Shown here: piece after piece, positions 1 to 64,000 of the stretch
Layout: every line of letters starts with the position of its first letter
How positions within the stretch are numbered: the stretch's first letter is position 1
Position numbers and translations under genes: made by a program
The notes under the pieces: model-generated
What the model saw: only the letters and a program-made list of their open reading frames with translations
Told to the model about the DNA's origin: nothing
The model's database searches: none
NCBI RefSeq assembly: GCF_000423465.1
Contig: NZ_KE384022.1
Location: forward strand, 337,176 to 401,175
Reading direction: 5' to 3'
Length of the DNA: 64,000 nt
Source: Propionicicella superfundia DSM 22317
GTDB taxonomy: Bacteria > Actinomycetota > Actinomycetes > Propionibacteriales > Propionibacteriaceae

Positions 1-1
1 C

Positions 2-2299
2 TACCCGATGGGGTGGGACGACAACGGCCTGCCCACCGAGCGCCGCGTGCAGAACTTCTACGGCGTCCGGTGCGACCCGAGCGTCCCGTACGATCCGGGG
101 TTCACGCCGCCCGAGAAGCCCGACCCGAAGCGACAGGTGCCGATCAGCCGGCGCAGCTTCATCGAGCTGTGTCACAAGCTCACCGCCGTGGACGAGCAGG
201 TGTTCGAGAATCTGTGGCGGCATGTGGGCCTGTCCGTCGACTGGACGCGTCTGTACGCCACGATCAGCGACAGTTCGCAGGCGACCGCGCAGCGTGCGTT
301 CCTGCGCAACTACCACCGCGGCGAGGCCTACCTCTCGGAGGCGCCGACGATGTGGGACGTGACGTTCCAGACCGCCGTCGCACAGGCCGAGCTCGAGGCG
401 CGGGACTACCCCGGCGCCTATCACAGGGTCGCGTTCCACAGCCCCGCGGGTCCGGTGTACATCGAGACGACGCGCCCCGAGCTGGTGGCGTCCGTGTGCG
501 CCCTCATCGCCCACCCCTCCGACGAGCGCTACCAGCACCTCTTCGGGACGACCGTCACCTCGCCGGTCTTCGGCGTCGAGATCCCCGTGCTCGCCCACCG
601 GGCCGCCGAGCCCGACAAGGGGGCCGGCATCGCCATGTGCTGTACCTTCGGCGACCTGACCGACGTCCAGTGGTGGCGCGAGCTGAACCTGCCGACGCGC
701 ACGGTCATCCAGCGCGACGGCCGGCTCACCCGAGACACTCCGGAGTGGCTGGTGCATCCCGAGCCGTACGCGAACCTGGCCGGCAAGACGACCTTCTCGG
801 CGCGCGAGGCGATGGTCGCCCTGCTGCGCGAGTCGGGCGACCTCGACGGCGACCCGGTGCCGACGCAGCGGAAGGCGAACTTCTACGAGAAGGGCGAGAA
901 GCCGCTCGAGATCGTCTCGACCCGCCAGTGGTACATCCGCAACGGAGGGCGCGACGAAGACCTCAAGGCCGCCCTGCTCGCACGCGGGGAGGAACTGGCC
1001 TGGGTGCCCGATCACATGCGGCATCGCTACGAGAACTGGGTGAACGGCCTCAACGGCGACTGGCTCATCTCGCGACAGCGCTTCTTCGGCGTGCCGTTCC
1101 CCGTCTGGTACCGGCTGGACGACGAGGGCGAGCCCGACTACGAGGCGCCGATCCTGCCGACCGAGGCGGAGCTGCCCGTGGATCCGCAGAGCGAGGTTCC
1201 GCCCGGCTACGGCGAGGACCAGCGCGGCAAGCCCGGTGGCTTCGTGGGCGATCCCGACATCATGGACACCTGGGCGACCTCGTCCCTCAGCCCGCAGATC
1301 GTGTGCGGCTGGGAGACCGACCCCGACCTGTTCGATCTGACCTTCCCGATGGATCTCGCCCCCCAGGCGCACGACATCATCCGGACGTGGCTCTTCAGCC
1401 GCGTCGTCCGTTCCCACTTCGAGCACCACTGCCTGCCGTGGAAACGGGCGACGATCTCGGGCTTCGTGACCGACCCCGACCGCAAGAAGATGTCGAAGTC
1501 GAAGGGCAACACGGTCGTGCCGACCCAGATCCTCGGCACCTACGGCGCCGACGCGGTGCGCTGGCGCGCGGCGATGGCGCGTCCCGGCATGGACTCGCCG
1601 TTCGACGAGGCGCAGATGAAGGTCGGACGCCGTCTGGCCATGAAGGTGCTCAATGCGAGCCGCTTCGTGCTGCTGGCCTGCGGCTCCGACACCGGCGGGG
1701 ACGTCACCAACCCGGCCGATCTGGCGATGCTGGCCGGGCTGCGCGAGACGATCGCCGGGGCGACGGCAGCGTTCGAGGAGTACGACTACGCGACGGCGCT
1801 GGAGACGATCGAACGCAACTTCTGGTCGTTCTGCGACGACTACGTCGAGTTGGTGAAGGAGCGCGCGTACGGCGGCCAGGACGCCGCCGGGGCGGCCTCG
1901 GCGCGGGCGGCGCTGCTGGGCGCGCTCGACGTCCAGTTGCGGCTGCTCGCACCGTTCCTGCCGTTCGTGACCGAAGAGGTGTGGTCGTGGTTCCGCACGG
2001 GTTCGGTGCACCGTGCGTCCTGGCCCGTGGTCGACGAGGTGACCGACGCGGGCGACGTGACGCTGCTGGCCGACCTCGCGACGGCGCTCGGCGAGCTGCG
2101 TGGCGCGAAGTCGGTGGCCAAGGTCTCCATGAAGACGCCGATCGCCTCGGCGCAGTTCGCCGGACCGGCCGATGTCGTCGCCCGGCTCGGCGCGATCGAG
2201 GCCGACCTCCGGTCGGTGGGGCGCATCGTCGGCGAGGTCACCTGGGCCCAGGCCGGCGACGAGCTGACCGCGCAGATCACCCTCGCAACCGCCGAATAG
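2..2299 (+). CDS. valS: Valine--tRNA ligase, 5'-truncated by window edge
   Basis: Charges tRNA-Val with valine in the cytoplasm. The reading frame is already open at base 2 and opens on the class I catalytic core (YPMGWDDNGLPTERR), so roughly the first 80-100 residues, with the HIGH-type motif, lie outside the window. The editing (CP1) domain occupies about residues 60-320 of the fragment. The KMSKS loop (KKMSKSKGN) is near residue 495 and a helical anticodon-binding domain follows. The protein stops soon after that domain, without the long C-terminal coiled-coil arm of E. coli ValRS, as in the shorter bacterial form. The stop at 2297-2299 is followed within 15 bases by a large palindromic hairpin that may also end transcription. 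The identification is firm; the true start cannot be seen. Confidence 0.97.
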   Translation, partial: YPMGWDDNGLPTERRVQNFYGVRCDPSVPYDPGFTPPEKPDPKRQVPISRRSFIELCHKLTAVDEQVFENLWRHVGLSVDWTRLYATISDSSQATAQRAFLRNYHRGEAYLSEAPTMWDVTFQTAVAQAELEARDYPGAYHRVAFHSPAGPVYIETTRPELVASVCALIAHPSDERYQHLFGTTVTSPVFGVEIPVLAHRAAEPDKGAGIAMCCTFGDLTDVQWWRELNLPTRTVIQRDGRLTRDTPEWLVHPEPYANLAGKTTFSAREAMVALLRESGDLDGDPVPTQRKANFYEKGEKPLEIVSTRQWYIRNGGRDEDLKAALLARGEELAWVPDHMRHRYENWVNGLNGDWLISRQRFFGVPFPVWYRLDDEGEPDYEAPILPTEAELPVDPQSEVPPGYGEDQRGKPGGFVGDPDIMDTWATSSLSPQIVCGWETDPDLFDLTFPMDLAPQAHDIIRTWLFSRVVRSHFEHHCLPWKRATISGFVTDPDRKKMSKSKGNTVVPTQILGTYGADAVRWRAAMARPGMDSPFDEAQMKVGRRLAMKVLNASRFVLLACGSDTGGDVTNPADLAMLAGLRETIAGATAAFEEYDYATALETIERNFWSFCDDYVELVKERAYGGQDAAGAASARAALLGALDVQLRLLAPFLPFVTEEVWSWFRTGSVHRASWPVVDEVTDAGDVTLLADLATALGELRGAKSVAKVSMKTPIASAQFAGPADVVARLGAIEADLRSVGRIVGEVTWAQAGDELTAQITLATAE

Positions 2300-2312
2300 C
2301 GCGCCCCCCACC

Positions 2313-2374
2313 CGCCGAACGCTCTGTAACTGCCGGAAAACAGGCCGAATCCGGCAGTTGCAGAGCGTTCGGCG
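2313..2374. repeat. Family A palindromic repeat, copy A1
   Basis: Long hairpin between valS and the next gene. The left arm 2313-2336 (CGCCGAACGCTCTG then t then AACTGCCGG) pairs with 2351-2374 over 24 positions with a single T-G mismatch. The loop is 14 bases. The same arm sequence recurs at 59188, 60411, 61053 and 63010, more than 55 kb away, so this is a dispersed element and not just a local terminator. No T-run follows, although the stem could still stop transcription from valS. Confidence 0.9.
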
Positions 2375-2438
2375 CGCTGGGCGTGAGGACCTTTCGTGCG
2401 GCAGACTGGCCCCGACACGCTCACACCCGGAGGTCCAC

Positions 2439-2912
2439 ATGCGCAGCTCCGCCGCGGCCGTCGCCGCCGTGCTCATCGCCGTGACGCTCGCGGCCTGCGC
2501 GAACACCTCCACCCGGACGACCCGCGAGCCCGGCAGCACCGTGACAGCCACGACCTCCGCGGGTTCGCTGGACCTGAGGGTGGGCGACTGCGTCGGCGAT
2601 CTCGACGAGGGGTCCGTCGAGGACGTCCAGCTCATCCCCTGCGGCCAGGAGCATCACTGGGAGGCCTTCGCGACCAAAGACCTCTCCGGCGACGCCTACC
2701 CCGGCGCGACGCAGATCCAGGAGGAGGCCGGGGTGTTCTGCGGGGACGAGTTCGAGAAGTTCGTGGGGATCGCTGTCCAGGAGTCGACGTACGACGCACC
2801 GTACCTGTACCCCACGTCCGAGACGTGGGCCGCCGGTGACCGCGAGATCCTCTGCTTCGTGGGGCTCGCCACCGGCGGCATCACAGGATCCCTGGAGGAC
2901 ACGAAGGAGTGA
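2439..2912 (+). CDS. Septum-formation-domain-type lipoprotein
   Basis: Predicted 157-aa secreted lipoprotein. A lipoprotein signal peptide with lipobox LAAC ends near residue 21 and is followed by a Ser/Thr-rich linker. The remainder (VGDCVGDL..IPCGQEHHWEAF..CGDEF..YLYPTSETWAAGDREILC) has the spaced cysteines and the GDC...C..H...W..GDR...C pattern of the actinobacterial septum formation-related domain (Septum_form). The biochemical role of that family is poorly defined. ATG 2439 is preceded by GGAGG at 2429-2433, which fixes the start. The stop overlaps the Shine-Dalgarno region of the next lipoprotein gene, so the two are probably cotranscribed. The family call rests on motif pattern only. 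Confidence 0.8.
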   Translation: MRSSAAAVAAVLIAVTLAACANTSTRTTREPGSTVTATTSAGSLDLRVGDCVGDLDEGSVEDVQLIPCGQEHHWEAFATKDLSGDAYPGATQIQEEAGVFCGDEFEKFVGIAVQESTYDAPYLYPTSETWAAGDREILCFVGLATGGITGSLEDTKE

Positions 2913-2914
2913 CG

Positions 2915-3436
2915 ATGAGGATCGCGCCCACCCTGGCCGCCGTGGCGACGGGACTGCTTCTGACCGGCTGCGGCACCCCGCCGACACCGTCACCGGAGGC
3001 ATCGACGCTCCCCGCGTCGCCGACGACCGCATCGGGCACGGCCCTGCCGCCGAGCGAGACCGCGACCCCCTCCGCGCCGACCGGCGCCGCCTCCGCGACC
3101 TCGACGGAGACAGCGATCGCGCCCGCCCCGACGGCAGCCTCCACCGCGACCGCGCAGCCGTCCGACACGATGACGACGCCCGTGGTGGTCGTCCAGAGCA
3201 GTTCGACGCTGTCGGTGATGTGTCACAACGCCGAACTCATCGTGCAGGCCGAGAATGCGGTCATCTCGGCCGAGGGCACCTGCGTCGGCGTCATCGTCAT
3301 CGGCGACGAGAACCGGATCACGGTGTCCCGCGCCGAGGGCGAGGTGAAGCTCTACGGCAGCCGCAATCGGCTCACGTACTCAGGAGATGTGTCCGTGCGT
3401 GACCACGGCACCGGGAACACCGCCACGCGCCGCTGA
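2915..3436 (+). CDS. DUF3060-type lipoprotein
   Basis: Predicted 173-aa exported lipoprotein. A signal peptide with lipobox LLTGC is followed by about 70 residues made almost only of Ala, Thr, Pro and Ser, a cell-wall-spanning type of linker. The C-terminal 80 residues (VMCHNAELIVQAENAV..TCVGVIVIGDENRITV..VKLYGSRNRLTYSGD) form short repeated beta-strand units typical of DUF3060, a small beta-helix-like domain of unknown function. AAGGAG at 2904-2909 sits 5 bases before ATG 2915. A GTG at 2909 is in frame but lies inside that Shine-Dalgarno sequence, so I prefer the ATG. It follows the upstream lipoprotein gene by 2 bases. Confidence 0.75.
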   Translation: MRIAPTLAAVATGLLLTGCGTPPTPSPEASTLPASPTTASGTALPPSETATPSAPTGAASATSTETAIAPAPTAASTATAQPSDTMTTPVVVVQSSSTLSVMCHNAELIVQAENAVISAEGTCVGVIVIGDENRITVSRAEGEVKLYGSRNRLTYSGDVSVRDHGTGNTATRR

Positions 3437-3466
3437 TCGCGACGCGGAGGAGCAGCGCTCCGACGC

Positions 3467-4753
3467 TCAGGCGCTCTTCTCGCGGCGTTCGGCGAGCTGA
3501 GCCTTGGTGAACAGTTGCGGCGCGCCGATCCCCCGGACGACGTCGGCGTCCACCAGCACCTGCGCGACGTCCTCGTTGCTGGGCACGTCGTACATCGCCA
3601 CCAGGAGGATGTCCTCCAGGATGGATCGCAGCCCCCGGGCACCGATGCCGCGCGCCAGCGCCACCTCGGCCAAAGCGGTGATCGCCTCGCCGGTGAACTC
3701 CAGATCGACGGCGTCCAGTTCGAACAGCTTGCGGTACTGCTTCACCAGCGCGTTGCGCGGTTCGACGAGGATGCGGCGTAGCGCCGAGACGTCCAGCGGG
3801 GCGACGGTGGCGATGATCGGCAACCGGCCGATGAACTCGGGGATCAGGCCGAACCGGTGCAGGTCTTCGGGACGCACCTCGGCGAACGGGTTGTCGCACG
3901 CCGGGCGCCTGGTCTCGAGATCGTTGTTGAAACCGAGCGGCCGCTTGCCGACCCGGGCGTTGATGATCTCCTCCAGCCCGGCGAACGCCCCGCCCACGAT
4001 GAACAGGATGTTCGTGGTGTCGATCTGAATGAAGTCCTGGTGCGGGTGTTTGCGCCCCCCCTGCGGAGGAACCGAGGCGGTCGTCCCCTCAAGGATCTTC
4101 AACAGCGCCTGCTGCACGCCCTCGCCGGACACGTCGCGCGTGATGGACGGGTTCTCGCTCTTGCGAGCCACCTTGTCGATCTCGTCGATGTAGATGATCC
4201 CGGTCTCGGCACGCTTGACGTCGAAGTCGGCGGCCTGGATCAGCTTGAGGAGGATGTTCTCGACGTCCTCGCCGACGTATCCGGCCTCCGTGAGCGCGGT
4301 GGCGTCGGCCATCGCGAAGGGGACGTTCAGCATGCGTGCCATCGTCTGCGCGAGATAGGTCTTGCCGCAGCCGGTCGGGCCGATGAGGAGGATGTTCGAC
4401 TTGCCCAGCTCGACGATGTCATCGTCGGAGGCGCGACGGGCAGGAGCACCGGACTGCGCCTGGATGCGCTTGTAGTGGTTGTACACGGCGACCGCCAGCG
4501 ACCGCTTGGCGGCGTCCTGGCCGATCACGTACGAGTCGAGGAAGGTGACGATCTCCTGCGGTTTCGGAAGCTCCTCCAGGGTTCCCACCTCGGGACCGTC
4601 GGAGAACTCCTCCTCGATGATCTCGTTGCAGAGATCGATGCACTCGTCGCAGATGTACACACCTGGACCCGCGATGAGCTTCTTGACCTGCTTCTGGCTC
4701 TTCCCGCAGAACGAACACTTCAGCAGGTCGCCCGACTCTCCGATGCGTGCCAC
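3467..4753 (-). CDS. clpX: ATP-dependent Clp protease ATP-binding subunit ClpX
   Basis: AAA+ unfoldase that feeds tagged or misfolded proteins to ClpP. The 428-aa length is normal. The N-terminal zinc-binding domain has C12-F-C15 (CSFCGK) and a second CDEC pair. The Walker A motif is GPTGCGKT, the Walker B region is IIYIDEIDK, and a C-terminal small domain follows. The start is GTG 4753 with GAGGAG just upstream; the frame stays open further upstream but has no ClpX-like sequence. It lies 74 bases downstream of clpP2 in the same direction, the usual actinobacterial clpP1-clpP2-clpX arrangement, although here tig is separated from the set by an opposing M23 gene. Confidence 0.97.
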
Positions 4754-4827
4754 CGCTCCTCCTCTCTGGACCCACCCTAACCCGCGGGGGCGATCCGCCC
4801 TTGGCGTTTCGCCCCCGAAGGCCAAGA

Positions 4828-5484
4828 TCAGTCGGCGCCCTTCATTGACGTCAGGATGTCGTCGATGATGCCGTACTCGACGGCCTGCTCCGCGGTCAGG
4901 TACTTGTCGCGCTCGATGTCCTTGGAAACCTCGGCGACGGGCCGCCCGGTGTCGTCGGCCAGCATGTGCTCCATGAGATCGCGGATACGCATGATCTCGC
5001 GGGCCTGGATCTCCAGATCGGACGACTGGCCGTAGCCGCCTTCGGTCGCCGGCTGGTGGATGAGGATGCGGCTGTTGGGAAGCGCCATCCGCTTGCCCTT
5101 CGTGCCGGCGGCCAGGATGACGGCCGCAGCGGACGCGGCCTGCCCGAGGCACACCGTCTCGATGTCGGGCTTGATGTAGCGCATCGTGTCGTAGATCGCG
5201 GTGAGAGCCGTGAAGGACCCGCCCGGCGAGTTGATGTAGATGCTGATCTTGCGCTCGGGATCCATCGACTGCAGGCACAGCAACTGGGCCATCACCGCAT
5301 TGGCGATGTCGTCGGAGATCGGCGTGCCGAGGAAGATGATCCGGTCCTCGAACAGCTTGGTGTACGGGTCGACACGGCGCACACCGTACGAGGTGCGCTC
5401 CTCCCACTGCGGGATGTAGTAGTCCATCGACGGCCCGGCGGGGGCGATCCCCATGGGCATCGTCGGCATGCGGAACTCGCTCAC
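4828..5484 (-). CDS. clpP2: ATP-dependent Clp protease proteolytic subunit 2
   Basis: Serine peptidase subunit, 218 aa. Actinobacterial ClpP1 and ClpP2 form mixed tetradecamers that degrade proteins delivered by ClpX or ClpC. Catalytic Ser lies in [11 protein letters not shown] and His in [10 protein letters not shown], with the Asp in the C-terminal region. The GTG start at 5484 overlaps the clpP1 stop as GTGA, which indicates translational coupling. The N-terminus ([17 protein letters not shown]) is longer than in E. coli ClpP and may be a propeptide, as is known for actinobacterial ClpPs. Confidence 0.96.
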
Positions 5485-6104
5485 TGGTTCGGCCCCTCCG
5501 TCTTGATCTGCGCCGCGCGTTCGTACACGTGGTCGATGAAGCCGTATTCCTGCGCCTGCTCGGCGGTGAACCACCGGTCGCGGTCGGAATCGGCCTCGAT
5601 CTGCTCCAGCGTCTGACCGGTGTGCTCGGCGATGAGGCGGGCCATCTGCGTCTTGATGTGCAGGGACTGCTCGGCCTGGATGCGGATATCGGATGCTGTG
5701 CCGCCCAGGCCGCCGGACGGCTGGTGCATCATGATCCGGCTGTGGGGCAGCGCGTACCGCTTGCCCTTCGTGCCGGCGCTCAGCAGGAACTGTCCCATGG
5801 ACGCCGCCAGGCCCATCGCGACCGTCGCGACGTCGTTGGAGATCCACTGCATGGTGTCGAAGATCGCCATGCCGGAATCGACCGATCCCCCGGGGGAATT
5901 GATGTAGAGATAGATGTCCTTCTGGGGGTCTTCGGCATTGAGCAGCAGCATCTGCGCGCAGATGGCGTTCGCGTTCTCGTCGCGCACTTCGGATCCGAGG
6001 AAGATGATCCGGTTCGCGAGCAGCGCCTGGTAGACGTTGTCGGTCATGCCCATTCCGCCGCCGGCTGTCTGGGCGACCGGCGAATGCAGGTCAAAGGAAG
6101 TCAC
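5481..6104 (-). CDS. clpP1: ATP-dependent Clp protease proteolytic subunit 1
   Basis: Serine peptidase subunit, 207 aa with the GTG start at 6104. Catalytic Ser102 lies in [11 protein letters not shown] and His127 in [10 protein letters not shown]; an Asp is near residue 178. ATG codons at residues 18 and 20 ([12 protein letters not shown]) are alternative starts and may mark the mature end after propeptide removal. It is the first gene of the clpP1-clpP2-clpX group. A sequence close to the ClgR operator consensus lies about 50 bases upstream. Confidence 0.96.
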
Positions 6105-6153
6105 ACCCAGAACCTACCTGGCCCCGGCGTCTTTCCGGAGGCGCGCCGGTGCC

Positions 6154-6171
6154 TGTTCGCTGTCGGCGCAG
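6154..6171. promoter_or_regulatory. Candidate ClgR operator upstream of clpP1P2
   Basis: TGTTCGCTGTCGGCGCAG matches the published actinobacterial ClgR pattern WNNWCGCYNANRGCGWWS at all but two positions. It lies 50-67 bases upstream of the clpP1 start. ClgR activates clpP1P2 in corynebacteria and mycobacteria. The match and placement are seen; binding is inferred. Confidence 0.5.
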
Positions 6172-6272
6172 TCAGCGCGTTCCCCGGGAAACACACCGGC
6201 ATTGCCCTCTCGCGGTCGCTTCTAGACTGATTCCGTCACCGCGGTCCCGGCCGCAGGCAGTGAGGTCACGGC

Positions 6273-6944
6273 GTGAGGATTGATCCCGTCCTGCTCACCC
6301 TCCCCTTCGAGGGCCGCTGGCAGGCGCGCAACAGCCCGGCACGGCGCGTGCCCAGCCACGGGACGGAGCTGTTCGGGACGACGTATGCGATCGACTTCGT
6401 CCCGGTGGACGACCGGGGCCGGTCCGCAGCGATCTCCTGGCGGACCCTGCTGGCCACGGAGCCGGCCGAGGGGTTCACCGGGTTCGGCCGGACGGTCCGC
6501 GCACCGGCCCGGGGAGTCGTGGTGTCGGTGCACGACGGCGAGGAGGATCACGTCGCACGCCGGTCACCGGTCGCCGGCCTGCCGTACCTGCTGGGCCAGC
6601 GGGCGCGCGCCGGTGCGGGCGTGACCGCGATCGCCGGCAACCACGTCGTCATCGCGCTCGGCGCGGCCGGGCCGTACGTCCTGCTCGCGCACCTGCAGCG
6701 CGGTTCCGTCCGCGTTGCCGCCGGTCAGAGCGTCTCGCGCGGCGACGCCATCGGCTCGTGCGGCAACTCCGGCAACAGCACACAGCCGCACGTCCACGTC
6801 CAGGTCACCGACTCGACGCGATGGGACGCGGCCCACGGCCTGCCCCTGGCGTTCACCGACTACCGGGTATCGGGGACGACGCGGGACGTGCCCTGCGGCG
6901 TGCCCGCCGAAGGACAGATCGTCGAGCCCGGTCCCCGCGCCTGA
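6273..6944 (+). CDS. M23 (LytM-type) metallopeptidase family protein
   Basis: 223-aa protein with the two zinc-site motifs of M23 endopeptidases: H-x(n)-D in the first half (SHGTELFGTTYAIDF) and HxH in HVHVQVTD near residue 180. Family members cut peptide cross-links in peptidoglycan or related peptides. There is no signal peptide, so the protein may be cytosolic or exported another way, which is unusual for a cell-wall hydrolase. GTG 6273 has GAGG about 8 bases upstream. It is a single gene opposed to clpP1 on one side and convergent with tig on the other. Confidence 0.85.
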   Translation: MRIDPVLLTLPFEGRWQARNSPARRVPSHGTELFGTTYAIDFVPVDDRGRSAAISWRTLLATEPAEGFTGFGRTVRAPARGVVVSVHDGEEDHVARRSPVAGLPYLLGQRARAGAGVTAIAGNHVVIALGAAGPYVLLAHLQRGSVRVAAGQSVSRGDAIGSCGNSGNSTQPHVHVQVTDSTRWDAAHGLPLAFTDYRVSGTTRDVPCGVPAEGQIVEPGPRA

Positions 6945-6989
6945 CTCCGCCGCGCCCGGCCCGGCCGCGCCCGGCTCCTCGAACGCGCG

Positions 6990-7020
6990 AACCGCCCGTC
7001 CCGGTTCGGGACGGACGGTT
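6990..7020. terminator. Hairpin between the M23 gene and tig (convergent)
   Basis: 13-bp stem with one mismatch: AACCGCCCGTCCC at 6990-7002 pairs with 7008-7020 around a 5-base loop. It lies between two convergent stops (6944 and 7066) and could serve both. No T-run follows on either side, which is common in GC-rich actinobacteria. Confidence 0.6.
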
Positions 7021-7065
7021 GGCGGCTGCCGTCGACGGCGCCGAGCGTTCTGCGGCGCGGGTGCT

Positions 7066-8532
7066 CTACTCGGAGTCGGCCTCCGCGACCACCTCGGCCT
7101 CGACGACCTCCGTGCTGTCGGCAGGATCCGTCGCGTCGTCGGCGTCGCTCTCGTCGGCACCGCTCTCGTCGGCCACCTGCGCGGCCGCGGTCGCGGCGGC
7201 GATGAGGTCCGCGTACGGGTCCTTGACGTCGACGGGCTCACCGTCGGTGTCGGTGACGGTCGCAGCCTCGAGGACCACGTTCAGCGCCTTGTTGCGGCGG
7301 ATCTCCCCCATCCACTCGGGAAGGTGGTTGTGCTCCATCATGTGCTGCGCCTCGGCCTCGGGAGTCGAGTTGTTCTGCGCGGCCTTGCGGATGAGCAGTT
7401 CGGTGAGCTCGTGCTGCTCGACGGAGAGCTCGCGGTCGTCGGCGATGGTGTCCAGCAGGAGCTGGGCCTTGATGGACGTCGCGGTCTTCTCGGCCAGATC
7501 GGCCCAGAAGGCGTCCTCGTCGGCGAACGGCTCGTCCGACTGCTCCAGGTACTGCGCCAGCGTAAGCTGCGCCCGCCCGAGCTGCTGGGTGATCGACTCG
7601 GTGCGCGCCTCGATCTCGTCGGCGAGCGCCTTCTCGGGCACCTCGAAGTCGGCCAGCTCCACGGCGGCCTCCAGGACCTTGTCGCGGGCGTCGCTGAGCT
7701 GGTCCATGGCCAGGACGCGGTCGAGGCCGTTGGCGAGATCTGCCCGCATCTCCTCGACGGTGTCGAACTCGCTGACCAGTTGCGCCCACTCGTCGTCGAC
7801 GTCGGGGAGCTCGATCTCCTGGACCTTCTGGACCGTCACCTGGATGTCGGCCTTCTCGCCCTTGGCCGTGCCGCCGGCGAGCTCGGTCGAGAAGGTCGCC
7901 GAGTCGCCCGCCTTCAGCCCGACGATGGCCTCGTCGAGCCCGTCGACCATGCCCGGCTCACCGACGATGTGCGTGACACCCTCCGCGGTGCCGTCCTCCA
8001 CCGGCTCGCCGTCCTGGGACGCGAGAAGGTCGATGACGACCTGGTCGCCCTCCTTCGCCGCCCGGTCGGTGTCGGTGGTGGTCGCGAACCGCTTGCGCAT
8101 GACCTCGATGCGAGCGTCCACCTCGTCGTCGACCGACGCCTGCGGCTTCACCTCGACGGCGATGGCCGAGAAGTCGGGCAGGTCGAACGTCGGCCGCACC
8201 TCGACCTCGGCGGTGAACTCGATCACCTCGCCGTCCTCCAGCTTGGTGACGTCGATCTCGGGATTGCCGAGCGGGTTGAGCCCCTGCTCGGACACGGCCT
8301 GCCCGTACGCGTTCGGAAGGGCCGCATTGATCGCCTCCTGCAGCACGGTGCCGCGGCCGAAACGCTGGTCGATGATGGCGGGAGGCACCTTGCCCTTGCG
8401 GAATCCGGGGATGCTCACCTGCTCCGCGATCTCCTTGTAGGCCTTCCGCAGGTGCGGCTCGAGTTCGCTGAACGGAACCTCGATGACGAGCTTGACCTTG
8501 GACGGGCTCAGTTGCTCCACAGTGCTGGACAA
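7066..8532 (-). CDS. tig: Trigger factor
   Basis: Ribosome-bound chaperone and peptidyl-prolyl isomerase that meets nascent chains at the exit tunnel. The 488-aa protein opens with the ribosome-binding domain (SSTVEQLSPSKVKLVIEVPF, then GFRKGKVPPAII), has an FKBP-type domain at about 155-240 (AAKEGDQVVIDLLA) and a helical C-terminal substrate cradle. It ends in a long acidic tail of about 45 residues rich in Asp, Glu and Ala. The start is TTG 8532, chosen because AGGAG lies 7 bases upstream and the protein begins there in register with the family. A -10-like TAGGAT is about 60 bases upstream. Confidence 0.96.
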   Translation of the reverse strand: MSSTVEQLSPSKVKLVIEVPFSELEPHLRKAYKEIAEQVSIPGFRKGKVPPAIIDQRFGRGTVLQEAINAALPNAYGQAVSEQGLNPLGNPEIDVTKLEDGEVIEFTAEVEVRPTFDLPDFSAIAVEVKPQASVDDEVDARIEVMRKRFATTTDTDRAAKEGDQVVIDLLASQDGEPVEDGTAEGVTHIVGEPGMVDGLDEAIVGLKAGDSATFSTELAGGTAKGEKADIQVTVQKVQEIELPDVDDEWAQLVSEFDTVEEMRADLANGLDRVLAMDQLSDARDKVLEAAVELADFEVPEKALADEIEARTESITQQLGRAQLTLAQYLEQSDEPFADEDAFWADLAEKTATSIKAQLLLDTIADDRELSVEQHELTELLIRKAAQNNSTPEAEAQHMMEHNHLPEWMGEIRRNKALNVVLEAATVTDTDGEPVDVKDPYADLIAAATAAAQVADESGADESDADDATDPADSTEVVEAEVVAEADSE

Positions 8533-8590
8533 AGAAGTACTCCTGATTGGATGTGCGCGGCCCGTCGGCGGACCGTGGACAGACTCGCCA

Positions 8591-8596
8591 ATCCTA
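8591..8596 (-). promoter_or_regulatory. Candidate -10 element of tig
   Basis: TAGGAT on the minus strand, 59 bases before the TTG start of tig. A weak TTTCCG lies 18 bases further upstream as a possible -35. This fits a housekeeping sigma promoter with a roughly 50-base leader. Placement and consensus are the only support. Confidence 0.4.
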
Positions 8597-8631
8597 GCGA
8601 TCGGCCGGGGGCTGCGGAAACCGGGCGGGCA

Positions 8632-9735
8632 TCAGCGCGTGGTGGCGTCGGCGGCCGGGACCTCGGCCTCCTGCTCGGCGGTGTCCGCGGACACCTCCGC
8701 CTGCCCTTCCGCGTCCGCCGTCTCGGCGTCCGCCACGGGCTCCTCGGTCACCTGCTCGGCCTCGGCCGGGACCGGCGTGCCGGCCGGCTCCTCGCCGGCG
8801 ATGACCGGCTCGCCCATCAGGGCGTTGAGCCCGGCGTTGCCGCCGAGGGTGGCCAGCATCTGACGGACGTTGGCGAGCTGCGTGTTGATGCTGTCGCGCC
8901 GGGCGGTGATGGCGGCGAGCTCGCGCTCGGTCTCGCGCCGGATCCGGTCGGCCTTGGCGCGGGCCTCTTCGATCGCCGTCGCGGCTTCCTGCTGCGCGCT
9001 GTTCACCAGGACCTCGGCGTGGCTCTTCGCCTCGGCGAGGATCTGCTGCCCCTCCTGCTCGGCGGCGGTGCGCTGCTCCTCGACGGCGGCCAGAGAGGCC
9101 TCCTGCTGCTCCATCTGGGCGGCGAAGTCGGCGGCGGCCTTGTCGCGCCGGGTGGCGAGCGTCTGTTCGAAATCGGCGGCTGCGGCCGCGGCGCGGGCCT
9201 GCTGCTGCTCGTAGTAGGCCTCGGCCTCGCCGCGCCGGGCGGATGCCTCGCGATCGGCCTGGTCGAGGATGTCGTTGGACTGGCGGCGCGCGGTCTCGAC
9301 CAGGCGCAGCGCCTCGGCGTCGGCCTTGGACGCCACGTCGGCCGAGTACCGGTCGGCACCGGTTCGGGCCAGTTCGGCCTCGCGCTGGGCCGTGCCCACG
9401 ACCTCGTCGGCCGTGGTCTTGGCGGTGGCGGTGATCTCCTCCGCCTCCTCCTGGGCGAGGGTGAGGATGCCGCCGACGCGCTGGCCGAGGTCTGCGAAGG
9501 TCGGCGGGGCGGACGCCGCCTCCTGGGCGGCCGACAGACGCGCAGCCTCCTGCTTGGCCTGGGCGAGTTCCGCGTTCAGCGCCTGCACCTGAGACTCCAG
9601 CTTCGTGACGGCCACCGTCGCCGATCCCGCCTCGCGGTTGGACTCCTCCAGCGACTGCTGCAGCTTGGCCACGACCGCGTCGACCTCGTTCGGGTCGTAC
9701 CCACGCATCACATTGCGGAATCTCTGTTCACTCAT
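8632..9735 (-). CDS. DivIVA-domain coiled-coil protein
   Basis: 367-aa protein. Residues 1-50 carry the DivIVA N-terminal signature FRNVMRGYDPNEVDAVVAKL. A nearly uninterrupted Ala/Glu/Gln-rich coiled coil follows to about residue 290 (QEEAEEITATAKTTADEV and similar heptads), then an acidic Ala/Glu/Pro tail. DivIVA proteins mark curved membrane at poles and septa and organise wall growth in actinobacteria. ATG 9735 overlaps the stop of the next gene upstream as ATGA, so the two coiled-coil proteins are translationally coupled and may form one assembly. It is not Wag31 itself: length and tail differ. Confidence 0.8.
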   Translation of the reverse strand: MSEQRFRNVMRGYDPNEVDAVVAKLQQSLEESNREAGSATVAVTKLESQVQALNAELAQAKQEAARLSAAQEAASAPPTFADLGQRVGGILTLAQEEAEEITATAKTTADEVVGTAQREAELARTGADRYSADVASKADAEALRLVETARRQSNDILDQADREASARRGEAEAYYEQQQARAAAAAADFEQTLATRRDKAAADFAAQMEQQEASLAAVEEQRTAAEQEGQQILAEAKSHAEVLVNSAQQEAATAIEEARAKADRIRRETERELAAITARRDSINTQLANVRQMLATLGGNAGLNALMGEPVIAGEEPAGTPVPAEAEQVTEEPVADAETADAEGQAEVSADTAEQEAEVPAADATTR

Positions 9736-11174
9736 AGTCCGGTCTCTCCGTCGCTCTCGGTGTCTTGCGTGTGCTTCGTCTCGCCCACGGCCAGGGCTTC
9801 GATCACGCCCGACATGCTGCCGAGCTGGCTGGTGATGTCGTCCCGGCGACGTGTCAGCGCGGCGATCTCCTGCCGCGCCTGCTGCAGCATGGACCGCGCC
9901 TCCGCGCGGGTCGTGGCGGCCTCGGTGCGCGCGTCCTGCAGAAGCTTCACGGCCTCTTCGCGCGTGGCCATCGTCTCGGAGAAGGCGGTGCGCTGCATGG
10001 TCTCCAGGTCGGCTGTCACCTGCTCGCGCAACTGACGGGCACCCCGGTCCGCCTCGTCGAGCCGCCGCTTGGCGCGCGCCACCTGTTCCTCGGCCTCCTC
10101 GGCGGCCTCGGTGCGCAGGCGGGCGGCCTCGGCCGCCGCGGCCCGGGCGGTCTCGACGGCATCCTGCTCGGCGGCGGCGAGAAGCGCCGCCGCTCGCGCT
10201 CGGGCGGCGTCGCCTTCGACCTGGGCGGCCTCGACGCGGACACGGGTGTCGTGCTCGGCCTGGGCCAGCAGGATCTGCGCGCGTTCGCGCACCTCGCGGA
10301 CGTGGGTCGTGAGCTGGTTGTGCGTCTGGGCCTTGTGGGACGCCGCCTCGGCGTGGGCGCTGTCGAGGACGTCGGCCATCGTGTTGTTGGTCCACGCGAC
10401 GTGCGCCTCGGCGGCCGACACGAGCTCGTCGTGTTTCGCCTGCGCGTCGGCACGCAGGCTCTCTGCCTCCGCGGCGGCCTCCTGCCGGAGCTGCGCGGCG
10501 GCGGCCTCGGCGGCTGCGACGATGTCGCCGGCCCTGCCGCGCTCGCCCTCGGCCCAGCCCTCCACCTCTGCACGGAGCCGGTCGGACTCTTCCTGCGCGG
10601 CGGCGCGCATCGTCGCGGCCTCGTCCGCGGCGGTCCGGCGCACCGACTCGGCGTCCCGCCGCACCGCGTCGCGGAGGCGCTCCGCCTCGCTGTGGGCGGC
10701 GGCGCCTTCGGCCGCGGCGGCGTCGCGGACCTCGTCGGCCGACGCCTGCGCGGTGGCCTGGAGCTCCTCGACCTCCGTCTGCGCCGCGGTGACGAGGCGC
10801 TCGGCCTGCGCACGCGCGGAGGCGACGACGTCCGCGGCGGTCTTCTCGGCGGAGGTCGCGATCATGCGCGCCTGATCGGCCGCATCGCGCAGGATCGTCT
10901 CGGAGTCGGCCTGCGCCTCGGCGAGCCTGGTCTTGGCCTTCGCGAGCGACGCGTCGGCCTCGGCGCGCTCGGCCTCGGCGGTCAGCGTCTGCGCGTTGAC
11001 CTCGTCGCGACGCGCCTCGGCCTCGGCCAGCATGCGTCGCGCATCGGCTTCGGCCTCCGAACGCAGCCGATCCGCCAGTGCCTGCGCCTCGTCAAGGATT
11101 CTCGCCGCATGCCGGGACAGATCGCCGCCCTGCCACGACACGCCCGGCACAGCTCCGTTCGCCGGGTGTGCCAT
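9732..11174 (-). CDS. Long alanine/glutamate-rich coiled-coil protein
   Basis: 480-aa protein of unknown function, almost wholly predicted alpha-helical coiled coil from about residue 20 to 440. It has a very high Ala and Glu content and short recurring blocks such as AEADARRMLAEAEARRDEV and AAQEESDRLRAEVEGWAEG. There is no enzyme motif, signal peptide or membrane segment. It is reminiscent of actinobacterial cytoskeletal scaffolds (Scy or FilP type) and of DivIVA partners, but I see no specific signature. ATG 11174 gives the first sensible start; the open frame upstream is not helical. It is coupled by ATGA to the DivIVA-domain gene downstream. Confidence 0.75.
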   Translation of the reverse strand: MAHPANGAVPGVSWQGGDLSRHAARILDEAQALADRLRSEAEADARRMLAEAEARRDEVNAQTLTAEAERAEADASLAKAKTRLAEAQADSETILRDAADQARMIATSAEKTAADVVASARAQAERLVTAAQTEVEELQATAQASADEVRDAAAAEGAAAHSEAERLRDAVRRDAESVRRTAADEAATMRAAAQEESDRLRAEVEGWAEGERGRAGDIVAAAEAAAAQLRQEAAAEAESLRADAQAKHDELVSAAEAHVAWTNNTMADVLDSAHAEAASHKAQTHNQLTTHVREVRERAQILLAQAEHDTRVRVEAAQVEGDAARARAAALLAAAEQDAVETARAAAAEAARLRTEAAEEAEEQVARAKRRLDEADRGARQLREQVTADLETMQRTAFSETMATREEAVKLLQDARTEAATTRAEARSMLQQARQEIAALTRRRDDITSQLGSMSGVIEALAVGETKHTQDTESDGETGL

Positions 11175-11484
11175 GGGTCCATTTTCCCCGCTGACATACC
11201 GGCCAGGCAACCTCGGTAACCTATGGGTCACGCCTGCGGAAAAACCCGTTCGCCGGGTTCTCCCCACTCCGACGGGACGGATCGGTGAGAACCACCACGT
11301 GTTCGGACATCTGGCGCGAAATCGTCGTGCGGCGGCTCGGGTCGAGCCGGTCCGAGCCGCACCCATGACCGTGCCGAGGCGCACAGTCCGCACGGATGGT
11401 CGCGCGGCACGGGATCCGCGGGGTGCGGCACGCGGACCAGCACCGCACGAGCCGCCCGTCCTCGCTCCGGACGCCCCCGCTCCG
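11175..11484. other. Intergenic stretch without a recognisable gene
   Basis: 310 bases between divergently placed flanks of the coiled-coil operon and the iclR gene end. It contains short inverted repeats, AACCCG/CGGGTT near 11244-11259 and a bulged stem near 11325-11360. I see no convincing gene. The promoter of the coiled-coil pair should be at the left end, but no clear -10/-35 stands out. Confidence 0.5.
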
Positions 11485-12207
11485 TCAGCGGACCGTGCGT
11501 GCCACCTGTGTCAGATGACTGGCCTGCGGCGGCAGGAGGCGGAGCTGCTCGGAGAGGAGGCGTGCATGCTCTGCCACCTGTTCGCCGTAGTCGTGCAGGG
11601 CGGCATCGTCGATCCGGAAGGCCGGGCCGATGATGCTGATGGCGGCCACGATGTCACCTCCGGAGTCGATCACCGGGGCGGCCGCCGCGGTGGCGTCGGG
11701 TTCGACGGCGGTGGCCCGGGACATCGCGAACCCCTGCTGGTTCACCCGCCCTTCGAGTGCCGCGCCGAGGGCTGTCCCCGCGGTGCCGATGGCCCGCCCG
11801 ACCCAGGTCGCGTGCCGGATCGCGCGTGGGCTCTCCACCTGCTTCAGGTAGGTCGCCGCGTCCTGTCCGCGGGGCGTCGCCAGATAGGCCGTCTCACCGG
11901 TGTAGTCCGCCAGTTGCCGCAGGTGCGGTTCGGCCATCGTGACGATCTCGAAGTTCGCCAGCGCGATCGCGCCGATCTGGAGCACCGCGGGACCGGCCTT
12001 GTACACATTCGCGGCGGTACGCACCAGGAACCCGCCCGACTCCAGGCTCTTCAGCAGTCGCGCGGCGGTGCTGACGGGGAGCCCCACCCGCCGCGCCGAC
12101 GCGCTCAGCGACAGTCCCGACGGCGCGACCGCGACCTCCGACAGCAGGCGCAGTGCACGATCGACGGTCTTGGAGTTGTGGGCGGAATCGCCGGCGGCGG
12201 AGCTCAC
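11485..12207 (-). CDS. IclR-family transcriptional regulator
   Basis: 240-aa regulator. An N-terminal winged helix-turn-helix (LSASARRVGLPVSTAARLLKSL, about residues 35-60) is followed by an IclR effector-binding GAF-like domain. IclR proteins usually control catabolic operons in response to a small acid. It is the last gene of the minus-strand catabolic cluster that starts at 22259, 40 bases after the ubiD-like gene. Two 17-bp sites built from a GTGGNAA half-site, one of them almost the E. coli IclR consensus TGGAAATNATTTCCA, lie inside this cluster and are its probable targets. Confidence 0.88.
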   Translation of the reverse strand: MSSAAGDSAHNSKTVDRALRLLSEVAVAPSGLSLSASARRVGLPVSTAARLLKSLESGGFLVRTAANVYKAGPAVLQIGAIALANFEIVTMAEPHLRQLADYTGETAYLATPRGQDAATYLKQVESPRAIRHATWVGRAIGTAGTALGAALEGRVNQQGFAMSRATAVEPDATAAAAPVIDSGGDIVAAISIIGPAFRIDDAALHDYGEQVAEHARLLSEQLRLLPPQASHLTQVARTVR

Positions 12208-12247
12208 GGCACTCGCCTCGCCGGGCTGGACGCGACGCGGGGGTTCA

Positions 12248-13705
12248 TCATTCGGCCACCGCGCGACGGTATGCGGACCGACGACCGAACAAGGCCTGCT
12301 GCCGATCGTCGAGATAGGAGAGCGGATCGATTCCCTCGAACCCCCGCGGCGGCAGATCCGCGGCGATCGGGAAGGACGGGCTCAGGCGCCTCGTCGCGTC
12401 GATGCCGAGCTTCGAGGAGACGTAGTCCGGGCCCGTGTCGCGCAGCAGGCGGACCGCACTGGGGTCCATCTTCATCCCCCGGGCGCCTTCGACGACCACC
12501 AGATCGTCGGCCGCCTGGGAGCGGACGTTGACCGCCCACAGCACACGTGCGTCGTCGAAGATGTCGATGTCGTCGGCGTCCACGACCACCACATGCTTCA
12601 GGAAATGGTCGGCCGCCAGCGCCGCGAGGATCGCCTGCTTCCCGTCGCCCTCATGGGTCTTGTCGATGGCGACGAAGGCACCCAGCCCGCCACTGTGGAA
12701 GGGCACCCGCACCGATCGCACCCCCGGGACACTCTGCCGGACCCGGTCCAGCAGGCGTGCCTCTCGCCCGGGGTACAGCCACAGGCACAGATGCTCCCGA
12801 TGGGTGGGGTGCAGGTCCAGGAAGATCGGAAACTCCTTCGTCGATACCGCGGTCACCCGGCACAGGGGTGCGGTGGTCGCACCATAGTAGTAGGAGAACT
12901 CGCCGAACGGCCCCTCCGACACCGACTGCCCCGGGTCGACGAACCCCTCGACGACCACCTCGGCATCGGCCGGGATCGGCAGGTCCACCGTCAGGCCGTC
13001 GACGACCCGCAGCGGCGATCCGAGCAGCGCCGCCGCGAGCCGGTGCGTGTCGATGCTCACCGGGTTCTTCACCTGCGACGCCATCAGGTAGGCGGGGTGA
13101 TGGCCGATGACGATGGCGATCGGCACCGTCTCACCCGTCGCGCGGGCCCGCGCGAAGATCCGGCCGAGATCGTGATCGGGGGCGGCGTTGACCGTGACGT
13201 GCCGCCGGTCGGTGATCATCATGCGGTACATGCCCGTGTTGATGGCGCCCGTGGCCGGGTCGCGGGCGATCACCACGCCGGAGGTGATGTAGCGGCCCGC
13301 GTCGTCGCGCGAGTGCACCGCGAACGGGAGGGCGTCGAGGTCCACGTCGTCGCCCGTGCGGACCACGTGCTGCACCGGTGCCCCGACCACCTGCTCGACG
13401 TCCCCCAGCGGGCCGCGGGGCAACGCCAGCACGTGGTCGAGCAGCGCGTCGACGCCGACGCCGACGGACTGCGCCAGCCGCCTCCGGCTGCCGAAGGTGC
13501 CCATGAGCACCGGGAAGGGGGAGCCGGACACGGCGCGGAAGAGCACCGCCGGGGCCCCGAGCGGCTCCAGGGCCTTGGTCACCGCGGCGATCTCGGGGCC
13601 GAGCCCGACCGGCCGGTCGATCACCACGAGCTCGCCGTCGTGCGTTCCCAGATAGGCGAGGTAGGACGGCAGATCGTGTCCGGTGGACGCGGCCATGGCC
13701 GTCAC
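12248..13705 (-). CDS. UbiD-family prenyl-FMN-dependent decarboxylase
   Basis: 485-aa reversible (de)carboxylase of the UbiD/Fdc family, which acts on aromatic or alpha,beta-unsaturated acids using prenylated FMN. The central region has the family active-site segment EGPFGEFSYYYGA with the conserved Glu residues, and the GMYRMMITD Arg region lies near residue 160. Its cofactor maker UbiX is encoded two genes upstream, separated only by an ammonia-lyase whose product, an unsaturated acid, is the type of substrate UbiD enzymes use. That suggests sequential deamination and decarboxylation; the true substrate is not known. The stop of the ammonia-lyase gene lies next to the start here (13702/13705). 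Confidence 0.85.
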   Translation of the reverse strand: MTAMAASTGHDLPSYLAYLGTHDGELVVIDRPVGLGPEIAAVTKALEPLGAPAVLFRAVSGSPFPVLMGTFGSRRRLAQSVGVGVDALLDHVLALPRGPLGDVEQVVGAPVQHVVRTGDDVDLDALPFAVHSRDDAGRYITSGVVIARDPATGAINTGMYRMMITDRRHVTVNAAPDHDLGRIFARARATGETVPIAIVIGHHPAYLMASQVKNPVSIDTHRLAAALLGSPLRVVDGLTVDLPIPADAEVVVEGFVDPGQSVSEGPFGEFSYYYGATTAPLCRVTAVSTKEFPIFLDLHPTHREHLCLWLYPGREARLLDRVRQSVPGVRSVRVPFHSGGLGAFVAIDKTHEGDGKQAILAALAADHFLKHVVVVDADDIDIFDDARVLWAVNVRSQAADDLVVVEGARGMKMDPSAVRLLRDTGPDYVSSKLGIDATRRLSPSFPIAADLPPRGFEGIDPLSYLDDRQQALFGRRSAYRRAVAE

Positions 13706-15225
13706 CGCCCCAGCTCGATCCCCGCAACCGGCACGAACCGTCCGGCCAGGACATCGACGGCGAGGGCCTCCATGTCCTGCGCCAGGGCGCGATCCTGGGC
13801 GAGGAACTCCGAACGCGTGCGCACCAGTCGATACGCGTCGCGCAGCGCGGGGGCCGGGGCTCCGCCGTTGCGCAGGTCGAGTCCCTGCGCCCCGGCCAGC
13901 AGTTCGATCGCGACGACATAGGCGGCGTTGCGCGCCATCTCACCCAGCCGGCGGCTGCCGTGTGTCGCCATGCTGACGTGGTCCTCCTGCCCGGCGGAGG
14001 TCGGGATCGAGTCCACGCTCGCCGGGAAGGCCCGGGAGCGGTTCTCGGCGACCAGCGCCGCCGAGGTCACCTGCGCCATCAGATACCCGGAGTTCAGGCC
14101 GGCGCCCTCCATGAGGAACGGCGCCAGACCGCTCATGCTCGCGTCCATCAGGACGGCGGTGCGGCGTTCCGAGAGGGACCCGATCTCGCACAACGCCATC
14201 GCGACGACATCGGCGCTGAAGGCCACGGGCTGGCCGTGGAAGTTCCCGCCCGAGAGGACGAGACCGTCGGCCGGGAACATCAGCGGATTGTCCGACACGG
14301 CATTGGCCTCGCGCGCCAGGACGTCGGCGGCGTAGGTCAGAAGGTCCAGCGCCGCCCCCATGACCTGGGGCATGCACCGCAGCGAATAGGGATCCTGCAG
14401 GCGCCGGCCGGGGAACTCGACGCCGAGGACGCTGCTGCCCTCGACGAGTGCGCGGAGACTCTCCGCGATGCGGATCTGCCCGCGTTGCCGGCGGATCTGC
14501 TGAATGCGATCGTCCAGGGCCGCGGGTCGACCCGCCGCGGCCTCCATCGTGAGCGCGCCGGCGACGACCGCCGCGTTCAGCACCCGCTGGGCCAGGAACA
14601 GCCCCCGCAGCGCGAGAGCCGTCGACACCTGCGTTCCGTTGATGAGCGCCACGCCCTCCTTGGGCCCGAGCTCGACGTGCTCGATACCCGCGTCGGCGAA
14701 GGCGTCTCTGGCCGGGAGGATCTTGCCCTGGTACTGCACGTCTCCCACGCCCGTCATGGCTCCGACCAGGTGCGAGAGCGGCGCGAGATCCCCCGAGGCG
14801 CCGACCGAGCCCTGCGCGGGAACGACCGGCAGGAGGTCGGCCTCCAGCATTCTCGCGAGTGTCTCGACGATCGTCCGGCGCACCCCCGAGTGCCCCTGGG
14901 ACAGGCAGCGCACCTTGATCACCATCGCCGCACGGACGACCTCGGGGGGCAGCGGATCGCCGACGCCCACCATGTGCGAGGCGATGACCCTGCGTTGCAG
15001 TTCCAGCAGTTCCTCCGGCGAGATCCGGCGGTCGGCGAGCTTGCCGAAACCCGTGTTGACGCCGTAGACGACGTCCCCGTTCGCGATGGCGTCGGTGATG
15101 ACCCGGTTGCCCCGATCGACCTGTTCGAGGGCCTGCGGATCCACCTCGACCCGCACCGGTCCGAGGAACGGCTTCTCCAGATCCTCCAGGGCGAGGTCGT
15201 CGGTCGTGATCGCGATCGTGAGCAT
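13702..15225 (-). CDS. Histidine ammonia-lyase-type MIO enzyme
   Basis: 507-aa aromatic amino acid lyase that removes ammonia from its substrate through the self-formed MIO cofactor. The MIO tripeptide Ala143-Ser144-Gly145 lies in GSVGASGDLAPLSH. The substrate-selectivity positions read Ser83-His84 (IASHMVG), the pattern of histidine lyases and not the HL or FL of tyrosine and phenylalanine lyases. The Glu in QEDHVSM, diagnostic of HutH, is present. Histidine to urocanate is therefore the best guess. No urocanase or imidazolonepropionase gene is nearby; UbiX and UbiD genes are, which is unlike a hut operon. ATG 15225 is preceded by AAAGG. Related activities, such as ergothioneine cleavage, are possible. 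Confidence 0.87.
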   Translation of the reverse strand: MLTIAITTDDLALEDLEKPFLGPVRVEVDPQALEQVDRGNRVITDAIANGDVVYGVNTGFGKLADRRISPEELLELQRRVIASHMVGVGDPLPPEVVRAAMVIKVRCLSQGHSGVRRTIVETLARMLEADLLPVVPAQGSVGASGDLAPLSHLVGAMTGVGDVQYQGKILPARDAFADAGIEHVELGPKEGVALINGTQVSTALALRGLFLAQRVLNAAVVAGALTMEAAAGRPAALDDRIQQIRRQRGQIRIAESLRALVEGSSVLGVEFPGRRLQDPYSLRCMPQVMGAALDLLTYAADVLAREANAVSDNPLMFPADGLVLSGGNFHGQPVAFSADVVAMALCEIGSLSERRTAVLMDASMSGLAPFLMEGAGLNSGYLMAQVTSAALVAENRSRAFPASVDSIPTSAGQEDHVSMATHGSRRLGEMARNAAYVVAIELLAGAQGLDLRNGGAPAPALRDAYRLVRTRSEFLAQDRALAQDMEALAVDVLAGRFVPVAGIELGR

Positions 15226-15230
15226 GGGTG

Positions 15231-15842
15231 TCACCTTTCGTTCTCGGGAATGGATGCGCGGCCGCCGGCCCACTCGCGCCGCTTCGAGGAGTCGAGCCCG
15301 AGATGGTCAAGCAGCCGCGCGACGCCGTCGTCGACGAGTTGGTCGATCGACTCCGGTCGCAGATAGAAGGCCGGGACGGGGAGCGCGATGGTCGCCCCCA
15401 TCAGGGTCGCCGTCTCCAGGTTGCGGATGTGGGTGAGGGTCAGGGGCGACTCGCGCACCAGCAGCACGAGCCGGCGCCGCTCCTTGAGAGTGACCTCGGC
15501 GGCCCGGGTCAGCAGGGTCGACGTCACGCCGTTCGCGATCTCGGCCAGAGACCGCACCGAACAGGGAGCGACGACCATGCCCAGGGTGCGGAAGGAGCCG
15601 GAGGAGATCGCGGCGCCCACATCCCGCACCGCGTAGCTGTGGTCCGCCCGCGCCCGGAGATCGCGCGGCGTCAGGTCGGTCTCGTAGGCGAGGGTCATCT
15701 CGGCGGCCTTCGAGACCACCAGGTGGGTCTCGATTCCGAGCGCGCGGAGCTCGTCCAGGATCCGGATGCCGTAGACGACTCCCGAGGCGCCGCTGATGCC
15801 GACGACCACGCGCTGCGGGACGCCGCCGGTGCGATCGGGCAT
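15231..15842 (-). CDS. ubiX: UbiX-family flavin prenyltransferase
   Basis: 203-aa flavoprotein that attaches a dimethylallyl group to FMN to make the prenyl-FMN cofactor needed by UbiD decarboxylases. The N-terminal Rossmann-like start RVVVGISGASGVVYGIRIL and the MVVAPCSVRSLAEIANG segment are family hallmarks, and the RRRLVLLVRESPLTLTHIRN strand carries the conserved Arg and Glu. The start follows the aldehyde dehydrogenase stop by one base. The stop is 5 bases before the ammonia-lyase start. Its presence supports a functional UbiD partner in the same operon. Confidence 0.92.
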   Translation of the reverse strand: MPDRTGGVPQRVVVGISGASGVVYGIRILDELRALGIETHLVVSKAAEMTLAYETDLTPRDLRARADHSYAVRDVGAAISSGSFRTLGMVVAPCSVRSLAEIANGVTSTLLTRAAEVTLKERRRLVLLVRESPLTLTHIRNLETATLMGATIALPVPAFYLRPESIDQLVDDGVARLLDHLGLDSSKRREWAGGRASIPENER

Positions 15843-15843
15843 G

Positions 15844-17364
15844 TCAGGCCTCCGACGGGGTCGCGCCGAGGAGTCCGGGCACCTTCACGTTGATCGACCG
15901 CAGCTCGGCGAACGAGTCGTACTCCTCCAGGGACTCCTCGCGTCCCGTTCCCGAGGCCTTCAGCCCGCCGAAGGGGCTGCCGGGATAGTGCCGGTTGGCG
16001 TCGTTGACCCAGACATACCCCGCCTGCAGGTTCATGGCGACGCGCATCGCGCGGTCCAGCGACCGGGTCCACACCGCCGCGCTGAGACCCAGCCGGGTCT
16101 CGTTGGCCCGTTGCAGGGCCTCCTCCTCGGTGTCGAACGGCTGCACCACCAGCACCGGGCCGAAGATCTCCTCCTGCGCGATCCGCATCCCGGAGTCGAC
16201 CTCGGTGAACAGCGTCGGCTCCAGGTAGAACCCGCCCTCCGGGGTGTGGGCGGGGACGCCCCCGCCCGTGACCAGGCGCGCTCCGTCGGCGATCGCCCCG
16301 GCGATGAAGGCACGCACCCGTTCCCGCTGCGCGTGCGACACCAACGGCCCCATCGAGCTGTCCTCGTCGTAGGACGGGCCAACCCTCAGCGTCCGGAGCC
16401 GGGCGGCGATCCCCGCCACGACCCGGTCGTGCACCGAGCGGTGCACGAGCACCCGCGCCGTCGCCTGGCAGGACTGCCCCTGGCTCACGGTGAGACTCGC
16501 ACCGTCCACCGCCGCCGCGATCGCGCCGTCGAGGTCGGCGTCCTCGAAGATCAGGAGCGCGTTCTTTCCGCCGAGCTCGGTGCTGAAGTGCTTGATCAGC
16601 CCCCCGGCGGACAGGCGCGACTGGATCCGCAGCGCGGTCGTGTCGCTTCCGGTGAAGGCGATCCGCTTCACCCGCGGCGAGACGACGAGCGCGTCGCCGG
16701 TCTCCGCCCCTCCGGACACCAGGTTGACCAGCCCGTCAGGGAGGATTCCCTCGACGATGCGCCCCAGGGCGAGGGTGGCCAGCGGAGTCTGATCGGCCGC
16801 CTTGATCACCATCGCGTTGCCGGCCAGCAGCGGGAAGATCATGCCCGCCAGGGCGAAGAGACTCGGGTGGTTGAACGCGATGATCTTCCCGACCACCCCG
16901 TACGGCACCCGGGTCGTGAACGACATGCCGTCCGCGTGCGGGATGCCGACGCGCCCCGCCCGCGCCAGGGTCTGCGCCGGCCACTGCGCCAGGTAGCGCA
17001 GCCCGAGGCCGACGTCCCGCCGGGTCGCGAACATGGGGTTGCCGCTGTCGATCGACTCCAGCAGGGCCAGCCGGTCACCCCATTCACGAAGTCTGTCGGC
17101 CAGGGCGACGACGGCGTCGATCCGCTGCGCCGGCGTGAGGCGGGCCCACGCGGGCTGCACGTCGGCGGCGACCTCGATCGCGGCGTCGACCTCGGCCGCG
17201 GTCGTGGACCCGACGGTGGTGAACTCGTGCCCGGTCGAAGGATTGACCACGGGAGCCCGCCGGGTCGCGGGGACGTAGCTCCCGCCGACGAAGTTGCCCG
17301 GCAGCCCGTCCGCCCAGAAGGCGCCGACGGCGTCGGATTCGAGTTGTTCGTGTGCGACGGTCAT
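15844..17364 (-). CDS. NAD(P)-dependent aldehyde dehydrogenase
   Basis: 506-aa ALDH superfamily enzyme oxidising an unknown aldehyde to the acid. The catalytic Glu is in FSTELGGKNALL and the nucleophilic Cys in SQGQSCQATARVLV. The nucleotide-binding FTGSDT and the C-terminal EEIFGPVLVVQPF motif are intact. ATG 17364 has AGGAGG upstream and overlaps the stop of the FAD oxidoreductase as ATGA. Coupling to an amine-oxidising flavoenzyme suggests that an aldehyde is produced by that enzyme and oxidised here. Confidence 0.92.
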   Translation of the reverse strand: MTVAHEQLESDAVGAFWADGLPGNFVGGSYVPATRRAPVVNPSTGHEFTTVGSTTAAEVDAAIEVAADVQPAWARLTPAQRIDAVVALADRLREWGDRLALLESIDSGNPMFATRRDVGLGLRYLAQWPAQTLARAGRVGIPHADGMSFTTRVPYGVVGKIIAFNHPSLFALAGMIFPLLAGNAMVIKAADQTPLATLALGRIVEGILPDGLVNLVSGGAETGDALVVSPRVKRIAFTGSDTTALRIQSRLSAGGLIKHFSTELGGKNALLIFEDADLDGAIAAAVDGASLTVSQGQSCQATARVLVHRSVHDRVVAGIAARLRTLRVGPSYDEDSSMGPLVSHAQRERVRAFIAGAIADGARLVTGGGVPAHTPEGGFYLEPTLFTEVDSGMRIAQEEIFGPVLVVQPFDTEEEALQRANETRLGLSAAVWTRSLDRAMRVAMNLQAGYVWVNDANRHYPGSPFGGLKASGTGREESLEEYDSFAELRSINVKVPGLLGATPSEA

Positions 17365-18725
17365 CCGCGCCCTCCTGTAGCGGTGTGTGGGGAACGCCTG
17401 CGGGAGAAGGTCGCGGTGTCGATGACCCGCCCCGTGTTCGGCGCGACGTACTGGTATGGGTCCGTGTCCTGGTCGTGGCCGTCGAGGCCGTGCAGGATCA
17501 TGCCGACGAGGAGGTCCCCGGTCACGGGAGCCGTCTTGAACTCGTGGCCGCTGGTGCCGATCGCGACGTAGAAGCCCCCGAGGTCGGTCCGGTCGTAGAT
17601 CGGGATCCAGTCGTCGCTCACGTCGTAGACGCCCGCCACGCCCTGGCGCTGCCGCGGGACCGGGAGCCCGGGGAGGCGTTTGGCGACCCGCAGGACGCTC
17701 TGCTCCCAGAGCGCGCGGCTCGGGTCGACGGCGAACTCATCGGGGTCGGACAGGATCTGGGGAGGATCGCAGGCGGCACCGTTGCTGCCGATGAGCAGGG
17801 CCTTCCCGTCGGTCCGGAAGTTGGTGCCCAGATCGGAGTCCACGAGATGGATGCCGGTGCGGGCCAGCGCCATCGAGTCGGGCAGCGGCACGTGGTGCAG
17901 TTCCTCGCGCACCGGGGTGGTGCGGATCGCGAAGTCCGATCCGACCCCTGCCAGCGCGTTGACCTGACCCGAGGCCGGGCCGGCCGCGTTCACGACCGTC
18001 TCCGCCGCGATCCGCCGCCCGTCGCCGAGCCGCAGGCCCTCCACATGGTCGCCTCGCCGCGCGATGGAGACGACGGGTTGCCCCCACACGAAGGTCGCCC
18101 CGTGGCACCGGGCGAGGCCCGCCAGGTTCTGCGCCGCCAGCATCGGGTCGGCGACATAGCCGGAGGACGGCGTGTAGACCGCCGAGTCGATCTCGCCCCG
18201 AGGGTCGTCCCAGAAGGCCGGGTCGTCGGCCGTGAACGGCCCCCCGAAGCGGCCCAGTTCGAGGTCCGGCCAGCGCTCTCTCATCTCGGACGCGCCGACG
18301 ACCCGGTAGCCGACCTGGGCCTCGTCCATGACCTGGGCGATGCGGAGACTGAAGTCGCTGGCCGCGTCGAGCACCAGCGTGCCGCACTCCACGAACACGG
18401 CGGCCGGATCACGTGCGGGAACCCGCGCGTGGTCCCGCCATGCTCGCCACGCGAACAGCGACTCGTGCGCCATGACGCTGCTCGCGTAGTCCTCCGCGTG
18501 GACGCGGATGATGCCCGCCGACGCGCTCGTCGACCCGAGGCCCGCCCCGCCCAGGCGGTCCACCACGACCGTGCGCAGTCCGCGCGCGGCAGCCGCGGCG
18601 GCGATCGCGGTGCCGAGGATGCCCGCGCCGATGACGGCCACATCGGCCGTCAGTTCCGGCCGGGTCGCGGGAGCCAGATCCCGCCGCGCCGCGCCCTGCG
18701 GCACCCGGCTCGTTGTGTCACTCAT
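17361..18725 (-). CDS. FAD-dependent oxidoreductase, DAO (glycine/D-amino-acid oxidase) family
   Basis: 454-aa flavoenzyme of the DAO family, which oxidises amines or amino acids to imines. The dinucleotide-binding motif ADVAVIGAGILGTAIA sits near residues 28-43, and a C-terminal FAD-contact segment GFYVAIGTSGHEFKTAP is present. It could act on a D- or N-substituted amino acid imported by the neighbouring transporter, or on an amine formed by decarboxylation; the substrate cannot be read from sequence. ATG 18725 was chosen over an in-frame ATG 39 bases upstream because it follows GAGAG and the upstream segment overlaps an operator-like palindrome at 18743-18759. It is the first gene of the second half of the cluster. 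Confidence 0.85.
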   Translation of the reverse strand: MSDTTSRVPQGAARRDLAPATRPELTADVAVIGAGILGTAIAAAAAARGLRTVVVDRLGGAGLGSTSASAGIIRVHAEDYASSVMAHESLFAWRAWRDHARVPARDPAAVFVECGTLVLDAASDFSLRIAQVMDEAQVGYRVVGASEMRERWPDLELGRFGGPFTADDPAFWDDPRGEIDSAVYTPSSGYVADPMLAAQNLAGLARCHGATFVWGQPVVSIARRGDHVEGLRLGDGRRIAAETVVNAAGPASGQVNALAGVGSDFAIRTTPVREELHHVPLPDSMALARTGIHLVDSDLGTNFRTDGKALLIGSNGAACDPPQILSDPDEFAVDPSRALWEQSVLRVAKRLPGLPVPRQRQGVAGVYDVSDDWIPIYDRTDLGGFYVAIGTSGHEFKTAPVTGDLLVGMILHGLDGHDQDTDPYQYVAPNTGRVIDTATFSRRRSPHTATGGRG

Positions 18726-18742
18726 CACTCTCTTTTCGATAT

Positions 18743-18759
18743 GTGGAAACCATTTCCAC
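18743..18759. promoter_or_regulatory. IclR-type operator (inverted repeat)
   Basis: Perfect palindrome GTGGAAACCATTTCCAC with 7-bp arms and a 3-bp centre. It is nearly the E. coli IclR consensus TGGAAATNATTTCCA. It sits 18 bases upstream of the FAD oxidoreductase start and 60 bases downstream of the transporter ATPase gene, so it could control an internal promoter. The IclR gene of the same cluster is the likely binder. Confidence 0.7.
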
Positions 18760-18802
18760 TTCATGGAGAACGCACGGCTCCCGGGGAGCCTGTTCGGGGG
18801 CC

Positions 18803-19579
18803 TCAGGAGACGAGCTTGGAGAGGAACGCCTGGGTGCTCTCGTGCTCCGGTGCGCCCAGCACCTGTGCGGGCGGGCCTTGCTCGACGATGCGACCGTCGT
18901 CCATGAAGGCGACCTGGTCGGCGACCTGGCGGGCGAATCCGATCTCGTGGGTCACGACGATCATGGTCATCCCCTCCGATGCCAGATCCCGCATGACCGC
19001 CAGCACCTCGCCCACCAGCTCCGGATCGAGCGCGGAGGTGGGCTCGTCGAAGAGCATCACCTTGGGCCGCATGGCGAGTGCCCGGGCGATCGCGACACGC
19101 TGCTGCTGCCCGCCGGACAACTGCGCCGGGTAGTACCCCTCACGACCGGCGAGGCCGACGTGGGCGAGCAGGTCCCGGGCACGCGCCTCCGCCTGCTGCC
19201 GCGACTCCCCTCGCACACGGACGGGCGCCGTGACGATGTTCTCCAGCACGGTGAGGTGCCCGAACAGGTTGAACCGCTGGAACACCATGCCGAGCTCGGC
19301 GCGCTGCTTGCTGAGCAGCCTCTCCGGAAGCCGATGCAGGCTGTCGCCCACGAACCGATGACCCATGAGCTCCCCGTCGACGCGGATGAGACCGCGGTCG
19401 ATCGTCTCGAGCATGTTGATGCATCGCAGCAGGGTCGACTTGCCCGCGCCGGAGCGCCCCAGGAGACAGCAGACCCTGCCTCGCCGGACGTCCAGGTCCA
19501 CCCCCCGGAGAACGTGGTCGTGGTGGAAGGACTTGCTGATCCCGCGGAGCGAGACCATCACGGAACTGGATGCGGTCAT
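18803..19579 (-). CDS. Polar amino acid ABC transporter, ATP-binding protein
   Basis: 258-aa ATPase of the HisP/GlnQ type that powers import. Walker A is GRSGAGKST, the signature motif LSGGQQQRVAIARAL, Walker B VMLFDEPTSALD, and the switch His lies in VVTHEIGF. ATG 19579 overlaps the permease stop as ATGA. It works with the permease and binding protein encoded upstream. The family mostly imports polar amino acids, so this set probably brings in the cluster's substrate. Confidence 0.93.
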   Translation of the reverse strand: MTASSSVMVSLRGISKSFHHDHVLRGVDLDVRRGRVCCLLGRSGAGKSTLLRCINMLETIDRGLIRVDGELMGHRFVGDSLHRLPERLLSKQRAELGMVFQRFNLFGHLTVLENIVTAPVRVRGESRQQAEARARDLLAHVGLAGREGYYPAQLSGGQQQRVAIARALAMRPKVMLFDEPTSALDPELVGEVLAVMRDLASEGMTMIVVTHEIGFARQVADQVAFMDDGRIVEQGPPAQVLGAPEHESTQAFLSKLVS

Positions 19580-20517
19580 GCCGTCTTCCCTCCTCGGGCG
19601 ATTCTGCGATCGGACGCGCTCAGCCGGCGTTCCACGAAGTACTGGCCGATGCTCAGGATCGAGCTCACGATCAGGTACCACAACGACGCCGTCAGCAGCA
19701 GAGGGATGACCTGGTAGTTGGTCGTGTAGATGAGCTGGGCGGAATAGAGCAGGTCGGGATAGGCCAGCACCGCCACCATGGACGACGTCTTGAGCATCCC
19801 GATCAGCTCGTTGGAGGTCGGCGGGATGATCACGCGCATCGCCTGCGGCAGCACGATGCGACCGAGGACGCTCGCCCGGCCCATGCCGAGGGCACGCGCC
19901 GCTTCGATCTGCCCCGGATCGACCGCCCGAATCCCTCCCCGGATGATCTCCGCCATGTACGCGGCCTCGTTGAGACCCAGTCCGAGGATCGCGGCGATGA
20001 ACGGCGTGATGACGTCGTTGGCCGAGAACTCCAGGAAGGGCGGCAGGAAGGGCAGCGACAGGGCGATCGTCGGGTACAGGGCCGAGATCGAGCCCCACAG
20101 CAGGAGCTGGACGAAGACGGGCGTTCCCCGGAAGATCCACACGTAGGCCCAGGCGAGCCCGGCGACCACGCGATTGCGCGACTCCCGCATGATGGCGAGC
20201 ACGGCACCGAGGACGATGCCCACCAGCATCGACACGACCGTCAGAACGAGCGTGTTGAGAAGCCCGTGGAGAATGCGCTCGTGGTGGAACCACTCGAACA
20301 CGATTCCCCACCGGAAGCGCTCGTTCGTGACCATCGACACCGCGATCTGCACGACGACGAGGCCGATCACGACAACCGCTACCCACTGGCCGGGATGACG
20401 TGGCTGGCGAACCGCCGGATAGTCGTCTGCCGCCGGGCCGGTGCCCGCCTCCGCGGGCCGGGTCTCGTTCTCGGACATCATGACTTTCTCTTCGATCACG
20501 ACCTTCTCCTGAGTCAT
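19576..20517 (-). CDS. Amino acid ABC transporter, permease
   Basis: 313-aa inner-membrane permease of the HisMQ family. A hydrophilic N-terminus of about 45 residues precedes roughly six membrane segments. The EAA loop for ATPase contact is in EAARALGMGRASVLGRIVLPQA near residue 220. The start at 20517 overlaps the racemase-family stop as ATGA; an internal ATG at residue 14 (MSENETRP) is an alternative. It is a single fused permease and may work as a homodimer, since no second permease gene is present. Confidence 0.92.
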   Translation of the reverse strand: MTQEKVVIEEKVMMSENETRPAEAGTGPAADDYPAVRQPRHPGQWVAVVVIGLVVVQIAVSMVTNERFRWGIVFEWFHHERILHGLLNTLVLTVVSMLVGIVLGAVLAIMRESRNRVVAGLAWAYVWIFRGTPVFVQLLLWGSISALYPTIALSLPFLPPFLEFSANDVITPFIAAILGLGLNEAAYMAEIIRGGIRAVDPGQIEAARALGMGRASVLGRIVLPQAMRVIIPPTSNELIGMLKTSSMVAVLAYPDLLYSAQLIYTTNYQVIPLLLTASLWYLIVSSILSIGQYFVERRLSASDRRIARGGKTA

Positions 20518-21290
20518 CGCGACGACCGCGGGTGGGTCTCCGCCTGAGCGGCCAGAGCGTCCAGCAGGCACCCGAAACCCGTCCTGGGCCGCAGGCCGAG
20601 ACGAGTGGATGCGTAGTGGACGATCGCCGTGTTGCTGGTTATCACGGGCTTGCCGATGCTGCGTTCCAGGGATTCCAGGATCGGAGTGCTGTGGAGACCG
20701 GTGCAGGACAGGAACAGCGCCTGGGCATGCGGGTCGGCGGCCCGCTCGCCGAACCGGGCCATCTCCGCCGGGGTCGTCGTCATGAGGGGCCAGGGGTCCT
20801 CCGCCGGACCGTCCGGAAAGAGCCGGCTGACCTTCGTGAGGGTGACGCCCCGGGCCTCGAGCGTCTCGCACAGGCTCGCGATGATCTCCTCGGAGTAGGG
20901 CATGCCTGCGGCGACCCTCTCCAGCCCGTTCTCCAGCAGCGTGGTCGCCACGGCGTCGGCCGCCGTGGTGAACGGGATGTCGCCGAGGTGCGCCCGGATC
21001 CGGCCGAGCAGGTGCTCGTGCCATGCGGCACCCGCGAACGCGCCGCCGCTGGTGCAGGCGAAGGCGATCAGCTCCGGCCGGGTCTGCCGGAGCAGATCGC
21101 AGCCGCGGGACAGCTCGGTCAGCGCGGTCGCCCTGTTCTCCGGGGTGTCCCGTTCCTCGAAGGCGACCCGCTGGTGGTAGAGGCCGACCTCGGCGGGCAT
21201 GAGGACACGCTGTTCCTCGGTGGCGACGACCTCGTAGGGAACCACGAGATAGCCCACTCGGCGCCGCTGGGTGTAGGTGACATCAGTCAT
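20514..21290 (-). CDS. Asp/Glu racemase-superfamily protein (maleate isomerase/arylmalonate decarboxylase-like)
   Basis: 258-aa protein of the superfamily that includes maleate cis-trans isomerase, arylmalonate decarboxylase and amino acid racemases. Both catalytic cysteine positions are occupied: FACTSGG near residue 80 and FLSCTGLHS near residue 195. Two cysteines point to racemase or isomerase chemistry and not to arylmalonate decarboxylase, which has one. It sits between the substrate-binding protein and permease genes, so its substrate is probably what the transporter imports. Confidence 0.8.
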   Translation of the reverse strand: MTDVTYTQRRRVGYLVVPYEVVATEEQRVLMPAEVGLYHQRVAFEERDTPENRATALTELSRGCDLLRQTRPELIAFACTSGGAFAGAAWHEHLLGRIRAHLGDIPFTTAADAVATTLLENGLERVAAGMPYSEEIIASLCETLEARGVTLTKVSRLFPDGPAEDPWPLMTTTPAEMARFGERAADPHAQALFLSCTGLHSTPILESLERSIGKPVITSNTAIVHYASTRLGLRPRTGFGCLLDALAAQAETHPRSSR

Positions 21291-21359
21291 AATCGGAATC
21301 CGTGCATTGCGTGTGCGCGAGCGGGTGGCCCGGGGTGCAGTCCCGGGCCACCCGTCCGG

Positions 21360-22259
21360 TCAGCTCAGCGGCTCGCCGTTGATGAGCGGCTCGTCGATGG
21401 CAGCGTCGCTGAGACCCCACTTCTCGAAGGCCGCCGCGTAGGAACCGTTCTCCATGATGGCGGCGAACGCCTTGGCGATCGGCTCCGCGAGAGGGCTGTC
21501 CTTGAGGACCGCGACACCGTGGTGCACCTTCCCGTAGGCCTCCCCGCTCGTCACGAACTCGCCGTCGGTCTCGGCGACGAGGTTGGCGGCCGGCGGCTCG
21601 TCGATGATCGTGACCTCGCCGCGACCGGACTGCAGCGCGACGTTCGCGGCACCCTGATCGGGGTAGAGCTGCAGGTCGATCGGCTTGCCCGCCTTCTTGC
21701 AGGTGTCCACCTGACCCTCGACGTCCTTCTGGACGGCGGCGCCCTTCTGGATCGCGACCTTGAAGCCGCAGAGTTCGGTGAGGGTCGTGGGCGGGTTCTG
21801 CAGGGTGGACAGCACGACGATGATCGACCCGTCCTCGCTGTAGTCGACGAAGTCGACCACCTCGCGGCGGGCCTCGGTGTCGTTGATCCAGGACATCCCG
21901 GCGTCGTACTTGGCGCCCTCGATGCCTGGGATGATGGAGTCGAAAGCCGCGTTCTCGACGCGGATCTCCACGCCGAGCGACTCCGACAGAGCCTTGGCCA
22001 GATCGATGTCGAGACCGACGAGCGTCTTGCCGTCGTCGTCCATCGAGGCGATCGGGGCGTAGTTGCCGTCGGTCGCAAAGGTCAGGTAACCGCGCTCCTG
22101 CACCTCGGTGGGCAGCAGACCCTTCAGGGAGGACGCCGCCGGGGACGCCGCCTCGGTGGTGGTCGCGCCCGGAGAGGAGCATGCGGTGGCCAGGCCCAAG
22201 GCGAGCGCCACCACAAGTGACGCGGCGACCTTGGCTGGCCTCAGGGTGAACAGTGCCAT
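21360..22259 (-). CDS. Amino acid ABC transporter, substrate-binding lipoprotein
   Basis: 299-aa family 3 extracellular solute-binding protein. The signal peptide ends in lipobox LATAC near residue 26. The mature part opens with the typical ERGYLTFATDGNYAPIA strand and has the GLDIDLAKALSESLG hinge segment. It is the first gene of the minus-strand catabolic cluster, separated from the racemase-family gene by 69 bases. An everted GTGGNAA repeat lies 52-68 bases upstream. Similar proteins bind polar amino acids; the ligand is unknown. Confidence 0.92.
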   Translation of the reverse strand: MALFTLRPAKVAASLVVALALGLATACSSPGATTTEAASPAASSLKGLLPTEVQERGYLTFATDGNYAPIASMDDDGKTLVGLDIDLAKALSESLGVEIRVENAAFDSIIPGIEGAKYDAGMSWINDTEARREVVDFVDYSEDGSIIVVLSTLQNPPTTLTELCGFKVAIQKGAAVQKDVEGQVDTCKKAGKPIDLQLYPDQGAANVALQSGRGEVTIIDEPPAANLVAETDGEFVTSGEAYGKVHHGVAVLKDSPLAEPIAKAFAAIMENGSYAAAFEKWGLSDAAIDEPLINGEPLS

Positions 22260-22310
22260 GCGTGTGCCTTTCGTGAATCGGCTGACAGACCGCAGCCCCC
22301 GAAAGAAGGC

Positions 22311-22327
22311 TTCCCACTATGTGGTAA
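22311..22327. promoter_or_regulatory. Everted IclR-type half-site pair upstream of the transporter operon
   Basis: TTCCCACTATGTGGTAA. Its half-sites, GTGGGAA on the minus strand and GTGGTAA on the plus strand, match the GTGGAAA half-site of the palindrome at 18743-18759 but point outward instead of inward. The spacing is again 3 bp and the total 17 bp. It lies 52 bases upstream of the binding-protein start and is probably an operator of the same IclR regulator. The flanking 22341-22553 holds no gene I can see. Confidence 0.5.
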
Positions 22328-22553
22328 CACCAGCCGTGTGATGACAAGACGATAAGCGCCCGCTCGGGGCGGCGCAGCGCCGGTTCAGGGGTTTCTCGCA
22401 GCCGTAACATAGGTCGCGAACTCGTAACATTCGGGCCCTGACGAGGCATGAAGCTGGTCGCCGGCATGGAGGCACGGCCTCCGTCGATGCTGGTGGACCC
22501 GCAGCGCGACGATGCGCGAGGACCCAGGTGGGACGCCGCGACGGCGGAGGCCC

Positions 22554-23534
22554 TCAGTCGGCTGTGTCTCCCGGCTTTCGCAGCGGCTGGTCCTGTTCGT
22601 AGCGCAGCCCGAGGCGAAGCGCGGCCTCGGCCTTGGCGAGCTCGCCGCCGAGATAGCCCGCATGACTCATCTGGGAGACGAGGTCGTCGCGGAGCAGACC
22701 CAGCAGCATCGCCTCGGCCGAACGCCCCCGCATCTCGTGGGCCGGGCTGTTGTCGGCGCGGTGGTGGCGCAGGACGATCCGGCCCGCCTCGCGGTCGAGC
22801 GTGATCACGAAGTAGCCGTGCGGATCGTACGCGAGCGGCTGCCTCCGGCCCCCGGGCCGGATGGGCGTGTAGTCCGTCGCGGCATCCACCGATCCGCTCA
22901 CCGCCCCGGCGAACGGTGCGGCGTCGGCCGCGGTGAGCTCCTCCACCCGGGCTCCGATCACTGTCGGATCGGTCTCTCCGACGAGATCGACCAGTTCCAC
23001 CTGGGCACGGAAGGCCTCGATCCGCTCGGCGGAGACGTTGCTCAGCACCGGCAGGTGGCCGCGCGCGCCGATGATGCGGCTCTGCTCGTCGACGCCGTCG
23101 GCGCGGAGCCGGCGCAACGCCTCCCCGGGATGGAACACCGGGGACTCCGTGCCGCACAGCAGCAGGAAGCGAATCCGCGGATTGGCCGTGACGTTCACGA
23201 TGATCTTCTCGATGCCCAGGTTGGGGACGTACACACGCCCCGCGATCGCGACCCCCGGCAGCCGGGACAACTCCGGATAGAGCGCGTCGCTCGTCAGCGT
23301 GCAGATCGCCACGGTCCCCTGCGGGTTGCCGACCTCGTAGGCGCCGCCCGTCACCGGCCAGGCATCGCCCCGCCGCGCTCGCCCGCCGAACGCCTCTCGC
23401 GCGCCGTCGACCCAGTGGAACACCCGCACCGCCGTGGGATTCGTCCCGTCGGCCCTCGCCGGCATCAGGTGAGCCAGACCGCGCATGAACCGGCGCATCG
23501 GACTCGGCGCCCGCGCCTCCCGTTCGGCGTTCAC
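22554..23534 (-). CDS. MtrA-like (corrinoid-domain) protein
   Basis: 326 aa from the GTG start at 23534; an ATG at 23498 is an alternative. Residues about 60-190 resemble subunit A of methanogen tetrahydromethanopterin S-methyltransferase: PQGTVAICTLTSDALYPELS, then NLGIEKIIVNVTANPRIRFL, then CGTESPVFHPGEAL and DGVDEQSRIIGARGHLP. In MtrA a His in the segment matching VFHPGEAL binds the cobalt of a corrinoid, and it is kept here. The C-terminal 130 residues include a DUF4346-like part (DPHGYFVITLDREAGRIVLRH). No other Mtr gene is nearby. The function is unknown; corrinoid or methyl-group handling is an inference. Confidence 0.72.
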   Translation of the reverse strand: MNAEREARAPSPMRRFMRGLAHLMPARADGTNPTAVRVFHWVDGAREAFGGRARRGDAWPVTGGAYEVGNPQGTVAICTLTSDALYPELSRLPGVAIAGRVYVPNLGIEKIIVNVTANPRIRFLLLCGTESPVFHPGEALRRLRADGVDEQSRIIGARGHLPVLSNVSAERIEAFRAQVELVDLVGETDPTVIGARVEELTAADAAPFAGAVSGSVDAATDYTPIRPGGRRQPLAYDPHGYFVITLDREAGRIVLRHHRADNSPAHEMRGRSAEAMLLGLLRDDLVSQMSHAGYLGGELAKAEAALRLGLRYEQDQPLRKPGDTAD

Positions 23535-23954
23535 GGGCGCACGCCTCCGGCCGGGCGCAGGCGCGCACCCGTGCGCAGCATCTCCCGCGCGACCGGGCCG
23601 CCCGTCCGCGCGCCACCACGGGAACGACCGACACCAACCATGCCGCAAGGATAAACGCGAGGCCCCCAGCAGACGTGGATGTGTGCAGGGGCGAGGGGCA
23701 CGAGGAGACCGGGCCGTGCACCGACGGCCGGCGGATTTCTGTACCGAATGCGGCCGGTCGGGGCGGTCCGACCTCCCGGACGCGGCGTTTCGTACCCGAT
23801 GCGCCCGCCGGGCGCGGTCAGTGGGTACAAGACTCCGCGGTCACGGCTCGTTCCGGCGAGGAACGCCCCCGTAAGGTGCACAACTCCGCAATCCGGCCGA
23901 TCCCCGGGAACGATCCGGGCCAACGGATTCTCGGCGACCGGCGCACGAACACAA
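23535..23954. repeat. Gene-free region with degenerate GTACC-type repeats
   Basis: 420 bases without a convincing gene between the MtrA-like gene and tRNA-Gly. Two degenerate units begin GTACCGAATGCGGCC (near 23741) and GTACCCGATGCGCCC (23792). The second forms a nested hairpin: GTACCC at 23792-23797 with GGGTAC at 23823-23828, and inside it GCGCCC with GGGCGC. A third, weaker similarity follows after 23828. These may be remnants of another palindromic element. Confidence 0.45.
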
Positions 23955-24028
23955 TGGAGCGGATGACGGGAATCGAACCCGCATGACCAGCTTGGAAGGC
24001 TGGGGCTCTGCCATTGAGCTACATCCGC
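23955..24028 (-). tRNA. tRNA-Gly (anticodon TCC)
   Basis: Reads on the minus strand from 24028. The acceptor stem is GCGGATG with CATCCGC. The D arm is GCTCAATGGCAGAGC. The anticodon arm CCAGC-CTTCCAA-GCTGG gives anticodon TCC, and the T arm GCGGGTTCGATTCCCGT is standard. The discriminator base is T, and CCA is encoded at 23957-23955. It decodes GGA glycine codons. Confidence 0.95.
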
Positions 24029-24080
24029 ATGCCTGGGAGCCGAGGCGCAGCCCACATGCTACACGGTGGACGGCACGGCC

Positions 24081-24494
24081 TCAGCCCTGGAAGCGCCGAC
24101 CCGTACCGGAGGTGTCGTCGGCGGGCAGGTCGTCCTCGACCTCACCCGCCAGCCGTTCGCTGCCGCGCAGGACGGCGCGGCCCAGGGCCGTCACGCGGGT
24201 GCCCTCCGGGGACGACGTCATCCAGCCGACGCGGCGCAGGTAGGCGCCCACGCGCGGTTCCTGCGCCGGACCGGCATGCCCGAAGAGCTCGGTGCCGGCG
24301 GGCGGGAGCCCGTTCGTGCCCGGCGCGGGGCGGGCCGATGGCGGTCGGGACGGAAGCGGCGCGGACGCGAAAGCGTCCACCTGGGCGTCCGTCAGCGTCC
24401 CTCCGCCGACCTCGACGAGGTTCACATAGCGCAGTGCGTCCAGGATCCAGTCCGGGACAGGCCTGTCCATCCCCACGAGGTGATTCTGTCTCAT
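24081..24494 (-). CDS. Hypothetical protein
   Basis: 137-aa protein that I do not recognise. The N-terminal half is helical (PVPDWILDALRYVNLVEVGGG), the middle is a Pro/Ala-rich linker, and the C-terminal half reads like a small winged-helix module (VGAYLRRVGWMTSSPEGTRVTALGRAVLRG). A protein beginning at the internal ATG 24470 (MDRPVPDW) is equally possible. It follows the glycoside-hydrolase gene by 31 bases on the same strand. Confidence 0.55.
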   Translation of the reverse strand: MRQNHLVGMDRPVPDWILDALRYVNLVEVGGGTLTDAQVDAFASAPLPSRPPSARPAPGTNGLPPAGTELFGHAGPAQEPRVGAYLRRVGWMTSSPEGTRVTALGRAVLRGSERLAGEVEDDLPADDTSGTGRRFQG

Positions 24495-24525
24495 CCGGAG
24501 GCGCGATGGTGGACGCTCGGGCGCA

Positions 24526-25512
24526 TCATCGGGGGGAAGTTCCGCGATCCGGCCGGCCGGTGACGACGCCGGGGCCGGTGACGGTGATGCCGCCGTCGTC
24601 CACCGACACCGGCAACGGATCGGTGATGGCGCCGACGAACCCGGCGGGAGAGTCGTTCAGGAACGCCAGGAAGACCCAGTCCGGGCTGTCGCGGCGGCGG
24701 ACGAACTTCCCCACGTACAGGGACTCGTCGGTCAGGCGCCGGGCCTGGGCGATATGGAACGGCCCGGTGGGGCCGTCGGCCGGGGCGGCCCACACTCCGC
24801 CGAGGCCGGGGCGCGGATCGGCGAGGTCGCGGCCGAAGCAACTGAAGACGAGAAGACGGCGGCCGTCCAGGTCGACGTACTGCGGCACCTCCGCCTGCGA
24901 GAACCCCTGCCCCGGTTCAGAGCGCGGCGGACCGAGATGCCAGGTGCGCAGATCGGGGGACCACGCGTGGCCGATGACGCCGCGGTCGCCGAGCGGTCCG
25001 GCGGCGGCGCGCGCGGTGAACAGCATGTCGTAGCCCGTTCCGTCCTCGCGCGGCATGACCCACGGATCGCGGCAGGTCGTGTCGGCCCAGGAACTCCCGT
25101 CCGACGCCGCCCGCTCGTACCAGGGTCCGTCCACCTGCACGATGGGGCCGGGCAGCTTCTCCCACGTCGTCAGGTCCGCGGAGCGGGCGGCGCCGATCGC
25201 CTGGTGCAGCCCGGTTCCGGTGCGCGTCGTCCCCGTGTATGCCATGAACCAGCCGCCCGCCGGGTCGGGCACGATCGAACCCGTCCAGGTGGCGAGGTCG
25301 TCGAAGGCCGGGCTGTCGCCCCGCACCAGCGCGTCGGCGACACGCTCCCAGCGCACGAGATCGGTGGACACGGCGTGTCCCACCGATGCCCTGCGGTGGC
25401 GGGCGTCGGGGTCACCCAGCGCCCGTGAGGCGAACAGGAAGAACAGGTGGTACCGCTCGCCGTCGTCGACGGTCCAGAAGTCCCACACCCACGAGTCCGG
25501 AAGGCTGAACAT
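24526..25512 (-). CDS. GH32/GH68-like five-bladed beta-propeller hydrolase
   Basis: 328-aa protein with the three acidic sites of clan GH-J fructan-acting enzymes. These are a nucleophile Asp in SWVWDFWTVDD near residue 10, an RDP-type motif in TTCRDPWVMP near residue 148, and a catalytic Glu in QAEVPQYV near residue 208. It matches the beta-propeller alone, without the C-terminal beta-sandwich of typical invertases and without a signal peptide, so it would act on an intracellular beta-fructoside or related sugar. It starts 6 bases after the stop of the HtrA-like gene. The family is fairly clear; the substrate is not. Confidence 0.72.
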   Translation of the reverse strand: MFSLPDSWVWDFWTVDDGERYHLFFLFASRALGDPDARHRRASVGHAVSTDLVRWERVADALVRGDSPAFDDLATWTGSIVPDPAGGWFMAYTGTTRTGTGLHQAIGAARSADLTTWEKLPGPIVQVDGPWYERAASDGSSWADTTCRDPWVMPREDGTGYDMLFTARAAAGPLGDRGVIGHAWSPDLRTWHLGPPRSEPGQGFSQAEVPQYVDLDGRRLLVFSCFGRDLADPRPGLGGVWAAPADGPTGPFHIAQARRLTDESLYVGKFVRRRDSPDWVFLAFLNDSPAGFVGAITDPLPVSVDDGGITVTGPGVVTGRPDRGTSPR

Positions 25513-25518
25513 GCGGCG

Positions 25519-26595
25519 TCAGGGATGCTCGGCCAGCGTGAGGGTCGCCTGGTGGACGGTGTCGTCGCGGACATACTGGACGGCCACCTCGTCGCCCACG
25601 TCCGCGCTCACCAGGAGCCATGCGAGACCGACGCTGGTGGCGGACGTCCCCTGGACGCTCGTGATGACGTCGCCCGCGCGAAGCCCGGCATCGGCCGCCG
25701 GCCCGCCCGCCGTCACCTCCTGCACGAACAGTCCGGCCTGCGTCCCGAACCGGTCGGCGGTCGACTGATCGATCTCGGCGGTGGATGCCCCGATCCACGG
25801 GTGCGTGGCCCGGCCGGTGGCGACGAGCTGATCGACGATGCGCCGGGCGGTCGCGGCCGGCACGGCGAAGCCGATCCCGACGCTGCCGCCGCCGCTCGAC
25901 CCGTCGCTGTTGGGGACGGTGGAGATCGCGGTGTTGACGCCGATGAGCAGCCCGGCGCAGGTCACGAGCGGACCGCCGGAGTTGCCCAGGTTGATGGAGG
26001 CGTCGGTCTGGATCGCACCGGCCAGGACGGTCGTCCCGCCGGTGGACTTCGGAATGGGGACATTGCGGTCGAGCGCGCTTACGATCCCGCTGGTGACCGT
26101 ACCGGACAGGCCGAGCGGCGCACCGAGGGCGACGACCGGCTGGCCCACGCGCAGCGTCTCGCGTGGCGCGAGCTGCAGGGTCGGCAGCGAGTCGCGGTCG
26201 ATCCGCAGAACGGCGAGGTCTGTGACGGGGTCCGTGCCGACGAGGTCGGCGGTGACCTGTTCGCCGTTGTTGAGCCGCACCTCGATGGTGCCGCTGGTCA
26301 CGGCCGCCGCGATGACGTGGTCGTTGGTGAGGATCAGCCCGTCGGACTCGATGATCGCCCCGCTGCCCGACCCGGACTCGCCCGACCCGGACACGAGCAC
26401 CGTCACGACGGCGGGCAGGGCGTCTCCGGCGACCTTCACGGTGTCGCAGCCGGACGCCGTCGACGCGGGCCTCAGCCCGGAGACGATCCCTGCGCCCAGC
26501 GCGCCGCTGAGCAGTCCCAGCAGGACGATCCCCACGACGACCTGGAGCCGCGTCAGCCCCGCCTTCGTCCGCCACCATCCGGTCGTCTTCGGCAC
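25519..26595 (-). CDS. HtrA/DegP-like membrane-anchored serine protease with PDZ domain
   Basis: 358 aa from the GTG at 26595, preceded by GGAG; an ATG at 26652 is an alternative start. One N-terminal membrane anchor (LQVVVGIVLLGLLSGALGAGIV) is followed by a trypsin-like domain with His in LILTNDHVI, Asp in VTDLAVLRID and Ser in NLGNSGGPLV. A C-terminal PDZ domain (about 265-350) contains GLFVQEVTAGGPAADAGLRA. It degrades or senses misfolded proteins outside the membrane. The protease domain has a short Gly/Ser-rich insertion. Confidence 0.9.
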   Translation of the reverse strand: MPKTTGWWRTKAGLTRLQVVVGIVLLGLLSGALGAGIVSGLRPASTASGCDTVKVAGDALPAVVTVLVSGSGESGSGSGAIIESDGLILTNDHVIAAAVTSGTIEVRLNNGEQVTADLVGTDPVTDLAVLRIDRDSLPTLQLAPRETLRVGQPVVALGAPLGLSGTVTSGIVSALDRNVPIPKSTGGTTVLAGAIQTDASINLGNSGGPLVTCAGLLIGVNTAISTVPNSDGSSGGGSVGIGFAVPAATARRIVDQLVATGRATHPWIGASTAEIDQSTADRFGTQAGLFVQEVTAGGPAADAGLRAGDVITSVQGTSATSVGLAWLLVSADVGDEVAVQYVRDDTVHQATLTLAEHP

Positions 26596-26678
26596 GTTCT
26601 CTCCGCCCGTCGCGTGCGGGTGGGGAAGGACACTGCCCGCGCGTCCCCGCACGGGTCGAGCCTATTGGCCTCGCCGCG

Positions 26679-26711
26679 GTCGCGAGCCCGGTCCCAGGGA
26701 CGTCTCGCGAC
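26679..26711. terminator. Hairpin terminator downstream of dcd
   Basis: Two-step stem. GTCGCGAG at 26679-26686 pairs perfectly with CTCGCGAC at 26704-26711, and inside it GTCCC pairs with GGGAC around one base. It lies 16 bases past the dcd stop and upstream of the protease gene start, so it should end dcd transcription. Confidence 0.6.
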
Positions 26712-26726
26712 GCCGGGCCGACCGGC

Positions 26727-27305
26727 TCACACGCCCGGTGTCCGGCGAAACCCCTGATGGGAGCGGCTGGGCGTGGGGCCACGCTGCCCCTGATAGTGCG
26801 ACCCCACCGATGTGCTGCCGTAGGGGTGCTCGGCCGGGGAGCTGAGCCGGAAGAAACACAACTGACCGATCTTCATGCCCGGGTACAGCAGGATCGGCAG
26901 CGTCGCCACGTTCGACAGTTCCAGGGTGATGTGCCCCTGGAAGCCCGGGTCGACGAAGCCGGCCGTCGAGTGGGTGAGCAGCCCGAGCCGGCCGAGGGAC
27001 GATTTGCCCTCCAGCCGGGCGGCGATGTCCCCGGGCAGCCCGACGAGTTCGTACGTCGCACCCAGCACGAACTCGCCCGGATGGAGGATGAACGGGTCGT
27101 CGCCCTCGGGGCTCACCTCCCGCGTCAGATCGGATTGGTCGGCCGCCGGGTCGATGACGGCGTACCGGTGGTTCTCGAACACCCGGAAGAACCGGTCGAG
27201 ACGCACGTCCACACTCGACGGCTGAACCATCTCCGGCTCCCACGGCGAGATCATGACGCGGCCGGCGTCGATCTCGGATCGGATGTCGCGGTCACTGAGC
27301 AGCAT
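26727..27305 (-). CDS. dcd: dCTP deaminase
   Basis: 192-aa enzyme that deaminates dCTP in the pathway to dTTP. The conserved core [20 protein letters not shown] contains the catalytic Glu in the part [20 protein letters not shown], and [14 protein letters not shown] near residue 30 is also family-typical. In actinobacteria some members also hydrolyse the dUTP formed; sequence alone cannot settle which type this is. ATG 27305 has TAGGCT six bases before it and no Shine-Dalgarno, which suggests a leaderless mRNA. Confidence 0.95.
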
Positions 27306-27311
27306 GCCGGA

Positions 27312-27317
27312 AGCCTA
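27312..27317 (-). promoter_or_regulatory. Leaderless-type -10 element of dcd
   Basis: TAGGCT on the minus strand ends 6 bases before the dcd ATG at 27305, placing transcription start at or next to the start codon. There is no Shine-Dalgarno sequence between them. Confidence 0.5.
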
Positions 27318-27325
27318 TTGCCCGC

Positions 27326-27720
27326 GTGTGGCACTCGGCGGGTCGTCCTCTCACCTACCTGCTGTTCCTCCGTCGTCTGGACGAGTTGCAGACGTTGCAG
27401 GAGAACAGCGCCCGTCGCTCCAGGCAACCGGTCGCCGACCCTGTGTTCGGCCCCGGCGAGCGGGAGATCCGCTGGTCGCGGCTGCGCGATCAGGCGCCGG
27501 ACGTCATGTTCGACCAGGTCGACCGCGGCGTGTTCCCGTGGTTGCGGAGACTGGTGTGGCGACGGCTCGCCCTTTTCGCATCACATGCAGGACGCCGGGT
27601 TCACGATTCCGACCCGCACCTGTTGTCGCGGGTGGTCGACATGCTCGACGACATCCCGCTGGACACCCGGGACACCAACGGCGACCTGTACGAGTACCTC
27701 CTCTCTCTCCAGTCGCGCAG
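27326..27720 (+). pseudogene. hsdM: Relic of type I restriction methylase HsdM, N-terminal domain
   Basis: Translations match the HsdM N-terminal domain in order: LTYLLFLRRLDELQTLQENS, EIRWSRLRDQAPDVMFDQV, then SHHMQDAGFTIPT, then LLSRVVDMLDDIPLDTRDTN and GDLYEYLLS. The middle piece is in a different frame, so two compensating frameshifts have occurred (about 27560 and 27620). The coding similarity stops at EYLLS, just before the target-nicking TPR segment of intact HsdM, and runs into the 3' end of the opposing DUF222-HNH gene. There is no start region, no methyltransferase domain and no hsdS or hsdR, so it is not functional. Confidence 0.8.
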
Positions 27721-29110
27721 GCGTTCTCGGGCCGGCCCCGAGGAGACACACTTGTCGGGGTCGGCTTCGGTGGTGATTTCGGTGGTGATGTGGTGGTAGC
27801 GGTGGTGTTGCCGCCAGCGTCGCCGGCCGGGTGGGGCGCCGCCGGTGCCGACGGGTGTGCCGAACTCGAGCCGGCCGTGGGCGTCGAACCGGACCGCCCA
27901 CTGCCTGTCGGCCGACCGGGCCGGATCGGGCTCGACCAGCCGGTGATGATGCCTGCACAACAGGGCTGCGTTGCCCACGTCGGTCGCGCCGCCGGCCCAC
28001 CACGGGACGATGTGATGCGCCTCGCATTCGGCCGGGCGCCGGTCACAGGCCGGGAACGCAGCCCTGGTCGCGCACCACCAGGAACGCCCGCTGCGTCCCG
28101 GTGAACAACCGCCGCTCCCGGCCCACGTCCAACGGCACCGAACCGCCACCCATGACGACCGGCAGGACCCCCGCGTCACACGCCACCAGCCGGGCCTGCT
28201 CGGCGGTGAGCGGGACACCGGACCCGACCAGCAGCCCCGTGCCGGCCACCCGGCCCACCAGCACGTCATGATCGACCGTCACCACGACCCGGGGCCGATC
28301 CGCCCCATGCACCGGCGCGACCCCGCACGACAACGCATGCTCCACCAAGACGCCCAATGCGTCGGCGTTCGCCTGCGCCCTCGACAGCCGCTCCCCGGAC
28401 ACCGCAACAGCCGCCCGCGCCCGGGCCGAGATCGCCGACAGCACCTCAACCAACTGCTCCCCCGCCACGGCCGGCAACGAGCCACGAACCACCAACCCGT
28501 GATCGCCGTCACGCGTCCACGACAGATACCGGTCACGAGACGCGAGCCGGTCGGCCCGCTCCACCGCAGCCCGATCCGCCTCCTCGACCGTGTCGGGCGA
28601 CAACACCGCCACCACGTGATGCGCCAGCCTCCGCAACTCGTCGGGCCCGTGCTCGGCAGCCAACTCCACCAGATGCGCCGCGGCCGCCCGCCGGTCGGCG
28701 TCCGGCACGTCGGCGGGCAACACAGACAGACCCTGCACGATCCCCCGCGCCTGATCCGTAGACAATCCGCCCGACGCCAACGCACGAGCCACCTCGGGGA
28801 CCGCCCGCAACTCCGTCGCCAACCGCACCTCGGCCCGAGCCGCCCGCGCCGTATGACTGTTGCCGCTCGTCAACAACCCCGACGTCGACACCTCGTGGAC
28901 CTCCATCGCCGCGCCCCGCCGCTCGGCCTCGGCCAACAGCCCCCACCAGCGGGCCTGCACCCGCGACAGCTCCACACCCGCCGCGCCCAACTCGTCCAAC
29001 AGAGCCTCGTTCGACAGAGCCTCGTTCGACAGGCACCACAGCCCGGCCGGCACCCCATCACCAGCCACCGCCTCGACACTCTCGAACATACGTTCGATTC
29101 TATCCGCCAC
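27601..29110 (-). pseudogene. DUF222-HNH endonuclease (13E12 type), frameshifted
   Basis: The 355-aa DUF222 part (29110 to 28043) runs from MADRIERMFESVEAVAG to FLVVRDQGCVPGL. The HNH part continues in another frame: CDRRPAECEAHHIVPWWAGG and NAALLCRHHHRLVEPD, with the metal and catalytic His of an HNH nuclease. A single missing base near 28049-28062 would restore CVFPACDRRPAE, the normal junction. The frame of the HNH part stays open to 27601, but family-like sequence ends near 27720, where the hsdM relic begins. An in-frame 15-bp tandem duplication gives LSNEALSNEALL near residue 30. Such genes are repetitive in mycobacteria (REP13E12). A sequencing error at the frameshift cannot be excluded. 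Confidence 0.82.
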
Positions 29111-29407
29111 ACCCCTTCAGAACAAGACATTTCCGAGGTTATCCACAGATCCCGACACCGTCGAGGACGCGGGATGCAGCGCGAACGCCCCACGAACCCA
29201 CGACCGCAGCGTCGTCGACCCGGGCAGGAATCCCGAGCCACGCCCACACCAGCCAGATCGTGGAGGTGGGCTCCACCACCCCGGGGATCATCCGGCCCCG
29301 GGCTTCGTGCCGTCCGCACGAGAGTGTCCACGACCTCGCCGTTGGCCGCGACGCGTAGATTGACCGGACGACGAAGGGCTTCGAGACGATGCGGAGGGAC
29401 GCTGCGG

Positions 29408-30334
29408 ATGCGGACGAGTCGCCACCGGCGCCACAGGCTCATCGCCGTGTGTGCGGCCCTGCTCCTCGTCGTCGGGCTGGGGGGCTGTGCCCGCGCGGCG
29501 ACATCGAGCGAGCCCGGTGCGGTCCCGTCGGGCACGGTCACGGTGGACGTCGCGGGACGTCCGTTCGCGCTGTACGTGCCCGCTGCCTATCGCGCGGAGG
29601 CGAAGACGGCGCTGATCGTGGCCCTGCACGGGTACGGGGCACAGGCCGACAGCATGCTCGGCTTCTTCGCACTGCAGGCGGTCGCCGACCGGGAGGGCTT
29701 CCTCGTGGCCACGCCGCAGGGCACCAGGGACCGCAACGGCAAGCCCTTCTGGAACGCGTCGAACGCCTGCTGCAACTTCGGCGGTTCCTCCGTCGACGAC
29801 TCGACCTACCTCGCCACGGTGATCGACGCCGTCCTGGAACGCTATTCGGTCGATCCCGGGCGCGTGTACATGATCGGGCATTCCAACGGGGGCTTCATGT
29901 CGTACCGGTTCGCCTGCGACCACGCCGACCGGGTCGCGGCGGTCGCCTCCGTGGCCGGTGCGATGGACGCCGGCGCCGACTGCCACCCCGGCCTTCCGGT
30001 GAGCGCTCTGCAGATCCACGGGACCGACGACGACGTCATCCGCTACGCCGGTGGCACCAACAACGACCACGCATACACCTCCGCAGGCCATTCCGTGGAC
30101 GTGTGGCGACGCCTCGACGGCTGCTCCGCAACCATCGGCAGCGCCGGAGCGCGCCTCGATGCCGACGCGCGCGTCCCCGGCGCCGACCTCACGCCGACGA
30201 CGTGGTCCGGCTGCGACCACGGCACGGCCGTCGGCCTGTGGACGATCGACGGCGGGAGCCACGAGCCGGAGCTCACCGGCGCGTTCGCCACCACGTTGGC
30301 GTCGTGGCTCGACAGCCACGGCCGGACCGGCTGA
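29408..30334 (+). CDS. Secreted PHB-depolymerase/feruloyl-esterase-family lipoprotein
   Basis: 308-aa alpha/beta hydrolase. The lipoprotein signal peptide ends in lipobox GLGGC near residue 27. The oxyanion strand LIVALHGYGAQ, the nucleophile elbow GHSNGG near residue 160, the acid in HGTDDDVIRYAGG and the catalytic His in GGSHEPE complete an esterase triad. The Cys-rich NACCNFGG motif is typical of LpqC/PHB-depolymerase-like esterases. It probably cleaves an ester outside the cell; the substrate is unknown. ATG 29408 begins the signal peptide. A serine hydrolase gene follows by 6 bases. Confidence 0.85.
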   Translation: MRTSRHRRHRLIAVCAALLLVVGLGGCARAATSSEPGAVPSGTVTVDVAGRPFALYVPAAYRAEAKTALIVALHGYGAQADSMLGFFALQAVADREGFLVATPQGTRDRNGKPFWNASNACCNFGGSSVDDSTYLATVIDAVLERYSVDPGRVYMIGHSNGGFMSYRFACDHADRVAAVASVAGAMDAGADCHPGLPVSALQIHGTDDDVIRYAGGTNNDHAYTSAGHSVDVWRRLDGCSATIGSAGARLDADARVPGADLTPTTWSGCDHGTAVGLWTIDGGSHEPELTGAFATTLASWLDSHGRTG

Positions 30335-30340
30335 CTCCCG

Positions 30341-31318
30341 ATGGACGAAGGACGTTTCGCCGAGGCGGTCGCCCTCATGGGCGGCCTGCGCGACCGGACC
30401 GGTCGGCCCCTGGACATGTCCTCCCTCGTCGCGAGCGACGACGACGGCACGTTCACCTGCACCTTCGGCCACGCGCCGGACGAACTCGTCGACCTCCGAT
30501 CGGTCAGCAAGACGGTCGTGGCGCTGACGCTGGGGGCGGCCGCCGGCCGCGGCGTTCTCCTCGGCGGACGCCCGATCGAGCCCGACCTGCCGATCCTGCC
30601 CACGCTGCGGGACCTGGGGCTGGTCGACGGCGGCGTCGACCCGGCGTGGGAGCAGGTGCGGCTGTGGCATCTGCTGAACAACACGATCGGCCACGACCAG
30701 GGATTCCTGTTCCGCGAGGAGCTCCGCGGCCGCGACCTCGATGACCTCCTGACGTATGTCCTCGTGCATCCGCTCGCACACGAGCCCGGCGCCCACTTCA
30801 GCTATTCGAACGCCGGGGCGTATCTGGCGTCGGTGTTGCTGCAGGCCGGAACGGGCAGGCGACTCAGCGCCTGGGCCGGGGAACTCGTCCTGCACCCGCT
30901 CGGCGTCTCCCGCTTCGAGTGGCGCGCCCTCGGCCGGTTCGACGCGGGGTGCACGGGCCTGCGTCTGGACGGCGACGGCGCACACCGGCTGGCGCGACTG
31001 CTGCTCGACGACGGCCGCTTCGACGGGCGAGAACTCGTCCCGGCGTCCTGGTGCGACCTGATGCGCTCGCCCCTCACCGGCACTCCGGACCTGTGCGACG
31101 CGTCGGCGACCCTCCCGAAGCGGGCCTACGGGCTCGGACTGTGGATCAGCACGGACGGCATCTACTATGGCGAGGGCAGCGATGGCCAGTACGCGGTCGT
31201 GGTGCCTCACCTCGGGCTGGCGATCACCACGCTCGGCAGGCAGGCCGACCTGGCTCCGATCACCCGCGCGATGGCTCCTCTGATCGCACGGCGGACTCCC
31301 CCTCACACGAATCGCTGA
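30341..31318 (+). CDS. Serine hydrolase of the class C beta-lactamase/DD-peptidase fold
   Basis: 325-aa protein with the SxxK motif (RSVSKTVVALTLG) near residue 54 and the YxN motif in HFSYSNAGAYLASVLL near residue 155. The third motif reads YYGEGSDGQYAVV in place of the usual HxG. The fold is shared by esterases, D-aminopeptidases and beta-lactamases. There is no signal peptide, so it is probably a cytosolic esterase or peptidase. Cotranscription with the upstream esterase gene (6-base gap) suggests linked roles. Confidence 0.82.
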   Translation: MDEGRFAEAVALMGGLRDRTGRPLDMSSLVASDDDGTFTCTFGHAPDELVDLRSVSKTVVALTLGAAAGRGVLLGGRPIEPDLPILPTLRDLGLVDGGVDPAWEQVRLWHLLNNTIGHDQGFLFREELRGRDLDDLLTYVLVHPLAHEPGAHFSYSNAGAYLASVLLQAGTGRRLSAWAGELVLHPLGVSRFEWRALGRFDAGCTGLRLDGDGAHRLARLLLDDGRFDGRELVPASWCDLMRSPLTGTPDLCDASATLPKRAYGLGLWISTDGIYYGEGSDGQYAVVVPHLGLAITTLGRQADLAPITRAMAPLIARRTPPHTNR

Positions 31319-31325
31319 GAGCAAG

Positions 31326-31344
31326 TAAGCTAAGCCTCACCTAA
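31326..31344. promoter_or_regulatory. DtxR/IdeR-type iron box
   Basis: TAAGCTAAGCCTCACCTAA agrees with the iron-box consensus TTAGGTTAGCCTAACCTAA at 15 of 19 positions. It lies 26 bases upstream of the ATG at 31370, so that gene is probably repressed when iron is plentiful. Confidence 0.7.
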
Positions 31345-31369
31345 TCGTCACCGAGGGAGGCCAGCGCTG

Positions 31370-32233
31370 ATGGCGGCACCCGAATCCGAGCCGATCACCG
31401 ACGACCAGTCGTGGCGCGCGACGCGCGCAACATCCCTGGCCGCACGCCTGTTGAGCGGTGCGGGCAGCCTCGCGCTGGTCGCGTACCGACACGACCCTGT
31501 TCCGGTCGTCGACGCACTCGCCCACGGACTGTCCAGCTCGGGAGAATTGCTGGTCGCCGGCTGTCCGAGCGCCCAAAGCTGGGAGATGGGCCTCGCGGAC
31601 TCCACACCCGTCGACGTGCGGGCGGACATCATGAAGGGCTCGTCCGACCCGAGGGCCGAGGTGACCGCCTCCGGCATGCACCTGCTCGGCGTCTTCGAGT
31701 GGATCCCCGACGACATCGCGTCGCGGATGCTGGCGCGTGGCGAGGTGCCTCCGCGGGTGGCGGCCGTCGCGGCGAGCACCGGCGGGCGTCTCGGCGTGGT
31801 CGGTGCGGATCGCGTCCTGCTCCACGACAGCTACGGCGTGACGCCCCTGGCCTTCTCGGCCGTGGCCGCGTCGGCGACGGGCGCATCCGCTCGGATGCCG
31901 TTCCCCGCACCCGACGAGGAGTTGGATGCCCTGGACGCTGTGGCCGGCTGCGGCGACGAGGCCCTCATGGGCCTGCACACCGCGGTCTGCGAGGGCACTG
32001 TGCGCGGAGACGTGCTCCTGCGGCGTGCAGTCCCGGGCGCGTGCCCTCACCACGACCAGATCCTGTGCGTGGACGTCGACCGCACGGGGACGCTGTTGAT
32101 GCGGGTCCGGCACGGGGTGGCGACGACCGTCTTCGCCCGATTCGCCGAAGAGGCGACATCCGCTCACGAATTAAACGAACAATGCGTTTCGTTAATCAAA
32201 GACTCGGCCTTGGTGAATACTCCGCGTATCTGA
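31370..32233 (+). CDS. Iron-box-controlled protein of unknown function
   Basis: 287-aa cytosolic-looking protein with no signal peptide. I do not recognise it firmly. The layout (an alpha/beta region SLALVAYRHDPVPVVDALAH, a middle part DRVLLHDSYGVTPLAF, and a His/Cys-bearing C-terminal half VPGACPHHDQILCVDVDRTG) recalls FMN-binding split-barrel or DUF2470 proteins linked to haem or siderophore use, but motif evidence is weak. GGGAGG precedes ATG 31370. The strong iron box immediately upstream argues for a role in iron acquisition or haem breakdown. Transcription should end at the hairpin at 32253-32282. Confidence 0.7.
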   Translation: MAAPESEPITDDQSWRATRATSLAARLLSGAGSLALVAYRHDPVPVVDALAHGLSSSGELLVAGCPSAQSWEMGLADSTPVDVRADIMKGSSDPRAEVTASGMHLLGVFEWIPDDIASRMLARGEVPPRVAAVAASTGGRLGVVGADRVLLHDSYGVTPLAFSAVAASATGASARMPFPAPDEELDALDAVAGCGDEALMGLHTAVCEGTVRGDVLLRRAVPGACPHHDQILCVDVDRTGTLLMRVRHGVATTVFARFAEEATSAHELNEQCVSLIKDSALVNTPRI

Positions 32234-32252
32234 CAACACCACGGTCGAGAGT

Positions 32253-32282
32253 GCGTGGGCCCCGAACACTCGGGGCCCACGC
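32253..32282. terminator. Bidirectional terminator
   Basis: Perfect 13-bp stem: GCGTGGGCCCCGA at 32253-32265 and its complement at 32270-32282, around a 4-base loop. It is flanked by TCACTCTTT on the right. It lies between the convergent iron-box gene (stop 32233) and the DUF1540 gene (stop 32298) and should serve both. Confidence 0.85.
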
Positions 32283-32297
32283 CTCACTCTTTGTGGA

Positions 32298-32579
32298 TCA
32301 ACGGACTTCGTACACCTGACAGGTGGCCGCGTCGCCCCCGACCTCGATGGCGTCAACACTGCACATCAGATCGTTGTTATGGACGCATTCCAGCCGCTGA
32401 CAAGCACCGACGACACCTTGCGTGCCGACGAGACCGCCCCGCGCGTCGAGCGCGACGAACGTCCCGCAGGAAGGCTTGCCCGCGGCTCCACCGATCGTGA
32501 CGGCGAAAGCGGTGCATCCTCCGTTGTTGTAGGCGCAGGCGGAAACGGCGCACGACTTGACAGCTGTTGCAGCACTCAT
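32298..32579 (-). CDS. DUF1540-type cysteine-rich protein
   Basis: 93-aa protein with two cysteine-rich modules: CAVSACAYNNGGCTAFAVTI near residue 10 and CQRLECVHNNDLMCSVDAIE near residue 57. Each has the C-x4-C-x(6)-C pattern of the DUF1540 metal-binding domain, and a Cys in SCGTFVALDARGG lies between them. It is likely a small metal-binding protein of unknown role. ATG 32579 is preceded by AGGAG at a good distance. A weak iron-box-like sequence lies about 80 bases upstream. Confidence 0.85.
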   Translation of the reverse strand: MSAATAVKSCAVSACAYNNGGCTAFAVTIGGAAGKPSCGTFVALDARGGLVGTQGVVGACQRLECVHNNDLMCSVDAIEVGGDAATCQVYEVR

Positions 32580-32656
32580 GCTCTTCTCCTGAACTCGTAT
32601 TTCGTTCTGCGCATCTGACGCGTCAGACGATAAGCCGGAATATCCCTCGAAACAAG

Positions 32657-32675
32657 GAAGATAAGGCTGCACTAA
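32657..32675. promoter_or_regulatory. Weak iron-box-like sequence upstream of the DUF1540 gene
   Basis: GAAGATAAGGCTGCACTAA matches the iron-box consensus at about 12 of 19 positions and lies 78 bases before the DUF1540 start. It would be unconvincing alone but is close to a good iron box 1.3 kb away. The rest of 32676-32861 shows no clear gene. Confidence 0.3.
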
Positions 32676-32861
32676 CTCCAGAAGCGCGCGGCCGGGCCGA
32701 GCTCGACGATCGACGGGTACGCCAGCGCGCCGGCGATCGCCATGGCCGCGCGCGTCGCGGGGAGGTGCCGTCGGCGGATCGTCGATGCCTCCGGCATGAC
32801 CGGCGGGCGCCGCAGGCCCGGCGAGAGACTCCTGGGACGTCGACAGCGACGGCCCCAGGGG

Positions 32862-33875
32862 TCATCCGAGCGGCTCGCGCAGGTGCCAGCCGGCGGCGAG
32901 GAGTTCGTCCACCTGCCGAACCGCCTGCCGGAGCCTGGCCGCGGGAGGGCCCTGCACCTCGACCCAGCGAACCCCGTGGACAGCGAGCACCGCGCGGAAC
33001 CTCCGCTGCATCGCGTGCCGCAGGTGCTCCCCGTCCCGCATGCCGTCCTGGACGAAAGGAATCTCATCGCCGGTCAGCACGTACAGATCGGGCTTCCATT
33101 CCGCCGCCCGTCGCCTCACCGACGGCGACGGGCGCCCGACGTACCGCTCGTGCCAGATCGTCGTCGCGAGCACGTCGGTGTCGGAGACCACCAGAGGAAT
33201 CGGAGCGGTGCGCATCGCGTCGCGTTCCTGCCGCTGGTGCTCGGCCACGATGAGGTCGAACTCGGCGGTGTGCCATGGGGCGTCCGCACCGCCGGGCCTG
33301 ATCTCGGACCACGTCCGCCCGTACTCGGGCACCTGGAGGGTCCCGTAGTGCGCGGCGAGCGCCTGCGCCAGGGTCGTGGTCCCGGTCGACTCCGCGCCGA
33401 CCACCACCACCCGTCGGCAGAACCACTCGCGCACAGCCGGGGACAGCGCCCACCAGTGGCCCGGGACGTCGCCGCGCACCGCGGTCCCGGAGGTCGGGAG
33501 CGATCGCCGGCCGGGATCGATCCGGTGCCACTCGGCGCCGAGCCGCCGGGCAAGCTCCGCCCCGTAGGAGTCGGACGTGAACACGGCGTCCACCGGGGCG
33601 TCGAGGAGCGCCTCGATCACCGTCATGTGCGCGTCCCATGCCTGCGGGGAATCGAAGTCGACCTCGGCCTCGTCCATGGCGGCGACGACGTTCAGCATCG
33701 GGAAGCGGTCACGGACCCAGCCCGCGCGCACGTCCAGCGGGACGGACTCCTGGGACGACCCGAGCACCTGCACGGTGACCCGGCGGCACACGGACGCCGC
33801 CGCGGCGATCAGGTGCTCGTGCCCCGCGTGCAGCGGGTAGAACTTCCCGAGGACGAGGCCGTGCGCGCGTCTCAT
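32862..33875 (-). CDS. nadR: NadR-type NMN adenylyltransferase / nicotinamide riboside kinase
   Basis: 337-aa bifunctional enzyme. An N-terminal nucleotidyltransferase domain (GKFYPLHAGHEHLIAAA, with the HxGH motif) converts NMN to NAD. A C-terminal kinase domain (P-loop GAESTGTTTLAQALAAHY near residue 165) phosphorylates imported nicotinamide riboside. It lacks the DNA-binding helix-turn-helix of enterobacterial NadR, so it is an enzyme only. ATG 33875 overlaps the pnuC stop as ATGA. Together with pnuC it forms a complete nicotinamide riboside salvage route. Confidence 0.92.
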   Translation of the reverse strand: MRRAHGLVLGKFYPLHAGHEHLIAAAASVCRRVTVQVLGSSQESVPLDVRAGWVRDRFPMLNVVAAMDEAEVDFDSPQAWDAHMTVIEALLDAPVDAVFTSDSYGAELARRLGAEWHRIDPGRRSLPTSGTAVRGDVPGHWWALSPAVREWFCRRVVVVGAESTGTTTLAQALAAHYGTLQVPEYGRTWSEIRPGGADAPWHTAEFDLIVAEHQRQERDAMRTAPIPLVVSDTDVLATTIWHERYVGRPSPSVRRRAAEWKPDLYVLTGDEIPFVQDGMRDGEHLRHAMQRRFRAVLAVHGVRWVEVQGPPAARLRQAVRQVDELLAAGWHLREPLG

Positions 33876-34453
33876 GCCGTCACCTCGGCGGGCGCGGATG
33901 CACGGGCGGCGGCTCGCCACTGGGCCAGGCCGACGAAGCACATGACGAGGAACAGGCCGTACAGCCCGGCGGTCAGGAAGAGCTCCTTGTGGGCGTAGAG
34001 GGCGATGTAGATCACGTCCGCGGCGATCCAGAGGATCCAGTTGCCGATCCACTTGCGGTTCAGCATCACCTGCGCGCCGAGCGAGAGCGCCGTCGTCGCC
34101 GCGTCGCCCCAGGGCACCGTGGAGTCGGTGTGGGTCGACAGCAGCGCCCAGATCGCCCAGGTGCCCGCGGCGACCACGGACACCGCGACGCACCAGCCCC
34201 ACCACGGGGTCCTCCGCACAACGAGCGCGGTGCGGTCATGGCCGCCGTTCAGCCACCAGTACCAGCCGAGGATGCCGAGTGCCAGGTACAGCACCTGCAG
34301 CCAGGCGTCCGCATAGAGGCCCGCTCCGATGAACAGCACGAAGAAGAAGACGTTGTTCGCGATCCCCACGGCGAAGGTCCAGATGTTCTGGCGCACGGCG
34401 AGCCACACGCACAGGGCGCCGGTGACGAACCCGAGGATCTCGGTCCAGTTCAT
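33872..34453 (-). CDS. pnuC: Nicotinamide riboside transporter PnuC
   Basis: 193-aa integral membrane protein with about seven hydrophobic segments. Motifs typical of PnuC are present: WLAVRQNIWTFAVGIANN, LGILGWYWWLNGG and NRKWIGNWILWIAADVIYI. It carries nicotinamide riboside into the cell for NadR. The ATG at 34453 follows GGAG by 6 bases and overlaps the stop of the ADP-ribosylglycohydrolase gene as ATGA. A second ATG 12 bases upstream is possible. Confidence 0.93.
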   Translation of the reverse strand: MNWTEILGFVTGALCVWLAVRQNIWTFAVGIANNVFFFVLFIGAGLYADAWLQVLYLALGILGWYWWLNGGHDRTALVVRRTPWWGWCVAVSVVAAGTWAIWALLSTHTDSTVPWGDAATTALSLGAQVMLNRKWIGNWILWIAADVIYIALYAHKELFLTAGLYGLFLVMCFVGLAQWRAAARASAPAEVTA

Positions 34454-35484
34454 GCCGGTCTCCATCCGTTCGAGGTGGCGTCGCCGGGACCGCGCTCCGG
34501 GGGTCCGCAGGCCTCCGCGTCGGGCCGCCCGCCCCGGGCGGCGAGGACGGCGAGCCGGGTCAGGTCGTCGGCGCCGAGGCCGGGCCAGCCGTGCAGGCGA
34601 CGCTGCCAGTCCGGCGGAACCTGCGTCGCGCCCCAGACCGCGCCGGCGAGGCTCCCGGCGATCGCCGCCACCGTGTCGGTGTCGCCGCCGCCCCGCACGG
34701 CGCGCGACAGGGCTTCCTGGACGCCGGCCGCGCCGACGATCGCAGCGAGCGCGCCCTGGAAGGCGCGCACCACCCAGCCGTTCCCGGCGCGGAAATGGCG
34801 CGGGTGGATCCCGGGGGCCACCGCCTCGTCGATCAACGCGGCCCATCGGTCGCGACGGTCGGCGTCCACCCGGGACAGGCCCGCCTGGACGTCGAGTTCG
34901 CCGGTGCGGACGGCGTGGCGGATGGCGAGCGACCACAGCACGACCGCGTCGACGTTGTCCTGCTCATCGTGGGTGAGCCGGGCGATCCGGCCGGCGGCGT
35001 CGGCGAGGCGCGACTCGGCGCCCTCGGCGAGGTAGCCCAGCGCGACCGGCCCGGTGCGCATCAGGGAGCCGTTGCCCGCGCTGTGCCCGGCACGCTCGTG
35101 GACGGCGCGCGCAGCCGTCCGCGCCGCGGCCTCGGAGATCTCGCCGCGCAGGTGACCGAGAACGGCGCGGGTCTGCACACCGACGTCCTTCGCCGTGACG
35201 GACCACTCCGACCAGCGGGCGACGATGCCGGCGAGGACGCCCGGTTCGCCCAGCGACTCGCCTCGGGCGAGGGCCTCGAGGATCGGGACGGCCATCGAGG
35301 TGTCATCCGTCCACTCCCCTGCGTCGTGGCCGAACACCCCACGGCCGAACTCCGGGGCCTGGTCGTCCGCGAGCCCGTCGCCGAACTCGTACGCCGAGCC
35401 CAGCGCGTCCCCCGCGGCGGACGCGACCACGGCGCCGACCGCCCGGTCCAGTTCGACAGGGCCCACTTCGAGCATCCCAGCCAC
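34450..35484 (-). CDS. ADP-ribosylglycohydrolase family protein
   Basis: 344-aa DraG/ARH-type hydrolase that removes ADP-ribose from proteins or small molecules. The metal-binding acidic motifs are present: GEWTDDTSMAV near residue 58, HSAGNGSLMR near residue 135 and RGGGDTDTVAAIAGSLAGA near residue 270. It is the first gene of the pnuC-nadR operon, so ADP-ribose release is linked to NAD salvage. The start is GTG 35484 with GGGGGAGG upstream; an ATG 9 bases downstream is almost as good. Confidence 0.92.
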   Translation of the reverse strand: MAGMLEVGPVELDRAVGAVVASAAGDALGSAYEFGDGLADDQAPEFGRGVFGHDAGEWTDDTSMAVPILEALARGESLGEPGVLAGIVARWSEWSVTAKDVGVQTRAVLGHLRGEISEAAARTAARAVHERAGHSAGNGSLMRTGPVALGYLAEGAESRLADAAGRIARLTHDEQDNVDAVVLWSLAIRHAVRTGELDVQAGLSRVDADRRDRWAALIDEAVAPGIHPRHFRAGNGWVVRAFQGALAAIVGAAGVQEALSRAVRGGGDTDTVAAIAGSLAGAVWGATQVPPDWQRRLHGWPGLGADDLTRLAVLAARGGRPDAEACGPPERGPGDATSNGWRPA

Positions 35485-35509
35485 CGGCCTCCCCCTTTAA
35501 CGCAATCAT

Positions 35510-35570
35510 CGTCTAATTATCTGGAAGGAGTGTAGCGAACGATCGACACTTTGCGCAGAATCCGTCTAAT
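35510..35570. promoter_or_regulatory. Repeated CGTCTAAT sites in the nrtR/NAD-operon divergent promoter
   Basis: CGTCTAAT occurs twice, at 35510-35517 and 35563-35570, 53 bases apart in the same direction, inside the 94-base space between two divergent transcription units. The second copy overlaps the -10 element TAATCT (35567-35572), which ends 6 bases before the nrtR ATG and suggests a leaderless mRNA. These repeats may be NrtR operators. They do not match a consensus I can quote. Confidence 0.4.
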
Positions 35571-35578
35571 CTGTGGTC

Positions 35579-36265
35579 ATGGACGTCACCGAGCCCCCGT
35601 ACCGGGACGGCTCCGGACGGACGCTCGAGGACTACCCGCGTCCGTCCGTCGCGGTCGACACGGCCGTCCTCACGGTGCACGAGGGCCGGCTGTGCGTCCT
35701 GCTGGTGCGGGGCGACGCGGCTCGGGAGCGGCTGCCCGGCACGTTCCTGCACCCGCGCGAGACACTGCGCGAGGCGGCGCTGCGGGCGTTGCACGAGAAG
35801 GCCGCGGTCGAAGGTCTCGCCCCACGCCAGTTGCGGGTCTTCGACAGCCCCACCCGGGACGATCGCGGCTGGGTGCTGTCCGTGGCCCATGTGGACGCCG
35901 TTCGTGCGGATCGGATCCGGCTGACCGCCCACACCCGCCTGGTCGCCGTGGACGAACACCCCGCCCTCGCCTACGACCACACCGAGATCGTCGCCCACGC
36001 CGCCACGACGCTGCGCCGCCAGTACCGCGGGCAACCCGACCCGTGGCATCTCCTGCCGCACAGCGGCGACGGCCTCACCATCAGGGACCTCCGCCTGCTC
36101 CACGAAGCCGTCCTCGGCGAACGCCTGGTCGCGGACACCTTCCGCCGCACGATGCTGCCCCACCTCGTGCCCACGGGCGAACGGCGCCGAGGCGCCCGTG
36201 GCAAGCCCGCCGAGCTGTTCCGACGGACAGATGCGCCCGAGAGCCGCTCACCGGCCGACCGATGA
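35579..36265 (+). CDS. nrtR: NrtR-type Nudix regulator of NAD metabolism
   Basis: 228-aa protein with an N-terminal Nudix-like domain (VAVDTAVLTVHEGRLCVLLV, then LPGTFLHPRETLREAALRAL) and a C-terminal winged helix (TIRDLRLLHEAVLGERLVAD, then RRTMLPHLV). The Nudix box is degenerate: the usual GX5EX7REUXEEXGU is not intact, as expected for NrtR proteins that sense ADP-ribose without hydrolysing it. It is divergent from the ADP-ribosylglycohydrolase-pnuC-nadR operon, its obvious target. ATG 35579 is preceded by a -10 element and no Shine-Dalgarno. Confidence 0.87.
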   Translation: MDVTEPPYRDGSGRTLEDYPRPSVAVDTAVLTVHEGRLCVLLVRGDAARERLPGTFLHPRETLREAALRALHEKAAVEGLAPRQLRVFDSPTRDDRGWVLSVAHVDAVRADRIRLTAHTRLVAVDEHPALAYDHTEIVAHAATTLRRQYRGQPDPWHLLPHSGDGLTIRDLRLLHEAVLGERLVADTFRRTMLPHLVPTGERRRGARGKPAELFRRTDAPESRSPADR

Positions 36266-36269
36266 CGGC

Positions 36270-36429
36270 AGGCCCGGCATGCAAGCCGACCTACAGCGTC
36301 CGGGACCTGCACCTTCGGGCGGGCGCTCACCCGCGAGCGCAGCGTCTTGCCCCACGCCGGCAGCCGGACGACGAGGAACAGGTCCTCGAGTAGCCGCAGG
36401 TAGGACTCGTGAGCACTGATATTCCACAA
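36270..36429 (-). pseudogene. Relic of a DUF4143 ATPase
   Basis: On the minus strand the frame gives SYLRLLEDLFLVVRLPAWGK then TLRSRVSARPKVQVPDAVGR. This closely resembles the C-terminal DUF4143 region of AAA ATPases (SYLSLLEDLFLVRRLPAW...RPKVHVVDSG). There is no ATPase domain upstream and the similarity ends in both directions. It is a short remnant beside tRNA-Pro, probably of a lost mobile region. Confidence 0.65.
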
Positions 36430-36712
36430 ATATGAGCGAGCGAACTACCCAAACGTGACGGCGGGTTCGAGCTGCAGCGGTTCTTCATCCGCGGCCTCAC
36501 CGCAGGTGCCGTCAAGGGCTGAGCGCAGGCGGGTGTGCCCGGCGTCCTCCGGTCCCGCACGGCGGGCCGGGGGACGACCGATGTGTCCCGGTACCGACCC
36601 CTCCGGGGGCTCGGCGCGAAGGAAGGACGGAGATGGAGTCTGACGAGCTGACGGGGATGACCGGGATCCCGACCGGCGACATGCCTGCGAACGGAGAAGG
36701 GGGGGCTCGACC
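36430..36712. other. Non-coding stretch in the relic zone
   Basis: About 280 bases between two gene remnants. No open frame has recognisable content, and neither strand shows a strong hairpin or promoter. It is best read as decayed DNA. Confidence 0.4.
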
Positions 36713-36930
36713 ATGAGTGCCACAGTTCAGCGCGGCCTCGGCTTCGAGCAGACCATCCCCTACGACACCCCGAGTCTCTGGACGACCTCCACGGCCCGAC
36801 CTCGGGGATCGTCCGTGTGCGCCCGCACATCAGCACCAGCCCGGACCCCCGTCCACGACCTGGCCAGTCCCTCCCAGCAGTGGAACCTCGACAGCGCCCT
36901 CGTACGGGACGGGCTGCCCACATTCCAGCA
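36713..36930 (+). pseudogene. Remnant of a small conserved actinobacterial protein
   Basis: Begins with an ATG after a purine-rich GGAGAAGGGGGG and reads MSATVQRGLGFEQTIPYDTP. The sense continues in another frame (SLDDLHGPTSGIVRVRPHIS), then returns with VHDLASPSQQWNLDSALVRD and GLPTFQQ, before stopping at tRNA-Pro. The last block resembles the small proteins in which a YDL..P.QR...Y..V..EG motif precedes a wHTH-like end. At least two frameshifts and a lost 3' end make it a pseudogene. Confidence 0.4.
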
Positions 36931-36931
36931 G

Positions 36932-37004
36932 TCGGGGCGACAGGACTCGAACCTGCGATCTCCTGCTCCCAAAGCAGGCGCGCTAGCCACTGCGCTACGC
37001 CCCG
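36932..37004 (-). tRNA. tRNA-Pro (anticodon TGG)
   Basis: 73 bases on the minus strand from 37004. The acceptor stem is CGGGGCG with CGCCCCG and discriminator A. The D stem is GCGC/GCGC. The anticodon arm CCTGC-TTTGGGA-GCAGG gives TGG, and the T arm is GCAGG-TTCGAGT-CCTGT. CCA is not encoded (the next bases are CTG). Remnants of foreign genes end immediately downstream, so it may have been an integration site. Confidence 0.94.
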
Positions 37005-37068
37005 TGGCGGTGGCAGCTTACCCGCCGCCCGGCGCACGGGGCCAACCGAAAATCCGATGCGGGGCCGC

Positions 37069-37665
37069 TCAGCCCGCGCGGCGCAGGGTGGGCCACGGCA
37101 GCAGGCGGCGCAGCGCACGCGGCGACGGCCTCTCCACCACGCCCGTCAGCGCGGGATAGTGCTCGCGCACCGCGCTCTCCAGGCGTGAGTGCAGGGTGTC
37201 GTCGGCCGCGGGGCACTGGGCGCACGCGCCCTCGAAGGCGAACTCGACGACCTCGTCGGTGACCCCGGATACCTCGATCCGGCCGCCGTGCGAGGCGATG
37301 TACGCCCCGAGCGTGCCGGCCAGGACGTAGTCGGTGACCCGGGAGAGAACCTCGGCCCCGGCCGGGACGACGCCCCACCGCTGCGGCTCCACCAGCGCCG
37401 CCTGCAGGGCCTCGCGCACCTGCGCGCCCTCGGCCCGCCACGAGCGGCCGTCGGACAGCCACAGCCACACCAGGCCACGCGCGACCAGCCCGTCGGACAG
37501 CGTCGCATCGGCGAACAGCTCCCCCAGCGCCCCCGGCGCGGCGGCGACCCGACCCACCGGCAGCGGCACCGCGACAGGCACGTGCCACAGCAGCGCGCGT
37601 CCGTCCGCCGCCACCGGTTCGGGGTGGACCGGCAGCGGGGACGACGCCACACGGATCGTGTTCAT
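37069..37665 (-). CDS. NifU C-terminal-domain protein of the feo operon
   Basis: 198-aa protein. The last 80 residues form a NifU-type domain with the CxxC pair (FEGACAQCPAADDTL), which in NifU and NfuA holds a transient Fe-S cluster. The first 110 residues are a domain I do not recognise. ATG 37665 overlaps the feoB stop as ATGA, so it is made together with the ferrous-iron importer and may help use or sense incoming iron. Fe-S-domain partners of FeoAB replace FeoC in a number of actinobacteria. Confidence 0.85.
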   Translation of the reverse strand: MNTIRVASSPLPVHPEPVAADGRALLWHVPVAVPLPVGRVAAAPGALGELFADATLSDGLVARGLVWLWLSDGRSWRAEGAQVREALQAALVEPQRWGVVPAGAEVLSRVTDYVLAGTLGAYIASHGGRIEVSGVTDEVVEFAFEGACAQCPAADDTLHSRLESAVREHYPALTGVVERPSPRALRRLLPWPTLRRAG

Positions 37666-39605
37666 AGGAACAGCTCGACCAGGTTCTTGGTGAGGAACGC
37701 GAACACCCAGGCGGCCGCGAAGTACGACGTCCAGGCGATCACCGGCCACTTCCACGTCCCGGTCTCGCGCCGCATGGTTCCGATCGTCGACATGCATTGG
37801 AGGGCGAACGCGAAGAAGATCATCAACGCCGCGATCGTTCCGGGCGTGAACAGAGGCTGCCCCGCGTTCGGGCCGTGGTCGACCGTCATCTGCTCCAGCG
37901 CCCCGGCCGGGTCCTCCGGATCGGACGCGGCTGCGATCTGCCCCAGCGTCGCCACGAACACCTCGCGCGCGGCGAAGGTCGAGATCACGGCGATGTTCAC
38001 GCGCCAGTCGAAGCCCAACGGCTCGAACACCGGCTCGACGGCCTTGCCGGCGCTCGCCGCGTACGAGTGCTCCAGGACGTAGGACGAGACCGCGGCGTCG
38101 TCGGACGTGTCGACGCCCGCGGCCTCCATGGACGTCGTCGACTGCAACGGCAGGTTCAGGGCGACCCAGAGGACGACGGTCGTCAGGAGGATGATCGTGC
38201 TCACCTTGCGCAGGAACGCCTTGCAGGCGTCCCACACCGAGGTCACGACCGACCGGAGCCGCGGCATCCGGTAGCTCGGCATCTCCATGTAGAAGGGCAT
38301 CCGGACGCCCCGCCTGCCCGTGAGCCGCTTCGTGACCCACGCCGCGGTCATGGCGGCGACCGCACCCAGCAGGTACAGCCCGAACATGATCGTGCCCTGC
38401 AGCCCGATCGGACCCCAGCGGAGGTCCGCCGGCACCAGCATGCCGATCAGCAGCACATACACCGGCAGCCGCGCCGCGCACGTCATGAGCGGCGCACCCA
38501 TCATGGTGGCGATCCGGTCCTTCGCGCTCGGCAGCGAACGGGTCGCCATGATGCCGGGGATGGCGCACGCGACCGACGACAGGAGCGCCACGAAGGCCCG
38601 CCCCTCGAGCCCCGCCGACGCCATGACGCGGTCCATCAGGAACGCCGCCCGCGACATGTACCCGGACCCTTCGAGCAGCGCGATGAGGATGAACAGGAGT
38701 GCGATCTGCGGGATGAACACGAGCACCCCGCCGACGCCGCCGATGAGGGCGTCCGCCACGAAGCTCGACAGCCAGCCGATCGGGATGCTCTCGCGGGCCA
38801 GTTCGCCCAGCCAGGCGAACCCCTCCTCGACCCATCCCTGAAGCGGGGCCGCGACGGTGAACACCGTCTGGAAGAAGACGAACATCGTGACGAAGAAGAT
38901 GAGCGTGCCCCACACCGGGTGGAGCAGGACGGCGTCGGCCCGGTTCGTCCGGGTGTCCGTGCCGGCCGCCGTGTACTCGGCACGCTGCAGCACCGACCGG
39001 ATCCAGGCCGTCACCTGCTCGGGGTCCGTCGGCGGCGGGACGACGGGGGCAGGCCATTCGCCCACGCGCGTCATGGCGTCCCGCAGCACGGCGAGTTCGT
39101 CCGGCCGGCCGGCCGTCACGGTCACGACCGTCACGCCCAGCGCCCGCTCCAGCGCCTGCGCATCGACCGATCCGCGGCGTCGCGCGTGCTCGTCGGCGAA
39201 GGTGAGGACGACACACACCGGGAGGCCGGCCTGCAGGACGTGCGCGAGGAAGCCGAGCGACCGCTGCAGGGAGGTGGCGTCGAGGGTCACCAGCAGCGCG
39301 TCGGGCGTCGGGACGTGGTGGTGATCACGGTCGAGCACCTGCGCGACGATGTCCTCGTCGGGGCTGATCGGGTCGAGGCTGTACGCACCGGGCAGATCCT
39401 CGACGGCGGCCTTGTCCCCGTCGGGCAGCTTGGTCACGCCTTCGTAGCGCGACACCGTCACGCCCGGGTAGTTGCCCGTCTTGGCGCGCAGCCCGGTGAG
39501 GGCGTTGAACAGGGTGGTCTTCCCGGAGTTCGGACTGCCGACCAGGGCGAATCTGCGCAGGCCGGTAGCCGTGGCGGTCGCACCGCCATGATGGTTGTGG
39601 GACAT
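37662..39605 (-). CDS. feoB: Ferrous iron transporter B
   Basis: 647-aa membrane GTPase that imports Fe2+. The N-terminal G domain has G1 GSPNSGKTT and G3 DLPGAYSL. The guanine-specificity motif is VVLTFADE, where NxxD is expected, so G4 is atypical. The short N-terminus is His-rich (MSHNHHGG). Two Gate domains with membrane helices follow from residue 270 (GYMSRAAFLMDRVMASAGLE, CAIPGIMATRSLPSAKDR). The ATG overlaps the feoA stop by one base (TGATG), and the end overlaps the NifU-like gene. Confidence 0.95.
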   Translation of the reverse strand: MSHNHHGGATATATGLRRFALVGSPNSGKTTLFNALTGLRAKTGNYPGVTVSRYEGVTKLPDGDKAAVEDLPGAYSLDPISPDEDIVAQVLDRDHHHVPTPDALLVTLDATSLQRSLGFLAHVLQAGLPVCVVLTFADEHARRRGSVDAQALERALGVTVVTVTAGRPDELAVLRDAMTRVGEWPAPVVPPPTDPEQVTAWIRSVLQRAEYTAAGTDTRTNRADAVLLHPVWGTLIFFVTMFVFFQTVFTVAAPLQGWVEEGFAWLGELARESIPIGWLSSFVADALIGGVGGVLVFIPQIALLFILIALLEGSGYMSRAAFLMDRVMASAGLEGRAFVALLSSVACAIPGIMATRSLPSAKDRIATMMGAPLMTCAARLPVYVLLIGMLVPADLRWGPIGLQGTIMFGLYLLGAVAAMTAAWVTKRLTGRRGVRMPFYMEMPSYRMPRLRSVVTSVWDACKAFLRKVSTIILLTTVVLWVALNLPLQSTTSMEAAGVDTSDDAAVSSYVLEHSYAASAGKAVEPVFEPLGFDWRVNIAVISTFAAREVFVATLGQIAAASDPEDPAGALEQMTVDHGPNAGQPLFTPGTIAALMIFFAFALQCMSTIGTMRRETGTWKWPVIAWTSYFAAAWVFAFLTKNLVELFL

Positions 39606-39904
39606 CAGGCGGCGATCAGGACGTGTCTGGCTTCGTGTCTGCGCAGGACGATCTCGGTGCCTGCGACGCGGAACATGAGGGGGTCGCGCAACGGCGCCTT
39701 GCGAAGGAGCTCGGCGTCGGCGCCCGGGACGAAGCCGAGGTCGAACAGGCGTCGCGCGATATGCGGGTCGAGTTCGGCGGTGAAGCCGAGGATCGTGCCT
39801 CGGATGCCGCGACGAAGATCGGCGAGAGAGCACGCCTTGTCGCACGCCTCCGGCGGCGGGCTGGCGAGGCATCTCGCACACAACTGTTCGGTAATCGCGG
39901 TCAC
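39605..39904 (-). CDS. feoA: FeoA family protein with N-terminal cysteine cluster
   Basis: 99-aa protein. Residues 26-99 are the SH3-like FeoA domain (LADLRRGIRGTILGFTAELD, then RLFDLGFVPGADAELLRKAP). Ahead of it is an extension with CARC, then C21 and C25 (EACDKAC), four cysteines that could bind a metal or Fe-S cluster. GTG 39904 has no Shine-Dalgarno, but TAGCCT sits 7 bases upstream, so the transcript may be leaderless. An iron box overlaps that -10 element. It is the first gene of feoA-feoB-nifU-like. Confidence 0.92.
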   Translation of the reverse strand: MTAITEQLCARCLASPPPEACDKACSLADLRRGIRGTILGFTAELDPHIARRLFDLGFVPGADAELLRKAPLRDPLMFRVAGTEIVLRRHEARHVLIAA

Positions 39905-39909
39905 GTATA

Positions 39910-39928
39910 TGAGGCTAGCATCGCCTAA
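39910..39928. promoter_or_regulatory. DtxR/IdeR-type iron box of the feo operon
   Basis: On the minus strand TTAGGCGATGCTAGCCTCA agrees with TTAGGTTAGGCTAACCTAA at 14 of 19 positions. It covers the -10 element TAGCCT (39917-39912) of the feoA promoter. Repressor bound there would block transcription when iron is sufficient. Confidence 0.65.
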
Positions 39929-40058
39929 CTCACCGCGAGAGGGTTCTGTGGCACTTCCTCACCGAACCGCCACCGCCCCGGCGGCAGCAGGCACCGGCCC
40001 GCCACGCACGGCACAAGACCCGCGTCCGCGCCCGGAGCCTCGTCCCGGCGACCAGACC

Positions 40059-40886
40059 TCACCGACGCTGACAATGCCGGCACCAGTACAGGTTGCGGCC
40101 CTGCAGCACGGCCGTCGAGACCTCGCGCCCGCAGACCAGGCACTCCTGTCCGGCACGGCGGTACACGTACACCTCGCCGCCGTGGCGGTCCAGGCGCGGC
40201 GCACGGCCCATCGCCTCGGGCTCGTGCTCGGGCAGGACGCTGTCGATGCGTCCGGTCGTCACCGCGTCCTCCATGAGCCCGACGAGGTCGGCCCAGATCC
40301 GGCCGAACGCCGGGCGGGTGACCCGCTGCCCCTCCCGGAACGGGCTCATCCGCTGACGGAACAGCACCTCGGCACGGAAGATGTTGCCCACCCCGGCGGT
40401 GATCCGCTGATCCATCAGCAGCGCCCCGATCGGCCGGCGGGAACGCCCGATCCGCGCCCACGCCCTGGCAGGGTCGGCGTCGGCGCGCAGCGGATCGGGG
40501 CCCGACTCCGCGAGGACGCGGTCGCGGACCTCGCCGGACACGAGCCGGCACCATTGCGGGCCGCGCAACTCGGCGACGCGCCCGTCCGCGGCGAGACGCA
40601 GCCGCAGCGTCGACTCGTCGTCGGTGTCGAACAGCCGTGATCCGGCGGGCCCGACACGGAGCTTGCCGATCAGCCCCAGATGAATGTGCACATACGGTTC
40701 GGGCAGATCGGCGAAGCGCACGAACAGATGCTTGCCGACCGCCTCCGCCTCCCGGCACGCATGACCGTCCAGCAGCGACGCCTCGGCGCCGAAGCGACCC
40801 TGCGGACTGCTGACGCGCACCGGACGTCCGGCGAAGTCGGCGGTGAGATCGCGGGCGAGTCGATGGGTCACATGACCTTCGGGCAC
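40059..40886 (-). CDS. Fpg/Nei-family DNA glycosylase
   Basis: 275-aa base-excision repair enzyme. The mature end begins PEGHVTHRLARDL, with the Pro-Glu catalytic pair of Nei and Fpg, then K53 in VGKHLFVRF. The H2TH helix is GVGNIFRAEVLFRQRMSPF, and a C-terminal zinc finger CLVCGREV..CRHCQRR (four cysteines) follows. The GH after PE is Nei-like, so endonuclease VIII activity on oxidised pyrimidines is more likely than MutM. It starts 31 bases after the rpiB stop. Confidence 0.9.
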   Translation of the reverse strand: MPEGHVTHRLARDLTADFAGRPVRVSSPQGRFGAEASLLDGHACREAEAVGKHLFVRFADLPEPYVHIHLGLIGKLRVGPAGSRLFDTDDESTLRLRLAADGRVAELRGPQWCRLVSGEVRDRVLAESGPDPLRADADPARAWARIGRSRRPIGALLMDQRITAGVGNIFRAEVLFRQRMSPFREGQRVTRPAFGRIWADLVGLMEDAVTTGRIDSVLPEHEPEAMGRAPRLDRHGGEVYVYRRAGQECLVCGREVSTAVLQGRNLYWCRHCQRR

Positions 40887-40917
40887 CCGCCACCTCCGAT
40901 CCGCGGGACGCCGCCGC

Positions 40918-41373
40918 TCACTTCTTCGTCTGCTCCTCGTAGGCGTTCAGCTTGTCGATGCGCCGCTGATGCCGCGGATCGTTGCTGTAGGGGGTGGTGA
41001 GAAAGACGAGGGCCATCTCCAGGGCTTCCTCACTGGACTGCATCCGGCCGCCGATCGACAGGACATTCGCATCGTTGTGCTCGCGGGTGAGACGCGCCAG
41101 TTCCGGGTTGTAGGCCAACCCCGCGCGGACGCCCGACACCTTGTTGGCTGCGATCTGCTCGCCGTTGCCCGATCCCCCGAGGACGATTCCGAGCGATCCC
41201 GGGTCGCCCACGACGGCCTCGGCGCAGGGAATGCAGAAATCGGGGTAGTCGTCGAGCGCGTCGTAGTCGCGCGCGCCGTGGTCGACGATCTCGTACCCCC
41301 GACGCGTGAGCTCCTCGACGAGGAACTGCTTCACCTCGAAGGCGGCATGGTCGGTCGCAATGTGTACTCGCAT
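40918..41373 (-). CDS. rpiB: Ribose-5-phosphate isomerase B-type protein
   Basis: 151-aa LacAB/RpiB-family sugar-phosphate isomerase that interconverts ribose 5-phosphate and ribulose 5-phosphate. The family signatures are MRVHIATDHAAFEVKQFL at the N-terminus and GIVLGGSGNGEQIAANKV in the middle. The active-site position usually held by Cys in E. coli RpiB reads Ser in this GSGNGE segment, as in mycobacterial RpiB. ATG 41373 was chosen because the family starts there; the frame is open 51 bases further upstream. Confidence 0.93.
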   Translation of the reverse strand: MRVHIATDHAAFEVKQFLVEELTRRGYEIVDHGARDYDALDDYPDFCIPCAEAVVGDPGSLGIVLGGSGNGEQIAANKVSGVRAGLAYNPELARLTREHNDANVLSIGGRMQSSEEALEMALVFLTTPYSNDPRHQRRIDKLNAYEEQTKK

Positions 41374-41465
41374 GCCTGCACTATCCCAGGTGGGAGCCGT
41401 GTGGAGCGACGCGCCGATCCGCACGCGAAGCCGTCTCGGGTCTCGAACTCTGCCCGGTCCGGGTC

Positions 41466-41471
41466 TAGCCT
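41466..41471 (+). promoter_or_regulatory. Leaderless-type -10 element of the DsbA-like gene
   Basis: TAGCCT is followed by 6 bases and then the ATG at 41478. There is no Shine-Dalgarno between them, so the transcript probably begins at the start codon. Confidence 0.5.
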
Positions 41472-41477
41472 GTCGCC

Positions 41478-42080
41478 ATGACGCAGACCGTGGACTTCTG
41501 GTTCGACCCCGTGTGCCCCTGGGCCTGGATGTCCTCCCGCTGGATGCTGGACGTCGAGAAGGTGCGCGATGTGCACACCGTCTTCCATGTGATGAGCCTC
41601 TCGGTTCTCAACGAGGGCCGCGACCTTCCCGACGACTACCTCACACTGATGGCTCTCGCGTGGGCACCGGCCCGCGTGAGCATCGCCGTCGAGCAGGAGT
41701 ACGGCTCCGACAAGCTGCGCGAGTGGTACACGGCGATCGGGACACGGTTCCACAACCGGGCCGAGCCGCGCGAGCGGGCGACGATCGAGGCCGCTCTCGC
41801 CGACGCCGGGCTGCCTGCCGGACTCGCCGACCGCGGCGAGACCGACGCGAACGACGACGCCTTGCGCGCCTCCCACCACGAGGGCATGGACCCGGTCGGA
41901 GACGAGGTCGGCACCCCCGTCATCCGTGTGAACGGAATGTCGCTGTTCGGCCCGGTTCTCTCCCCCGCCCCGAAGGGCGAGGCCGCCGGCGATCTGTTCG
42001 ACGGGTTCGTCAAAGTGACCTCCTATCCCGGCTTCTTCGAGCTGAAGCGCTCCCGCACGGTGGGCCCCATCTTCGACTGA
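41478..42080 (+). CDS. DsbA-fold mycothiol-dependent reductase (Rv2466c-like)
   Basis: 200-aa thioredoxin-fold protein. The N-terminal active site is [20 protein letters not shown], with CPWA where Rv2466c of M. tuberculosis has CPWC, so only the attacking cysteine is kept. The rest ([20 protein letters not shown]) matches the family. Rv2466c is a mycothiol-dependent reductase that protects against oxidative stress and activates nitro-drugs. The single-Cys site fits a mycothiol-based mechanism. Confidence 0.85.
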
Positions 42081-42253
42081 GGGCGCCCGCGGAGGCGCCG
42101 CGACACGGCCCGCGCACAGGTCTTCGCGTTCGCGCGGCTCGCTGCCCGGCGAAACCGAAAGCCCTGGCCCACGAGGCGCTTCGGCCGTTCGGAAAACGCC
42201 TCCCCGATCCGTCCCGGCGGCATTCGCTCACATTCCCGTCACAGTTTCCATGG

Positions 42254-42271
42254 GTGTCACGGCCGTGACAC
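42254..42271. promoter_or_regulatory. Perfect palindrome upstream of pepN
   Basis: GTGTCACGGCCGTGACAC is an 18-bp perfect palindrome, 51 bases before the pepN ATG and 13 bases upstream of a -10-like TAGTGT (42285-42290). It probably binds a dimeric regulator. CGTCACAG, a partial half-site, lies 10 bases further upstream. I cannot name the regulator. Confidence 0.55.
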
Positions 42272-42321
42272 GCGCCCAACGGGATAGTGTCAAGCGAGGT
42301 AGGCACGAAAAAGGAGGGGGC

Positions 42322-44897
<2,576 letters not shown>

Positions 44898-44910
<13 letters not shown>

Positions 44911-46043
44911 CCGTCGCGGACGTCTGTGCCGCCCTCGACAGGCGGTACCCTCCGACGCTGGCCGAGCAGTGGGACCGCAACGGTCTCTACTGCGGAGACC
45001 CGGCGGCGTCGGTCACGGGCGTCCTGTTCGCCGTCGACCCGACCGACGCGGTCATCGCCGAGGCGGTCGCCGCCGGATGCGAGCTCATCGTCACCCACCA
45101 CCCGCTGCTGCTGCGCGGAATCCACTCCGTGACGTCCGCCACGCCCAAGGGACGACGCCTGCTCGCCATGGTGCGCGCCGGGATCAGCGCGTTCAACGTA
45201 CACACCCCCGCCGACTCGGCGGCTCCGGGCGTCAGCGACGCCGTCGCCGACCTCCTCGGGCTGACCGGCGTCCGCCCCCTCGACGCCCACGTGGCCGAAC
45301 CCCGCGACAAGCTCGTCACCTTCGTCCCCGCCGATCATGTGGACGCCGTCGTCGACGCACTCGCGGCCGCGGGTGCCGGGACGATCGGCGCGTACGACCG
45401 CTGCTATTTCGCGGTCGCCGGCTCCGGCGGATTCCGCGCCTCGGCCGACGCGCAACCCTTCACCGGCGCGCCTGGACAGATCACCGAGGTGGCCGAGACA
45501 CGGCTCGAACTGGTCCTCCCGCGGCGGCGCCGGGAGGATGTCACCGCCGCGCTCCGGTCCGTCCATCCGTACGAGACGCCCGCGTTCGACCTCCTTCCCC
45601 TGGCCGATGCGGGCGTCGGCACCGGCATCGGGCGCATCGGGACGCTGCCCGCGCCGCTGCCGGCCCGCGACCTGGCGGCGCGCCTCGCCGCATCCCTGCC
45701 CGCGACCGTGGCCGGGCTGCGGCTCGGCGGTGACCCCGAACGGGTCGTGTCGCGAGTCGCGATCCTCGCCGGAGCCGGTGACTCGCACCTGGACGCCGCC
45801 CGGGCCGCCGGCGCCGACGCGTACGTGACCTCGGACCTGCGACACCACCCCGCGGAAGAGGCCCTCGCGTGGGACGACGCCCCGGTCCTCGTCGACGTCC
45901 CTCACTGGGCCTGCGAGTGGGCCTGGCTGCCGCACGCCGCCGCGGCGGTGCGCGAGGACCTGTCCGGCCACGACCTGACCCTGCACGTCAGTACGCTGCG
46001 GACCGAACCCTGGTCCCTGCACGTGAACGGAGGCCGGTCGTGA
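44898..46043 (+). CDS. NIF3/YbgI-family protein (GTP cyclohydrolase I type 2-like)
   Basis: 381-aa protein of a conserved family with a dinuclear metal site. Metal-binding motifs are IVTHHPLLLRGIHSV near residue 68, TSDLRHHPAEEALAWDDA near residue 310, and VDVPHWACEW. The middle domain (about 130-240) is the PII/CutA-like insert seen in YqfO homologues. Earlier annotation as GTP cyclohydrolase type 2 has weak support; the role is not firmly known. It overlaps pepN by 13 bases and the next gene as GTGA. Confidence 0.87.
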
Positions 46044-46360
46044 CGGCCGAGGCGATGCTTCTCGTGACCACACCGTCGGTGCCCGGCTACCGGTTCGAGG
46101 CGGTGATCGGAATGGTGGCGTCACCCGTCCACCCCGACCCCGAGACGGCGCTGCTCGCACTGTGGCGCGAGGCCGTCGGGCTGGGCGCCAACGCCGTCGT
46201 CAGCGCGGGCCTGACGTTCGCGGCCGCGACGTACGGCCAAGGCATGTACGCCTCCCAGGCCGGTCAGTTCGTGGCGACCGGCACGGCCGTCGTGATCGCC
46301 CCCCTCGGCAAGGGAGAACCCGGGTGGACGCCGCAGTCGGCGTCGCAGGTTCTCCGCTGA
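46040..46360 (+). CDS. YbjQ-family (UPF0145) protein
   Basis: 106-aa protein. The start LVTTPSVPGYRFEAVIGMVA and the later GANAVVSAGLTFAAATYGQG fit the YbjQ/UPF0145 fold, a small pentameric domain sometimes called heavy-metal-binding. No cysteine-rich metal site is visible. The function is unknown. GTG 46040 overlaps the NIF3 stop as GTGA. Confidence 0.75.
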   Translation: MTAEAMLLVTTPSVPGYRFEAVIGMVASPVHPDPETALLALWREAVGLGANAVVSAGLTFAAATYGQGMYASQAGQFVATGTAVVIAPLGKGEPGWTPQSASQVLR

Positions 46361-46381
46361 GCCTCCCGGCCTCCTGCCCGG

Positions 46382-46591
46382 CTACTCCCCGACCGCGACC
46401 TCGTCGCCGGAAGACCCGCCCGAGGCGTCGGCGCGCGCCTGGCGGAACCACGTCGGCCCGATCGTGAGCAGCAGGATCGGAATCGAGATCGCCAGCGGCA
46501 GAGCGACCGTCAACAACAAGATGGCGCCGATCCCGGGGTCGTCCACCTCGGGCCAACCCGGCAGCGTCTCGAGCGGAAGCATCGGCAACAT
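46382..46591 (-). CDS. Small single-span membrane protein
   Basis: 69-aa protein with one membrane segment (GAILLLTVALPLAISIPILL) after a short Asp/Glu-containing N-terminus and a hydrophilic Gly/Ser tail. Similar short proteins (ending in a long helix next to a PEVDDPG-like segment) are widespread in actinobacteria and have no known function. It is opposed to the pyr operon; its start lies 83 bases from pyrR. Confidence 0.65.
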   Translation of the reverse strand: MLPMLPLETLPGWPEVDDPGIGAILLLTVALPLAISIPILLLTIGPTWFRQARADASGGSSGDEVAVGE

Positions 46592-46616
46592 GGCGAAACC
46601 CTAACGCACGATGCAC

Positions 46617-46622
46617 TAGATT
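46617..46622 (+). promoter_or_regulatory. Candidate -10 of the pyr operon
   Basis: TAGATT, 51 bases before the pyrR GTG. The leader 46629-46673 carries a short GGGCG/CGCCC hairpin. I do not see the conserved loop that PyrR binds in firmicutes or mycobacteria, so the mode of pyr control is open. Confidence 0.35.
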
Positions 46623-46673
46623 TCCGTCTCAGGGCGTCCCGCCCGGGCGACCCGTCATCCGCAGGGAGAAGTT

Positions 46674-47231
46674 GTGACCGAAGGTCCGGCCGGAGCGGCC
46701 GTTGAAGTCCTCAACGAAGACGAGATCTCACGAGCACTGGCTCGCATCGCACACCAGATCCTCGAGGACAACCGGGGCGCCGATCGCCTGATCGTCCTCG
46801 GCATCCGCACCCGAGGCGTTCCCCTCGCCCGCAGGATCGTCGGACTGCTCAACGAGATCGAAGGCGCCGATGTGCCGGTGGGCGAACTCGACATCACCAT
46901 GTACCGTGACGACCTGCGCGCGCATCCCACCCGCGAGGTACGACAGACACGCGTGCCGGTGAGCATCGACGACGCGGTGGTCGTCCTCGTCGACGACGTC
47001 CTGTACTCCGGCCGCACCGTGGTCGCCGCGATCGACGCGTTGCGCGATCTCGGACGTCCCCGGGTCGTGCAGCTCGCCGTGCTGGTCGACCGCGGTCACA
47101 GAGAGGTCCCGATCCAGGCCGACCACGTCGGGAAGACCGTCCCGACGAGCCGCGACGAACGCGTCCATGTGCATCTGGAGGAGTCCGACGGGTACGACCG
47201 GGTCACCATCGAGCGAAGGGCCACCGCATGA
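46674..47231 (+). CDS. pyrR: Bifunctional pyr operon regulator / uracil phosphoribosyltransferase PyrR
   Basis: 185-aa protein that binds pyr mRNA leaders and has uracil phosphoribosyltransferase activity. The PRPP-binding loop is [20 protein letters not shown] near residue 105. [20 protein letters not shown] and the Arg-rich [11 protein letters not shown] are family features. GTG 46674 follows AGGGAGAAG. It is the first gene of pyrR-pyrB-pyrC and overlaps pyrB as ATGA. Confidence 0.95.
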
Positions 47232-48166
47232 AGCACCTTCTCGCCGCCGCCGACCTGAGCCCCGCGGAGATCGCCTCGATCCTCGACCTGGCCGAGGAGA
47301 TGCACGCGGTCCAGTCCCGGCAGGTCAAGAAGCTGCCGACCCTGCGCGGGCGCACGGTCGTGAACCTCTTCTTCGAGGACTCCACCCGCACCCGCGGATC
47401 CTTCGAGCTCGCCGAGAAGTGGATGTCGGCCGACGCGGTCAACATGTCGGGGAAGGGATCGTCGGTGTCGAAGGGCGAGTCCCTGCGCGACACGGTGCTC
47501 ACCCTCGACGCGATGGGTGTCGACGCCTTCGTCATCCGCCACAGCGGGTCGGGCGCCGTCCACCAGGCCGCCGGCTGGGTGCGCCCGAACGTCAGCGTCG
47601 TCAACGCCGGTGACGGTGCCCACGAGCACCCCACACAGGCGCTGCTGGACGCGTTCGCGATGCGGCGTCATTTCCGTCGTCACAGCACCGAATCCTGGGA
47701 GGACAAGACGATCGCCATCGTCGGGGACCTCACCCACTCCCGCGTGGTCCGCTCGAACGTGTCGCTGCTGCAGACGCTCGGCGCGCAGGTCATCCTCGTC
47801 GCGCCGCCGACCCTGATGCCGGCAGGGGTCTCGACGTGGGGGGTCGAGATCGCTCCCGACTTCGACGCGGTCCTGCCTCGGGCCGATGTCGTCATGATGC
47901 TCCGCGTGCAGCGGGAGCGCATGGCCGGCGGGTTCTTCCCGAGCGCCCGCGAGTACACGGTGGGCTACGGCCTCACGCGCGACCGGCTGGAGCGGCTGAA
48001 ACCCGGCGCGGCCATCTGCCACCCGGGTCCGATGAACCGCGGCGTCGAGATCTCCAGCGACGCCGCCGACTCCGTCAACTCGCTCGTGCTCGACCAGGTC
48101 TCGGCCGGCGTCGCGGTCCGTATGAGCGTGCTCTACCACCTGCTGGGTGGGGAAGGACAAGCATGA
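47228..48166 (+). CDS. pyrB: Aspartate carbamoyltransferase catalytic subunit
   Basis: 312-aa enzyme that condenses carbamoyl phosphate with aspartate, the committed pyrimidine step. The carbamoyl phosphate motif [11 protein letters not shown] is near residue 55 and [10 protein letters not shown] near residue 135. AHEHPTQ and RVQRERM also fit. ATG 47228 overlaps the pyrR stop, and the stop overlaps pyrC as ATGA. No regulatory subunit pyrI is present, as is normal in this group. Confidence 0.96.
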
Positions 48167-49434
48167 GCGACCTGCTGATCACCGGTGCCCGCACCGTCTC
48201 CGGGGGCACCGGAGACCTGTACATCCAGGACGGTGTGCTCGCCGACCCGGCAGCCGCGCCCGCCGACGTCCCGCGACTCGACGCCGACGGGCTCCTGGCG
48301 CTCCCGGGGCTCGTCGATCTGCACACCCATCTGCGCGAGCCGGGCCGCGAGGACGCCGAGACGATCCGCTCCGGCACCAAGGCGGCAGCGCGCGGCGGGT
48401 ACACCGCCGTGTTCGCGATGGCCAACACGTCCCCCGTCACCGACACCGCCGAGGCGGCGATGTTCGTCGCGAGCCGCGCCCGGCGTGACGGGTACGCGCA
48501 GGTGCAGCCCGTGGGCGCCATCACGAAGGGGCTGGCGGGCGAGGAACTCGCCGAGCTCGGGCTGATGGCCCGCTCGGCGGCCAACGTGCGGGTGTTCAGC
48601 GACGACGGCCGCTGCGTCGCCGACTCGCTGCTGATGCGTCGCGCACTGGAGTACGTCACCGCGTTCGACGGCGTCCTCGCCCAGCACTCGCAGGATCCGC
48701 GGCTCGCGGGGCCGACGGCCTGTTGTCACGAAGGTCCCGTGTCGGGGCGACTCGGGCTGCCGGGCTGGCCGGCCGTCGCCGAGTCGGTCATCGTGGCCAG
48801 GGACGTCCAGCTCGCCGAGGCCACGGGAAGCCGCATCCACGTGTGCCACGTCTCGACGGCCGAGTCCGTCGAGGTGATCCGGTGGGCGAAGAAGCGCGGC
48901 ATCCAGGTCACCGCCGAGGTGACGCCGCATCATCTGTACTTCGACACCTCCGAGGTGCAGGGGTACGACACGACGTACAAGGTCAACCCTCCGTTGCGTC
49001 CCGACGAGCATCGAACCGCCATCGCGGAGGCGCTCGCCGACGGGACGATCGATGTCGTGGCCACCGACCATGCGCCGCATGCCCGGCAGGACAAGGACCA
49101 CGACTTCGCCGTCGCCTCGCCGGGCATGCTCGGCCTCGAGCAGGCGCTCGCGGTCGTCATGGAGACGATGGTCGACACCGGGCGGATGGACTGGGCGGCC
49201 GTCGTGGACCGCATGTCCGCGGCGCCGGCCCGGATCGGTCGGCTCGCGGAGCAGGGACGCCCGTTGCGGCTCGGCGAACCCGGCAACGTCGTCCTCGTCG
49301 ACACCACCGCCCGGGCCGACGTGGACAGGGACGCCAGCCGGTCGCTGTCGCGCAACAACCCCTACCACGGCCGGACGCTGCCCGATCCGGTCGTCGCGAC
49401 CGTGTGGGCCGGGCGGATCACGTATCAGCGCTGA
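48163..49434 (+). CDS. pyrC: Dihydroorotase
   Basis: 423-aa class I dihydroorotase, third enzyme of pyrimidine synthesis. The metal-binding motif [12 protein letters not shown] is near residue 50. Further His ligands lie in [12 protein letters not shown] and [12 protein letters not shown], and the catalytic Asp in [15 protein letters not shown] 48163 follows GGAAGG. The stop at 49432-49434 is 53 bases before the first unit of repeat family B. The pyr genes visible here end at this point. Confidence 0.96.
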
Positions 49435-49486
49435 GCGCGCGGGCGCGTCGGGGCCGGGCCGGTCCACGGACTCGACACCCGGCGCG

Positions 49487-49657
49487 TGACCGCCAGGTTG
49501 CACGGCATACCGGTCCCTTCGCCTGGCGGTCAGGGCAGTCACCGCCAGGTTGCGAGGCATACGAGCCTCGAATCCGAAGCCGGAACCCGCACAACCTGGC
49601 GGTCAGCGCACGCCGGCCCGGCAACCCGACGTCCTATGCCGCACAACCTGGCGGTCA
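49487..49657. repeat. Family B nested palindrome, left copy
   Basis: 171 bp with four units. Two point right (49487-49508 and about 49540-49560) and two point left (49587-49605 and 49636-49657). The unit reads TGACCGCCAGGTTG..GGCAT. The central loop contains CGAATCCGAAGCCGG. Spacers between the outer and inner units are about 30 bases each side. The left spacer carries a further half unit (CCTGGCGGTCA near 49522). The last unit, read on the minus strand, begins with the stop codon of the gene at 49655-50638. Confidence 0.85.
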
Positions 49658-50638
49658 GCCGGACGCGGACCGGGCCGTACCCGCCAAGGCGCGTTCGACG
49701 CGCTCCACCACGACGCCGGGCCGGGTCATGATCTCCACCGCCAGCCAGCGCACGACGAGGAAACCGGCATCGCGCAGCGCCTGCTCCCGCAGTTTCTCGC
49801 GCACGATGGCGTCGGGGTCGGAGGCGTATTTCACCGCGCCGTCGCACTCGCCGATCACCCCGTGCTCGGGCCACAGGAAGTCCGGGTAGAACCGGCCTTC
49901 CGCCGTCCGGACGGGAGCCTGGCATTCGGGACTCGGGAGACCGGCCAGGTGGAAGTGGCCCGCCGACAGGGACTCTGCCGCCGACTCCCTGCGCGGGTCG
50001 GCCAGCCCGATGCCCGGCAGCAGCCGCGTCACCCGGCGGAACTGCGCCATGTCCGTCAGGAGATCGCGCGCCGCCCCGGCCAGCACAGGCCTCGCGTAGT
50101 CGCTGCGCCGAGGCGTCGTCACGAAGGAGTCGCAGAGCAGGCGAGCGGCCGCATCGAGGATCACGAGCGCCTCCGGAACGGGCAGCCCCGCAGCGAGATC
50201 GACGGCCGTGCGGGCCGGTCCGGTCACCGCGTAGCCGTCCGGATCACGGGAGAGGTGGGACGCGGGAAGCTGCTCGACGTGATGCGTCGTGCCGTTCGAC
50301 CGGGCCCGTCGGCCACCACCAGCGGGTAGCGACACCGATGCGGGGAGGTCGTGCCAGGGGACGTTGCCGGGACACGGCAACCCCCACACGATGGCGGCGC
50401 TCTGGCGGCTGATCACCGCATCCGGGTCCACGGCCAGCTCCGCCCGTGCCCGGATCAGGTGTCGCTCGGCCGGATCGTCCGGCCAGGCCTCGGCGGCGAG
50501 GTACACCCCGCGACGCACCCGCACGAGGCGGCGGCGGCGCAATGCGGTGGTCAGCATCTCGCCGGTCACGCCGATCGCTCTCAGGGTCGACCGGCTCGCG
50601 GGCTGGGTCGGCAACGACCAGGGCTTCGCGGTGCGCAT
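49655..50638 (-). CDS. AbiEi-like plus DUF559 (Vsr-like nuclease) protein, flanked by family B repeats
   Basis: 327-aa protein. The N-terminal part resembles the winged-helix region of AbiEi-type antitoxins (LRAIGVTGEMLTTALRRRRL, then RGVYLAAEAWPDD). The C-terminal part is a PD-(D/E)XK-like DUF559 domain: Asp in FYPDFLWPEHGVIGECDGAV with the E-x-D pair, Lys in the KYASD segment, and ALRDAGFLVVRWLAVEI at the end. It may cut or bind DNA. ATG 50638 begins the conserved part; an ATG at 50656 is possible, and the frame runs upstream through the right-hand repeat without a plausible start. The stop codon is the first three bases of the left repeat. Confidence 0.75.
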   Translation of the reverse strand: MRTAKPWSLPTQPASRSTLRAIGVTGEMLTTALRRRRLVRVRRGVYLAAEAWPDDPAERHLIRARAELAVDPDAVISRQSAAIVWGLPCPGNVPWHDLPASVSLPAGGGRRARSNGTTHHVEQLPASHLSRDPDGYAVTGPARTAVDLAAGLPVPEALVILDAAARLLCDSFVTTPRRSDYARPVLAGAARDLLTDMAQFRRVTRLLPGIGLADPRRESAAESLSAGHFHLAGLPSPECQAPVRTAEGRFYPDFLWPEHGVIGECDGAVKYASDPDAIVREKLREQALRDAGFLVVRWLAVEIMTRPGVVVERVERALAGTARSASG

Positions 50639-50743
50639 GGCACCAACCTGCCGCATCTCCGGTCCGAGAGGAGCGGCACGGAGCCGCACCTGTGGACAAC
50701 TCCGGGCTCGAGGCTCCGTCCCTCGTGCCCACGACGCGGCCCA

Positions 50744-50914
50744 TGACCGCCAGGTTGTGCGGCATACCGGTGCGGTGGCCCGGCCCTCGTCGTTCCGACC
50801 GCCAGGTTGCGAGGCATACGAACCTCGAATCCGAAACCGGAACCCGCACAACCTGGCGGTCACCCCGGACATCGGCGCCACACCCGCGCGCCATGCCGCA
50901 CAACCTGGCGGTCA
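50744..50914. repeat. Family B nested palindrome, right copy
   Basis: 171 bp with the same plan as the left copy. Units sit at 50744-50765, 50797-50817, 50844-50862 and 50893-50914. The core ACCGCCAGGTTGTGCGGCAT is kept in the outer units; inner unit 2 reads GCGAGGCAT at its end. The centre (CGAATCCGAAACCGG) is nearly identical to the left copy, but the two 30-base spacers differ. It lies 106 bases upstream of the gene start. The remaining 50915-51017 shows no gene. Confidence 0.85.
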
Positions 50915-51017
50915 CCCCGCCGCCGGGCGGCGAACACCCCGGCGTGCACTCGACCCGGCCGCGACACGCGACGATCGGGCGGGCGACCGTCCCGGTGCCC
51001 CGGGACGGTCGCGTCGG

Positions 51018-52013
51018 TCAGAAGATCCGGGCGACCACCGAGGCCGGAGCGGCCAGCAAGGTCTCGATCTCGTCGTCCAGCTTGACCAGCGTCAGGGAGG
51101 CGCCGGCCATCTCCAGCGACGTGCAGTACTCGCCGACGTAGCTGCGGGCCACCGTGATCCCCATGTCGGCCAGCTTCTGCGCGGCGATGCCGAACAGCAG
51201 GTACAGCTCGCTGATCGGCGTCCCGCCCAGACCGTTGATCATCAGGGCGACCCGGTCACCCGGCCGGTACGGCAGATCCGGCACGACCGCGCCCAGCAGC
51301 TCGTCGACGATCTCGTCGGCTCCGACCATCTTCGCGCGACGACGTCCGGGCTCGCCGTGGATGCCGACACCGACCTCGATCTCGTCGTCGCCGAGGTCGA
51401 ACAGCGGAGCGCCCTTCGCGGGCGGGGTACACGCCGTGAGCGCGATGCCCATCGTGCGGGTCACCGAGTTGACCAGCTCACCCACACGGACGACCTCCTC
51501 CAGCTCGGCGCCCTCCTCCGCCTTCGCGCCGACCGCCTTCATGACGAAGAAGTTGCCGGCCACTCCCCGGCGGCCCACGGTGTACAGCGAGTCCTGCACG
51601 GCCACGTCGTCGTTGATGAACAAGGTGGCGGCCTTGATGCCGTCGGCCTCGGCGAGCTCCTGCGCCATCTCGAAGGCCATCTTGTCGCCCGTGTAGTTGT
51701 TGACGAGCAGCAGGACGCCCTTGTCGGACGCGAGGAGCTTCGCGGTCTGATACACGTAGTCGCTCGGCGGGGCGGCGAACACGTCACCGGGGCAGGCGGC
51801 GTCCAGCATGCCGGGACCGACCACCATGACGTGCGCCGGCTCATGCCCCGAACCGGATCCCTGGATGATGCTGACCTTGTCGTTGTTCGGGGCATCGGCC
51901 CGCATGATCAGGTTGTACTCGGGGACGTAGGTGATGGTGTCCGGATTGGCGAGCGCGATGCCCTTGAGCATCTCGGGAACGAACTGCTTGGGATCGTTGA
52001 CGAACTTCTTCAC
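51018..52013 (-). CDS. dhaK: Dihydroxyacetone kinase subunit DhaK
   Basis: 331-aa substrate-binding subunit that binds the ketose covalently at a His. The family motifs are IIQGSGSGHEPAHVMVVGPG near residue 50 and VGVGIHGEPGRRRAK near residue 215, where the His forms the covalent adduct. It takes dihydroxyacetone or a related ketose. It is transcribed after dhaL, with 123 bases of palindrome-rich DNA between them. No dhaM phosphotransfer gene is seen, so the phosphate donor (PTS or ATP) is open. Confidence 0.92.
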   Translation of the reverse strand: MKKFVNDPKQFVPEMLKGIALANPDTITYVPEYNLIMRADAPNNDKVSIIQGSGSGHEPAHVMVVGPGMLDAACPGDVFAAPPSDYVYQTAKLLASDKGVLLLVNNYTGDKMAFEMAQELAEADGIKAATLFINDDVAVQDSLYTVGRRGVAGNFFVMKAVGAKAEEGAELEEVVRVGELVNSVTRTMGIALTACTPPAKGAPLFDLGDDEIEVGVGIHGEPGRRRAKMVGADEIVDELLGAVVPDLPYRPGDRVALMINGLGGTPISELYLLFGIAAQKLADMGITVARSYVGEYCTSLEMAGASLTLVKLDDEIETLLAAPASVVARIF

Positions 52014-52136
52014 GGAATACCCCCTGTGAGAGGCCGGGCATGCGCCCGGGATTGGATACTCGGCCCCGGACGGGCACCGGGACCGATTCGGTGACCCGGG
52101 CGATGCCCGGATCCGGGACCGGTGTGCCGCGCCCCG

Positions 52137-52769
52137 TCAGGCGGGCCAGGCGTCGGCGAGGTGCCGCGCGAGGACGGCGATCGCCATCGCGCCGGCGTCC
52201 ACGGAGCCGATGCTGCGCTCACCGGTGTACGCGGCCCGGCCGCGCATGGCCTGCAGCGATGCCGTCGCCTCGGCCGCATCGGCGGCGGTCGTGGCCACGG
52301 CGTTCACGATGGTGCGGGCGTCATGCCCGGCGGCGAGCTCGGCCTCGAGCGTGTCGATCGCCGGGACGAGGGCGTCCAGCAGGGTCTTCTCCCCCAACTC
52401 GGCGCCACCGCGGGTCTTGATACCGTCGACCGACGCGCGCAGCGCACGAACGACGTCCTCACCGGTGAACTCGTCCTTGCCCTTCAACTGGGCACCCGCC
52501 CGCAGGATCGCGGTGCCCCAGATCGGGCCCGAGGTACCTCCGATGCGAGCCGACACGGTCATGGCGATCCGCTGCAGGAACACGCCGGGATCGGTCCGGT
52601 CGAACGTGTCCCAGTCGGCCAGGACGATCTCGAAGCCCCGCGCCAGGGAGAAACCGAAGTCACCGTCGCCGACGACGGCGTCCAGTTCTCCGAAGTACGT
52701 CTCGTTGTCGACGATCGTCTGTGCGATGTCCTTGACGACCCACTCGACGTCGGACAGTTTTCCCGCCAT
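52137..52769 (-). CDS. dhaL: Dihydroxyacetone kinase subunit DhaL
   Basis: 210-aa ADP/ATP-binding subunit of a DhaKL kinase. It has an Asp-rich nucleotide and Mg site (VVGDGDFGFSLARGF near residue 37), where many DhaL proteins read GDGDHG or GDGDTG, and the GTSGPIWGTAILRAGAQ segment. ATG 52769 follows GGAGG by 7 bases; an ATG 21 bases upstream is in frame. It is the first gene of the pair, which is the reverse of the usual dhaK-dhaL order. Confidence 0.88.
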   Translation of the reverse strand: MAGKLSDVEWVVKDIAQTIVDNETYFGELDAVVGDGDFGFSLARGFEIVLADWDTFDRTDPGVFLQRIAMTVSARIGGTSGPIWGTAILRAGAQLKGKDEFTGEDVVRALRASVDGIKTRGGAELGEKTLLDALVPAIDTLEAELAAGHDARTIVNAVATTAADAAEATASLQAMRGRAAYTGERSIGSVDAGAMAIAVLARHLADAWPA

Positions 52770-52829
52770 GACCAAGCCTCCGATCTCCACTGTGAGAAAC
52801 GGTCCGGTGGCGACACCGGCGTGCCATCC

Positions 52830-52835
52830 ACGCTA
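52830..52835 (-). promoter_or_regulatory. Candidate -10 of dhaL-dhaK
   Basis: TAGCGT on the minus strand, about 60 bases before the dhaL ATG. A GGCGGCG/CGCCGCC inverted repeat at 52866-52900 lies upstream. I see nothing else recognisable in the 239-base gap up to 53008. Confidence 0.3.
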
Positions 52836-53008
52836 ACCCGGAATCCGGCCGGACGTCAGCCCACCGGCGGCGGCATTTTTCCGGACACGTGTTCGCCGCC
52901 GCAAGGTGCTACGCTCCGGGCGCGCGACCATCCCCGAGCCGCCGGCCGGGCCGGGGGCGATTTTCCCCCCGTCACCGGAGGACCGCCGTCGAACCGGCCT
53001 CCGCACCG

Positions 53009-53830
53009 TCAGAGCGTGTAGGCACCCAGGTTGGCGACGAGCGCCGCGGGCAACTCGACCGGACGCCCGGCGGTGTCGGCGCACACCAGCACGGTGTGGG
53101 CGCGGGCGCAGACCGCGTCCGCCACCGGGTCGTGGATCTCGGCGACAAGGGTCACCGACGTCCGCCCGATCCGGGCCACCGCCGTCCGCACCTCGTAGGT
53201 CTCCGGCCGATACCGCACCTGTCGCAGGTACTCGACGTCCTGGCGCGCGATCAGCCACAGATGTCCGACCCCGGCCGCGGCACCCATCCGTGCGGCGGAC
53301 GCGTCGGCATCGGTGGTCATGTGGATGCGAGCCTCGGCCACGTAGTCGAAGAAGCGCACGTTGTTGACGTGGCCGTAGACGTCCTGGTCGGTCCACCGCA
53401 CCGACACGGGATGAACGTGATAGCGCCCCGCGATCTCGTGGGCCCCGAGACCCCGCAGCGGAGGCCACCCGGCCGCCACGTCGCGCAGGGCCGATCGCGG
53501 CGCCTCGGGAAGCCTGCGCGGCCTGTTCTCACCGAGGTCGAACGCGCACACCAGGCTCCGGGCGGTCGCGACCGACCGGCCCGCGTGGTACAGGTCGTAG
53601 CCGATCGCGATCTTCGAGCCGCCGACCTCGTCGATCCCGACCTCCACGCGCAACGGCTCCCGGGAGAAGTCCACGGGAGCGTGGTACTCCACCTGATGCG
53701 CGACGACCACCACGCCGTCGGTCGTCAGGGAGCGCGTCGCCGGGGACGACGCGAAATAGCGGACGCGTGCCTCTTGGAGATAGTCGACGATCAGGGTGTT
53801 GTTCACATGCCCCTGGGCGTCGAGATCCAC
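53009..53830 (-). CDS. Double-hotdog acyl-CoA thioesterase
   Basis: Predicted thioesterase with two hotdog domains. The first begins DLDAQGHVNNTLIVDYLQEA and the second (near residue 150) reads RWTDQDVYGHVNNVRFFDYV. Each has the D..GHVNN motif of 4-hydroxybenzoyl-CoA-type thioesterases. It would release fatty acids from acyl-CoA. The GTG at 53830 falls inside the first strand: the preceding in-frame codons encode FELPLRWV, as the family needs. The gene may therefore start at a CTG at 53905, overlapping the stop of the acyl-CoA synthetase as CTGA; no ATG, GTG or TTG lies between. Coupling to that synthetase supports a joint role in lipid turnover. Confidence 0.8.
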   Translation of the reverse strand: MDLDAQGHVNNTLIVDYLQEARVRYFASSPATRSLTTDGVVVVAHQVEYHAPVDFSREPLRVEVGIDEVGGSKIAIGYDLYHAGRSVATARSLVCAFDLGENRPRRLPEAPRSALRDVAAGWPPLRGLGAHEIAGRYHVHPVSVRWTDQDVYGHVNNVRFFDYVAEARIHMTTDADASAARMGAAAGVGHLWLIARQDVEYLRQVRYRPETYEVRTAVARIGRTSVTLVAEIHDPVADAVCARAHTVLVCADTAGRPVELPAALVANLGAYTL

Positions 53831-53901
53831 CCAGCGCAGCGGCAGTTCGAAGGTCGTGCGGGCACCCCGCTGCGGCCGGGTGAGCGGTTCGGCGATCGTG
53901 G

Positions 53902-55722
53902 TCAGTCCTCTTTCTCGTACAACGAGTCGATGACGTCACCGTACTGCTTCACCACGACCGCGCGTCGCACCTTCATGTTCGGCGTCACACCGCCGGAGTC
54001 CACGGTCAGCTCGCCGTCGAGGATCGCAAACCGCTTCACGGTCTCCCAGCGTTCGAGCTTCGCGTTGGCCCGGTCGATATGGCTCTGCACGGAGGCGACG
54101 AACTCGGGGTGGGTGATGAGCTGGGAGTAGCTCAGGTCGCCGAGACGATGCCGCGCCGCCCACTTCTCGGCAAGCCCCTGATCCACCGTCAGGAGGGCGG
54201 CGATGTACTTGCGGCCGTCGCCGACCGCGACCACCTGCGAGATGAACGGGATGGTCGCGGCCACGACGCTCTCGACCTTCTGCGGCGCGACGTACTTGCC
54301 GCCGGACGTCTTCAGCAGGTCCTTCTTCCGGTCGGTGATCCGCACGTATCCGTCGGCGTCGAGCTCGCCGATGTCGCCGGTGTGGAACCAGCCGTCCACC
54401 AGGACCTCCGCCGTGAGCTCGGGATCCTTGTGGTAGCCGCGCATCACCCCGGGCCCTTTGAACAGGATCTCGCCGTCGTCGGCGATGCGCACCTCGGTGC
54501 CGGGGGTGGGCGGTCCGACGGTGCCCAGCCGCGGGATGCGGGGCTCGTTCACGGTCGCGACGGCGCTCGTCTCGGTGAGTCCGTAGCCCTCGACGATGAC
54601 GAGACCGGCGGAGAAGAACCACGACTGCACCTGCGTCGAGAGCTTCGCCGAGCCGGAGATGAAGAACCGGATGTTGCCGCCCATCCGCTCCTTCAGCTTC
54701 GAGTACACGAGGCGGTCGGCGAGCCGGTACTGGGCTGCGAGGCGGCGCGGCAGGGGATCGCCGGACAGACGGTAGGGATGCGTCTTGCGGCCGACCGAGA
54801 AGGCCCAGCGGGCGATCCGGCCCTTGACCCCGGTGCGTCCGGTGGAGCTCAGGACGGTGGCGCGCACCTTCTCGAAGATGCGCGGGGCGCCGCACATGAA
54901 CGTCGGCTTCACCTCGCCCAGGTGGTCGACGATCCTGTCGATCCGGCCGTCGACGGCGGACGCGAAGCCGATGGCCGTCTGGCACGCCAGCAGGCACTTG
55001 CCGAACACGTGCGACAGAGGCAGCCACAGGTACTGCAGCGCGTCGTCGGTGATGATCTGCAGGGTGTCGACGGCGAACCCCTCGTAGGTCCAGTTGCTGT
55101 GGGTGAGTTCGACGCCCTTCGGCAGGCCGGTCGTCCCGGAGGTGTAGATGAGGGTCGCGAGCGTGTCCCCGGAGGTCCGGGCGATCGCGGCGGTCACACA
55201 GCCCGGCTCGGCCTCCAGCCTGGCCCGGCCCCGTGCGCGCAGTTGCTCCCAGCTCAGCACGCGCTCGCCGTCCCCCTCGCCCTCCATGAGGACGATGTGG
55301 CGGACGATGGCCTCGAGCCCGGGCGCCGCGTCGACCTTGGCGAGCTGGTCGGGGTTCTCGGCGATGATGATCTGCGATTCGGAGTGGCTCAGGATGTGCT
55401 CGAAGTCGGGCGACTGCGTGGTGGGGTACACCGTCGTCGTGGCGCCGCCTGCACAGTTGATGGCGTAGTCCGCCAGGATCCACTCGATGCGGGTGTTCGC
55501 CGCGATGGCGACCCGTTGCTCGTAGCCGAGACCGAGCGTGAGCAGTCCCGCGGCGAGTTCGTGCGCCTGCTGCTGCGTCTGCGTCCAGGTGAGGCTCACC
55601 CACCGTTCGGCGGCGTCCTTGTAGCGGAACGCCTCATGGAACGGGGTCTTGCGTACCCGCCATGCCAGAGTCTCACCGACGGTCTGAGGTGCGGCTGCCA
55701 GTACTTCCTGCACCGTTGCCAT
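53902..55722 (-). CDS. Long-chain acyl-CoA synthetase (AMP-forming)
   Basis: 606-aa ANL-superfamily ligase that activates a fatty acid with ATP and CoA. The ATP-binding motif is LIYTSGTTGLPKGVELTHSN near residue 190. The adenylate site is EGYGLTETSAV near residue 390, and GWFHTGDIGELDADGYVRIT plus ITDRKKDLLKTSGGKYV follow near residue 450. ATG 55722 is 114 bases from the divergent marR start, and a shared palindrome between them may couple control. The thioesterase gene follows immediately. Confidence 0.93.
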   Translation of the reverse strand: MATVQEVLAAAPQTVGETLAWRVRKTPFHEAFRYKDAAERWVSLTWTQTQQQAHELAAGLLTLGLGYEQRVAIAANTRIEWILADYAINCAGGATTTVYPTTQSPDFEHILSHSESQIIIAENPDQLAKVDAAPGLEAIVRHIVLMEGEGDGERVLSWEQLRARGRARLEAEPGCVTAAIARTSGDTLATLIYTSGTTGLPKGVELTHSNWTYEGFAVDTLQIITDDALQYLWLPLSHVFGKCLLACQTAIGFASAVDGRIDRIVDHLGEVKPTFMCGAPRIFEKVRATVLSSTGRTGVKGRIARWAFSVGRKTHPYRLSGDPLPRRLAAQYRLADRLVYSKLKERMGGNIRFFISGSAKLSTQVQSWFFSAGLVIVEGYGLTETSAVATVNEPRIPRLGTVGPPTPGTEVRIADDGEILFKGPGVMRGYHKDPELTAEVLVDGWFHTGDIGELDADGYVRITDRKKDLLKTSGGKYVAPQKVESVVAATIPFISQVVAVGDGRKYIAALLTVDQGLAEKWAARHRLGDLSYSQLITHPEFVASVQSHIDRANAKLERWETVKRFAILDGELTVDSGGVTPNMKVRRAVVVKQYGDVIDSLYEKED

Positions 55723-55810
55723 GACGATCCCTTTCCTCGCGGGCCCGGGGTGCTGGTCAGCTTAAGTCACAGCGCACCCTCAGCACATCCCGGCACACGC
55801 CTGCAGAAAG

Positions 55811-55830
55811 TTGAACGGTCAATATATGAT
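55811..55830. promoter_or_regulatory. MarR-type operator and leaderless -10 of marR
   Basis: TTGAACGGTCAA at 55811-55822 is an imperfect palindrome of the type bound by actinobacterial MarR regulators. It directly precedes TATGAT (55825-55830), which ends 6 bases before the marR ATG, so the transcript is probably leaderless and autorepressed. The divergent acyl-CoA synthetase may share the site. Confidence 0.5.
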
Positions 55831-55836
55831 GGCGGC

Positions 55837-56295
55837 ATGACAGCAACACGCGACGTCGTCTGGCTCTCCGCGGAACAGCAGCGGGTGTGGCGCTCCTGGC
55901 TGTCCGCGTCTGCCGCGATCAACGAACACCTGAACGAGGAGCTCCGGCCCTTCGGCCTCGACCTCGGCGAATACGAGATCCTCGTCCGCCTCTCCGAGGC
56001 CCCCGAGCGGCAACTGCGCATGTCCGAGCTGGCGGCGTCGGTGCGTCAGTCCCGGTCACGGCTGACCCATGCGGTGTCGCGGCTGGAGAAGAAGGGGATC
56101 GTCGGCCGGACCAACTGTCCGTTCGACGGCCGCGGGGTCATCGCCCACCTGACCGACCCCGGATTCGAGCTTCTCGCCGAGGCCGCCTTCGCCCACGTGC
56201 GGTCGGTGCGGGACGCCTTCGTCGACGTCGTCGACCCCGCCGACTTCGAGGCGCTGGGCCGGGCTATGAACGCCGTCCTCGCTGCGGAAGACTGA
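55837..56295 (+). CDS. MarR-family transcriptional regulator
   Basis: 152-aa winged-helix regulator. The recognition region is LRMSELAASVRQSRSRLTHA near residue 70, and the wing EKKGIVGRTNCPFDGRGVIA follows. It probably binds the palindrome just upstream. Divergent from an acyl-CoA synthetase and 4 bases before a FAD/Fe-S dehydrogenase, it may regulate both. ATG 55837 follows TATGAT with 6 bases between. Confidence 0.9.
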   Translation: MTATRDVVWLSAEQQRVWRSWLSASAAINEHLNEELRPFGLDLGEYEILVRLSEAPERQLRMSELAASVRQSRSRLTHAVSRLEKKGIVGRTNCPFDGRGVIAHLTDPGFELLAEAAFAHVRSVRDAFVDVVDPADFEALGRAMNAVLAAED

Positions 56296-56299
56296 CCAT

Positions 56300-59131
56300 G
56301 TGGACGTCCTCGGCGCGCTGAACACCCGGCTCGAATCGGCTCTCGGCCGATCGGCCGACTCCTCCCCGCTCGCGCGTGCCCTGTACTCCTCGGACGCCTC
56401 CATCTACCGCGTCCTGCCCACCGCGGTCCTCGCTCCGCGCGACGACACCGAACTCGCCGCGGCCGTCGCCGCCGCGACCGCAGAAGGGCTCCCCGTCACC
56501 GCCCGCGGCGCGGGGACGTCCTGCTGCGGCAACGCGATCGGCCCCGGTCTCGTCCTCGACCTCTCCCGGCATCTCACACGCATCGGCCCCGTCGACCCCG
56601 AGGCGCGGACGGTCACCGTCCAGCCCGGCGCCGTGCAGGCGGCGGTGCAGCGCGCGGCCCTGCCGCACGGGCTGCGGTTCGGGCCCGACCCGTCGACGGC
56701 CGACCGGTGCACGCTCGGCGGCATGATCGGCAACAACGCGTGCGGCCCTCGCGCGCTCGGTTATGGACGGACGTCCGACAACGTCGAATCGGTCACCGTC
56801 GTCCTCGCCACCGGAGACCGGATGACGCTCGGCCCCGGGTCCCCGGCGCCCGCGCCCCTGGCGACGGCCCTGGCGGGGATCGCCCGCGACGGCGCCGACG
56901 TCATTGCCCGCGAGTTCGGGCGATTCAGCCGCCAGATCTCGGGGTACGCGCTCGACCGGCTCGCCGCCGGAGACCTGCCCGGCCTGATCGTCGGCTCGGA
57001 GGGGACGCTCGGGATCGTCACGTCCGCCACGATCCGGCTGGTCCGCGACGCACCGGTGAAGACCACCGTCGTTCTCGGGTATCCGTCGATGGCCGCCGCC
57101 GCCGACGACATCGCGACCGTCCTGCGCATGGAGCCGACTGCCTGCGAGGGGCTGGACGACCGGATCGTCGACGTCGTCCGCCGTCGCGGATTGCCCGTGC
57201 CGGACCTGCCCGCCGGTGCGGGCTGGAACATCGTCGAGCTGACCGGGAACGACGACGCCGAGGTGGCCGACCGCGCCCGGCGCCTGGTCGCCGAGGCGCA
57301 CGCGGACGAGGGCTGGGCGCTGCCCGCCGGGGCCCAGGCCCTTGCCATCTGGCGGATTCGCGCTGATGGCGCCGGGTTGGCCTCGGTCGCGTTCGAACGC
57401 CGCGCGTACGCGGGGTGGGAGGATGCCGCCGTCCCGCCGCACCGCCTCGGGGCGTACCTGCGGGATTTCGACGCCCTGCTCGCCGAGCACGGGCTCCGCG
57501 GCCTGCCGTACGGGCACTTCGGGGACGGCTGCGTCCACTGTCGCATCGACTTCCCGCTCATCCACGCGGACGGGACGGGGCGCTTCGGCCGGTTCCTGGC
57601 CGACGCCGCCGATCTCGTCGCCTCCCACGGCGGGTCGCTGTCGGGCGAGCACGGCGACGGCCGGGCACGGTCGGCGCTGCTGGACCGGATGTACAGCCCG
57701 GCCGCGATGGACCTGATGCGCCGGGTGAAGACCGCCTTCGATCCCGAGAACCTGCTCAACCCGGGCGTCCTCGTGGGCCCCGCCGGTACGACGGGCTCCG
57801 CACCGCCCACGGCCGACGTGCGCGACACCGTCCTGATCGATGCACCCCTGGCAGCCTCGCACCCGCGGTTCGCCGAGGACGTCCATCGCTGCTCCGGTGT
57901 GGGGAGATGCCTGGTGGACGACACGGGCCGCGGCGGGGTGATGTGCCCGTCCTACCAGGCGACGGGCCGCGAGCAGGATTCGACGCGGGGACGCGCACGG
58001 GTGCTGCAGGAGATGATCGCCGGCTCCGTCGTCACGGACGGCTGGGCGGCGCCCGAGGTGCGCGAGGCGCTCGACCTGTGCCTCGCATGCAAGGGCTGCG
58101 CGCGCGAATGCCCCACGGGGACCGACATGGCGGCGTACAAGTCGCAGGTGCTGTACGAGGCGTACCGGGGCCGATTGCGGCCCGTGTCCCACGTGTCCAT
58201 GGGGTGGCTGCCCCTGTGGGGCCGGGTCATCTCCCGCGCCGGGCTCTCCGGGATCGTCAACAGGGTGACCGCCTCGGCCGCCGCTCCCGTCGTGACGCGG
58301 CTGGCCGGCGTCGACCGGCGGCGGTCGCTTCCCCGGTTCGCCGCGGGACGAGCGGCGTCGCGGGCGGCGACGCGTGCGGCGACCGGGCCTCGGGTGGCGA
58401 TGCGTGACGCGACCGGGCCCCGGGTGGCGATCTGGATCGACTCGTGGACCGATTCCTTCGCCGGGTCGCACGCCGAGGATGTCGCGACCGTCCTCGCGGC
58501 GGCGGGGTTCTCCCCCGAGTTCCTGACCGCGACGGCATGCTGCGGGCTGCCGTGGATCACGACCGGGCAACGCCCTCGCGCCGCCCGGGAGCTCCGCCGC
58601 GCCCGAGCGGCGCTGCTGCCGGTGGTGCGCGCGGGCGTCCCCGTCGTGGCGACCGAGCCGTCGTGCCTTGCCGTGTGGCGTTCCGACGCCGCCGACCTGC
58701 TGCCCGGCGACGAGACCGCCGAGGTCGCGGCCGGCGTCCGGTCGCTGGCGGAGTTCCTGGACGACGCGGGGTGGCGGCCGCCCAGCCTGGCCGGACGCAC
58801 CCTGGTCGTGCAGCCGCACTGTCATCAGCGGGCCGTCGTGGGCTGGGAGGCGGACGCCCGGCTGCTGACCGCCACCGGGGCCGAGGTCGTGACGGTCGGA
58901 GGGTGCTGCGGGCTCGCGGGCAACTTCGGGTTCGAGCGAGGGCACTACGACGTGTCGGTGGCCGTCGCCCGGCACGACCTGCTGCCGGCCCTGGAGGCCC
59001 ACCCCGACGCGATCTTCGTCGGGGACGGCTTCTCGTGCCGCACGCAGGTGTCCGATCTGACCGGACGTCCCGTCGCCACGCTCGCGCAGGTTCTTGCCGC
59101 GGAGCTGCGGGGGTCCGAATCCGCCGGCTAA
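56300..59131 (+). CDS. FAD-binding/Fe-S fusion oxidoreductase (D-lactate dehydrogenase-like)
   Basis: 943-aa fusion of a GlcD-type flavoprotein and a GlcF-type iron-sulfur part. The FAD domain has VTARGAGTSCCGNAIGPGLV near residue 68 and GGMIGNNACGPRALGYGRTS near 140. Ferredoxin motifs are CSGVGRCLVD and CLACKGCARECP (about 533-615). Two CCG domains (ATACCGLPW, VGGCCGLAGNFGFE) follow and are usual in lactate or glycolate quinone oxidoreductases. D-lactate or another 2-hydroxy acid is the likely substrate. The start is GTG 56300, four bases after the marR stop. The linker near residue 690 carries a duplicated ATGPRVA unit. Confidence 0.88.
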   Translation: MDVLGALNTRLESALGRSADSSPLARALYSSDASIYRVLPTAVLAPRDDTELAAAVAAATAEGLPVTARGAGTSCCGNAIGPGLVLDLSRHLTRIGPVDPEARTVTVQPGAVQAAVQRAALPHGLRFGPDPSTADRCTLGGMIGNNACGPRALGYGRTSDNVESVTVVLATGDRMTLGPGSPAPAPLATALAGIARDGADVIAREFGRFSRQISGYALDRLAAGDLPGLIVGSEGTLGIVTSATIRLVRDAPVKTTVVLGYPSMAAAADDIATVLRMEPTACEGLDDRIVDVVRRRGLPVPDLPAGAGWNIVELTGNDDAEVADRARRLVAEAHADEGWALPAGAQALAIWRIRADGAGLASVAFERRAYAGWEDAAVPPHRLGAYLRDFDALLAEHGLRGLPYGHFGDGCVHCRIDFPLIHADGTGRFGRFLADAADLVASHGGSLSGEHGDGRARSALLDRMYSPAAMDLMRRVKTAFDPENLLNPGVLVGPAGTTGSAPPTADVRDTVLIDAPLAASHPRFAEDVHRCSGVGRCLVDDTGRGGVMCPSYQATGREQDSTRGRARVLQEMIAGSVVTDGWAAPEVREALDLCLACKGCARECPTGTDMAAYKSQVLYEAYRGRLRPVSHVSMGWLPLWGRVISRAGLSGIVNRVTASAAAPVVTRLAGVDRRRSLPRFAAGRAASRAATRAATGPRVAMRDATGPRVAIWIDSWTDSFAGSHAEDVATVLAAAGFSPEFLTATACCGLPWITTGQRPRAARELRRARAALLPVVRAGVPVVATEPSCLAVWRSDAADLLPGDETAEVAAGVRSLAEFLDDAGWRPPSLAGRTLVVQPHCHQRAVVGWEADARLLTATGAEVVTVGGCCGLAGNFGFERGHYDVSVAVARHDLLPALEAHPDAIFVGDGFSCRTQVSDLTGRPVATLAQVLAAELRGSESAG

Positions 59132-59156
59132 TCCCCCGCCCCCTCCCCGCCCCTCC

Positions 59157-59249
59157 CGCCGAACGCTCCGATCCCCCCGCCCCCTCCCGCCGAACGCTCC
59201 GAAACTGCCGGAATTTCCCCGAATTCCGCCAGTTCCGGAGCGCTCGCCG
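59157..59249. repeat. Family A palindromic repeat, copy A2 with an extra half arm
   Basis: A half arm CGCCGAACGCTCCG at 59157-59170 is followed by the full copy. The full left arm starts at 59188 (CGCCGAACGCTCCG then a then AACTGCCGGAATT) and pairs with 59222-59249 with several mismatches. It is the upstream flank of the DUF559 gene at 59394. The remaining bases to 59393 show no gene. Confidence 0.8.
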
Positions 59250-59393
59250 CGAGAATCGGCAGCGCCAGGCCCACCCTCCGAGCCGGGCTCTCCGGTTGTG
59301 AGCCGGCCGCCCAGATTGTGGACAACGATCTGCGCCGTCCACCGATGGCTCTCGACGGCGTCGCGGCGCGTCCCGGACGTGTTTCCTCGGACC

Positions 59394-60455
59394 ATGCACG
59401 TCCTCGCACAGCCGCACGACCGGCGCCCCGACCCCGTCCTCGACTCGCCGCTCGGGGGTCTTGCCCGTGAGCAGCACGGCCTGCTCACCCGACGGCAGTG
59501 CCTCGCCCACGGGTTGACCGACGGCGTCGTCGCCCGCCGGATCGCCCGTGGCCACTGGGCCCGGCCCGCTCGCGGCCTCGTGGACACCGGGCTCGTCGCA
59601 GACCGCTCTCCCGACGGTGTCGCGCGTCGAGGCGTCGTCCTGTCGCTGCTGTCCCAAGGGCCCGGCGCCGTCGCCGTCGGCCCGTCGGCGCTTCTCCTCC
59701 ATGGCGTCTGGGGAGTCCCCCACCCGCTCACGCCGCAGGCGGCGCAGGTCCGCGCCACGAAGCGGGAGCCGCCCCGCGGTGCGCGGAGTCGCAGGTTCCG
59801 CACAGCGGGACGCGTGGTCGAGGTCGGTGGCCTGCTCGCGGTCGATCCGGTGCTGGCGCTCGCGCAGACGGTGGTCGAGGCGGGACCGACGTCCGCGCTC
59901 GGGCTCCTGGATTCCGCGCTGCACCGCCGTATCCTCCAGCCCGAAGAGCTCGACGACGTCCGGTCTCTGGCCAGGGGCCGACGCGGCGTGCGCTCCATCG
60001 CGCAGGTGTGGCCCCTGATCGACGCACGCCGGGAATCCCCGCTGGAATCGTGGGCGTACTACGACCTCTGGTCTGCGGGACTGTGCCCGACCGATGTCCA
60101 GATCACGATCGGGGACGCTCACGGGCAGGTCCTCGCGCGCTGCGACATGGGCTACCTGCTGGACGACGGGACCTGGCTGATGGTCGAGCTCGACGGGCGC
60201 GACTTCCACACGGGTGCCGTCGCGCTGACGCACGACTATGCCCGCGGCAACGACCTCAGCCTGGCCGGCGGCATGAGGGTGATCCGCTTCGTCGCAGAGC
60301 AGCTCGGCTGGGACGGCCCGATGGTCCGCACGATCCGGCAGCACCTGCGAACGAGAAGCTGGGCTCCGCCGCGTCCCCGAACCCTTGACCTTGCATCCCG
60401 CATCCCACCCAACGCTCCAGAACTGCCGGAATTCGGAGAGAATCCGGCTGTTTGA
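59394..60455 (+). CDS. AbiEi-like plus DUF559-type nuclease protein, flanked by family A repeats
   Basis: 353-aa protein of the same broad type as 49655-50638. The N-terminal part (LAREQHGLLTRRQCLAHGLT, VARRIARGHWARPARGLVDT) resembles the AbiEi-type DNA-binding segment. A central HTH-linked region follows (AVGPSALLLHGVWGVPHP). The C-terminal part is PD-(D/E)XK-like: ESWAYYDLW, Asp in CDMGYLL, the E-x-D pair in MVELDGRDFH, and DYARGNDLSLAGGMRVIRFV. The last 14 codons (PPNAPELPEFGENPAV and stop) are encoded by repeat copy A3. ATG 59394 is the best start; an in-frame GTG is 15 bases upstream. Confidence 0.72.
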   Translation: MHVLAQPHDRRPDPVLDSPLGGLAREQHGLLTRRQCLAHGLTDGVVARRIARGHWARPARGLVDTGLVADRSPDGVARRGVVLSLLSQGPGAVAVGPSALLLHGVWGVPHPLTPQAAQVRATKREPPRGARSRRFRTAGRVVEVGGLLAVDPVLALAQTVVEAGPTSALGLLDSALHRRILQPEELDDVRSLARGRRGVRSIAQVWPLIDARRESPLESWAYYDLWSAGLCPTDVQITIGDAHGQVLARCDMGYLLDDGTWLMVELDGRDFHTGAVALTHDYARGNDLSLAGGMRVIRFVAEQLGWDGPMVRTIRQHLRTRSWAPPRPRTLDLASRIPPNAPELPEFGENPAV

Positions 60456-60485
60456 GAGCACTCGCCGAAAGAGAGCGTTCCGGCG
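60411..60485. repeat. Family A palindromic repeat, copy A3
   Basis: Left arm AACGCTCCAGAACTGCCGG at 60411-60429. The partly degraded right arm starts near 60444 (CCGGCTGTTTGAGAGC), and an extra GAGAGCGTTC lies at 60471-60480. It contains the stop codon (60453-60455) and last codons of the DUF559 gene and ends 23 bases before the DinB-like gene. Confidence 0.7.
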
Positions 60486-60507
60486 ACCGAGGGTGCAGGA
60501 TGGAACC

Positions 60508-61050
60508 ATGCGGACAACCCAACTGGTGCTCGACTCACTGGGCCGGGTACACGAACTGATCCCCGCCGTCCTCGACGGTCTCACCACCGAGGACGTCCTG
60601 TGGCGTCCCGATCCCGGCGCCAACTCCATCGGCTGGCTCATCTGGCATCTCACCCGCGCCGAGGACGCGATCGTGAGCCACATCGCCGGTGCCGAGCAGG
60701 AGTGGGACACGGGCAAGTGGAACGAGACCTTCGGCCTGCCGTATGCGGCACCCGGCGGGGGATTCGGCATGTCCGCCGAGGACGTCGGCCGGTTCACCGT
60801 CCCGGATCCGGACGTCCTGCGACAGTATGCCGAGGCCGTCGGCGCGCTCGCGGGCGAGGTCGTCTCAAAGCTGACCGATGCGGATCTCGACCGGGTCATC
60901 GACACCACCTACACACCGCCGGTCACGCTCGGCGTGCGGCTGGTGTCGGTCATGGTCGAGACCGCCCAGCACATCGGACAGGCGGCGTACCTCAAGGGCA
61001 TGCGCGAGCGGGCCACCGGAACTGCCTCGGCCTGGCACGGATACGTATGA
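60508..61050 (+). CDS. DinB-superfamily (DUF664) protein
   Basis: 180-aa helical-bundle protein with the metal-binding histidines typical of DinB-like enzymes: H48 in LIWHLTRAEDA, H58 in IVSHIAGAEQEW and H158 in ETAQHIGQAAYLKGM. Relatives include mycothiol-dependent transferases and maleylpyruvate isomerases. The exact substrate is unknown. ATG 60508 follows GGTGCAGGATGG. It lies between repeat copies A3 and A4. Confidence 0.82.
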   Translation: MRTTQLVLDSLGRVHELIPAVLDGLTTEDVLWRPDPGANSIGWLIWHLTRAEDAIVSHIAGAEQEWDTGKWNETFGLPYAAPGGGFGMSAEDVGRFTVPDPDVLRQYAEAVGALAGEVVSKLTDADLDRVIDTTYTPPVTLGVRLVSVMVETAQHIGQAAYLKGMRERATGTASAWHGYV

Positions 61051-61052
61051 CC

Positions 61053-61114
61053 CGCCGAACGCTCCGATTCCCGCGAATTCTGGCGAGTTTCCGCAGGAAG
61101 GGGAGCGTTCGGTG
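61053..61114. repeat. Family A palindromic repeat, copy A4 (degenerate)
   Basis: Outer arms CGCCGAACGCTCC at 61053-61065 and GGAGCGTTCGGTG at 61102-61114 pair over 13 positions with one mismatch. The inner part is diverged (GCGAATTCTGGCGAGTTTCC). It starts 2 bases after the DinB stop. Confidence 0.7.
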
Positions 61115-61251
61115 ACGCCTGTGTCCCCTCGACATGGACGAAGCCGAGTTGTTGAACTGCCTTACCACGCTAGGCGCGTTCCGGGATCCCACGACACGAG
61201 CGCTCAGGGACCCGTAGCGCTTCTTGGGCGTTCGCCGCGTCAGGCCGGCGC

Positions 61252-61281
61252 TGGCATAATGGGCGGGCGTACCCGCCCATT
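61252..61281 (+). promoter_or_regulatory. Extended -10 promoter and 5' hairpin of ettA
   Basis: TGGCATAAT at 61252-61260 is an extended -10 element (TGn before CATAAT). Overlapping and just after it is a perfect 10-bp stem: AATGGGCGGG at 61258-61267 with its complement at 61272-61281 around a 4-base loop. The mRNA would begin inside the stem, 25-40 bases before the ettA ATG. It may stabilise the 5' end or act as a control element. Confidence 0.5.
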
Positions 61282-61305
61282 CGCGAAGCAGAGGTCACAC
61301 CACAC

Positions 61306-62988
61306 ATGCCAGAGTTCGTCTTCACCATGCACAACGTCCGCAAGAAGCTGGGCGAGAAGGTGGTCCTGGACAACGTCACCCTGTCGTTCTACGAGGACGC
61401 CAAGATCGGCGTGGTCGGCCCGAACGGCGCCGGCAAGTCGACCCTGCTGAAGATCATGGCCGGGCTGCTCACGCCCGACAACGGCGATGCCGCGCTCGCC
61501 AAGGACAAGACCGTCGGCATCCTGCTCCAGGAGCCCCCGCTGACCGAGGGGAAGACCGTCCTGGAGAACGTCGAGGAGGCCGTCCACGACACACTCGGCA
61601 AGCTGCGGCGGTTCAACGAGGTGTCGGAGGCGTTGGGCGACCCCGACGCCGACTACGACGCGCTCCTGGCCGAGATGGGCGAACTGCAGACCGAGCTCGA
61701 TCATCGCAACGCGTGGGATCTGGACTCCCAGCTCGAACAGGCCATGGACGCGCTGCGCTGCCCGCCCGGCGACGCGATGGTGGACGTGCTGTCGGGCGGT
61801 GAACGGCGACGGGTGGCCCTGTGCAAGCTGCTGTTGCAGCAGCCCGATCTGCTCCTGCTGGACGAGCCCACCAACCACCTGGACGCCGAGTCGGTCGCCT
61901 GGCTCGAGGGACATCTGAAGGCGTACCCCGGAGCCGTCCTCGCGGTCACCCACGATCGGTACTTCCTGGACAACGTGGCCGAGTGGATCTGCGAGGTGGA
62001 CCGCGGCAAGCTCCACCCGTACGAGGGCAACTACTCGACCTACCTCGACACGAAGAAGGCACGTCTCCAGGTCGAGGGCCGCAAGGACGCCAAGCGCGCC
62101 AAGATCCTCGAACGCGAACTCGAATGGGTCCGTTCCAACCCGAAGGCCCGGCAGGCGAAGAACCGCGCCCGGCTCGCCCGCTACGAGGAGCTGGCCGCCG
62201 AGGCCGAGCGCAACCGCAAGCTCGATTTCGAGGAGATCAACATCCCGGCCGGTCCCCGGCTGGGCAGCGTCGTCCTCGAAGCCGACACGCTCACGAAGGG
62301 CTTCGACGACCGCGTCCTGATCGAGAATCTCAGCTTCACTCTCCCGCGCGCGGGGATCGTGGGCGTGATCGGCCCGAACGGCGTCGGCAAGACCACCCTG
62401 TTCAAGATGATCGTCGGCGAGGAGTCGCCCGACTCGGGCACGCTCCGGGTCGGTGACACCGTGACGTTCTCCTATGTCGACCAGAGCCGCGCCGGTATCG
62501 ACCCCGACAAGAACGTCTGGGAAGTCGTGTCGGACGGCCTGGATCACATCAAGGTCGCGAGCTTCGAGATGCCGTCACGTGCGTACGTGGCCTCGTTCGG
62601 GTTCAAGGGCCCCGACCAGCAGAAGCCTGCCGGAGTGCTCTCGGGCGGTGAGCGCAACCGTCTCAACCTGGCGCTCACCCTGAAGATGGGCGGCAACGTC
62701 CTGCTGCTGGACGAGCCCACCAACGACCTGGACGTCGAGACGCTCCAGTCGCTGGAGGACGCCCTCCTCGAGTTTCCCGGGTGCGCGGTCGTGATCTCCC
62801 ACGACCGGTGGTTCCTGGACCGGGTCGCCACCCACATCCTCGCCTGGGAGGGCGATGAGGAGGACGGGGCGAAGTGGTTCTGGTTCGAGGGGAACTTCGC
62901 CGACTACGAAGAGAACAAGGTCGCCCGGCTGGGCGTCGACGCGGCGCGCCCGCACCGCGCCACGCACCGCCGCCTGACCCGGGACTGA
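61306..62988 (+). CDS. ettA: Energy-dependent translational throttle protein EttA (ABC-F)
   Basis: 560-aa cytosolic ABC-F ATPase with two nucleotide-binding domains that gates the first peptide-bond step according to the ATP/ADP ratio. The first Walker A is GPNGAGKST and its signature VLSGGERRRVALCKL; the second Walker A is GPNGVGKTT and its signature VLSGGERNRLNLAL. The charged linker (EGRKDAKRAKILERELEWVR) and the EttA arm region are present. GAGG precedes ATG 61306 by 10 bases. The only difference from standard EttA is a short Arg-rich C-terminal end (RPHRATHRRLTRD). Confidence 0.95.
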   Translation: MPEFVFTMHNVRKKLGEKVVLDNVTLSFYEDAKIGVVGPNGAGKSTLLKIMAGLLTPDNGDAALAKDKTVGILLQEPPLTEGKTVLENVEEAVHDTLGKLRRFNEVSEALGDPDADYDALLAEMGELQTELDHRNAWDLDSQLEQAMDALRCPPGDAMVDVLSGGERRRVALCKLLLQQPDLLLLDEPTNHLDAESVAWLEGHLKAYPGAVLAVTHDRYFLDNVAEWICEVDRGKLHPYEGNYSTYLDTKKARLQVEGRKDAKRAKILERELEWVRSNPKARQAKNRARLARYEELAAEAERNRKLDFEEINIPAGPRLGSVVLEADTLTKGFDDRVLIENLSFTLPRAGIVGVIGPNGVGKTTLFKMIVGEESPDSGTLRVGDTVTFSYVDQSRAGIDPDKNVWEVVSDGLDHIKVASFEMPSRAYVASFGFKGPDQQKPAGVLSGGERNRLNLALTLKMGGNVLLLDEPTNDLDVETLQSLEDALLEFPGCAVVISHDRWFLDRVATHILAWEGDEEDGAKWFWFEGNFADYEENKVARLGVDAARPHRATHRRLTRD

Positions 62989-63009
62989 GCCTCCGCCGGA
63001 CGACTGAGC

Positions 63010-63075
63010 CTCGCCGAGCGCTCCCGAACTGCCGCTTTTCGGGGCTTTTCCGGCAGTTCGGGAGCGTTCGGCGAG
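63010..63075. repeat. Family A palindromic repeat, copy A5; also a likely bidirectional terminator
   Basis: Left arm 63010-63034 (CTCGCCGAGCGCTCCC then GAACTGCCG) and right arm 63051-63075 form a 25-bp stem with one G-T mismatch around a 16-base loop that holds CTTTTC and CTTTTCC. It lies between convergent stops (62988 and 63086). A short GACTGAGCCTC direct repeat precedes it (62983 and 63002). Confidence 0.88.
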
Positions 63076-63085
63076 AGGTATCGGC

Positions 63086-64000
63086 TCAGCGGGCCTTCCG
63101 GATCGCGTCGCGGGCCCGCTGATACCGGTCGAGCTCGGCGGTCACCGGCGCCACGATCTCGGTGGATGCGACCGTCGCGACCGATCGGCGGATCGCCGTC
63201 CGGGCCCGCACCCGCTTGCGGCGGGCACCCAGCTCCACGCCGATCCGGCACACCCCCGCCAGGACGATCCCGGCCAGGGCCCCGCCCACCGCCAGCACCG
63301 TCTGGGCGGGGAAGCCCCACCAGGTCACGCCCGGGAGAGCAGGAAGCTGCAGGTACAGCAGCAGGAAGTCCACGGCCAGCCAGCCCAGACCCGCGACGAC
63401 CGCGACGATGAGCAGCCATTGCAGGACGCGCACGACCGTCCACCAGGACTGTCCGCGTTCGAACTGCAGATCGGTCCCCGCGATCGCGGCGTCCAGCCTG
63501 CCGGGCAGCAACGCCCTGTTGCTGCGGGCGGCCTCCTTGACGGCGTCGGCCCAGCCGCGCGGCAGACCGGTGGCCGCCTGCTCGCCCAGCGCGCGGACGG
63601 CCATGTCCACCTGGGCGGTCTGCACCGGCGCCGCACCCGGCAGGGACGTCCGCGGCGCGGGGTCGAGCTCCGCCCGCTTCTCCCCGAGTCGCAGCCGCCG
63701 CAGCGGATCGGCGCGCAGCTTCGCGATCCACGACAGCATCGGCCAGCCGGTCGCATAGGCTCCGCGGAGCCGCCATGCACGCCCGACGGCGTCCACGACG
63801 ACCTCACCGCCTGCGGCCGCCACAAGGGAGTCGGTGAGCCTCCGGCCGACCTTCCGCTCCAGTTCGGGCACATCGGACGTCCCGAGCTGGGGTTCGAGCT
63901 CTGCCACGGCGCGCGAGATGTCGGCGGCCAGTCGCTTCGCCGCCGTCTGCTTCTCGCGCACGGCGGCGAGGATCCGCCGCCCGAGCTCGGGCACGCCCTG
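63086..64000 (-). CDS. C-terminal part of a membrane-anchored protein, probably GTPase-associated
   Basis: The frame is open to the window edge, so only the last 304 residues are seen and the start is missing. The segment has a helical region (AAKRLAADISRAVAELEPQL), two membrane segments (VLQWLLIVAVVAGLGWLAVD and AGIVLAGVCRIGVELGA) and a basic linker. The arrangement (helical domain, two spans, short C-terminal tail) resembles the C-terminal half of large actinobacterial membrane GTPases of the Era/dynamin-like type, but no GTPase motif lies in view. It is convergent with ettA. Confidence 0.6.
   Translation of the reverse strand, partial: QGVPELGRRILAAVREKQTAAKRLAADISRAVAELEPQLGTSDVPELERKVGRRLTDSLVAAAGGEVVVDAVGRAWRLRGAYATGWPMLSWIAKLRADPLRRLRLGEKRAELDPAPRTSLPGAAPVQTAQVDMAVRALGEQAATGLPRGWADAVKEAARSNRALLPGRLDAAIAGTDLQFERGQSWWTVVRVLQWLLIVAVVAGLGWLAVDFLLLYLQLPALPGVTWWGFPAQTVLAVGGALAGIVLAGVCRIGVELGARRKRVRARTAIRRSVATVASTEIVAPVTAELDRYQRARDAIRKAR

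Follow-up and report, generated by a model that had tools for sequence, protein, structure and literature searches.

The window, the 64,000-nucleotide stretch of the Propionicicella superfundia DSM 22317 genome that was analysed, contains a gene for a predicted winged-helix nuclease that is flanked on both sides by elements of four oriented repeat units. The gene belongs to a clade whose members are accompanied, in several genera of the Propionibacteriaceae, by a four-unit element of their own. This association recurs from gene to gene with a fixed architecture, the units are specific to the gene and vary together with its winged helix, the elements have spread within genomes, and they turn over between sister species. 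The arrangement probably represents a two-part system, in which a unit-binding winged-helix nuclease is paired with a four-unit element that behaves as a non-autonomous repeat mobilised in trans, in a manner resembling REPIN/RAYT.

The coordinates of the gene, of its two elements and of their units are given in Table 1. The two nested palindromes of 171 bp that the preliminary description had placed on either side of the gene are present, each composed of four units of which two read to the right and the following two to the left. Start-to-start distances are 52, 42–46 and 52 bp in both elements, confirming the equal spacing claimed for the two sides, and the terminal unit does open with the TGA of the gene, read on the minus strand. 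When up to three mismatches are allowed, the 20-bp core is found eight times in the window against 0.01 times expected from shuffled sequences. The two elements are not uniform duplicates of each other, as outside an inner segment of ~65 bp their spacers are 41–54% identical; the inner 65 bp have the appearance of having been converted. The neighbours of the nuclease gene are a dihydroorotase-type (pyrC-type amidohydrolase) gene and the dihydroxyacetone kinase genes Dak1/Dak2.

Table 1. Nuclease gene, flanking four-unit elements and individual units in the window (positions counted from the first nucleotide of the stretch).
Feature	Position	Strand	Remarks
AbiEi-like/Vsr-EDxHD-like nuclease gene (DUF559 / MTES_1575)	49655..50638	-	327 aa; ATG 50636-50638, TGA 49657-49655
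3' four-unit element of nuclease gene	49485..49659	-	core 49487-49657
Second four-unit element, ~105 bp upstream of the start codon of the nuclease gene	50742..50916	-	core 50744-50914
Outer unit ACCGCCAGGTTGCACGGCAT, 3' element	49489..49508	+	
Inner unit ACCGCCAGGTTGCGAGGCAT, 3' element	49541..49560	+	
Inner unit ACCGCCAGGTTGTGCGGGTT, 3' element	49584..49603	-	
Outer unit ACCGCCAGGTTGTGCGGCAT, 3' element	49636..49655	-	abutting stop codon
Outer unit ACCGCCAGGTTGTGCGGCAT, upstream element	50746..50765	+	
Inner unit ACCGCCAGGTTGCGAGGCAT, upstream element	50798..50817	+	
Inner unit ACCGCCAGGTTGTGCGGGTT, upstream element	50841..50860	-	
Outer unit ACCGCCAGGTTGTGCGGCAT, upstream element	50893..50912	-	
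Inner segment (unit 2 - centre - unit 3)	49541..49605	.	97% identity to 50798-50862

The Pfam match of the window protein is weak and falls just below the cut-off. The DUF559-type assignment is nevertheless carried by the clade, 59 of whose 63 members match DUF559/MTES_1575, and the predicted structure agrees with it. The AlphaFold2 model has a pLDDT of 96. Its residues 3–214 resemble the AbiEi antitoxin 6y8q (Z 11.5, rmsd 5.1, 180 residues) and 1zel (Z 8.5), and its nuclease domain resembles I-Bth0305I (3r3p; Z 13.5, rmsd 2.4, 97 residues), NGO0050 (3hrl; Z 13.3) and Vsr (1cw0; Z 10.8), all of these being matches among listed folds, so that unlisted families may match too. The AbiEi signal is also found by PADLOC AbiEi models (E 4.6e-12) and by Pfam AbiEi_4, which matches 50 of 63 clade members. 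Residues E222, D253, E264, D266 and K270 do not vary among the 63 proteins; invariant acidic residues are expected of a working metal-dependent nuclease, and such an activity is predicted for the clade. No Pfam match to a Y1/HUH transposase domain was obtained among the 63 members and the gene gave no phage match. Carriage on plasmids was considered and set aside, the three plasmid matches being weak and directed to other DUF559 proteins.

The units extend well beyond the window. Pattern and model searches of the genome (3.62 Mb, 23 contigs) recovered ~33 complete four-unit elements, which conform to one oriented consensus with fixed spacing and can be aligned end to end. The solitary elements are dispersed singly over many contigs. 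All 33 elements are intergenic, none lying inside a predicted gene, and they are concentrated between convergent genes, where 16 of 32 elements are located compared with 17 of 136 other gaps (p=1e-5). Conservation among the copies drops to background ~4 bp beyond the terminal units (ACC...GGT; GSTG...CAGC). Mean identity reaches 84–90% in the units, about 52% (49–53%) in the spacers and 32% in the outer flanks. The sharp ends, together with spacers that are more alike than the flanks, indicate that the copies descended from one element and were not assembled as separate binding sites. The units are kept while the spacers drift, an unusual pattern if the copies were dead mobile DNA and a hint that each of them still has a function. 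Terminal inverted repeats are present, and no target-site duplication rises above scatter in the 33 copies.

Partial copies accompany the complete ones at two places in the genome. On contig C7, a half element consisting of units 3 and 4 is near-identical to the right-hand half of a complete element 3.1 kb distant (L074, positions 985-1060 and 4108-4183), and it is possibly the product of recombination within an element. On contig C8, a lone unit with ~50 bp of downstream flank is repeated ~370 bp further on, beside a full element (L079, positions 3769-3840 and 3991-4210).

The pairing of gene and element recurs throughout the family. A covariance model of the element, run on 198 Propionibacteriaceae genomes, matched eight of them, this one and seven others, with differing unit sequences. 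Each of the eight is among the 29 genomes in which the gene clade is present at a threshold of E below 1e-50 (hypergeometric p about 8e-8, calculated by hand), the carriers including Propionicimonas, Micropruina and other Propionibacteriaceae. A detector blind to sequence, which looks for four similar units of 15–20 bp, two direct and two inverted, placed ~51-62-51 apart, was applied beside every clade gene (45–63% identical), with 150 within-gene windows as the null. An element scoring above every null window was found at the 3' end of 58 of 65 clade genes and at either end of 62 of 66, while 7 of 65 have one upstream. Scored alike, the five distant DUF559 genes used as controls gave none, and a second control set of distant DUF559 relatives, at 32–45% identity, had no adjoining element either; a link to DUF559 genes in general is thus ruled out. 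The geometry is nearly constant, with a unit pitch of 51 bp in 50 of 57 elements and of 52 bp in the remainder. The first unit begins a median of 3 bp past the last sense codon and usually abuts the stop codon. Unit identity is 77% within one element and 36% between elements. The preliminary description had proposed a REP/RAYT-like pair with a nuclease-type protein in place of the transposase, and had conceded that the link would fall if the units were confined to this locus or were equally common in genomes lacking the gene family. The ~33 copies in this genome and the restriction of the element to carriers of the clade leave that proposal standing.

The genome contains three DUF559 relatives, one of which adjoins the element type of the window. 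A paralogue 46% identical to the window protein (L032, contig C3:436084-437049) has a 3' element of its own with a different unit type.

The sequence of the unit varies from gene to gene, and the copies scattered over a genome match the type of a gene in that same genome. The unit types of three other genomes matched their own genome 13 (G173), 22 (G186) and 4 (G184) times, compared with 0–2, 0 and at most 1 matches, respectively, in 33 others. For the genome studied here, 41+37 exact matches contrast with 0–1 per strand in 56 relatives. Unit and protein divergence were compared in 53 gene-element pairs with a crude distance, Spearman correlation and 2000 permutations. The distance between units tracks the distance between winged helices (residues 1–50; r=0.46, reached in 0 of 2000 permutations), in contrast to that between nuclease domains (r=0.04). 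Among pairs that differ by more than 38% over the whole protein, the respective values are 0.44 and 0.00. Nearest neighbours by units and by proteins agree in 26 of 53 cases, where about one would agree by chance. Shared ancestry adds to the correlation, although it cannot explain a signal confined to one end of the protein. Residues 27, 30 and 33, within a helix that spans residues 26–34 in the model, are the most informative, together with residues 4, 12 and 16 of the N-terminal region. These sequence comparisons lend good support to the view that the N-terminal winged helix would be the part of the protein that recognises the units.

Turnover of the elements was followed between two sister species, G008 and G168, whose flanks are ~83–95% identical. 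Not a single solitary element occupies the same place in both. At four of four sites compared (L305, L302, L309 and L313), the other species lacks the full element between flanks that can be aligned. At one of them (L305, site A), a single unit-like remnant stands opposite the full element of the sister (L319, G168:C1:2756600-2757700), which suggests that part of the turnover is loss. No clean insertion junction was seen at the compared sites, where the intergenic sequence of the empty site has diverged and the exact insertion point is blurred. Near a solitary element site, ~8 kb of G168 (C1:2748539-2756699) have no counterpart at the corresponding position of G008.

Gene loci, by comparison, are often syntenic between species and fall into groups of 9, 6, 4, 4 and 3 besides smaller ones. 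At these loci all four units change together from one species to the next, and unit sequences change fast at orthologous positions. In two pairs of loci of G008 and G168 (L160/L180 and L155/L189), the gene is 69–75% identical within flanks that are 86–93% identical, apparently through very fast evolution or allele replacement. These comparisons indicate a fast-evolving gene that for the most part stays at its inherited locus, whereas elements lacking a gene are gained and lost. The alternative suggestion of the preliminary description, a mobile cassette bounded by two elements, is accordingly weakened: most relatives have the 3' element alone, many gene loci are syntenic and target-site duplications are missing. 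Its proposed comparison of empty with occupied sites revealed turnover of solitary elements and none of cassettes made of the gene and two elements.

A mechanism can be proposed that joins these observations. The AbiEi-type winged helix would bind the ~22-bp unit directly. The element presents its units as two inverted pairs, with units about five helical turns apart, and one such element is anchored 3' of the gene. Four proteins bound to these phased sites could then assemble there into a synaptic complex, and cutting by the Vsr/EDxHD-like domain would initiate the process by which elements are copied into other intergenic positions. Solitary elements would be non-autonomous, the gene serving them in trans as RAYT serves REPINs. 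We infer mobilisation by the protein, with its cutting and copying steps, from the fold, the invariant residues and the turnover.

Other explanations account for part of these data. The main rival, conceivable though rather unlikely, is that the elements form a network serving the host, in which the protein would be a regulator, an insulator, a terminator-like block or a chromosome organiser, old copies would be held under host selection and the nuclease would be incidental or regulatory. Such a network would fit the conserved units in copies whose spacers have drifted, the enrichment between convergent genes, the many gene loci that are syntenic between species and the fact that AbiEi proteins are known autoregulators (PMC7319586). 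It is opposed by element sites that are not common to sister species, by the position of the gene-linked element at the 3' end and not at the promoter in 58 of 65 genes, by the invariance of the predicted catalytic residues and by the fast change of units at orthologous loci. The nuclease might instead act as a homing-type gene drive that cuts unoccupied or differing alleles, repair then copying the gene-element pair and leaving solitary elements as by-products or remnants. This reading, which we consider improbable, draws on the nuclease domain being closest to the homing endonuclease I-Bth0305I, on the G008/G168 genes that are less alike than their flanks, as would result from allele replacement, and on the seemingly converted inner 65 bp of the window copies. 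However, the protein would then have to spare its own adjoining element, which bears its predicted recognition units, and ~30 precisely bounded gene-less copies per genome would be left unexplained.

A role in RNA has been largely refuted and is now very improbable. Under this explanation the palindromes would be transcribed hairpins, terminators or 3' UTR structures, of the gene and of other transcripts, in agreement with their good RNA folding (z -7 to -10), their place at the 3' end of genes and the convergent enrichment. However, the genome copies have a covariation term of nil (+0.23 kcal/mol), and a unit varies independently of the one opposite, with no compensating changes, which shows that what is conserved is a DNA site, not an RNA stem. 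Furthermore, inner units are often unpaired (CC against CC), no Rfam match was found, and the identity of the units tracks the winged helix of the protein. Chance juxtaposition of the gene with an unrelated MITE family, suggested by the single DUF559 relative out of three in the genome that adjoins this element type, is refuted by recurrence and retains next to no probability: 62 of 66 clade genes in several genera have an element of their own, the paralogue bears an element with different units, and units match the genome of their cognate gene and no other. The mobilisation of a non-autonomous element in trans by the winged-helix nuclease is the preferred reading.

The proposed system shares features with several known ones. 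In REPIN/RAYT, dispersed intergenic inverted repeats accompany a flanked gene, several distinctive types coexist and the gene is often vertically inherited (PMC3116915). Dispersed intergenic inverted-repeat elements, a gene flanked by them, coexisting types and a gene often inherited in place are likewise found here. In contrast, RAYT is an IS200-like Y1/HUH transposase whereas the enzyme described here has an AbiEi/Vsr-like fold, and the element abuts a stop codon, unlike that of REPIN/RAYT. A REPIN consists of two short GTAG/CGTC-tagged hairpins, whereas this element has four ~22-bp oriented double-stranded sites at a pitch of 51–52 bp and no tag in this genome. Without a Y1 transposase and a tagged hairpin doublet, the system is not a member of REPIN/RAYT. 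Inverted repeats of 23 bp are bound by AbiEi, which occupies two, and by M. tuberculosis Rv2827c, which occupies four (PMC7319586), in keeping with the proposed recognition step. The protein resembles these antitoxins in having a winged helix and a second domain of the same fold, and differs from them by its fused nuclease domain and by repeats that lie mostly 3' of the gene or scattered, an upstream element being present in 7 of 65 genes. No gene for an AbiEii-type nucleotidyltransferase toxin adjoins the gene in the window, and the pair there is thus not an AbiE type IV toxin-antitoxin system.

The fold of the nuclease domain is shared with the EDxHD homing endonuclease I-Bth0305I and with Vsr, which differ in their DNA-binding domain; the present gene, moreover, is not in an intron or phage and has a dispersed four-site element alongside. 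The Pfam match of the clade (59 of 63 members) places it with the DUF559/REase_MTES_1575 proteins of Actinobacteria, while the distant DUF559 proteins tested (32–45% identical) are without an adjoining element. Terminal inverted repeats are common to these elements and to DDE insertion sequences or MITEs, from which they differ by the missing target-site duplication. Integron gene cassettes form attC arrays next to an integron integrase, whereas these elements are dispersed one by one. A 2026 publication reportedly pairs a Vsr-like Caulobacter protein with DUF559. No earlier description of a nuclease with a four-site repeat system was found in the open-access literature, which is no proof of absence. 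If the proposed system is confirmed, its lifestyle would represent an independent form of one already known.

Whether these pairs make up a new class of mobile DNA, in which a winged-helix/Vsr-like nuclease mobilises an element in trans and dozens of mutually specific pairs have diversified together within one family, is in our judgement evenly balanced. If true, REPIN-like dispersed repeats would have arisen at least twice with unrelated enzymes, a Vsr-like nuclease would be able to drive the spread of repeats, and a function would be assigned to one clade of 'DUF559' proteins. The natural pairs of protein and site, 50-odd in number, provide a data set for decoding how the AbiEi-type winged helix reads DNA. 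Even without movement, it needs to be explained why, across genera, a nuclease gene retains at its stop codon a four-site element specific to itself.

Follow-up and report, generated by a model that had tools for sequence, protein, structure and literature searches.

The window analysed here, a stretch of 64,000 nucleotides from Propionicicella superfundia DSM 22317, carries two genes that are each framed by short inverted repeats, none of which is assigned a strand. Gene A (59394..60455, + strand) is predicted to encode an AbiEi-type DNA-binding half, a Vsr/homing-type PD-(D/E)XK nuclease half and an unstructured tail, and its neighbours are of the FAD-oxidase/4Fe-4S and DinB types. One family A palindrome is located upstream of the gene (59188..59249) and another, copy A3, downstream (60406..60467), where it overlaps the last codons and the TGA. 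A further copy, with conserved outer and divergent inner arms, lies just past the DinB gene (61053..61114), one (63012..63073) is found between an ABC transporter-type gene (61306-62988) and a convergent ORF ending at 63086, and a distant copy is present at 2313..2374. Each palindrome consists of two half-sites facing each other at a fixed spacing, the half-site being composed of a conserved block on either side of three variable bases (CGAACGCTC-NNN-AACTGCCG); half-sites of ~20 bp with this division occur in families A and B and in the family of genome G535.

A search of the 3.62-Mb genome with the family A half-site CGAACGCTCNNNAACTGCCG returned 154 sites at up to three mismatches and 116 at up to two, against 16 and 2, respectively, for the reversed-pattern control, and family A is therefore not a product of chance. 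If most half-sites pair, an estimated 70-80 elements would be present in the genome. Four copies fall inside 4 kb (59188-63073), against an expectation of 0.08 per 4 kb that assumes 75 genome-wide elements, about half the number of half-sites. Comparison of the variable triplets of the two arms in 24 elements gave 43 matches out of 72 (shuffles, 37.7 ± 3.4, with 802 of 10000 as high), and clear covariation was not seen.

The ORF of gene A and the copy A3 palindrome have 50 nt in common, confirming the initial annotation that the last codons and the stop of this gene lie inside the repeat. The TGA (60453-60455) coincides exactly with the variable triplet in the 3' arm of copy A3, which reads GGCTGTT-TGA-GAGCACTCG (family A consensus, GGCAGTT-NNN-GAGCGTTCG), and residues ~338 to 353 together with the stop are encoded by the repeat. 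The view that the repeat has become coding at the end of the gene is supported by this arrangement, and homologues with other palindromes behave likewise. Alignment of gene A with 44 homologues (45 rows) placed the end of the shared domain near residue 320, and none of the homologues has anything corresponding to the final ~28 residues of gene A. The comparison of C-termini proposed at the outset revealed no homologue with the same tail, NAPELPEFGENPAV being absent from all other 44 rows. A conserved functional role for the repeat-encoded C-terminus was considered and rejected, given that none of the 45 rows except gene A has the tail and that residues 342-353 are modelled with a pLDDT below 50. 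Because the homologues go without this tail, the coding overlap at gene A is, to judge from the sequence, a read-through into the neighbouring repeat.

The further suggestion that the element provides both the stop codon and a terminator held in part: the TGA does lie inside the element, in its variable triplet and not in a conserved portion, and the terminator is unsupported, because the hairpin of copy A3 is the weakest of the five folded family A copies (-24.8 kcal/mol, compared to -33.9 to -50.7 kcal/mol) and has no T-tract. Searches for intrinsic terminators (a GC-rich hairpin followed by a T-run) in 59100-61400 and for Rfam families in 49000-64000 gave no matches. The end of the repeat, previously set at 60485, takes in a second outer-arm-like sequence, GAGCGTTCCGGCG (60468..60485), directly 3' of copy A3 and just past the hairpin.

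Overlap with the stop codon recurs among the homologues, at one extreme of a narrow range of positions around the stop. A clear downstream palindrome was placed at 34 loci, which include orthologous loci and are thus not all independent; of these, 15 have a palindrome starting before the end of the stop codon (at least 20 nt before it in eight of these), 17 have it 0-60 bp past the stop with no overlap and two have it further on; the window locus is left out of this table, as the degenerate copy A3 was mis-measured by the hairpin finder. An arm or the end of the repeat itself holds the stop in L134, L139, L140 and gene B, and tails translated from the gene's own overlapping palindrome occur in L134, L139, L140, L068, L119, L126, L136 and L041. 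The idea of a device by which the element serves its own gene was not borne out, since half of the palindromes (17/34) lie 0-60 bp past the stop without overlap and dispersed copies of family A and of two other families are also found just 3' of unrelated genes.

Gene B (49655..50641, - strand), the second AbiEi/DUF559-type gene of the window, has neighbours of the Dak1 and amidohydrolase types and is framed by two family B blocks, one downstream (49487..49657) with four half-sites starting CCGCCAGGTTG, two per orientation, and one upstream (50744..50914), which is a direct copy at a spacing of 1257 bp. The stop of gene B is the TGA of TGACCGCCAGGTTG, TGACCGCC being the end of a family B half-site, and the initial annotation was right that the family B gene overlaps its repeat at the stop codon only. 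Genome-wide, family B is present at 126 sites (reversed control, 6), with as many as four half-sites per block. With family A at 154 versus 16 and family B at 126 versus 6, the genome contains two dispersed families, each framing one AbiEi/DUF559-type gene. Three other loci of this genome deserve mention. An AbiEi-DUF559 gene on G000:C2 is accompanied on its 3' side by tandem units of 89 nt and on its 5' side by units of 91 nt (L001:935-1211 and 2330-2871), which are possibly a repeat family of its own; a DUF559 gene on G000:C12 has AATGTCAC motifs on both sides (L002:1439-1464, 2482-2497 and 2627-2652); and a DUF559 gene elsewhere on C3 (L003) displays no obvious repeat.

The protein encoded by gene A falls into an AbiEi-type DNA-binding half (~residues 11-210) and a nuclease half (~214-323). 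Structural comparison identified the catalytic domain of the homing endonuclease I-Bth0305I (3r3p) as the best fold for residues 215-323 (Z 10.7, rmsd 2.9, 95 aligned residues), and residues 11-210 matched the AbiEi antitoxin 6y8q (Z 8.2, rmsd 5.8, 180 aligned residues), folds absent from the comparison rows not being excluded thereby. AbiEi was also recovered by Foldseek (E 2.3e-4), with Rv2827c (1zel) among the matches of the N-terminal half, and by the PADLOC AbiEi profile (E 1.2e-6). AbiEi_4 was the sole Pfam match up to E 1, and no DUF559 match was obtained for gene A in six-frame and Pfam searches. Related proteins match DUF559/MTES_1575 in Pfam: DUF559 is above the cut-off for gene B in the six-frame search (21.4 bits) and just below it in hmmscan (19.8 against 20.6), and PF18741, the MTES_1575-type Vsr restriction-endonuclease domain, gave weak sub-threshold matches with gene B (E 2.3e-4) and L037 (E 2.6e-5). 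No matches were returned by NCBIfam for four proteins, nor when solved structures were searched by sequence with profile A3. Eleven residues of the nuclease half (S215, E218, D251, E265, D267, G268, H272, D281, R284, N286 and R298) are invariant in 45/45 rows and, as read from this alignment, are of the catalytic, PD-(D/E)XK type. The I-Bth0305I-type nuclease we take to belong to the EDxHD family, kin to Vsr. The models thus predict a protein whose AbiEi-like DNA-binding half is fused to a nuclease half of the Vsr/homing type.

A class-wide search found a match at E 1e-15 in 41 of 394 genomes, and the flanks of these homologues were scanned for repeats shared between the upstream and downstream sides. 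The first set comprised 44 distinct loci with enough flank (duplicates L070, L072, L073 and L085 left out), and a shared repeat above the 99th percentile of controls was found in 22 of them, that of gene A included, with 19 exceeding the control maximum; the controls were 288 mismatched pairs drawn from 48 loci, the four duplicates among them. These repeats are mostly palindromes of 55-90 bp, each locus with a sequence of its own, and a few exceptions, such as L082, L083 and in part L041, are low-complexity or longer matches. The second scan covered 55 named loci from Isoptericola, Krasilnikoviella, Puerhibacterium, Oerskovia, Propionicimonas, Pseudonocardiales and others, of which L157 and L161 were left out and 52 of the 53 given were scored; L036/L123, L037/L111, L067/L127 and L068/L124 are common to both sets. 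At a score of at least 25, 40 of the 52 loci carried a shared repeat on both sides, compared to 7 of the 413 other genes that these loci contain, and at a score of at least 32 the figures were 31/52 and 1/413. Random windows of the same loci reached 7/416 and mismatched pairs 10/312 above 25, some of the latter perhaps due to related GCGAGTC units across Pseudonocardiales loci. No shared repeat above threshold was observed in 22/44 loci of the first set and 12/52 of the second, including L115 and L118, whose syntenic orthologues are flanked by repeats. Paralogues of one genome have different palindromes, and many Pseudonocardiales loci are flanked by arrays of ~20-22-bp units whose orientation is reversed from one side to the other.

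All loci that scored as flanked have a repeat copy upstream of the gene. The promoters of AbiEi antitoxin genes contain inverted repeats to which the antitoxin binds, and an autoregulatory or type IV toxin-antitoxin system, in which an AbiEi-type repressor fused to a nuclease binds the inverted repeats of its own promoter while other copies are decoys or remnants, would account for this upstream copy and for the AbiEi-type DNA-binding half. Such a system offers, however, no place for the downstream copy or for the dispersed copies, which in three families are mostly located 3' of unrelated genes, and searches of neighbouring domains revealed no AbiEii-type toxin directly adjoining gene A or gene B. 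The ABC transporter-type protein two genes from gene A does match AAA_21, a Pfam model described as putative AbiEii toxin, at a level far below its ABC_tran match. We regard autoregulation as quite improbable, the most so of the alternatives weighed here.

The dispersed copies were also placed relative to genes, using GC3-based ORF calls and not annotation. Of 25 best-matching family A elements, 23 could be classified, 14 in convergent, eight in tandem and one in divergent spacers; 17/20 elements were classified for the G535 family and 10/11 for that of G101, a Propionicimonas MAG, and 14 of 16 and 8 of 9 measured elements, respectively, lie within -20..60 bp of the 3' end of a gene. Three families therefore sit mostly just 3' of genes. 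Family B has no such tight placement (five of six elements classified, three convergent and two divergent; one of three measured within 60 bp of a 3' end). The bias of three families to convergent spacers and to positions just behind stop codons, and the strong hairpins of four of the five folded copies are what would be expected of bidirectional terminators or mRNA-stabilising hairpins, serving as 3'-end signals of many genes, with one on each side of gene A. The lack of a terminator-like site in 59100-61400 speaks against this explanation. It also leaves the two-sided repeats of these genes unexplained and gives no account of genome-private families or of a repeat sequence that tracks the protein, so that we consider it rather improbable.

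Dispersal in the own genome was found for eight of the nine repeat families followed, and, of those searched for in further genomes, three are private or nearly so and a fourth is shared by two other genomes. Searches for family A in 146 other genomes of the family gave 0-4 matches each, the same range as controls. The G101 palindrome has 25 sites against none for the reversed control and was found in one of the nine genomes searched and none of the eight others. The G535 palindrome reaches 70 sites in its own genome (reversed control, 0), and in its genus 70, 29, 13, 8, 2 and 2 sites were counted in six genomes and none in 34 of 40. The four genomes of the genus with at least eight sites all belong to a group of seven whose homologue is at least 72% identical (Fisher p 0.0004, with cut-offs set after the data were seen), and G558 has two sites and no homologue at E 1e-40. 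The unit of Actinophytocola gossypii (259 sites versus 0 in the control) is not private, being found at 183 and 19 sites in two Prauserella genomes and at none in a third. Isoptericola halotolerans (G393) encodes five homologues, and three of its four palindrome families are dispersed, at 12, 9 and 13 places at E < 0.01 (counted with no shuffled control), the fourth occurring only at its gene.

Protein similarity and repeat similarity are correlated across 41 loci (Mantel rho 0.22, 0/2000 permutations as high), the effect being carried largely by closely related proteins, and at 11 of the 41 loci the most similar protein also has the most similar repeat. Of the second locus set, only L112-L141, minus the shared loci, were used for this test and for the table of palindrome positions. 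Orthologues of I. halotolerans, Isoptericola sp. AK164 and I. chiayiensis retain the outer GCGTCTCTG and have changed the inner arm on both sides. Similarly, six of ten homologous loci in the genus of G535 keep the outer GTGATCTTG with an inner arm that differs and is still largely self-complementary; of the remaining loci, G554 has a shorter shared stretch and three show none. On these sequence comparisons, repeat and protein diverge together. Flanking copies that are alike within a genome and different between species, and a nuclease half closest to the I-Bth0305I catalytic domain, are also consistent with homing or site-marking, in which the nuclease would cut chromosomes lacking, or carrying, the site and the repeats would spread through repair by gene conversion and not by transposition. 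Yet the gene is syntenic in several Isoptericola and Krasilnikoviella species, its orthologues occupying the same place without the patchy sweep that homing predicts, and the dispersed copies examined are too short for a gene. Homing appears unlikely, if less so than the two alternatives above.

Comparison of orthologous spacers revealed differences in element presence in a few of the 45 comparisons listed (85 versus 8, 110 versus 15 and 120 versus 6 bp, measured between aligned flanks that are too diverged for exact junctions) and no such difference in the others listed. Base-exact empty sites were not obtained among these comparisons, those with closer genomes included, as the spacers differ too much, and mobilisation of the repeats by the protein is accordingly inferred from the layout. 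In the L208/L257 and L207/L254 pairs, a copy is recognisable in both genomes and altered in one, and altered copies also occur in relatives with few or no matching ones. Copies of the GAGCGTCTCTG family of Isoptericola sp. AK164 are found away from the gene (L112:4489-4549, L130:18037-18095 and 20435-20499), with shorter spacers in some relatives among the spacers listed, and Isoptericola sp. BMS4 has a 94-bp double palindrome (L129:18283-18376) whose spacer is shorter in a relative, again among those listed. Intergenic palindromes with TTTCGACAGGCTC in Krasilnikoviella flava (L114:15962-16008 and 17766-17823) represent another family, for which no partner gene was seen.

Taken together, we lean towards gene A being the protein partner of a REP-like family, one that recognises the half-site, cuts, and helps the copies to spread or persist. 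The protein would recognise its ~20-bp half-site and nick or cut at or near it, and cutting would help the short, non-autonomous copies to spread or be maintained. By analogy with RAYT genes and their REPINs, the gene itself would stay in place under largely vertical inheritance. A repeat copy would have come to lie against the 3' end of gene A and the native stop would have been lost, the frame running on to the TGA in the variable triplet, so that the coding overlap would be a by-product. The repeats could also be kept for another reason, such as termination or mRNA stability, and be merely bound by the protein. If the protein is indeed the partner of these repeats, a stationary gene with a cloud of tiny dependent repeats has evolved more than once, a candidate cause is at hand for many actinobacterial intergenic hairpins, and related proteins with diverged ~20-bp targets provide pairs for studying change of DNA specificity.

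In its setting, gene A makes a strong candidate for a new form of the partnership between repeats and nuclease. Chances seem evenly balanced that it represents a second, independently evolved repeat-propagating system, widespread in actinobacteria, in which a Vsr-fold nuclease of the homing type, equipped with an AbiEi DNA reader, generates and maintains REP-like palindromes or half-site arrays of its own along the chromosome, specificity and repeat co-evolving. No literature tying DUF559 or AbiEi-nuclease fusions to dispersed repeats was found among the matches listed, in a search whose coverage mostly excludes subscription journals. I-Bth0305I (3r3p) shares the fold of gene A residues 215-323, with E265-x-D267, H272 and D281 conserved, whereas the DNA-binding half of gene A is AbiEi-like and tied to dispersed repeats. 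AbiEi (6y8q) and Rv2827c (1zel) share the fold of its N-terminal half and differ in the fused nuclease of gene A and the lack of an adjoining AbiEii partner. The likeness to MTES_1575 (PF18741) consists of the weak sub-threshold matches; the founding protein is described as a large fusion with HEPN, transglutaminase and helicase in PMC3710099, whose passages on that protein are silent on repeats.

The closest parallel is the REPIN-RAYT system (REPtron). The relevant passages of PMC3116915 and PMC3733652 describe a gene flanked by its own repeat, with several families per genome, each near its gene; according to those of PMC3733652, the substrates of a recombinant E. coli RAYT are GTAG-tagged REPs in single-stranded form, and REPs tied to RAYT transposases exist beside another large REP group with no known dedicated transposase. 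Both systems feature short, extragenic, dispersed palindromes in inverted pairs, several families per genome and a flanked gene, and the repeat sequence here co-varies with its own protein. Unlike in REPIN-RAYT, the hosts found here are actinobacteria, families A and B have no terminal GTAG (GTAG does occur inside some other palindromes, such as that of G101), and some families are four-half-site blocks, as in family B, or inverted ~20-22-bp arrays, as in Pseudonocardiales. RAYTs belong to the HUH tyrosine transposases (IS200/IS605 group). The protein here does not: it consists of AbiEi and PD-(D/E)XK halves, and its nuclease half is positively assigned to another fold.
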